23,962 nt of DNA from positions 1-23,962 of the IMG/VR virus record IMGVR_UViG_3300047678_000650. One strand, written 5' to 3'. The notes under the pieces are model-generated. The model saw only the letters and a list, made by a program, of their open reading frames with translations, was not told the DNA's origin and did not search any database. Of the stretch, positions 1-23,962 are shown piece by piece. The stretch's first letter is position 1. Each line of letters begins with the position of its first letter. Position numbers and translations under genes: made by a program. This DNA is from a virus.

Positions 1-30
1 GACGCTGTGGTGATGGTCGGTCATCGTTGA
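1..30 (+). CDS. 3' end of upstream gene (partial)
   Basis: The first ten codons read in frame 1 and end at TGA (28-30), giving a C-terminus DAVVMVGHR. In lambda-type gene order the gene before gpW and the portal is the large terminase subunit, so that is the likely identity. Nothing in these nine residues proves it. Confidence 0.4.
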   Translation, partial: DAVVMVGHR

Positions 31-37
31 GCCGCGA

Positions 38-44
38 TTGACAG
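38..44 (+). promoter_or_regulatory. TTGACAG start-associated motif
   Basis: TTGACAG with exactly 12 nt (45-56) before ATG 57. No Shine-Dalgarno sequence is present in the gap. Confidence 0.6.
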
Positions 45-56
45 GCAACGGGACGC

Positions 57-314
57 ATGGCGTCCACACCTGATTACTCCATCGGCTTCAGTCGTGAAGA
101 GGTGGAGGAAATCCTCGCCGCCCAGAAGGCAGAGCTGAAGCGCACGCTCGCGGCGTGGTCGGAATCCGGGTCGTCGGTGCAAAAGAGACGCATCGACGAG
201 ATCCATGCGGTCATTGCCGCGTGTCAGACCGCGCTGCGCAAACTTGCACCGGAAATTTATGACCATCCCGTTCGTGTCGGCACGAGCGAGGTCATCGGCC
301 ATCTGCCTAAATGA
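57..314 (+). CDS. Small head-completion (gpW-position) protein
   Basis: An 85-residue, mostly helical, charged protein sits directly before the portal gene, where lambda carries gpW, the 68-residue protein that plugs the portal and allows tail joining. The N-terminal GFSREEVEEILAAQKAEL helix and the RRIDEIHAVIAACQTALRKL helix fit a helical head-joining protein. The assignment rests on size, position and helicity, not on a diagnostic motif. The stop overlaps the portal start (ATGA at 311-314), so the two are translationally coupled. Its own start is set by TTGACAG 12 nt upstream. Confidence 0.55.
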   Translation: MASTPDYSIGFSREEVEEILAAQKAELKRTLAAWSESGSSVQKRRIDEIHAVIAACQTALRKLAPEIYDHPVRVGTSEVIGHLPK

Positions 315-1762
315 ATCCGCTGCGCTCGATCGTCACGCGGCTTCTGCCGACTGCCTGGATGTCGCCCTACGAAGCGGCGAATCCCTCGCCACGTCGCGGG
401 CGCGTGCCGGGTGCCGCGCCGCGCGATGCGAAACTCGATCTGCTGCCGGGCGTCCGGCGCGAGCTGGTCCGTCGCTCCCGCTATCTCCACAAGAATTCCG
501 GCTTCGTGCGCGAACTGGTCGGCAACATGGCGATCTACGCCACAGGCGATGGCATCAAGCCACAGGCACTTTCGGGCAACCCGGACTGGAACAAAGCCGC
601 CGAGGAATACTTCGCGCGTTGGGCCGCACGCTGCGAGATCACGAACCGCTTCTGCTTCGCCGAGTGCCAGGCGCTCGTCTGCCGGGGCATGGACGTGGAT
701 GGCGAATACTTCGTCCACAAGGCGCTCAATGCCGATGGCGGCCTGCGGCTGCAACTCATCGAATCCCATCGCATCGGCGACGCCGATCGCGGCGACACGG
801 AGGACGGCATCGGCTTCGATGAATACGGTGCTCCCGCCTTCTACCGCGTGCTGCTCGACGACGGCACCTTTGAGAACGTCCCCGCGCACCTGATCCTCCA
901 CGTCTTCGAGCCGGAGTATGCGAGCGCGGTGCGCCAGGCTCCCACGTTGCAGCACAGCACGAATCATCTGCTCGACGAGATGGAGCTGCTGGCGCTGGAG
1001 AAGCACGCGGTCAAAGACAACGCGGACGTGGCGCGCGTGCTCAAAACGGAGCGCGGCGAACTCGATGAGGACGGCGACTTCGCCATCGGGAACAAGAATG
1101 CCGGCGCAGGGGAGGCGAGCGATCCGGGCGCATTGCAGAAGATCGTCGGTGGCAAGCTCGTCTCTCTCAAGGTCGGCGAATCGCTCGACAGCTTTCAGCC
1201 CAACCGGCCCAGCCCGACGTTCACTGGCTTCCTCGAGCATCTGCGGCGCGACTCCGCTCTCGGGCACATTCCTTACGAGTTCGCCGCTGATTCGAGCAAG
1301 GTCGGTGGCGCGGGCGTGCGTCTCGTCGTGGCCAAGGCGGATCGTCGCTTTTCCTATCGGCAGCTCATCCTGATCGAGCGGTTCCTGAAACCGGTGTGGT
1401 TGTTCGTCATCGGCGACGCCATCACCTCAGGCCAGCTCACGGCCGTGGAAAACTGGACCAAGGTCGCCTTCACAACGCCGCGCCGGATCACCGTGGATGC
1501 GGGACGCGAGGCGCAGCAGAATCGCTCGGACGTGGAGATGGGTCTGAAGACCTTGAGCGAGCATTTCGCGGAACAGGGCATGGACTTCGCCGAGGAGATG
1601 GACATCCGCGCGCAGAACGCCCGCGCGCTCCTCAATCTCGCCGAGAAATACAACGTGCCGCTTGAGATGCTGTGGAAGCCGAGCGGCGGCATCGCGGCCA
1701 CGCCGGCGGTCGGGGAAGTCGAAGACCCACCATCGATCACCGGCATCCTGCAGCCAGGATAG
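311..1762 (+). CDS. Phage portal protein, lambda gpB-like family
   Basis: A 483-residue protein of the usual length for lambda-family portals, the dodecameric ring through which DNA is packaged and to which the tail connector binds. Family-like features are the early RRELVRRSRYLHKNSGFVRELV helix, GMDVDGEYF (about residues 127-135), the LIESHRIGD strand, HVFEPEYASAVRQAPTL and the IPYEFAADSSKVGGAGVRL segment near residue 325. It starts at ATG 311, coupled to the gene before it. It is followed by the protease gene after a 50-nt gap, the standard head operon order. Confidence 0.9.
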   Translation: MNPLRSIVTRLLPTAWMSPYEAANPSPRRGRVPGAAPRDAKLDLLPGVRRELVRRSRYLHKNSGFVRELVGNMAIYATGDGIKPQALSGNPDWNKAAEEYFARWAARCEITNRFCFAECQALVCRGMDVDGEYFVHKALNADGGLRLQLIESHRIGDADRGDTEDGIGFDEYGAPAFYRVLLDDGTFENVPAHLILHVFEPEYASAVRQAPTLQHSTNHLLDEMELLALEKHAVKDNADVARVLKTERGELDEDGDFAIGNKNAGAGEASDPGALQKIVGGKLVSLKVGESLDSFQPNRPSPTFTGFLEHLRRDSALGHIPYEFAADSSKVGGAGVRLVVAKADRRFSYRQLILIERFLKPVWLFVIGDAITSGQLTAVENWTKVAFTTPRRITVDAGREAQQNRSDVEMGLKTLSEHFAEQGMDFAEEMDIRAQNARALLNLAEKYNVPLEMLWKPSGGIAATPAVGEVEDPPSITGILQPG

Positions 1763-1793
1763 CGCGACCGGTCGTGTCGAAACGAAGGGCGCG

Positions 1794-1800
1794 TTGACAG
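1794..1800 (+). promoter_or_regulatory. TTGACAG motif that decides the protease start
   Basis: TTGACAG lies 12 nt before GTG 1813. A second in-frame GTG at 1804 is only 3 nt away, so the recurring 12-nt spacing favours 1813. Confidence 0.6.
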
Positions 1801-1812
1801 TGCGTGGCGGGC

Positions 1813-2634
1813 GTGACGCCTCTCCTTCACGCCATTCATTACCAGCCTTGGCTCATCACGCCGGAGGCCCACGCGGCGATGCGTCGGGCCGCGGGTAACG
1901 CGGGACTTTTCACCGAGCCCGCGAAACCGGCGCCAGCACCAGACCTGCTGGCCGTGGAGAACGGCGTCGGCATCGTCTCGATCATGGGCGTGCTGATGAA
2001 GCGGCCGGACTTCTTCTCGCGCCTGCTGCTCGGCGCGACGGACATGGAGGACATCGAGGCAGCGCTCATCGCCGCGCGCGACCGCGCGGATGTGCAGGCG
2101 GTCTTTCTCGATGTGGATTCACCCGGAGGCACCGTGAACGGCACGCCGGAACTGGCCGCGCTCCTGGCCGATGTCTCGACGGCTAAATACACCTACGCCT
2201 TCACCGACGGGCAGATGTGCAGCGCCGCCTACTGGATTGCGTCGCAGGCCGACGCGATTTTTGCGACGCCGAGTGCGCGGGTCGGTTCCATCGGCGTGTT
2301 GCTCCCGGTGCTCGACGAAAGCGAGGCGTTCAAGCAGGCGGGGCTGAAGGTCGAGTTGTTCGCGGCCGGCAAGTTCAAGAGCATCGGCGTCGAGGGCACG
2401 ACGCTCACCGAAGAACAGCGAGCGTGGATTCAGGCACAGGTGGACGAGACCTATGGCGACTTCAAAGCGGCGGTGCTCGCACGCGGTCGCCGGATCACGC
2501 CCGACGTGATGGAAGGCCAGAGCTTCTCGGGCCGCAAAGCGTCCTACAACTCGCTCACTTCTGGTGTCGTCCAGGACCGCGCCACCGCGCTGATGAAGCT
2601 GCGTGAGCGGCATGTGAAGGTGCAGGCGAGTTGA
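1813..2634 (+). CDS. S49-family head maturation protease
   Basis: A 273-residue serine protease of the SppA/lambda gpC type that would process scaffold and capsid components during prohead maturation. Visible family landmarks are FLDVDSPGGTVNG (residues 98-110), the nucleophile Ser137 in QMCSAAYW, the VGSIGV strand (157-162) and the general-base Lys in AGKFKSIG (around 187-189). These form a Ser-Lys dyad rather than a classic triad. I place the start at GTG 1813 from the upstream TTGACAG spacing; an in-frame GTG at 1804 would add three residues. Unlike lambda C/Nu3, the scaffold is a separate downstream gene. Confidence 0.9.
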   Translation: MTPLLHAIHYQPWLITPEAHAAMRRAAGNAGLFTEPAKPAPAPDLLAVENGVGIVSIMGVLMKRPDFFSRLLLGATDMEDIEAALIAARDRADVQAVFLDVDSPGGTVNGTPELAALLADVSTAKYTYAFTDGQMCSAAYWIASQADAIFATPSARVGSIGVLLPVLDESEAFKQAGLKVELFAAGKFKSIGVEGTTLTEEQRAWIQAQVDETYGDFKAAVLARGRRITPDVMEGQSFSGRKASYNSLTSGVVQDRATALMKLRERHVKVQAS

Positions 2635-2637
2635 CAG
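2631..2637 (+). promoter_or_regulatory. TTGACAG motif before scaffold gene
   Basis: TTGACAG overlaps the protease stop codon (TGA 2632-2634) and lies 16 nt before ATG 2654, a longer gap than most copies. Confidence 0.5.
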
Positions 2638-2653
2638 GCATCGACGGGCACAG

Positions 2654-3196
2654 ATGAAAACCATCGACGAGCAACTTGAAGACGCCCTCGCACGGGTGAA
2701 GCAACTGGAGACCGACCAGGAGGCCGGCCCCAAACTCCTGAGCGAAGCGGCGAAATCCTCCCACGATCTCCGCGAGCAGGTCACCGCACTCATCAACGAG
2801 AAGGCGACGCTCACCCAGGACAAGGAAACCCTCGCGCTCGCCAACGGTGAGCTGACCGAGCAACGCGACCAACTCGCCAGTGATCTCGCCAGCGCGAAGC
2901 AATCGCTGACTTCCGCCGCGACCGCCGCTGAGGAGCTCACCAAGGCGAAGGAGCAACTTACCTCGCTCAACGCCGAGGTCGAGAAGCTCAAAGACGAAGC
3001 GAAGACCGCCGAGCGGATCGCCGCCGAGCGCTACGGCGCCGCCAGCCCCAAGCCCCTCCCGGTCACCTCGCGTGGCGACGCCAAGGCTACCGAACTCGTC
3101 ACCAACTTCAAAGCCATCACCGACCCGAAGGAACAAACCGCCTTCTGGCGCTCCCTCTCTCCCGAACAGCGCACGCTCATCCTCAACGCTCAGTAA
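2654..3196 (+). CDS. Coiled-coil capsid scaffold protein
   Basis: A 180-residue protein between protease and major capsid genes. Residues 1-125 are almost uninterrupted heptad-like helix, rich in Lys, Glu, Gln and Leu (for example LEDALARVKQLETDQEAG and LTSLNAEVEKLKDEAK). A short Pro-rich linker (SPKPLPVTSRGD) and a C-terminal helical segment ending in RTLILNAQ follow. This layout, a long coiled coil plus a small C-terminal capsid-binding region, is typical of phage scaffolds that are removed or cleaved as the head matures. No sequence-specific family motif was recognised, so the role is from architecture and position. Confidence 0.7.
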   Translation: MKTIDEQLEDALARVKQLETDQEAGPKLLSEAAKSSHDLREQVTALINEKATLTQDKETLALANGELTEQRDQLASDLASAKQSLTSAATAAEELTKAKEQLTSLNAEVEKLKDEAKTAERIAAERYGAASPKPLPVTSRGDAKATELVTNFKAITDPKEQTAFWRSLSPEQRTLILNAQ

Positions 3197-3208
3197 CCGA
3201 CCACTCCC

Positions 3209-4102
3209 ATGCCCAACACCATCACCAACGTCAAAGACATCAAGGTCGCGCAGAACGCCCTCCAGCCGTGGATGGCCGGACTGCTTCCGCTGCGCGCCTT
3301 CTCCACGAACTTCTCGCCTGAGCCGGCGGACAAGCTCGACACCGTGCGCGTGCCCGTGGTCGGCGCTCCGTCGCAGTCCAGCGAGTTCGCCGGCAGCTAT
3401 ACCAACAACGCGGATTCGACCGTCTCGGTCATCCCGGTGCAGCTCAACAAGCACAAGTTCAAGACCGTCCACGTCACCGCCCGCGAGGCCAGCGAGACGG
3501 CGCTCAATGTGCTCGAAACGCTCGTGTCCAGCGCGGTCAAACAACTCGCGCAGGATGTTCTCCAGGACATCTTCTCGTCCATCACCGCCGATCCCTACGG
3601 CGCTCCAGGCATTCCGGCGCTCGCCGCTTCCGCGTTCGACTACAAAAAGATTCTGGCGATCCGCGAGGCGTGCAGCCTGGCGAAGATGCCGGTCAGCGAC
3701 CGCGCGCTCGTCCTCGATGGCGCGTATTTCACGAACCTGCTAGGTGACGAGATCGTGGCCAAGAGCTTCATGACACCGATTGCGCAGCCCGGTGTCGTCG
3801 AGGCGCAGATTCGCCGGCTCGCTGGCTTCGACATCTTCGAGACCACGATCCTGCCGGAAAACGGCGAGAAGCTCGTCGGCTTCGCGGCGCACCCGAGCGG
3901 CCTTGCGGTCGCCATGCGTTACCTGGAGCCCGTGGCCGACTACGACGAAGCCGGCGCGGTCACCGACCCGGACACGGGCCTGACCTTTGGCTACCTGCGC
4001 TATACCGAGACGCAAAGCAACCGCATCTTCGTCACCGTCGAGTGCCTCTACGGCTACAAGCAGGCCATCGTCGACGGCATCAAGCGTATCGTGAAGCCGT
4101 AA
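3209..4102 (+). CDS. Major capsid protein
   Basis: A 297-residue protein 12 nt after the scaffold gene, and the last gene before a strong terminator. Both the position and the length suit an HK97-fold coat subunit. Recognisable stretches are LLPLRAFSTNFSPEPADKLDTV near the N-terminus, the helical NVLETLVSSAVKQLAQDVLQDI (spine-helix-like, about residues 98-120), an ALVLDGAYFTNLL strand-helix pair and a C-terminal ESVECLYGYKQ-like beta region (actual residues TVECLYGYKQAIVDGI). The start ATG 3209 has neither a clear Shine-Dalgarno sequence nor the TTGACAG motif, so expression may rely on readthrough from the scaffold gene. Confidence 0.85.
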   Translation: MPNTITNVKDIKVAQNALQPWMAGLLPLRAFSTNFSPEPADKLDTVRVPVVGAPSQSSEFAGSYTNNADSTVSVIPVQLNKHKFKTVHVTAREASETALNVLETLVSSAVKQLAQDVLQDIFSSITADPYGAPGIPALAASAFDYKKILAIREACSLAKMPVSDRALVLDGAYFTNLLGDEIVAKSFMTPIAQPGVVEAQIRRLAGFDIFETTILPENGEKLVGFAAHPSGLAVAMRYLEPVADYDEAGAVTDPDTGLTFGYLRYTETQSNRIFVTVECLYGYKQAIVDGIKRIVKP

Positions 4103-4130
4103 GCGCGGCACACATCATTCGGTGGTTGCG

Positions 4131-4163
4131 AGCCCCGCTGCTGGAATCGGCAGTGGGGCTTTT
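4131..4163 (+). terminator. Rho-independent terminator after capsid gene
   Basis: An 11-bp stem (4131-4141 with 4150-4160, one G-U pair), an 8-nt loop and a TTT tract form a good intrinsic terminator 28 nt after the capsid stop. It separates the head operon from the convergent gene at 4190-6082. Confidence 0.85.
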
Positions 4164-4189
4164 GCGTTTCAGGCGCCACCAACGCGATC

Positions 4190-6082
4190 CTAGAGACTTA
4201 GTCCGAGCTTCGCGCCTTCTAACCGTGCGCATTCGACTCGCTTGTTCAAATTCGTGAGTGCCGGTTGCATTGCTTTGCGGATCGTCATCCTAAGTAACTC
4301 TAGCTTTTTGCTCAATCGCTCTTCGGCATCTTGGCGCTCACGGAGAATCCCCGATAGAGCCTTACTCAACAAACTCCGCGCCTGCCCATCGCGTTCTCGT
4401 TGAGCCGCGTAGATTTTCTCCAGAGCCGCAACCGTCTGCTCCTGCATCACACCCACGGCACCGAGAAGCGCCATCAACTGCCCACGGTTCACAGTTCGTC
4501 CCTTTCTCGCCATGCGATGCATAACACCGAGCTTCCGTTGGATACGGCAGAGAAAGACCAACGCTTGCTGCTGAGCGAGCGTCCCGACATCCGGCCATAG
4601 GAACTTTCGCCACCAAGCGATTGATTGATAACGGCTCTCAATCGACGCGCTCAATTGCGCAAGCTCATTCAAGCTTTGAACAATGAGGCCGCACGCCTCC
4701 TCCGGTTGCAGCCAACTGTCATAAGTGATCCACGACTCAAGCGCCTGCTTCGTCTGCTCCACACCCTGCTTAGCTTCGCGCGCCCACTTCTTTAACCGCA
4801 AGTCCTGTGCGGCTCGCGCTTTGTTGAACTCTGCCGATGCTTCCGCCTCATGAACTCTCGCCTGCGATTGGAACTGCGAGAGTGCTGATTCGTAAGACGC
4901 CACGGCCTCCTTGAAAGGACGCTGCTTAATATCCCCCGTGAACTCACGCCCCTTCATCGCGCCAAAAATACCACCTGCTATCCCACCAATCACCGTTCCA
5001 ACGCCCGGCCAGAGCATAGTCCCAAGAACGGCACCGCTCTTCGCGCCTACCGCGCCACCTACACCGGTGCCAGTTGCATCCAAGGCTGCATGCTTCGCAG
5101 CGGTTGCGAAGTCCGTTTTTCCTGTGAGCAGAAGGTCAAACTCGCGCAACCCGGAGAGCGCCAATGTCACGTAGGGCAAGTGCCCGTGAACAACCGTCTC
5201 GCCGTGGGTGGCTAAAGCTTCGGCATGCTGGAGGTGGTCATGTATAGCCCCCCCAGAAAGAGCATCATCCACGATTACAACGCCATGCGAACCAGACGCC
5301 AATGCGTCGTGAACTCCATCCAAACCGTGGCTGGTGGCTGGATCGAAATGCAGTGAGTGCTCGGGAATCCCTGCGGCATCACCGGGCACTACGACCGCAG
5401 TGTCAGGATACCGATCAAAGTGCCCCGACAAGTCGCTCACATCCCCATATGTCTTCACATTGACCTCGTGGCCATCCCAAGTGAGATCCCATCTGGGAGT
5501 ATTTAGATGAGGCGCAAGATCGGAATCGACGTTCGCCTCGTGAAGGTGTCTCAATACGGCAGCTTCGCCAACGGAGCCAACCAACGCACGATGTGCGAGA
5601 TCGTGGGTATCCACATTTTCGAGATGAAGGCCAAGTTTGAGTCGTTCCGCGATCGTATGCGAGGGCAACCCGTGGCTTAGGTCGGAGAAAGAATCAATCG
5701 CTCCATGCGCTCGGAGTGCGACCCCAGCAATAACGTCGTGGTCGATTGAAGCAAAAGCGCTATGGACGTCCTCGATTGCCCATGCACTGATTTCAACAGC
5801 GCCGACCGCTGCGAGTCGCCGGTCCAGTGCGTTCGCCGAGAGTCTCTCGGAAACCGTGTCCCAAGAAACGTCTCTCCATGATTCAGCCTCGGGAGTCGCA
5901 GCCAGGCCCATTGACCGAGAGCGAAGCTCGATCGCGTAAGGATCGTAAGGCGCAGGGAGCAGCGCTTGCATGGCGTGCGCAACGTCGTCACGGCGAGACC
6001 GCATCCGCCAATAGTGCGGCGTGAAGAAGCGATAACAGTTAAACACGCGCCGCACGAAGCGACCGATATCGGCAAGTTTCAT
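4190..6082 (-). CDS. Nuclease-like domain plus glycine-zipper membrane protein (accessory)
   Basis: A 630-residue protein on the minus strand, between head and tail modules that run on the plus strand, with visibly lower GC than its neighbours. Residues 165-240 carry the spacing of a PD-(D/E)xK-type nuclease core: GE at 172-173 in a helix, WDL with D199, then EVNVK with K210 (the usual Glu of ExK is Asn208), followed by a DAVVVP-like strand (TAVVVPGDAAGIP). Residues 335-378 are a Gly/Ala-rich hydrophobic hairpin (GGAVGAKSGAVLG ... GTVIGGIAGGIFGA) of glycine-zipper type. Residues 385-630 are long amphipathic helices. I infer a membrane-linked effector, possibly anti-phage or toxin-like. Family membership is not established, and the nuclease reading depends on a non-canonical active site. 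Confidence 0.6.
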   Translation of the reverse strand: MKLADIGRFVRRVFNCYRFFTPHYWRMRSRRDDVAHAMQALLPAPYDPYAIELRSRSMGLAATPEAESWRDVSWDTVSERLSANALDRRLAAVGAVEISAWAIEDVHSAFASIDHDVIAGVALRAHGAIDSFSDLSHGLPSHTIAERLKLGLHLENVDTHDLAHRALVGSVGEAAVLRHLHEANVDSDLAPHLNTPRWDLTWDGHEVNVKTYGDVSDLSGHFDRYPDTAVVVPGDAAGIPEHSLHFDPATSHGLDGVHDALASGSHGVVIVDDALSGGAIHDHLQHAEALATHGETVVHGHLPYVTLALSGLREFDLLLTGKTDFATAAKHAALDATGTGVGGAVGAKSGAVLGTMLWPGVGTVIGGIAGGIFGAMKGREFTGDIKQRPFKEAVASYESALSQFQSQARVHEAEASAEFNKARAAQDLRLKKWAREAKQGVEQTKQALESWITYDSWLQPEEACGLIVQSLNELAQLSASIESRYQSIAWWRKFLWPDVGTLAQQQALVFLCRIQRKLGVMHRMARKGRTVNRGQLMALLGAVGVMQEQTVAALEKIYAAQRERDGQARSLLSKALSGILRERQDAEERLSKKLELLRMTIRKAMQPALTNLNKRVECARLEGAKLGLSL

Positions 6083-6127
6083 CGCGCGTAGGTTACACCG
6101 CTCTGTTCGTCACGGTTCACGTCCGCC

Positions 6128-6155
6128 AGAGTATTCCGACGCCGATTCCGGTCAA
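6128..6155 (-). promoter_or_regulatory. Sigma70-like promoter for the 630-residue gene
   Basis: On the minus strand TTGACC (6150-6155) and TACTCT (6128-6133) are separated by 16 nt. Transcription would start near 6121, about 38 nt before the ATG at 6082. This would give the accessory gene its own promoter. Confidence 0.45.
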
Positions 6156-6194
6156 GCGTGCTACACCTTCTCCGCCGCAAAGCGCGAAGTCAGT

Positions 6195-6201
6195 TTGACA
6201 G
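6195..6201 (+). promoter_or_regulatory. TTGACAG motif before tail/connector operon
   Basis: TTGACAG with 12 nt (6202-6213) before ATG 6214. No gene on this strand precedes it closely, so translational coupling cannot explain the start. Confidence 0.6.
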
Positions 6202-6213
6202 CCGCTCGTCGGC

Positions 6214-6522
6214 ATGTCCCTGCACGATGAAAAAGCCGCTGCGCTCGCTGAGGTTCTCGCCGCCACAGGTGAGGAGATTGTTTGGAAAGGGCGAACGCTC
6301 CATGCGCTCGTGTCCGACAACCCGCTGAGTCAGGATCTCGGGCTGGGCGGATTCGAGCCTAAAGGTGATTGCACGATGAAGGTGCTGCGCTCGGAGCTTG
6401 GAGCGGATCGGCCGAAGCTTGGTGAAACGCTGCTGTTCCAAGGCGCGACCTACCGCATCACGCGCGTCACCGACCATCCGCAGTTCCCGATGATCGTGGT
6501 CGTCGTCGAGCCGGAGGACTAA
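6214..6522 (+). CDS. Head-tail attachment protein (gpFII-like)
   Basis: A 102-residue protein with an N-terminal helix (SLHDEKAAALAEVLAATG) followed by beta strands ending GETLLFQGATYRITRVTDHPQFPMIVVVVEPED. The closing pattern of YRITRV, a short turn and a strongly hydrophobic strand is typical of small phage connector or attachment proteins such as lambda gpFII (117 residues), which bridge the head completion ring and the tail terminator. It opens the tail-side operon and is followed 5 nt later by the tail-completion gene. Assigned from fold pattern and gene order. Confidence 0.55.
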   Translation: MSLHDEKAAALAEVLAATGEEIVWKGRTLHALVSDNPLSQDLGLGGFEPKGDCTMKVLRSELGADRPKLGETLLFQGATYRITRVTDHPQFPMIVVVVEPED

Positions 6523-6527
6523 ACGCC

Positions 6528-6932
6528 ATGCTCGACCACACACTCGATGAGCTTTTGATGGCGCACCTGAAAACGGTGCCCGCACTCGCGGCGCTCCACG
6601 GCTACACCGGCCAGGACGGCGCGGATCACAAGTTGCCGGCGCTCACCGTCAGCACCACGTCGGAACCGCTCGCCGGCTCCGACACTGCGTTTCGCGGCGA
6701 GGTCGGGATCACTGTGGAGAGTGAGGCGCATGACACGACCGCGGCAGCTCACGGCGAACGAGTGGAGGCGGCGCGCTCGGCGTTGGCGAGTCGCGCGGCA
6801 GTGATCGCCGCGCTCAACGCCACCGGACGCCTGCACATCTACGGCTACGCGCCGCTCGGCACGGAGCCGACAGCGGGCGAGGCTCGTTTCGCAACGAAGC
6901 TGAAGTATCGCTTCGGCTTCGGCCCAGCGTGA
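6528..6932 (+). CDS. Tail terminator / completion protein (gpU-like)
   Basis: A 134-residue alpha/beta protein. It has an N-terminal helix (LDELLMAHLKTVPALAAL), a strand LPALTVSTTSEPL, a central strand GEVGITVESEAHD, a helix with RVEAARSALASRAAVIAAL and a final pair of strands ending ATKLKYRFGF. This order matches small tail-terminator proteins that cap the tail tube and dock to the connector. Its place right after the gpFII-like gene supports the role; no unique motif was identified. Confidence 0.5.
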   Translation: MLDHTLDELLMAHLKTVPALAALHGYTGQDGADHKLPALTVSTTSEPLAGSDTAFRGEVGITVESEAHDTTAAAHGERVEAARSALASRAAVIAALNATGRLHIYGYAPLGTEPTAGEARFATKLKYRFGFGPA

Positions 6933-6935
6933 GCG

Positions 6936-6942
6936 TTGACAG
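6936..6942 (+). promoter_or_regulatory. TTGACAG start-associated motif
   Basis: TTGACAG with 12 nt (6943-6954) before ATG 6955, lying between two closely spaced tail genes. Confidence 0.6.
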
Positions 6943-6954
6943 CAATCCGAGGTC

Positions 6955-7287
6955 ATGCCCGCCAACGACGTAAAATTCGGCATCAGCCGCCACGCCGGCA
7001 CGCTCATTGATTCGGTGGAAACCGACGACAGCGTGCAGGTCAAGGAACTGCCCGGCAGCGACGGCGAAATCGCACGCGTGAAACCGTATCGCAAAATGAC
7101 CGAGGGCAGCGTGAAAGGCCACGGCGCATTGGCCGTCGTCCCCGGTGTCGGCGATCCGGGCGTGAGCGGCCTGCCTAATGGCGGCGTAACCGTCATCACG
7201 AACGTGAAGCAGAGCGAGAACAACGAGGACTTCGACGGCTGGGAATACAGCTTCAAACATTACCCGACGGCGGAGGCAGTGAACTGA
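6955..7287 (+). CDS. Small tail protein, possibly tail-tube related
   Basis: A 110-residue, mostly beta protein placed where the major tail (tube) protein is expected, after the terminator-like gene and before the chaperone pair. The last third (NGGVTVITNVKQSENNEDFDG and WEYSFKHYP) resembles the alternating strands of tail-tube proteins. At 110 residues it is shorter than lambda gpV (246), so it could be a minimal tube or a different tail protein. I do not recognise a family. Confidence 0.35.
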   Translation: MPANDVKFGISRHAGTLIDSVETDDSVQVKELPGSDGEIARVKPYRKMTEGSVKGHGALAVVPGVGDPGVSGLPNGGVTVITNVKQSENNEDFDGWEYSFKHYPTAEAVN

Positions 7288-7290
7288 TTT

Positions 7291-7734
7291 ATGCGAAAAG
7301 GTGACCAACTCTGCATCCTGCGCGCCGAGGTGAAAACCGACGCGGACGCGCTCAATCTCCTGCGGCTCGTGGCCGCGCTCACGGCCATCGGCATCCTTCT
7401 CGACGACGACTGCCCGTATCTCGAAACGCGCGAGTTGGTGGAAGGCGCGGAGCGGCGGCTCGTGACGTGGACGCTCAAAGCCAAGAGCATCTGTGGCCAG
7501 CATGATGCGCGGAAGCTCATCGAGGCCTGGCACGATCCGGTGTGGACGACGCAGAACGCCGAGCACCCGTTTGCCTACATCACGACCGCGTTCCGCAACG
7601 CGGGTCTGCTCTCAGCGGAAATCGGGCGGCTGGCTCCCGTCGCGCTGATTCGCAAAGGCAAAAGGTTCGCGCTCGTGCCCTTCGACGCCACGCCGGAACG
7701 CCGCCAGGAACTCCTCACCGCTCTCGAAACATGA
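7291..7734 (+). CDS. Unknown tail-region protein
   Basis: A 147-residue protein with an early hydrophobic helix (LNLLRLVAALTAIGILL), an acidic patch (DDDCPYLE), a central W-rich helix (RRLVTWTLKAK) and a basic C-terminal region (ALIRKGKRFALVPF). It starts 3 nt after the previous stop and its TGA overlaps the chaperone start (ATGA at 7731-7734), so it is an integral member of the tail operon. No function is assigned. Confidence 0.6.
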   Translation: MRKGDQLCILRAEVKTDADALNLLRLVAALTAIGILLDDDCPYLETRELVEGAERRLVTWTLKAKSICGQHDARKLIEAWHDPVWTTQNAEHPFAYITTAFRNAGLLSAEIGRLAPVALIRKGKRFALVPFDATPERRQELLTALET

Positions 7735-8156
7735 ACACCGCCTCCGCCAGTCCGGCATCGGACCGCACCCAGACCAACATCGACACGTTCATCGCGCCTG
7801 GGACCGAAGCTGGCGGAATCACACTGCGGCCGTTCTCGGCTGGCACACTCACGATCTGCCGCGCACTCGGCCTCACGATGGTCGTGGGCGGCGACAAGGA
7901 GCAGGTCGAAGTACTCTCCGCCGACGACAAGCAGCGGCAGCTCTCGACGTTCCTCTTCATCCAATCGCAGCCGCTCGAAGTGGTGAAAAAAGCCGTGAAG
8001 CTTGCGCGGGAAAATCGCCAGGCGTTCGAGGACGAATATCTGCTGCCCTTTGAGCTGGAACTTCCGGTGACTGCGATGTTCACGGCGATGCAGCAGCTCG
8101 AGGTGATCACTAGGCCCAGCGGCAGCAAAAAGGAACCGACTCCGCCCCCAAACTGA
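7731..8156 (+). CDS. Tail assembly chaperone, gpG-like
   Basis: A 141-residue protein, almost the same length as lambda gpG (140), just upstream of a second short frame in the -1 register. Start ATG 7731 overlaps the previous stop. It has an extended N-terminus, then LRPFSAGTLTICRALGLTMVVG, and helices QLSTFLFIQSQPLEVVKKAV and FEDEYLLPFELELPVTAMFT, which fit the helical chaperones that coat the tape measure during tail assembly. The C-terminus PSGSKKEPTPPPN ends directly on the slippery site described at 8147-8153, so most ribosomes make this protein and a minority the longer form. Confidence 0.75.
   Translation: MNTASASPASDRTQTNIDTFIAPGTEAGGITLRPFSAGTLTICRALGLTMVVGGDKEQVEVLSADDKQRQLSTFLFIQSQPLEVVKKAVKLARENRQAFEDEYLLPFELELPVTAMFTAMQQLEVITRPSGSKKEPTPPPN
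8147..8153 (+). other. Programmed -1 frameshift site CCCAAAC
   Basis: The heptamer C-CCA-AAC is exactly in the X-XXY-YYZ register of the gpG-like frame, immediately before its TGA (8154-8156). Slipping back one base continues CTG-ATC-GAG into the frame at 8153-8383. Lambda uses GGGAAAG at the same point between G and T. A small hairpin (8173-8177 with 8181-8185) lies 20 nt downstream, further than usual. Confidence 0.8.
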
Positions 8157-8383
8157 TCGAGCCGGTGTGGACGGCGAGCTTCGCCTTCACACTGGCGCGA
8201 GAAACGGGTTGGTCGGAGCACTTCATTTTCTGGGAGCTGCCGCTCGCGCGACTGCTCCAATACCAGCACTGCGCGCTGCGGGCGCATGACGTGTGGACGG
8301 TGCCGGTCGCACCGCCCGCGACGACACAGCTTGAAACCCTGCTGACGAACTGGAGGCCCGATGAACGGACGCCTGCGTTTTGA
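8153..8383 (+). CDS. gpT-like extension made by -1 frameshift
   Basis: The -1 frame after the slippery site is open for 76 codons (CTG 8153 to TGA 8381-8383), adding LIEPVWTASFAFTLARETGW and on to NWRPDERTPAF. The fused G-T product would be 217 residues. In lambda the T part contacts the tail-tube protein while G binds the tape measure. A GTG at 8165 could in principle start a separate 72-residue protein, but there is no ribosome-binding site and the slip site explains it better. Its end overlaps the next gene by 23 nt. Confidence 0.7.
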   Translation: MIEPVWTASFAFTLARETGWSEHFIFWELPLARLLQYQHCALRAHDVWTVPVAPPATTQLETLLTNWRPDERTPAF

Positions 8384-9026
8384 TCTGAAGCCCATCCAGC
8401 GCGGCATCAAGGCGCTCGCGCCGCAGGTGAAGAAGTCCCGGCGTGAACTGGCCGAGGAAGCGGCGCGCGGGTTCGTGAAGGAAGTTGTCGCCATCACGCC
8501 GCCGGCATCGAAAGGAAAGCGAGGCAACGCAGCGAAGAAGGCCGGTGAAGGCGCCATCATCGCCGACATCGCACGCGTGATGGTCGCGGCAGCACGACGC
8601 AAGGGCGTGAAGCTTGGCGACCCAGCGGAGATCCACAAACGCCTCCGCGATCCTCGCACCGGTCGCATCAATCCGCGCAGTCTCAAAAGCCCGTACCCTG
8701 TGGACGCCTCCGCGCTGCGAGCGTTGAAGCGCGACCTGCTCACGCGCGTCGGCGAACTGGCTGCAGGTTGGAATGCGGGCGCGCAAAAGCTCGGCGTGAA
8801 GCTGCCGGCGTGGGTCGCGCGCCACGGGTCCAAGCGCAGTTCTGTTGTAGTGCTCAACACCTTTCACGTCTTCCGCATCATCCTCACCAACGCGGTGAAA
8901 TACGTCACCAACGTCGAGAGCTACGACCGCCGCATTCAGTCGGCCATCAACATCCAAGGAAAGAAGATGCTACGACGGGCGGAATTCCTTTTGACACGCG
9001 CTCTCCGGCAAGCGGGTTGGAAGTAA
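8361..9026 (+). CDS. Minor tail protein, gpZ/HK97-gp10-like role
   Basis: A 221-residue, very basic protein. It has an N-terminal helix FDLKPIQRGIKALAPQVKKS, VKEVVAITPPASKGKRGN (about residues 45-62), a middle region rich in Lys and Arg, and a C-terminal part with RVGELAAGWNAG followed by SSVVVLNTFHVFRIILTN and helices. The TPP...GWNAG...N layout resembles the HK97 gp10/gpZ type of tail-completion protein, which commonly carries a TP(v)DTG...W signature; here that signature is incomplete. Start ATG 8361 lies inside the end of the frameshift extension. Confidence 0.45.
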   Translation: MNGRLRFDLKPIQRGIKALAPQVKKSRRELAEEAARGFVKEVVAITPPASKGKRGNAAKKAGEGAIIADIARVMVAAARRKGVKLGDPAEIHKRLRDPRTGRINPRSLKSPYPVDASALRALKRDLLTRVGELAAGWNAGAQKLGVKLPAWVARHGSKRSSVVVLNTFHVFRIILTNAVKYVTNVESYDRRIQSAINIQGKKMLRRAEFLLTRALRQAGWK

Positions 9027-9393
9027 CTCAGCGCTGGAGTTTTCGTGGTCTGTGACAGGCACGCCTCGCTCTGTATCGAGGATCGCGAGACGTGACCCTT
9101 GGCAGTCGAAGCAAAGCGGGTGCAAGAGCATCGGCGGCGGCACGGCGGGCGACGGTAAACCTCAACTGCCAAAAGAAAAATGGACGGTCGCGCTTGACAT
9201 CTTCGGGAATTTGGTCACGGTCGCATACGGATTTCATTACCGAGATCGCAGACGCTCGAAAGGGCGAAGTTCTTTGCTACGGCTTGAGAAGGAGGGAGGT
9301 CTATTATGATCTCACGGGAAAATGAGGCTGAGAGCTGGGGAATAAATCTCCAGAAAGTTGGTCAGTGTTATTTAACAAGAAAGGACCGCTAGA
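9027..9393 (+). other. Accessory gap with no secure gene
   Basis: About 370 bases between the gpZ-like gene and a small peptide gene, turning AT-rich after 9300. Two frames stay open: 9052-9309 in frame 1 and 9092-9325 in frame 2. The tail of frame 2 (ITEIADARKGEVLCYGLRR) looks coding, and GTGACAG (9052-9058), one base off the start motif, lies 12 nt before a CTG (9071) in that frame. I cannot support either as a gene; a decayed gene is likely. Confidence 0.35.
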
Positions 9394-9510
9394 ATGAAAA
9401 AGAGCGCAAAAGGTCAGATAGATGTGGGATTCGGTGCTTGCGGGGGATGTGGTTTGACCGCCGGGAAGCTGGCGGACAGTGAAGAGTTTCAAGTGAAGCT
9501 CTCTGCTTGA
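9394..9510 (+). CDS. 38-residue Gly/Cys peptide (tentative)
   Basis: ATG 9394 opens 38 codons to TGA 9508-9510, encoding MKKSAKGQIDVGFGACGGCG and then LTAGKLADSEEFQVKLSA. A weak purine stretch (AAGAAAGGA, 9377-9385) precedes the start. The central GACGGCG pair of cysteines is unusual. It lies in the AT-rich accessory stretch and is too short for family recognition, so chance is a fair alternative. Confidence 0.35.
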   Translation: MKKSAKGQIDVGFGACGGCGLTAGKLADSEEFQVKLSA

Positions 9511-9653
9511 GAAGCGATCAGCTCGTCTGCCAAGCAAGCCCCGACGCTAAAAAGCGGCAGGGGGAAAGTGCGGCAAGGATCGAAATAGCAACAACATCGC
9601 GCGGCGTCGAAGCGCCCCCGCGCGGGCACATTGCCAGCTTTGAAGGCGCCCCC

Positions 9654-10094
9654 GTGAAGTTCATTCAGATTGAGCGAACACTTCCGGTTATCAATGCGAA
9701 TAGCAAATATGCGAAGAAGGCTGCGCGTCGGTCCGTAACTGAGGTGGTAGAGTGGGTGTCACGCTGCTGCATTGTAAATATCCGGAAATACTCGCGCTAC
9801 GATCTGTTCTTAAAGGCAAGCGATACGTACGCAAACGGGCACGGAATACCTGTTCCCACCGATGCAGAGCCGGCCTTTTACGATCGAATCGAAGTGAATT
9901 TTTTGCGGCACGAGGAATCCAATTATGACAGGGTGATGAACGAGCTAAATGGCCAAATCGGAATAGACGAGGGGCGACTGCAGCTTCGCTACATCATTTT
10001 CCTTAGAATTGCCGTGATTTACCCGCACTTGCACAATGAATGCGTGCGGAAATGGAATGAGGCGCTTGATAGGTATTACTGTCCTCGTAGCTGA
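9654..10094 (+). CDS. Unknown 146-residue accessory protein
   Basis: The frame is open from 9507, but the residues before GTG 9654 (Arg/Ala/Gly-rich, with low-quality composition) look non-coding, so I start at GTG 9654 with MKFIQIERTLPVINANSKYA. The protein is mixed alpha/beta, with helices around SVTEVVEWVSRCC and NYDRVMNELNGQIG and a hydrophobic strand LRYIIFLRIAVIYPHLH. Base composition is more AT-rich than the tail genes, which points to acquired accessory DNA. No family or function is recognised. It leads a short cluster with the zinc-ribbon gene and membrane protein that follow. Confidence 0.55.
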   Translation: MKFIQIERTLPVINANSKYAKKAARRSVTEVVEWVSRCCIVNIRKYSRYDLFLKASDTYANGHGIPVPTDAEPAFYDRIEVNFLRHEESNYDRVMNELNGQIGIDEGRLQLRYIIFLRIAVIYPHLHNECVRKWNEALDRYYCPRS

Positions 10095-10131
10095 ATTTGA
10101 GTCAGCAAAAACGTCGCATCTGCAAGAATGT

Positions 10132-10268
10132 ATGGCCGACATCATCTGTCCGAAGTGCAAGCAGTCATTCGACCCAACAATCCTGAGAGCACTGTCACAC
10201 GCGCCGCCGCTGCTGCCGCCGGCACCGGCACTGGCTGTCCGCATTGTGGCAACATCTTCAAGACCTAG
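10132..10268 (+). pseudogene. Double zinc-ribbon gene broken by one base
   Basis: ATG 10132 gives MADIICPKCKQSFDP with a first CxxC knuckle. In the -1 frame from 10176 the sequence continues NNPESTVTRAAAAAGTGTG then CPHCGNIFKT and stops at TAG 10266-10268, supplying the second CxxC. One missing base in the CCC run at 10174 would join them into a 46-residue two-knuckle zinc ribbon. As written, the first frame runs on to 10281 without the second knuckle. The intact reading ends 9 nt before the membrane protein gene, suggesting a small operon. Confidence 0.65.
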
Positions 10269-10277
10269 CGCGATCCA

Positions 10278-10604
10278 GTGACCACGATCACCAAGACTAC
10301 CGTAGGCGCCGGAATCACTGCTGCCGTAGCCGCTGGCACAGCACAGGGCGTAGCCGTCTACACCGCTGCAGTTGTGACTGCCAACTCCGCTGGACTTTTC
10401 GGGGCCGCAGCGACTTCATCAGCACTTGCCGCTCTCGGCGGCGGCTCTCTGGCTGCCGGTGGCGGTGGCATGACCGCGGGCATCACGGCTATCGCCACAG
10501 CGGCAGCTTGGCCCGCAGCTCTCGCTGGTGTTGCAGTCGGCGCAGGTGTATATGGCGGTTATCGTCTCTGGCGCTGCTGGCGTCCGCCGTCCGGCAACAA
10601 CTGA
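10278..10604 (+). CDS. Ala/Gly-rich membrane protein
   Basis: A 108-residue protein from GTG 10278 made almost wholly of Ala, Gly, Thr and Val. It has two or three potential membrane segments (GITAAVAAGTAQGVAVYTAA, FGAAATSSALAALGGGSLAA and AAWPAALAGVAVGAGVYGGY) and a short basic tail (RLWRCWRPPSGNN). Many GxxxG and AxxxG spacings suggest helices that pack against each other in the membrane. It could be a holin-like, toxin-like or immunity protein; no family is recognised. It follows the zinc-ribbon gene closely and precedes the tape measure gene. Confidence 0.6.
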   Translation: MTTITKTTVGAGITAAVAAGTAQGVAVYTAAVVTANSAGLFGAAATSSALAALGGGSLAAGGGGMTAGITAIATAAAWPAALAGVAVGAGVYGGYRLWRCWRPPSGNN

Positions 10605-10622
10605 TGTTCTAGCTAGCGCACG

Positions 10623-10629
10623 TTGACGC
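10623..10629 (+). promoter_or_regulatory. TTGACGC start-associated motif (variant)
   Basis: TTGACGC with 12 nt (10630-10641) before ATG 10642; it differs from TTGACAG in the last two bases. Confidence 0.5.
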
Positions 10630-10641
10630 GGTGTGGTGGTC

Positions 10642-12228
10642 ATGCCGAAAGCCACCGCCGTATTCGATGCCGACGACAGCCGCCTGACCAGCGCGCTGGC
10701 ACGCATCAACGGCAAGATGCTCGCGCTGCAATCGCGGATCGCCAAGTTCGCCGGCGCGTTCCTTGCGATCCGCGCCGCAGCGGGTGTGGTGACCGCGGGG
10801 TTCGATCACTTCAAGCAGGCGCTTGATGTGGGCGGGCAACTCAATGACCTCTCGGCGAACACTGGCGTTGCTGTGGGCGATCTCGTTGTGTTGCAGCAGG
10901 AGTTCGCGAATGCCGGAAAGTCCGCGGAGGACATCGGACCAGTATTCGGCAAGATGGCGAAGACGCTGCACGGGGATTCCGCGGCACTGACCGTCGAGAA
11001 GCTCGGGCTCAAGCTCGAGGAGCTCAAGAAACAGACGCCAGCCGAACAATTCCGCACGCTCGGCAAAGCCATCAACAGCGTTCGCGATCCTTCGCAACGC
11101 GCTGCCATTTCGATGGAGCTTTTCGGCCGTAGCGGTGCGGAGTTGCTGTCACTGTTTTCCTCTGATGGCTTCGGCGATGCGGCCGCGCAGATCGGCTCGC
11201 AGGCCGCAATTCTGCAGCGGGATGCCAGTCTCTTCGACGACATCAGTGACAAGCTCGCGCTTACGGGGGTGAAGGTGCGCGGCTTTTGGATCGGGCTGGC
11301 GGACAAGGTCGCGCCGGTGCTCAAGCCGCTGATCGATCGTTTTGCGAATCTCGATCTCGCGACCTGGGGACAGCAGGCGGGTGAAGCCGTGGCCTTCATC
11401 GTCCAGGCGTTCGCGGATGGAAAGATCGGCGACATCCTCTTTGCCTCTGCGAAACTCGCTTTTGCCAACGCGGTGAACTTTCTCGCAGGCGCGTTGATGG
11501 CCGTCGCGCAGGCGCTCTGGCAAGCGATGGCCGAGTCGGTGAAGAACGCCATCACGCTTTTCGGAATCGTGACGACGGCGGACTTCTGGGTCGGCATGGG
11601 CAAGGCTCTGATCGGCATTGCGCAGAGCTTCGTCGCATTCCTGCTCGACGGTGTTGCGACCGTGATTGATTCCCTTAAGGACATCCCGCTGGTGGGCGAC
11701 AAGATCGGTCAGGGCGCACAGGCGATTCGCGAGACGGCCCAAGGCATTCACGAATCCGGCCAGCAGAATCAAGACGCCGGTGGCGATCTTCTTGCGCCTG
11801 CCTTCGACCAGGCGGCGGAACGGATGCACCAGGCATTCTCAAACATCGGCAGCGCGCTCAGCGATGGCTTCGAGAAAGGGAACAAGCTGATCGACACGAG
11901 CGGCTTGGAGCAGCAGCTCGACGAGGCAGTCGGGTCGGTGATGGAGCATGCGCAGATTGTCTCCCAGCAATCGCTCGAATCCACGGCACCGAAGCCACCG
12001 AGCGGGCCGCTGCTCGAGCCCGAGGACGGAAAGCAGAAGCCGGTGACTTCGGCGATCCAGCGGATCGGCGGGGGCGGTGGCACCTACGGCAGCGGCGACC
12101 CGATGTTGCGAGAGCAGCAACGCCAGACGCGCGAACTGACGACGCAGACCGGCCTGCTCCGCGACGTGAAACGACTGCTCGATCGCACGCCAACCAAGAC
12201 CGCGCCGCTGACACCGGCCTTCGGGTAA
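10642..12228 (+). CDS. Tail tape measure protein
   Basis: A 528-residue protein in the tape measure position. The N-terminus (ATAVFDADDSRLTSALARIN) and the segment GGQLNDLSANTGVAVGDLVV, followed by QQEFANAGKSAEDIG, are typical of tape measure proteins. A long helical region, a hydrophobic central part (residues 245-345, several membrane-like stretches such as FAFAN-type AVNFLAGALMAVAQALWQAM) and a polar C-terminal tail follow. At the usual 1.5 angstrom per residue this predicts a tail near 80 nm. I start at ATG 10642; the frame is open slightly further upstream (GTG 10633) but the start motif favours 10642. Confidence 0.85.
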   Translation: MPKATAVFDADDSRLTSALARINGKMLALQSRIAKFAGAFLAIRAAAGVVTAGFDHFKQALDVGGQLNDLSANTGVAVGDLVVLQQEFANAGKSAEDIGPVFGKMAKTLHGDSAALTVEKLGLKLEELKKQTPAEQFRTLGKAINSVRDPSQRAAISMELFGRSGAELLSLFSSDGFGDAAAQIGSQAAILQRDASLFDDISDKLALTGVKVRGFWIGLADKVAPVLKPLIDRFANLDLATWGQQAGEAVAFIVQAFADGKIGDILFASAKLAFANAVNFLAGALMAVAQALWQAMAESVKNAITLFGIVTTADFWVGMGKALIGIAQSFVAFLLDGVATVIDSLKDIPLVGDKIGQGAQAIRETAQGIHESGQQNQDAGGDLLAPAFDQAAERMHQAFSNIGSALSDGFEKGNKLIDTSGLEQQLDEAVGSVMEHAQIVSQQSLESTAPKPPSGPLLEPEDGKQKPVTSAIQRIGGGGGTYGSGDPMLREQQRQTRELTTQTGLLRDVKRLLDRTPTKTAPLTPAFG

Positions 12229-12229
12229 T

Positions 12230-12946
12230 ATGTCCGCGGCTCCTCTTCCAACGACCGGCATCACTGGCGGTATCTCCGAAACCGGCGTCGCCACCATCGA
12301 GGTGCCACTCTACGTCGAGACGCTCGCCGAGGCGCTCACGGCTCTGCCGAATCTCGGCGTCGGCATCCCGTATCGCTCGCGCTCTTTCACACAGGAGGAC
12401 GACGGCGGCTACAAGGTGACGCTGCACTTCGAGGGCATCGCCAACGAGGCACCGAGCGACGACCAGGTGACGTTCGAGCTGGATACGTCGATGGCCGAAG
12501 ATCCGATCCAGACACACCCGTTCTTCGACACACTCAAAACGCGCTACGCCTGGGACGCGGCGAAGGAGCAATTCGCAGAGACGCTGCCGGAGGCTAGCGG
12601 GCAGCAGACGGCGCTGAGCGGCAGCGGCAAGAAGCCAAAGAAGAACCCGCTGTTCGGCGTCGATAACTGGCTCGTGGTCGGCGCGGTCTTCCGCAAAACC
12701 TACGCCGCAAAGACAATCCCATCCTCCATCCTGCGCGGCATCGGCACGATCGTGGACAAACCGCCAGGCATCGAGCAGTTCAAGATTCCCGGCGCGGCGA
12801 AGAAGCGGAACTGGCTGAAGATGGCGCCGAAGATCAAACGCAAGGGCAACGCCGTGGAGATCACCGAGGAATACATGCTCTCCGGTCCGAACGGCTGGAT
12901 TCGAGACGTGTATGGCCAGGCGCAACTCGAGGGCGGGAGCGAATGA
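12230..12946 (+). CDS. Tail-tip region protein A
   Basis: A 238-residue protein beginning one base after the tape measure stop. Its N-terminal half is beta-rich (GVATIEVPLYVETLAEALTA, GGYKVTLHFEGIAN). The middle is a low-complexity linker (SGQQTALSGSGKKPKKNP), and the C-terminal half carries NWLVVGAVFRKTYAAKTIPS and EITEEYMLSGPNGWIRDVYG. Position after the tape measure suggests a distal tail or baseplate hub component, analogous to lambda gpM/L/K. No family is recognised. The stop overlaps the next start (ATGA, 12943-12946). Confidence 0.55.
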   Translation: MSAAPLPTTGITGGISETGVATIEVPLYVETLAEALTALPNLGVGIPYRSRSFTQEDDGGYKVTLHFEGIANEAPSDDQVTFELDTSMAEDPIQTHPFFDTLKTRYAWDAAKEQFAETLPEASGQQTALSGSGKKPKKNPLFGVDNWLVVGAVFRKTYAAKTIPSSILRGIGTIVDKPPGIEQFKIPGAAKKRNWLKMAPKIKRKGNAVEITEEYMLSGPNGWIRDVYGQAQLEGGSE

Positions 12947-13572
12947 CGGAGCCGCCGTTCGTGAAGCGCGGGCAGCCGATCACCGCTATCCTGTGGAATC
13001 AGCTCTGCGCCGCCGTGCGTGCGAACCGTCTCATCGCGGGCAATGGCGTGCGGCTGCGCGAGATGCCGGATGGCACGATCATCACGTTCGACGGCGGCGG
13101 CGCGGAGTTCGTGCATCCGTTCCATGTGTCCCTCTCCGGCACCGATGCGGCCACGATCCGGCCGGGCACGGTGAATCGGGTGGACGCGAAGATCAAAGAT
13201 GTGCCGCTCGCGGGCACGGACGACCAACCGCCGCCGGTGCTGAAGTTCGGCCAGCCGATGCTCGATGACGAAGGCCGCGGCTACATCTGCGTCGAGGTGA
13301 CGTGCCGCGAAAAGGATTGGTCGGTGGAGAAGGTCGAGGTCGTGCAGGTCGCCGATCCGAATACCGACGATGGCGAAGCTGGAGAAGGCACTGGCGGCAA
13401 CGGCGGTGCAGTCGCGCTACCGGGCCGGCGCGCACGCTACCCGCTGGCCATGCTGCGCGAGCGCAAGGACAAGAAGCTCGATCTCTACCAGATCACCTTC
13501 TTCGACATGCAACACCGCCCTGCCCTCAGCCCCGATCGCAAGTCGGCCACGCGGCATTTCTTCTGGCAATGA
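12943..13572 (+). CDS. Tail-tip region protein B
   Basis: A 209-residue protein coupled to both neighbours by ATGA overlaps (12943-12946 and 13569-13572). The N-terminal segment FVKRGQPITAILWNQLCAAV followed by GNGVRLREMPDGTIITFDGG is a pattern seen in phage tail or fibre-adjacent proteins. An acidic Gly-rich linker (DDGEAGEGTGGNGG) leads to a C-terminal block ITFFDMQHRPALSPDRKSA and a terminal FFWQ. That block resembles the C-terminal region of the following gene, suggesting a shared contact surface. Confidence 0.55.
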   Translation: MTEPPFVKRGQPITAILWNQLCAAVRANRLIAGNGVRLREMPDGTIITFDGGGAEFVHPFHVSLSGTDAATIRPGTVNRVDAKIKDVPLAGTDDQPPPVLKFGQPMLDDEGRGYICVEVTCREKDWSVEKVEVVQVADPNTDDGEAGEGTGGNGGAVALPGRRARYPLAMLRERKDKKLDLYQITFFDMQHRPALSPDRKSATRHFFWQ

Positions 13573-14639
13573 TCGCAGCCGATTCATGGAACAAACTCGG
13601 CGCGCTGGTGAAGCGTGCGCGGCCATTGCGTGGAGTTCGTTGCGAAACGAAGGAGCAGCCGAGTGGCGTGGTGGTCTCCGGCGACGCCAGCGGGCTGTGG
13701 CGACATCCGTGGTTCATCGAAGCGCGCCATGAGTTCAAGGAAGACGGCTCGGGTGAGTGGCGGGCGTTCATTCTTCCCGGCTTCGTGAATGGTCGTGACG
13801 CTTACATCACGATGCCCGCCGACTGGCCCGACGGAAAACCGCCCGAGGATGATGCTGCCAAGCCGCACGACGTTCCACTCACCGACAACCCTGCGCCGTA
13901 TCTCGTCCTTGGCGGCTGGCGCAATCCGCTGATGCCCGCCAGCGTGAGCGCATCGCTCTCGGGCCAAATCATCGCGGCGGCGGCCGAGGGCTATCCGAAG
14001 TTCTTCGAGAAGATCGGCGTAAAAGCCGCGGCGAAAGGTGGCGACATCACCAAGCCGGGCGCACTCGAAGGTGAGTTCGACGAAACCCGGACACGGGAGA
14101 TTCGCGCGATGGACGTGGTGCTCTCGAAGGCGCGTATCGGCACACGGCTGCAAATCGACGTTCTCGATCCGCTGGTAGACGTACAGACAGAATCCATCTC
14201 CACGGTCTTCCTCAACGATGCGCTGCGCGCGACCGAAGGCAGGGCCAAGCTGCGGGCGGTATCGAAGTATGTGCCGCCTCAGGAGCAGAGCCTCGCGCTC
14301 ATGTATGGGACGCTCCTCAACTCGGGGGACACGCAATACGATGAGTTGAAGATGGCGACGGTCTGGATCGTCTCGCCACCGGGCGCAGCTTCGGACGACG
14401 AGCCGGATGAGACATGGACGCCCTATCCGCAGCACTTCGTTTTCTGGAACCTCCAACACGCTCCGCGGCTTATCCCTCCGAAGGCACCGAATCCACCAAT
14501 GCAACTCCACACCGGGCTGGCCGGCGGCGTCGGCGACCGCATCAACGACGCGCTCCTGAGCTTCGTCAACGACAGCAAAACCGAGGCGGAGGCGTTCCTG
14601 AACCAGGCCGACGCGCGCGGCATCTTCTGGAGCACCTAA
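13569..14639 (+). CDS. Tail-tip region protein C
   Basis: A 356-residue protein from ATG 13569, coupled to the previous gene; the frame is open from 13302 but the upstream part is a shadow of protein B. It has beta-rich N-terminal sequence (GEWRAFILPGFVNGRDAYIT), a Pro/Asp linker, and a helix-strand region (TRLQIDVLDPLVDVQTESIS). Near the C-terminus it has FVFWNLQHAPRLIPP and ends IFWST, mirroring ITFFDMQHRPAL and FFWQ in protein B. Likely a distal tail or baseplate protein; family unknown. Confidence 0.55.
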   Translation: MIAADSWNKLGALVKRARPLRGVRCETKEQPSGVVVSGDASGLWRHPWFIEARHEFKEDGSGEWRAFILPGFVNGRDAYITMPADWPDGKPPEDDAAKPHDVPLTDNPAPYLVLGGWRNPLMPASVSASLSGQIIAAAAEGYPKFFEKIGVKAAAKGGDITKPGALEGEFDETRTREIRAMDVVLSKARIGTRLQIDVLDPLVDVQTESISTVFLNDALRATEGRAKLRAVSKYVPPQEQSLALMYGTLLNSGDTQYDELKMATVWIVSPPGAASDDEPDETWTPYPQHFVFWNLQHAPRLIPPKAPNPPMQLHTGLAGGVGDRINDALLSFVNDSKTEAEAFLNQADARGIFWST

Positions 14640-14656
14640 GGAATCAGTCGAAGACT

Positions 14657-14836
14657 GTGTCGCTCGATCCGAAGACCAATCGCCAGGAGCGCGAGGCTGA
14701 GAAGGCGAAGAAGCGTGCTGAAGAGCCGCCACTCAATCCGCCGTTCCCGCACAGGCGGCAGTCGTTCGATCCGTTCTTCTTCTCGCTCGAACGCGAAACT
14801 CCAGACGAAGAAGAGGAACGGAAGGAACGCGAGTGA
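14657..14836 (+). CDS. Small charged tail-region protein
   Basis: GTG 14657 opens 59 codons to TGA 14834-14836. The product is strongly charged, with an N-terminal RQEREAEKAKKRAEEPP helix, a central FDPFFFSLERE motif and an acidic tail (DEEEERKERE). A purine-rich AAGGAA lies upstream at 14638-14643. It fits the gap between the tail-tip and SEC-C genes and may be a chaperone-like or linker protein; no family is recognised. Confidence 0.5.
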   Translation: MSLDPKTNRQEREAEKAKKRAEEPPLNPPFPHRRQSFDPFFFSLERETPDEEEERKERE

Positions 14837-14892
14837 TTGACGTAATCCGCGCTGGCTGGCAGTTAGGGCGTTCAACCAACCAAGGAGGCTGT

Positions 14893-15140
14893 ATGGCAAA
14901 TCACATCGACCCACAAGGCGGCCCCTTTTTTCGAGCGCACCAGCAAGCGCCGTAAAGGGTTCCCATCCGAAACGCAGGTGAAACGCGGCGTGCGCATCGT
15001 CCGCGGCTTCAAGGAACTGATCGAGAAACTCGGGCGCAACGATCCGTGCCCATGCGGCTCGACCCGGAAGTTCAAGAACTGTTGCATGCACAACGGCTGC
15101 TTTTGACGGCAGTCGCCGGAACTACTTTTTCCGCGAGTAG
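14893..15140 (+). pseudogene. SEC-C zinc-binding protein, frame broken twice
   Basis: A perfect AGGAGG (14883-14888) precedes ATG 14893, but that frame stops at 14955 after [13 protein letters not shown]. Moving +1 at TTT-CGA (14929-14934) continues [16 protein letters not shown], then [18 protein letters not shown] and HNGCF, and stops at TGA 15104-15106. A second +1 move at TTT-TGA-C continues DGSRRNYFFRE to TAG 15138-15140. The CPCG...CC pattern is the zinc-binding SEC-C motif found at SecA C-termini and in small stand-alone proteins. Either two extra T bases broke the gene or the ribosome shifts twice; see findings. The joined product would be about 81 residues. Confidence 0.7.
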
Positions 15141-15162
15141 GGCGCGCCGCCGGCCCGGCTGA

Positions 15163-15169
15163 TTGACAC
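15163..15169 (+). promoter_or_regulatory. TTGACAC start-associated motif (variant)
   Basis: TTGACAC with 14 nt before ATG 15184. TTG 15163 is itself in frame and could be misread as the start codon. Confidence 0.5.
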
Positions 15170-15183
15170 TCCGCTGCGGGCGG

Positions 15184-17169
15184 ATGACCAGCATCACTCT
15201 CTACGCCGATGTACCCGGGCGAAGGCTCGTCTCGAAGGACGGCGCACCCATCACCCTGCCGTCGCTGGTGCTGGGGGATCAGTGCGTGTTTTCACTTAAA
15301 ACGCTCGATCGCAACGCGGCGGGAGAACCCCGTGAAACCACGCTGAACGTCCGCACGTTGCGCGCTTCGATTGGAAAGGTGCTGGAGCCACCGATCAGCG
15401 GCGCGTTCTCGGTGAAAATCGGCGCGGCCGTAACCGATGAAATTCCCATCGGGGCAACAACCAACGAAGTCAGGACGGCCCTGACGTCGATCGCTGGCTA
15501 TGCGCTCGGGGAAGTCCAGGCGAGTGCGCCTGGCTGCTGGTTGCTGCGCTTTGAATCCGCCGGCATTGTGCCGCTGGAAGTTGGCAGCAATTCACTGGTC
15601 CCGCGCAGTTTTGTTCGGATTCGGCCGTTTCAGATCAATGAACTCTGGTGGCACGAAATCCGGCTCATCCAGGCGCCGGTGGTTTTCACCGGCAGTTACG
15701 ACCGCGTGCTGCCGCCTGCGCCCAGCGTGATTCGCGTTCGGGCCGGGTCGGCGCGCGTCGAGGGCAGTTCGATCAACACCAATGAAGTCCAGGCCCTGAC
15801 CGTGCCGGCGACCTTCAAAGGCACTTACTACCTGCAATGGGATTATCGCAGTTCGCGACTGTTAGGCATCCAGGACGGGCCGGACGAGATCGCTGCGGCG
15901 CTCAACGCCATGTTCACCGATGGCCGGAAGCGTTTTGCGGTCACCAATCCGGAGGAGGACAAGGCTTACATCGAATTTGTCGGCGCGCTCGAAGCGATGC
16001 CGCAACCCCTCATGGCGACCGCGGTTCACTCGTTCTTGCCGGGCGATCTCACGTTCGTCCTCGACTTGGGCAGCGCGGAGCTGGCGACCGCTTTGCGAGA
16101 GCAGAGTGAGATCACGCTGCCGTTCGAGATCGAGTTGGAAATCGAGGATGAGGACATGAATGACCCCGCCGTGGCGGGCCGTCCCGTGACGTTTCAGACG
16201 AGCGTCAAAATCGTGCGCGAACAGATCTGGGAAGAGCTGGCGCTCGTGCCCGCGGTCGAATGGCTGCGCCCGCCGCAGCCGCGGGATTACCTGCCTTTTA
16301 CCCGGGATCAGATCATTACCGGGTCGCAACATTACCAGGCGACGATCGGCAACGGCGTGGCCCGTGAATTTGTGCTCGATCATGGATTAAACACCGAGGC
16401 GCTGCACGTCACGGTACGGGAGAATGCGAGCGGGGGCCGGAGGCTGCGCGAAGATGAGTTCTCGGTCGTTTTCACGGATGCTAATTCCTTGCTCCTCAGC
16501 TTCCCCGGAGATCAACCGGCACCAGCGCCGGGCAGTCGCGCGGTGGTAGTCTCCAGTGCCGGTCCGATTTCGGCCTTTCAGGCGCATCATCACACAATCC
16601 CGCAGGTCGAGGGATTGCCCGACGCCTTGAGCGCGCTCGGCCTGCGAATCGAAGCGATCGAGGAGTTGCTCCCGAGCGTCAATCCCACGGCACGCGCGGG
16701 GCCGGACACGGAAAAATCGTTGGAAATCGAAATTCCCGATCGCGCGGAGATGTTTCCGGGCAAACTCCCCGACCATTTCGACGCGGAGAGTGCCGCCAAG
16801 GACGGCAGGGATCTGCCGAAACCGGCAGGGCTGCTGCCGGCAATCCACGACGCGAACGTCGATTCCATCATCCTGCCACTTCCGGCAGCCGCATCGAAGG
16901 AAGGACAGGTGTTCATCAATGACCGCGGTTCGTCCGTCATGGTGCCGGGCGGGCTGGGCCGGCGCGGCGCTCAACTCGATCCCAACGGTCATGTCGGGAG
17001 CGATGGACGTGTCTGGTATCGCCTCACGCGCGCTGCCGCCACCAACTCGTTCTATCCGGTCGATTTCGAGCGCGAGCTTTTCATGCTCCACATCAATGAG
17101 CAGATGTTCCGGCCACCGGAGTTCAGCCCGGCCCGTTTTGCTCCTGCCGGCAACGCCAGGAGCAGATGA
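15184..17169 (+). CDS. Large modular tail / fibre-base protein
   Basis: A 661-residue protein. Residues about 75-140 and 180-295 are two related beta modules (GAFSVKIGAAVTDEIPIGAT ... WLLRFESAG, and GTYYLQWDYRSSRL ... AYIEFVGAL). Residues about 390-455 form a beta domain IGNGVAREFVLDHGLNTEAL ... VTVRENASG like those in many phage receptor-binding or fibre proteins. A short helix (PDALSALGLRIEAIEELL) may trimerise the chain. The C-terminal part looks like a fibre attachment domain. It probably anchors fibres to the tail tip. Start ATG 15184 is chosen over TTG 15163 because of the start motif. Confidence 0.65.
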   Translation: MTSITLYADVPGRRLVSKDGAPITLPSLVLGDQCVFSLKTLDRNAAGEPRETTLNVRTLRASIGKVLEPPISGAFSVKIGAAVTDEIPIGATTNEVRTALTSIAGYALGEVQASAPGCWLLRFESAGIVPLEVGSNSLVPRSFVRIRPFQINELWWHEIRLIQAPVVFTGSYDRVLPPAPSVIRVRAGSARVEGSSINTNEVQALTVPATFKGTYYLQWDYRSSRLLGIQDGPDEIAAALNAMFTDGRKRFAVTNPEEDKAYIEFVGALEAMPQPLMATAVHSFLPGDLTFVLDLGSAELATALREQSEITLPFEIELEIEDEDMNDPAVAGRPVTFQTSVKIVREQIWEELALVPAVEWLRPPQPRDYLPFTRDQIITGSQHYQATIGNGVAREFVLDHGLNTEALHVTVRENASGGRRLREDEFSVVFTDANSLLLSFPGDQPAPAPGSRAVVVSSAGPISAFQAHHHTIPQVEGLPDALSALGLRIEAIEELLPSVNPTARAGPDTEKSLEIEIPDRAEMFPGKLPDHFDAESAAKDGRDLPKPAGLLPAIHDANVDSIILPLPAAASKEGQVFINDRGSSVMVPGGLGRRGAQLDPNGHVGSDGRVWYRLTRAAATNSFYPVDFERELFMLHINEQMFRPPEFSPARFAPAGNARSR

Positions 17170-17357
17170 ATGAGTGGGGATGGCTCGGGTGCTTTCATCA
17201 CCGCTCGACCATCCTGACCTGGATCGGCGATGAAGCAGGCAGACGGGGTCACACCGTCGGCCGCGCCGCTGCGCTGGACCTGCTGCACGCTGCGGCGCGC
17301 GAGTTCAAGGCGCAGCGCCGCACGCCGCCGGCCGTTGACAGTGCGCCCCCGGCGTGA
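17166..17357 (+). CDS. Small coupled tail-region protein
   Basis: A 63-residue protein whose start overlaps the previous stop (ATGA 17166-17169) and whose stop overlaps the next start (GTGA 17354-17357). Both couplings support a real gene. The N-terminus MNEWGWLGCFHHRSTILTWI is aromatic-rich and the rest is a basic helix (HAAAREFKAQRRTPP). Function unknown. Confidence 0.5.
   Translation: MNEWGWLGCFHHRSTILTWIGDEAGRRGHTVGRAAALDLLHAAAREFKAQRRTPPAVDSAPPA
17335..17341 (+). promoter_or_regulatory. TTGACAG start-associated motif
   Basis: TTGACAG with 12 nt (17342-17353) before GTG 17354, inside the end of the preceding small gene. Confidence 0.6.
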
Positions 17358-18031
17358 GGATCACCGTCAACCTCGATACCCAGCTCGTCAGCCTGCCTCA
17401 ACCGCTGCGCATCAAGGCGGGCGCTCAGGTTCCGCTGGAAATCGTCTTTCTGCGGGGCCTGCAGTCCGTAGCCACCAACGCTGAGATCCAGCTCGGGATG
17501 GCGCCGAAGAATTCGAGCTCCGGCGTCGTTGCCTATGCGGAGCATTTCGCGGAAGCCGCAGGACCCTCCTACGTTGGCAACCTGAATGCCAATGACCAGC
17601 GGCTTCTCGCGGCGATCGCGAACAAGCCGCAGCTCGATCTGATCGCCGAGCTGGTCTGGATTGAAAACAACCAGCGCTTTGTCACGCCGAACTTTTTTGT
17701 GGTGGCTGAACCGCCGATCTTCACCGGCCCACAAGTCTCCGCGGGCGGTCCTGTCTATCTCACCGAACCGCAATCGGACGCGCGGTACGAGCAACTCGCG
17801 CACAAGGGCCAGGCGAACGGGTATGCATCCTTGGGCGGTGACGGCAAACTACCCGCCGCCCAACTGCCCGATCTGACCTCCAAAGCCGAGCGGATCGTCA
17901 ACGGCCGCTATCGCTTTACCTCCGAGGGCAGGTTCCAGCTTTGGAATGGCGACCAAAACAAATGGTGCACCGTCAGCGTCGGCGGCGCGGCTGGCAATGA
18001 AGTGCTCCGCATCGGAGCCGGAGAAAACTAA
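17354..18031 (+). CDS. Tail fibre protein
   Basis: A 225-residue protein. The N-terminal half is beta-rich (MRITVNLDTQLVSLPQPLRI, VPLEIVFLRGLQSVAT). The segment ANGYASLGGDGKLPAAQLPD (about residues 155-175) is the repeated spacer motif of many tail fibres and collagen-like phage appendages. The C-terminus has short strands (GRYRFTSEGRFQLWNGDQNK). It likely binds the fibre-base protein upstream. GTG start is supported by TTGACAG at 12 nt. Confidence 0.65.
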   Translation: MRITVNLDTQLVSLPQPLRIKAGAQVPLEIVFLRGLQSVATNAEIQLGMAPKNSSSGVVAYAEHFAEAAGPSYVGNLNANDQRLLAAIANKPQLDLIAELVWIENNQRFVTPNFFVVAEPPIFTGPQVSAGGPVYLTEPQSDARYEQLAHKGQANGYASLGGDGKLPAAQLPDLTSKAERIVNGRYRFTSEGRFQLWNGDQNKWCTVSVGGAAGNEVLRIGAGEN

Positions 18032-18034
18032 CTC

Positions 18035-18856
18035 ATGAAACGACACCTTCTTTCCGTCCTCATCCTACTCGCCTTGCCGGAGCTCGTCTTCGCGCAGACT
18101 GAGACTGTCACCAAGAAGGCTGGGACGAATGAGCTGACCGGCAATCTTGTGCTTCCCGCGGGCAAGAGCCTGCAACTCAACGGCACAGTCTCGGGGACTG
18201 CCCTCGGCACGAGCATTCAGCCGCGCAATGTGAATCTCGATGACCTCGCCGACGGCTCGCTGACCGGTTCCAGGGTGGGCACGGGGATCAACGCGGACAA
18301 CATCACCGCGGGCCTGCTTTCGGTGGGACGCGGCGGGACGGGCCAAACCTCGCGCGAAGCGACGCTGGACTGGCTGCTTGGCACCTATCCCGTGTTCCTC
18401 ATCCCGATGACGGAGGGCGCGGTGCAATTTGTGGACGTGGAGCTTAAAGCGTCCACCGACAACTTTGCCACGCTGGCGCTCTGGATCGAGTCGCTGGGGC
18501 CGGAATACGCGGCATGGTGGAACAATTCCGCCGCCGATCGTGATGCCCGCATCTGCTACACCAGCGATCATGCAAGCGATGTGCGCGCCTGGAAGCTCAG
18601 GCTGAATACGTATTCGCTCGCCGCCCAGATCGGGGCTGGAGTGCAGATGAAATTCATCGTCGTTATTCCCTCGCGATCCACTCTCGCCGGGTCCTGCGAC
18701 GCGTGGATGCGGCCATCCAATGCCCGGAACATCCAATGGTCCTTCAGCCGCCGGACGGCATCCGAGGCCGAGCGAGACACTTTGGGCAATCCCATCTGGC
18801 ACCCGATCGTGCCGAGCTACTGGACCACCGGCTTCATGACTTCGCCGGTGAATTGA
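18035..18856 (+). CDS. Fibre-like protein with Sec signal peptide
   Basis: A 273-residue protein with a clear Sec signal peptide: a basic start (MKRH), a hydrophobic core (LLSVLILLALPELV) and a FAQ cleavage site near residue 21. The following region has tail-fibre features: GNLVLPAGKSLQLNGTVSGT, ITAGLLSVGRGGTGQTS and a C-terminal globular domain with many aromatic residues. Phage fibres are normally not exported, so this may be a surface protein of the lysogen or a periplasmic tail-related factor. It starts 3 nt after the fibre gene stop. Confidence 0.6.
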   Translation: MKRHLLSVLILLALPELVFAQTETVTKKAGTNELTGNLVLPAGKSLQLNGTVSGTALGTSIQPRNVNLDDLADGSLTGSRVGTGINADNITAGLLSVGRGGTGQTSREATLDWLLGTYPVFLIPMTEGAVQFVDVELKASTDNFATLALWIESLGPEYAAWWNNSAADRDARICYTSDHASDVRAWKLRLNTYSLAAQIGAGVQMKFIVVIPSRSTLAGSCDAWMRPSNARNIQWSFSRRTASEAERDTLGNPIWHPIVPSYWTTGFMTSPVN

Positions 18857-18859
18857 CAT
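18853..18859 (+). promoter_or_regulatory. TTGACAT start-associated motif (variant)
   Basis: TTGACAT overlaps the preceding TGA stop (18854-18856) and lies 15 nt before ATG 18875. Confidence 0.45.
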
Positions 18860-18874
18860 CGCCCGCGGGGTATC

Positions 18875-19280
18875 ATGAAAAACGCCCTCTCCATTCTATT
18901 CGCCTTCGCCACTGTCGCATTCGCGCAAACTCCCACCCCCACTCCCCCGCGTCATTCGACCGAGTGGCTCGCGGCGTGGGACGCACTCAAAGGTTTCAGC
19001 TATCGCACCGCGTCGCCGGTCGAGCTCGAAGGAAAGCTGACCGAGGTCGAAAGCCTCTTGGCAAATGTCGAGACCACTCCGCGCGACTCGGTTTGGCTCA
19101 ATGGGACGAAGACGCGGATTCTTAAGGCCCTTCCGGGAGATCGCCGCGGTCCGCACCGAGTTCGAGACGCATCTGCGGACGGCCAATGCGGACATGGTGG
19201 CGGCGCTGACCAAGAGCACCGAGGTCATCGCGCACAACTCGGCGTTGATCGAGCAGATCCAGCGCAAGCTGATGGATTGA
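18875..19280 (+). pseudogene. Exported coiled-coil protein broken by one base
   Basis: ATG 18875 encodes a signal peptide (MKNALSILFAFATVAFAQ), a Pro/Thr linker and a helical domain to TRILKAL. Near 19126-19135 the reading must move +1 to continue REIAAVRTEFETHL, ADMVAALTKSTEVIAHNSAL and IEQIQRKLMD, stopping at TGA 19278-19280. As written, the first frame runs on with low-quality sequence to 19432. A single extra C in the CCCTTCC stretch would explain it. The joined product is an exported, helical protein of about 134 residues, a possible partner of the exported fibre-like protein before it. Confidence 0.6.
19248..19275 (+). repeat. 28-bp direct repeat, copy 1
   Basis: This stretch at the end of the exported coiled-coil gene (encoding IEQIQRKLM) recurs at 19875-19902 with one mismatch (C to A). 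The two copies bracket the vapBC remnant. Confidence 0.85.
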
Positions 19281-19333
19281 GTCCCGGCCTACGCTTCGAC
19301 GAACAGCGTCATTGCGAGGGAGCGGCAGGTGGC

Positions 19334-19348
19334 GTAGGATTTTCCTAC
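19334..19348 (+). promoter_or_regulatory. Palindromic operator before vapB-like gene
   Basis: GTAGGA-TTT-TCCTAC is a perfect inverted repeat with a 3-nt centre, one base before GTG 19350. AbrB-type antitoxins commonly repress their own operon by binding such a palindrome, so this is a likely autoregulatory site. Confidence 0.5.
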
Positions 19349-19349
19349 C

Positions 19350-19586
19350 GTGACCACCGTCCTCTCTCAAAAAGGCCAGATTGTTCTACCCGTGCCGGTG
19401 AGGCAGCAACTCCACCTCGAGCCCGGCGATGATTTCGAGGTCGCGGTGGAAGACGAAGACACGATCACCCTGCGGCGGGTCTCACACCCCGCCAACCGCG
19501 GATTGGTGAATTTGCTGCTCGCGTGCCCGTCGGCGTTCGAGATTCCGCAGCGCGAGACGGACGACTCGGTGCCGCCCGCGCTGTGA
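19350..19586 (+). CDS. AbrB/SpoVT-family antitoxin (VapB-like)
   Basis: A 78-residue protein from GTG 19350 with the swapped-hairpin pattern TTVLSQKGQIVLPVPVRQQL followed by LEPGDDFEVAVEDEDTITLR. This is the AbrB DNA-binding fold used by VapB antitoxins. The C-terminal region (LVNLLLACPSAFEIPQRETD) would wrap around the PIN toxin. Its stop overlaps the vapC start (GTGA 19583-19586), the usual coupled antitoxin-toxin order. The antitoxin is intact although its toxin is broken. Confidence 0.8.
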   Translation: MTTVLSQKGQIVLPVPVRQQLHLEPGDDFEVAVEDEDTITLRRVSHPANRGLVNLLLACPSAFEIPQRETDDSVPPAL

Positions 19587-19875
19587 GCTACCTCTTCGAT
19601 ACGAACGTCTTCTGCGAGCCCGTGAAGCCTAAACCAGGCGCGGAAGTCGTGGCATGGCTGCGTGCGAATGAGAGCAGTCTCTTTGTCAGCACGATCACCA
19701 TCGGAGAAATTCGCCGTGGGATCGAACGGCTGCCAGCCGGCGGCGCAGGACTCAACTGCGTGCGTGGCTCACCGCACTTTGCGACTGCATGAAGGGCCGT
19801 ATCCTCAGCTTCAATACCAGCACCGCGCACGTCTGGGGCCTTCCGGTCTTGTTGCAGGTAGCCGGTCTCCCGTAA
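19583..19875 (+). pseudogene. VapC-like PIN toxin, frameshifted and truncated
   Basis: GTG 19583 gives VSYLFDTNVFCEPVKPKPG with the first PIN aspartate (D in LFDTN) and then STITIGEIRRGIERLPAG with the conserved Glu. After LPAG the reading should move -1 to RRRTQLRAWLTALCDCMKGR and AHVWGLPVLLQVAGLP, ending at TAA 19873-19875. One lost C in GGCCGG would cause this. The usual C-terminal part with the last PIN aspartates is missing, cut off where the second 28-bp repeat begins. As written, the frame stops at 19792. The toxin should be inactive. Confidence 0.75.
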
Positions 19876-19902
19876 TCGAGCAGATCCAGCGAAAGCTGAT
19901 GG
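19875..19902 (+). repeat. 28-bp direct repeat, copy 2
   Basis: Matches 19248-19275 at 27 of 28 positions. In the corresponding frame it reads IEQIQRKLM and then a stop, so it is the 3' end of a second, mostly lost copy of the coiled-coil gene. Confidence 0.85.
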
Positions 19903-20031
19903 CGTAGGCCGAACGCGAAAGCCGATTTGTGAGGGGCATTTGGAGTGATGTTTTGGTGAAAATCTAGCGGTGATTCTTGGAAAGCGAGCGCGTTGGAAGG
20001 TCATTTTCTCTCTGTTCGGAAAGTCCTCGTA

Positions 20032-20117
20032 TGGCAATCGAGAGAAGGAGAAGGATTCCAAATAAGAGAAAACAGCGTATTTCAAATAAGAGGATATTCA
20101 GTATATCAAAAGAGAGT
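20032..20117 (+). repeat. Four degenerate repeats with 24-bp period
   Basis: Units begin at 20032, 20056, 20080 and 20104. The two middle units (TTCCAAATAAGAGA and TTTCAAATAAGAGG) are nearly identical, and the outer ones share CAA and AGAG positions. The tract is AT-rich, ends 9 nt before ATG 20127 and is likely an operator or leader element for the Fic gene. Confidence 0.6.
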
Positions 20118-20126
20118 TTCATCACC

Positions 20127-21656
20127 ATGTCGCCCAATCAACTGCTCGCTCGCCATTTGGAGGCGGCTAACGCCGTCGCCCGAGAGAGCGTTATCCGGGG
20201 CAAGGACCTGACTCAACGGCAGCGTGAATTCCTCTCGAAGGCGGGCTGCCTGATCGAGGTGATGAAGGGCTGGTATCTGCTCGCCCCGCCCAGTGTGGAT
20301 GCTGGTGACACCACCCTCTGGCACGGCAACTTTTGGGCATTCCTCGGATTCTACCTGGAGGAGCGTTTCGGCAGGGACTATTGCCTGACGGCGGAGAGTT
20401 CGCTGGATCTTTGGGCCGGACACACGCGCACACCGGCACAGGTAATCATCATGACGCGGGAGGGTGGCAATAACCGGATTGAGCTGGCCTTCGGCACGTC
20501 GCTCCTCACCTATCGCGACGAGGCGAGAGTGCCAGCGCAGCCAGCGCAATTCCGCGGATTGAATGTGATGTCACCGGGCATGGCGTTGGCGCGAGTGTCT
20601 CCCACCTATTTTGAAAAGGACCGGGCGAGCGCCGAAATCCTACTGAGGATCGCCGACGAGCAGGAGATTGCCCGGGGTCTTTTGGAGTTTGGCAAGACCG
20701 CACCCGCCAACCGAGTCATTGGAGCTTTGCAGGCCATCGGCCAGGAGGAAAAAGCGAAGAAGGTGCTCGAAATCCTTTCGCTCGGGAGGCTGACCGTAAA
20801 ACCCGAGAATCCATTCGCGAATTCCGGTGCCTTGATCAGCCCTCAACTTCTCATCCGCAGTCCGTATGCCGGTCGTGTTCATGCGCTCTGGTCGGAGATG
20901 CGGAACACCGTCATTGAGAATTTTCCGCCTCCGCCCGGCGAGCGAATCTCCAAAGAGGCCTACCTCAAGCAAGCCACCGGCATCTACACGAATGACGCTT
21001 ACAATTCCCTCTCGATTGAAGGTTACGTCGTCACGGCGGAGTTGATCGAAAGAATCCGGAGCGGTGCCTTTAATCAGGATACGCCCGAAGCCCGGCAGCA
21101 AAAAGATGCGATGGCCGCCAAAGGTTACTTCCTCGCGCATGAAGGAGTGCTGCGCAGCATTGGGCGAATCTTCGATGGCGAAAACCCTGGACGGGTCGTC
21201 GATCGCGATCTGCAAACCTGGTATGGGCAGCTTCACCAGCCATACGTGGATGCTGGAATCATCCCGGCCTATGCGCTCGCCGGTTACCGCGAGCGGTCGG
21301 TCTACATTCGCAACTCTCTGCACGTGCCGCCACCGCGCGAAGCCGTGCCCGATGCGATGGAAGCGCTCTTTGCTGCATTGACCGGCGAAGATCATCCGGG
21401 CGTCCGGGCCGTGCTCGGCCATTTCGCATTCGTATTTATCCACCCGTATCCCGACGGCAACGGTCGCATCGGCAGGTTTTTGATGAACGCCATGCTGGCC
21501 TCCGGAGGCTACCCGTGGACGGTGATCCGCGTCACCCGTCGAGCAGACTACATGGCGGCACTGGAAGAAGCTTCAACCAGGGCGGGCATTGCTGCGTTCT
21601 CCCGCTTCGTTGCTCAGGAAATGCAGGTGGACTGGTCAAAAACCGAGATTCGCTAA
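20127..21656 (+). CDS. Fic-family protein with AbiEi-like N-terminus
   Basis: A 509-residue protein from ATG 20127. The catalytic Fic motif HPYPDGNGRIGR is at residues 439-450; Fic enzymes usually transfer AMP from ATP to a protein hydroxyl. The inhibitory motif S-x-x-x-E-G occurs at residues 294-299 (SLSIEG), upstream of the active site as in class II Fic proteins, with Glu298 as the blocking residue. Residues 1-250 resemble the winged-helix and following domain of AbiEi antitoxins (LTQRQREFLSKAG then EVMKGWYLLAPP). An in-frame ATG at 20031 would add a repeat-encoded leader; I prefer 20127. Likely an accessory toxin or host-control gene carried beside the integration module. Confidence 0.8.
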   Translation: MSPNQLLARHLEAANAVARESVIRGKDLTQRQREFLSKAGCLIEVMKGWYLLAPPSVDAGDTTLWHGNFWAFLGFYLEERFGRDYCLTAESSLDLWAGHTRTPAQVIIMTREGGNNRIELAFGTSLLTYRDEARVPAQPAQFRGLNVMSPGMALARVSPTYFEKDRASAEILLRIADEQEIARGLLEFGKTAPANRVIGALQAIGQEEKAKKVLEILSLGRLTVKPENPFANSGALISPQLLIRSPYAGRVHALWSEMRNTVIENFPPPPGERISKEAYLKQATGIYTNDAYNSLSIEGYVVTAELIERIRSGAFNQDTPEARQQKDAMAAKGYFLAHEGVLRSIGRIFDGENPGRVVDRDLQTWYGQLHQPYVDAGIIPAYALAGYRERSVYIRNSLHVPPPREAVPDAMEALFAALTGEDHPGVRAVLGHFAFVFIHPYPDGNGRIGRFLMNAMLASGGYPWTVIRVTRRADYMAALEEASTRAGIAAFSRFVAQEMQVDWSKTEIR

Positions 21657-21703
21657 ATGCCAAGGAACTCGAAGAGGCACACGCGTCGATCGACTCCCGC
21701 TTT

Positions 21704-21940
21704 TCAATTTGCTCCAACGCGGAGAGCAGCTTCCTCAGGCATCTTCGCCGGGACGGCAAACTGAGCCAGCAGCGCCGACTTCACGGCAGCCGGATCGAAA
21801 AGATGCAGCCGCGGATTGGGCTCGATGAACGGGATCATCCGTTTGGAGACCCAGCCATCAATCGTGCGCGGGCTGACAGAGAGGATGACCGCGAGTTGGC
21901 GTTTGCGGACAAGTTGCGAGGTGGGCGGGGTTTGGTTCAT
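21704..21940 (-). CDS. Excisionase / MerR-like DNA-binding protein
   Basis: A 78-residue protein on the minus strand with a winged helix-turn-helix: LVRKRQLAVILSVSPRTIDG followed by WVSKRMIPFIEPNPRLHLFD and DPAAVKSAL. This is the AlpA/Xis-type pattern. Its ATG overlaps the integrase stop (ATGA on the minus strand, 21937-21940), so integrase and excisionase are made from one message. It probably directs excision and may regulate the integrase. Confidence 0.75.
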   Translation of the reverse strand: MNQTPPTSQLVRKRQLAVILSVSPRTIDGWVSKRMIPFIEPNPRLHLFDPAAVKSALLAQFAVPAKMPEEAALRVGAN

Positions 21941-23160
21941 GCCTCTTGCGTCACGTCAATTTTTGGCTGGGGCATGATTGCGAACCAGTCCTTCGCAGCA
22001 TCGGGCGTTACCAACTCACGGTAGTGGCGAAATAGCTTCTCCGGGCTGTTGCCCATCTCGAGGGCTACCTTCGCGGCGTCAGGTGTTTCGGCAAGCCGGT
22101 AGCTGGCGAAGCTGTGGCGCAGCGCATTTTGCCGCCAGCCCACGCCGGACTTCTCCCCGAGGTAGTTCAGCTTGAAGGCCACGTTCGGGACGAAACAGAC
22201 ATGGCCTTCCGCCTTCTTCATCGGCTCGAGCCACGCCCGCAGATTCGGCAGGAGCGGCACGAGACGGCGGGCTTTGGTCTTCGCCTTCGCCGCTTTGATC
22301 TCGATGAAGCCGCGGTCCCAGAGAATGTCGCGCCAGTCGAGTCGCTCGATCTCGGCGGACCGGATGCCGGAGAAGGCGCCAATGACGATGTGGGGCAGGA
22401 GCTTGTCCGGGCACACCGCCAAAATCTTTCGCAACTCCGCAGGTGTGAAGATGGCCGGCGCACTCCCTGAGCCGTGAAAGGTGATGGCACGTTCAGCGGC
22501 AGTCTTGCGCTCCTGGTCGAGATAGCCCTGTTGCCGCGCCCATTTGAACGTGGTCACCAAGATGCGGCGGAGACTGTTCTTCGTTGTGTGATTGCCGTGG
22601 GCTTCCCGCAGCCAGACGTCGATCTGCGCGGTGGTGATGTCCGCGATGGGTTGCTCGCTGAAGTTGCGCTTCATCCGCGAGAGGTAGTGTTTCAGACTGC
22701 GCCGATAGACGAAGCTGACGCCCGCAGCCGTCTTGGCGGCGAGACATTCATCGGCTACCACGCCGAAGGATTTGCTGGGCAGGCCGGCATGGTGCGCGTT
22801 GTAGAACCGCACGGCGTCGAGAATCGCGCCGCCCTTCACCGAGGTCTTGGCGTCGGACCATTCCTCGATCGCGCTGGTGAGCGTCAGGCCGAATCGTTTC
22901 GTCCTGGCCTCGCACGCTCGGAATAGCTCCAGGTCGCGCAGAGTCGCCGGGCTCGTATCCCGCAGTTCGTGCTGACACGAAATGGTCGTCTGCTGTGCGA
23001 AGAGTTTGGCAGCATCGAGCTTGGCGAAGGTCTTGGTCTTGCGGCCGCCAAGGACGTACCACGCGCACTGGAAGGACGGATACCCATCCTTGCGGCGGAG
23101 CGTGTAAATCTTGACCTCAGCGTCTCCAACTCCCACGGTGATGATTGTTCTGCGTCGCAT
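21937..23160 (-). CDS. int: Tyrosine-family integrase
   Basis: A 407-residue site-specific recombinase on the minus strand from ATG 23160 (MRRRTIITVG). An N-terminal arm-binding-like part is followed by a core-binding region (KHYLSRMKRNFSEQPIADIT, with VWLREA) and the catalytic domain. Counting from this ATG: first Arg in GAFSGIRSAEIERL (Arg227), a Lys in the KAAKAKTKARRL strand, second Arg in NALRHSFASY (Arg308), and the Tyr in LFRHYREL (Tyr340). The usual His before the second Arg is Asn, as is the later His in the GNSP turn. A longer in-frame TTG start at 23280 would add 40 residues and run into the junction, so I reject it. It should act on the attachment site just to its right. Confidence 0.85.
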   Translation of the reverse strand: MRRRTIITVGVGDAEVKIYTLRRKDGYPSFQCAWYVLGGRKTKTFAKLDAAKLFAQQTTISCQHELRDTSPATLRDLELFRACEARTKRFGLTLTSAIEEWSDAKTSVKGGAILDAVRFYNAHHAGLPSKSFGVVADECLAAKTAAGVSFVYRRSLKHYLSRMKRNFSEQPIADITTAQIDVWLREAHGNHTTKNSLRRILVTTFKWARQQGYLDQERKTAAERAITFHGSGSAPAIFTPAELRKILAVCPDKLLPHIVIGAFSGIRSAEIERLDWRDILWDRGFIEIKAAKAKTKARRLVPLLPNLRAWLEPMKKAEGHVCFVPNVAFKLNYLGEKSGVGWRQNALRHSFASYRLAETPDAAKVALEMGNSPEKLFRHYRELVTPDAAKDWFAIMPQPKIDVTQEA

Positions 23161-23288
23161 GGCTTTGTGCCGCGTTCGCGAAGTCAATTTTTTGCATGAA
23201 CCTGTGCATGGAGTCTCTGTTGCCGGTGGTGCGCCGCTTGCGGAAGCGTCGTGATTTGAGCTACTTGCGGATTCTTCCAAAGCCCTCG
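23161..23288. other. Probable prophage right attachment region
   Basis: Non-coding stretch between the integrase start and the attC-like palindrome. It has direct repeats CTTGCGGA (23238-23245 and 23265-23272) and TGCATG (23195-23200 and 23207-23212), the kind of short repeats bound by integrase arms. The phage-to-host junction probably lies near 23283, where the expected GCCTAAC is missing. Confidence 0.5.
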
Positions 23289-23399
23289 CTGCAGCGAACG
23301 GCTCCGTGCGTCACGGCACCTGCTTCCACCGCCGCCTTTCCGCCCACCGTGCAGGTGCCGCGCCGCACTCCGCCGTCGCTGAGCTTGGGGTCGTTAGGC
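23289..23399 (+). other. attC-like integron recombination site
   Basis: Left arm 23289-23324 pairs with right arm 23351-23384 around a 26-nt loop. Stems are 3, 5, 5, 5 and 10 bp, with two single-base bulges (G23292, A23298) and two 3-nt bubbles. Eight nt after the right arm is GTTAGGC (23393-23399), the R' core GTTRRRY of attC. Bulged bases on one arm plus a central unpaired spacer are the hallmarks of attC. The matching RYYYAAC on the left is degenerate (TCCAAAG, 23277-23283). Confidence 0.6.
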
Positions 23400-23416
23400 G
23401 ACTTCGCACCCGTCCC

Positions 23417-23836
23417 GTGAAACGGCCCTTCTTCCATCTCATTCTGAGTTTGTTTTGTGCTTCCTCACTCGCGGCGGAGGAACGCTTCTGGACAGACAAC
23501 AAGCTGACTCCTGACCAACCCTTTCCGGCGGCAGTCCGCGCGGTGTATCAGTCGTGGGTTGGTTACGAGTTACTCCTGGAGGAGATTGGTGGCTCACACC
23601 GCCTTTGCATTGCTCAAGTCTATATGAGCGCGCCGCTGACATACACGCTCGTCAAAGACCCAAAGCAGGAGGTAGCCGACGAACCGAAGCGCAAGGAAGC
23701 CCACTGGATTTATGTCTCGCCTGCCATTGAGATTGACCGTTTCAGTTGGAGCCTCGGGCCGTTCCGTATCGGTCGCATATTCGGCGACGACGATGTCTTG
23801 CGGAAGGTTCCACAACGCAAAGACCAAACGAAATGA
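23417..23836 (+). CDS. Exported protein in an integron-like cassette
   Basis: A 139-residue protein from GTG 23417 with a Sec signal peptide (MKRPFFHLILSLFCASSLAA) and a mature part of mixed alpha/beta character (AVYQSWVGYELLLEE ... RLCIAQVYMSAPLTYTLV ... HWIYVSPAIEIDRFSW). It starts 17 nt after GTTAGGC and stops (TGA 23834-23836) one base before GCCTAAC (23838-23844). That tight framing is the layout of an integron gene cassette. Function unknown. Confidence 0.6.
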   Translation: MKRPFFHLILSLFCASSLAAEERFWTDNKLTPDQPFPAAVRAVYQSWVGYELLLEEIGGSHRLCIAQVYMSAPLTYTLVKDPKQEVADEPKRKEAHWIYVSPAIEIDRFSWSLGPFRIGRIFGDDDVLRKVPQRKDQTK

Positions 23837-23837
23837 C

Positions 23838-23844
23838 GCCTAAC
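23838..23844 (+). other. attC R''-like core (GCCTAAC)
   Basis: GCCTAAC matches RYYYAAC and is the inverse of GTTAGGC at 23393-23399. It begins one base after the cassette gene's stop. No pairing partner arm or GTTRRRY follows before the window ends, so this second site is cut off or interrupted. Confidence 0.5.
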
Positions 23845-23962
23845 CCCTATGAGAAGTGTCAAGAGGCGTGTGAACTGAGTTTGCTTCTTTAGGGTTACAT
23901 GGTGGATTGAGGAGGCAGGCAAGTTTCCCCAAGAGGAGGGGGTTGGGGGAAACGTGGTTCCC
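23845..23962. other. Unassigned right-end sequence
   Basis: Non-coding. An 8-bp inverted repeat GTTTCCCC / GGGGAAAC lies near 23922-23955. The sequence after CCCT at 23845-23848 does not fold like an attC arm and may belong to another insertion. No family was recognised. Confidence 0.3.

Follow-up and report, generated by a model that had tools for sequence, protein, structure and literature searches.

A virus of uncultured Verrucomicrobiota most likely inserted into an integron attC site by its own integrase

The stretch of DNA analysed here (the window) is a whole IMG/VR record of 23,962 bp, and most likely represents a virus of uncultured Verrucomicrobiota that was inserted into an integron attC site by its own integrase. 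We are highly confident that the window holds part of a Verrucomicrobiota prophage, placed in the attC of a gene cassette by the phage's own tyrosine integrase. This landing site was not found described for phages: a search of open-access literature yielded no account of attC as the target of a phage integrase. The features of the window are as follows.

57 to 19,432, plus strand: phage head and tail genes (gpW-like, portal, protease, coat, head closure, tape measure and tail), with Pfam PF05136 for the portal and PHROGs head, connector and tail families.
21,704 to 21,940, minus strand: small HTH-like protein overlapping the stop of the integrase gene, with weak matches to phrog_66 (excisionase) and phrog_57; kept beside the integrase gene in relatives (46-86% identical).
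21,937 to 23,160, minus strand: tyrosine integrase gene (int, 407 aa), Pfam PF00589 and PF22022 above cut-off, phrog_1 integrase; grouped with attC-associated integrases in one clade (SH-aLRT 99).
23,161 to 23,286, minus strand: phage arm from int to the junction, with repeated TTTTTGCATG / GTGCATGG arm-like sequences and a conserved CTACTTGCGGATTCTTCCAAA segment.
23,276 to 23,399, plus strand: interrupted integron attC, the half next to int, comprising everything between the CGCTGCAGCG palindrome and the right core, both included; it scores 120.2 bits against an attC covariance model.
23,287 to 23,296, no strand: CGCTGCAGCG palindrome, the junction of phage and host DNA, with the putative crossover TGCAGC inside; same junction in six other int-proximal ends.
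23,393 to 23,399, plus strand: right core R' (GTTAGGC) of the interrupted attC, read from the sequence and reached by the model match at its last position.
23,417 to 23,836, plus strand: cassette ORF of 139 aa, from GTG at 23,417 to TGA at 23,836, framed by GTTAGGC and GCCTAAC.
23,838 to 23,962, plus strand: left core GCCTAAC (23,838-23,844) of the next attC, interrupted right after by CCTATGAGAAGTGTCAAG...

The left edge of the window falls within the phage, about 56 bases 5' of the gpW-like gene, and the tail genes are followed by a Fic-domain gene, the small HTH-like gene and the minus-strand int. The window combines a tyrosine recombinase at the end of the element with phage structural genes, as expected of a tyrosine-integrase prophage. 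Judged from its weak phrog match, the small HTH-like protein is possibly an excisionase. The viral contig G614 is syntenic with most of the head and tail module of the window, the proteins being about 52-99% identical. The assemblies of the window (positions 1-60) and of G614 (G614:C1:31432-31438) both break off at the same point, gpW, so the terminase and the far end are absent from both. The window contains the int-proximal prophage end only, and the other prophage end lies outside the record.

The hairpin at about 23,287-23,388, with GTTAGGC beyond it at 23,393-23,399, had been described as attC-like in the first-pass annotation, which worked from the letters alone, and this description was borne out. 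A covariance model built from 23 aligned attC sites of other loci, with the window left out, matched 23,276-23,399 at 120.2 bits (E about 4e-28), and the mispairing was confined to the left end. The bottom-strand fold of the hairpin reached z = -3.95 against dinucleotide shuffles. Covariation in the attC family was 0.305 versus 0.084 after shuffling (0 of 500 shuffles as high), with 95.7% of cells paired. An imperfect hairpin with extrahelical bases, and structure kept over sequence, is a feature of attC and was seen here. GTTAGGC agrees with the R' core rule GTTRRRY for the attC end. The R'' core rule RYYYAAC for the attC start is violated: TCCAAAG stands at 23,276-23,282, where the left core R'' is replaced by phage DNA, and the family reads GCCTAACCATGCGCTGCAG where the window has TCCAAAGCCCTCGCTGCAG. 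The degenerate left core (TCCAAAG for GCCTAAC) pointed out at first was thus real, and corresponds to the mispaired left end of the model match. Since R'' is absent, the window carries half an attC and not a complete site. Apart from the lost left core, the hairpin is a true attC, of a cassette family found in Verrucomicrobiota integrons.

The gene behind the hairpin had been taken for a one-gene cassette framed by GTTAGGC and GCCTAAC. The cassette is present, but only the first part of the second attC was found, because the site is interrupted just after GCCTAAC by other sequence. The 139-aa ORF had no Pfam match and no relative among 210 genomes of the order. Sequence of the CCTATGAGAAGTGTCAAG type comes after (C)CTAACC in L069, L059 and L015 too, and CCTATGAGAAGTGTCAAG... 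at the second attC of the window is probably the end of an IS110-type element, given the IS110-family transposase that adjoins an attC remnant in L069.

The expectation that the integrase-proximal end of the prophage lies at this site was confirmed, as int (23,160-21,937, minus strand) adjoins it. Outward from int the window flank reads CTACTTGCGGATTCTTCCAAAGCCCTCGCTGCAGCGAACGG, and the conserved GCTGCAGC begins 128 bp upstream of the int start codon. Relatives of int were sought in genomes bearing window-type attC sites and in two orders; a single-sequence search of viral contigs with the window int gave no close relatives, and an alignment-based search found one. Besides the window, five elements of the same clade (integrases 57-75% identical) carry an attC half at the int-proximal end. 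In total, seven int-proximal ends (window, L113, a second end in L141, L071, L073, L070 and L157) join at the palindrome (C)GCTGCAGC(G), and the distance from palindrome to int is 124-139 bp in the ends possessing int. The flank of L113 (int 75% identical) is CTACTTGCGGATAAATCCAAAGAGGCCGCTGCAGCGAACGG, then the complete right half, GTTAGGC and a cassette; that of L071 (57%) is CTACTTGTGGAAACTTCCAATCCAGCCGCTGCAGCTAACAGG, then GTTAGGC, a cassette and the next GCCTAAC; that of the viral L157 (68%) is TTTTTCCAAACCAGCCGCTGCAGCGAACGG. L073 (73%) and L070 (59%) read GGATGCAGCGCATGGTTAGC and GGATGCAGCGCACGGTTCGGCGACG, both being the attC left half in reverse. As far as these sequences, drawn from metagenome assemblies, tell, insertion happens in both orientations relative to attC. 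In G061, a cassette lies beside the L113 prophage, and then a second attC left half is fused to an int-less copy of a similar phage arm. The phage arm is conserved upstream of int in L113, L073 and L071, and also in the remnant L141:3695-3800.

Some ends gave less. The attC of G614 is degenerate past the loop, and its R' was sought and not found. No recognisable attC occurred at the int-proximal ends of L114 (int 71%) and L115 (51-52%); the latter sits in front of a hypF-like gene, as read from the flank. For the G009 prophage, an attC right half was sought at its far end and not found, and this contig may begin within the phage.

The junction could also be the work of an attC-targeting IS110/IS1111-type element, or an assembly chimera, and not of the phage integrase. 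IS110-type transposases do adjoin attC remnants in this lineage, and attC-targeting IS1111 elements are known (PMC11187229). However, the stretch from int to the junction holds no transposase, the DEDD transposase expected at an IS1111/IS110 junction is missing, a tyrosine integrase alone being found at the end of the window, and independent assemblies share the phage arm as far as the junction. We regard this origin as very improbable, and keep to integration by the phage integrase.

Both ends of one element were seen in G026, whose int is 57% identical to that of the window. The left end on G026:C35 reads GCCTAACCATGCGATGCAGCTA and then the element from 9,717, right behind a cassette-like gene; at the right end the element is followed by TGCAGCTAACAGG...GTTAGGC, with the core at 35,542. 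The arrangement is GCCTAAC...TGCAGCTA before the element and TGCAGCTA...GTTAGGC after it, with 25,811 bp between the cores. As in a prophage with attL and attR, the two ends share a core, TGCAGCTA, and the flanks rejoin to an attB: joined, they give GCCTAACCATGCGATGCAGCTAACAGGCTCCGCCTGTAGTTGATCTTGTTCTCGTTAGGC, which matches an intact attC of the same genome at 58 of 60 positions. The intact attC adjoins a full integron integrase (485 bits, TIGR02249). The GCCTAAC missing from the window had been expected at the other prophage end; it was found there in this relative, and the window itself begins inside the phage. The proposal that the phage integrates into attC is thus supported by the G026 ends and the five elements of the same clade, with the crossover refined to the CGCTGCAGCG palindrome.

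G026 was the only relative with both ends visible, and it is not a phage. The element (L103/L104, G026:C35:9731-35542) is a 25.8-kb Dnd phosphorothioation defence island with DndA, DndB, DndC and DndD homologues, so the integrase clade serves a defence island besides prophages. Separately, at L103:9276-9375 in the same genome, the tail end of another phage, akin to the window tail gene, is fused to the last 16 attC bases (CTTGTTCTCGTTAGGC).

It might be argued that attC and cassette are cargo borne by the phage and captured via an integron integrase, with the prophage boundary elsewhere. The attC sites and cassettes reported from phage genomes (PMC9892861) speak for this, as does L003, which has the same head genes as the window and in which a broken tail gene runs into a cassette. 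But an integron integrase would join between G and TTAGGC and bring the whole attC, whereas the cut here is at GCTGCAGC; a junction away from the integron integrase cut site argues against integron capture. Moreover, six other ends show the same GCTGCAGC cut, its distance from int being fixed, and the two attC halves of G026 occupy opposite ends of the element. We judge the cargo explanation unlikely, and integration into attC remains our reading of the window. The join in the viral contig L003 (L003:8857-9573), where the broken tail gene meets a cassette with a complete attC, may come from capture, deletion or an assembly chimera. L003 was also considered as a second attL and set aside, as its integrase is just 37% identical and lies left of gpW, and the cassette meets the tail gene elsewhere.

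Integrase relatives of 34-48% identity commonly have a tRNA or tmRNA gene at the position held by attC in the window. Where a tRNA or tmRNA gene was recognised in these distant relatives, it mostly starts 99-148 bp from int (314 bp in L136); others had no recognised site. A tree of 53 integrases, built by a quick maximum-likelihood method, grouped its five attC cases in one clade of nine (SH-aLRT 99), the other four members being two fragments and the two without attC (L114 and L115); the L157 integrase, identified afterwards, is absent from the tree. With unknown sites ignored, one switch between tRNA and attC suffices on this tree. From these sequence comparisons, one clade of phage-type tyrosine integrases thus appears to have exchanged tRNA genes for attC as its target.

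Alternatively, the phage may have landed at an unrelated site in a cassette array, where an attC merely lost its left core. The left core could be degenerate, and other attC remnants of the family lack it through, for example, IS110 insertion. Matches to the attC model number 1-16 per genome, in genomes of 2.7-6.1 Mb, and since attC is this rare, chance adjacency to int is unlikely: an accidental attC within about 150 bp of int would be expected about once per thousand or less. A Fisher test (6/8 versus 0/36, counts entered by hand from flank lists, with L157 in the attC group) gave p of about 4e-6, a rough guide because related integrases are counted as independent. Against a chance neighbourhood there is also the same palindrome at seven ends, at the distance where relatives carry tRNA genes, and the rejoining of the G026 flanks into an intact attC. 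We give this possibility almost no weight next to site-specific integration into attC.

We infer that the integrase would treat double-stranded attC like a conventional core site, its GCTGCAGC region serving as attB. Strand exchange would occur within TGCAGC, inside the CGCTGCAGCG palindrome beside the left core. The left attC half (GCCTAACCATGC...) would remain at the far prophage end, beyond the contig, and this end would read GCCTAACC...TGCAGC followed directly by phage. The palindrome would account for insertion in either orientation, and the repeated attC sites would provide several landing places. As integration would split attC, the site would be closed to the integron integrase until excision of the phage makes it whole again. 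We lean towards the wider proposal that the whole clade of phage-type integrases adopted attC as attB, in either orientation via the palindromic box. Under this proposal each array would offer prophages and defence islands many places to land; while resident, these elements would switch cassette mobility off, and mis-excision might let them take cassettes along.

Phages usually integrate at tRNA genes or at some other single conserved gene. The tRNA-targeting tyrosine phage integrases (L117, L120, L128 and L129) are homologous to that of the window and have the host site similarly close upstream of int, whereas the target of the window clade is an integron attC, repeated in a cassette array and used in both orientations. 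As attC is repeated in an array and is also the substrate of a second recombinase, two site-specific systems would contest one host site. The window clade would be a case of a tyrosine integrase that gave up tRNA genes as target for palindromic DNA of another kind. Targeting of attC gives phages and defence islands (here Dnd) a direct physical route into integrons, and bears on the spread of cassettes.

Other mobile elements make use of attC. Group IIC introns insert at attC, and are ribozyme retroelements, in contrast to the phages or DNA-only integrative elements of the window clade. They are mobile elements associated with integrons (PMC7923331). IS1111 insertion sequences targeting attC are cited in PMC11187229; they share with the window clade the attC of gene cassettes as target, and employ a DEDD transposase with a non-coding RNA in place of a phage-type tyrosine integrase. 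Phages with attC sites and integrons were also reported (PMC9892861). Among them, the Vibrio phage Va_90-11-286_p16 is, like the window, a prophage bounded at attC sites; its excision points lie at attC, with a 68-bp repeat within whole attC sites, tentatively ascribed to integron integrase activity (PMC9892861). By comparison, the junction of the window lies inside attC, away from the integron cut site, and is tied to one clade of phage integrases.

The right-arm pattern of the window attC had exact matches at 65 stretches of species genomes, most of them Verrucomicrobiota, and was also present in viral contigs. L001 holds a row of cassettes with an attC between them, typically GCC(T/G)AACCATGCGCTGCAGCGAAC...GTCGCTGAGCTTGGGGTCGTT(A/C)GGC. 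An integron integrase above the TIGR02249 cut-off was found in 6 of 12 genomes checked, and its gene adjoins attC in G026 and G023; attC is thus linked to cassettes and integron integrase in this lineage. The relatives of int in G026, G009 and G061 scored 22-31 bits against a TIGR02249 cut-off of 265. With cassettes, complete attC arrays and integron integrases present in the host genomes, the window hairpin is neither a poorly scoring site nor a solitary one.

Several further attC remnants were noted. In several Verrucomicrobiota genomes, attC remnants have an IS110-family transposase gene as neighbour (L063:152-1399, L069:4530-5831 and L106:15986-17449), which suggests an IS110 counterpart of the attC-targeting IS1111 elements. 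Atypical attC left ends had been considered as more phage junctions and were dropped, as IS110-family transposases adjoin L063 and L069 (by Pfam) and L027 (by sequence likeness). At L001:6134-6240 (G001), provirus DNA takes the place of the attC right arm, starting from a second TGCAGC-like spot; this provirus has a distant integrase only, at its far end, and a second phage lineage may use attC. At G023:C116:17957-17972 (L174), an attC left half runs into the 3' part of an endolysin-like gene, beyond which lie a tRNA-Leu-like sequence and a decayed integrase, and this might be a decayed remnant of an attC-type phage end.
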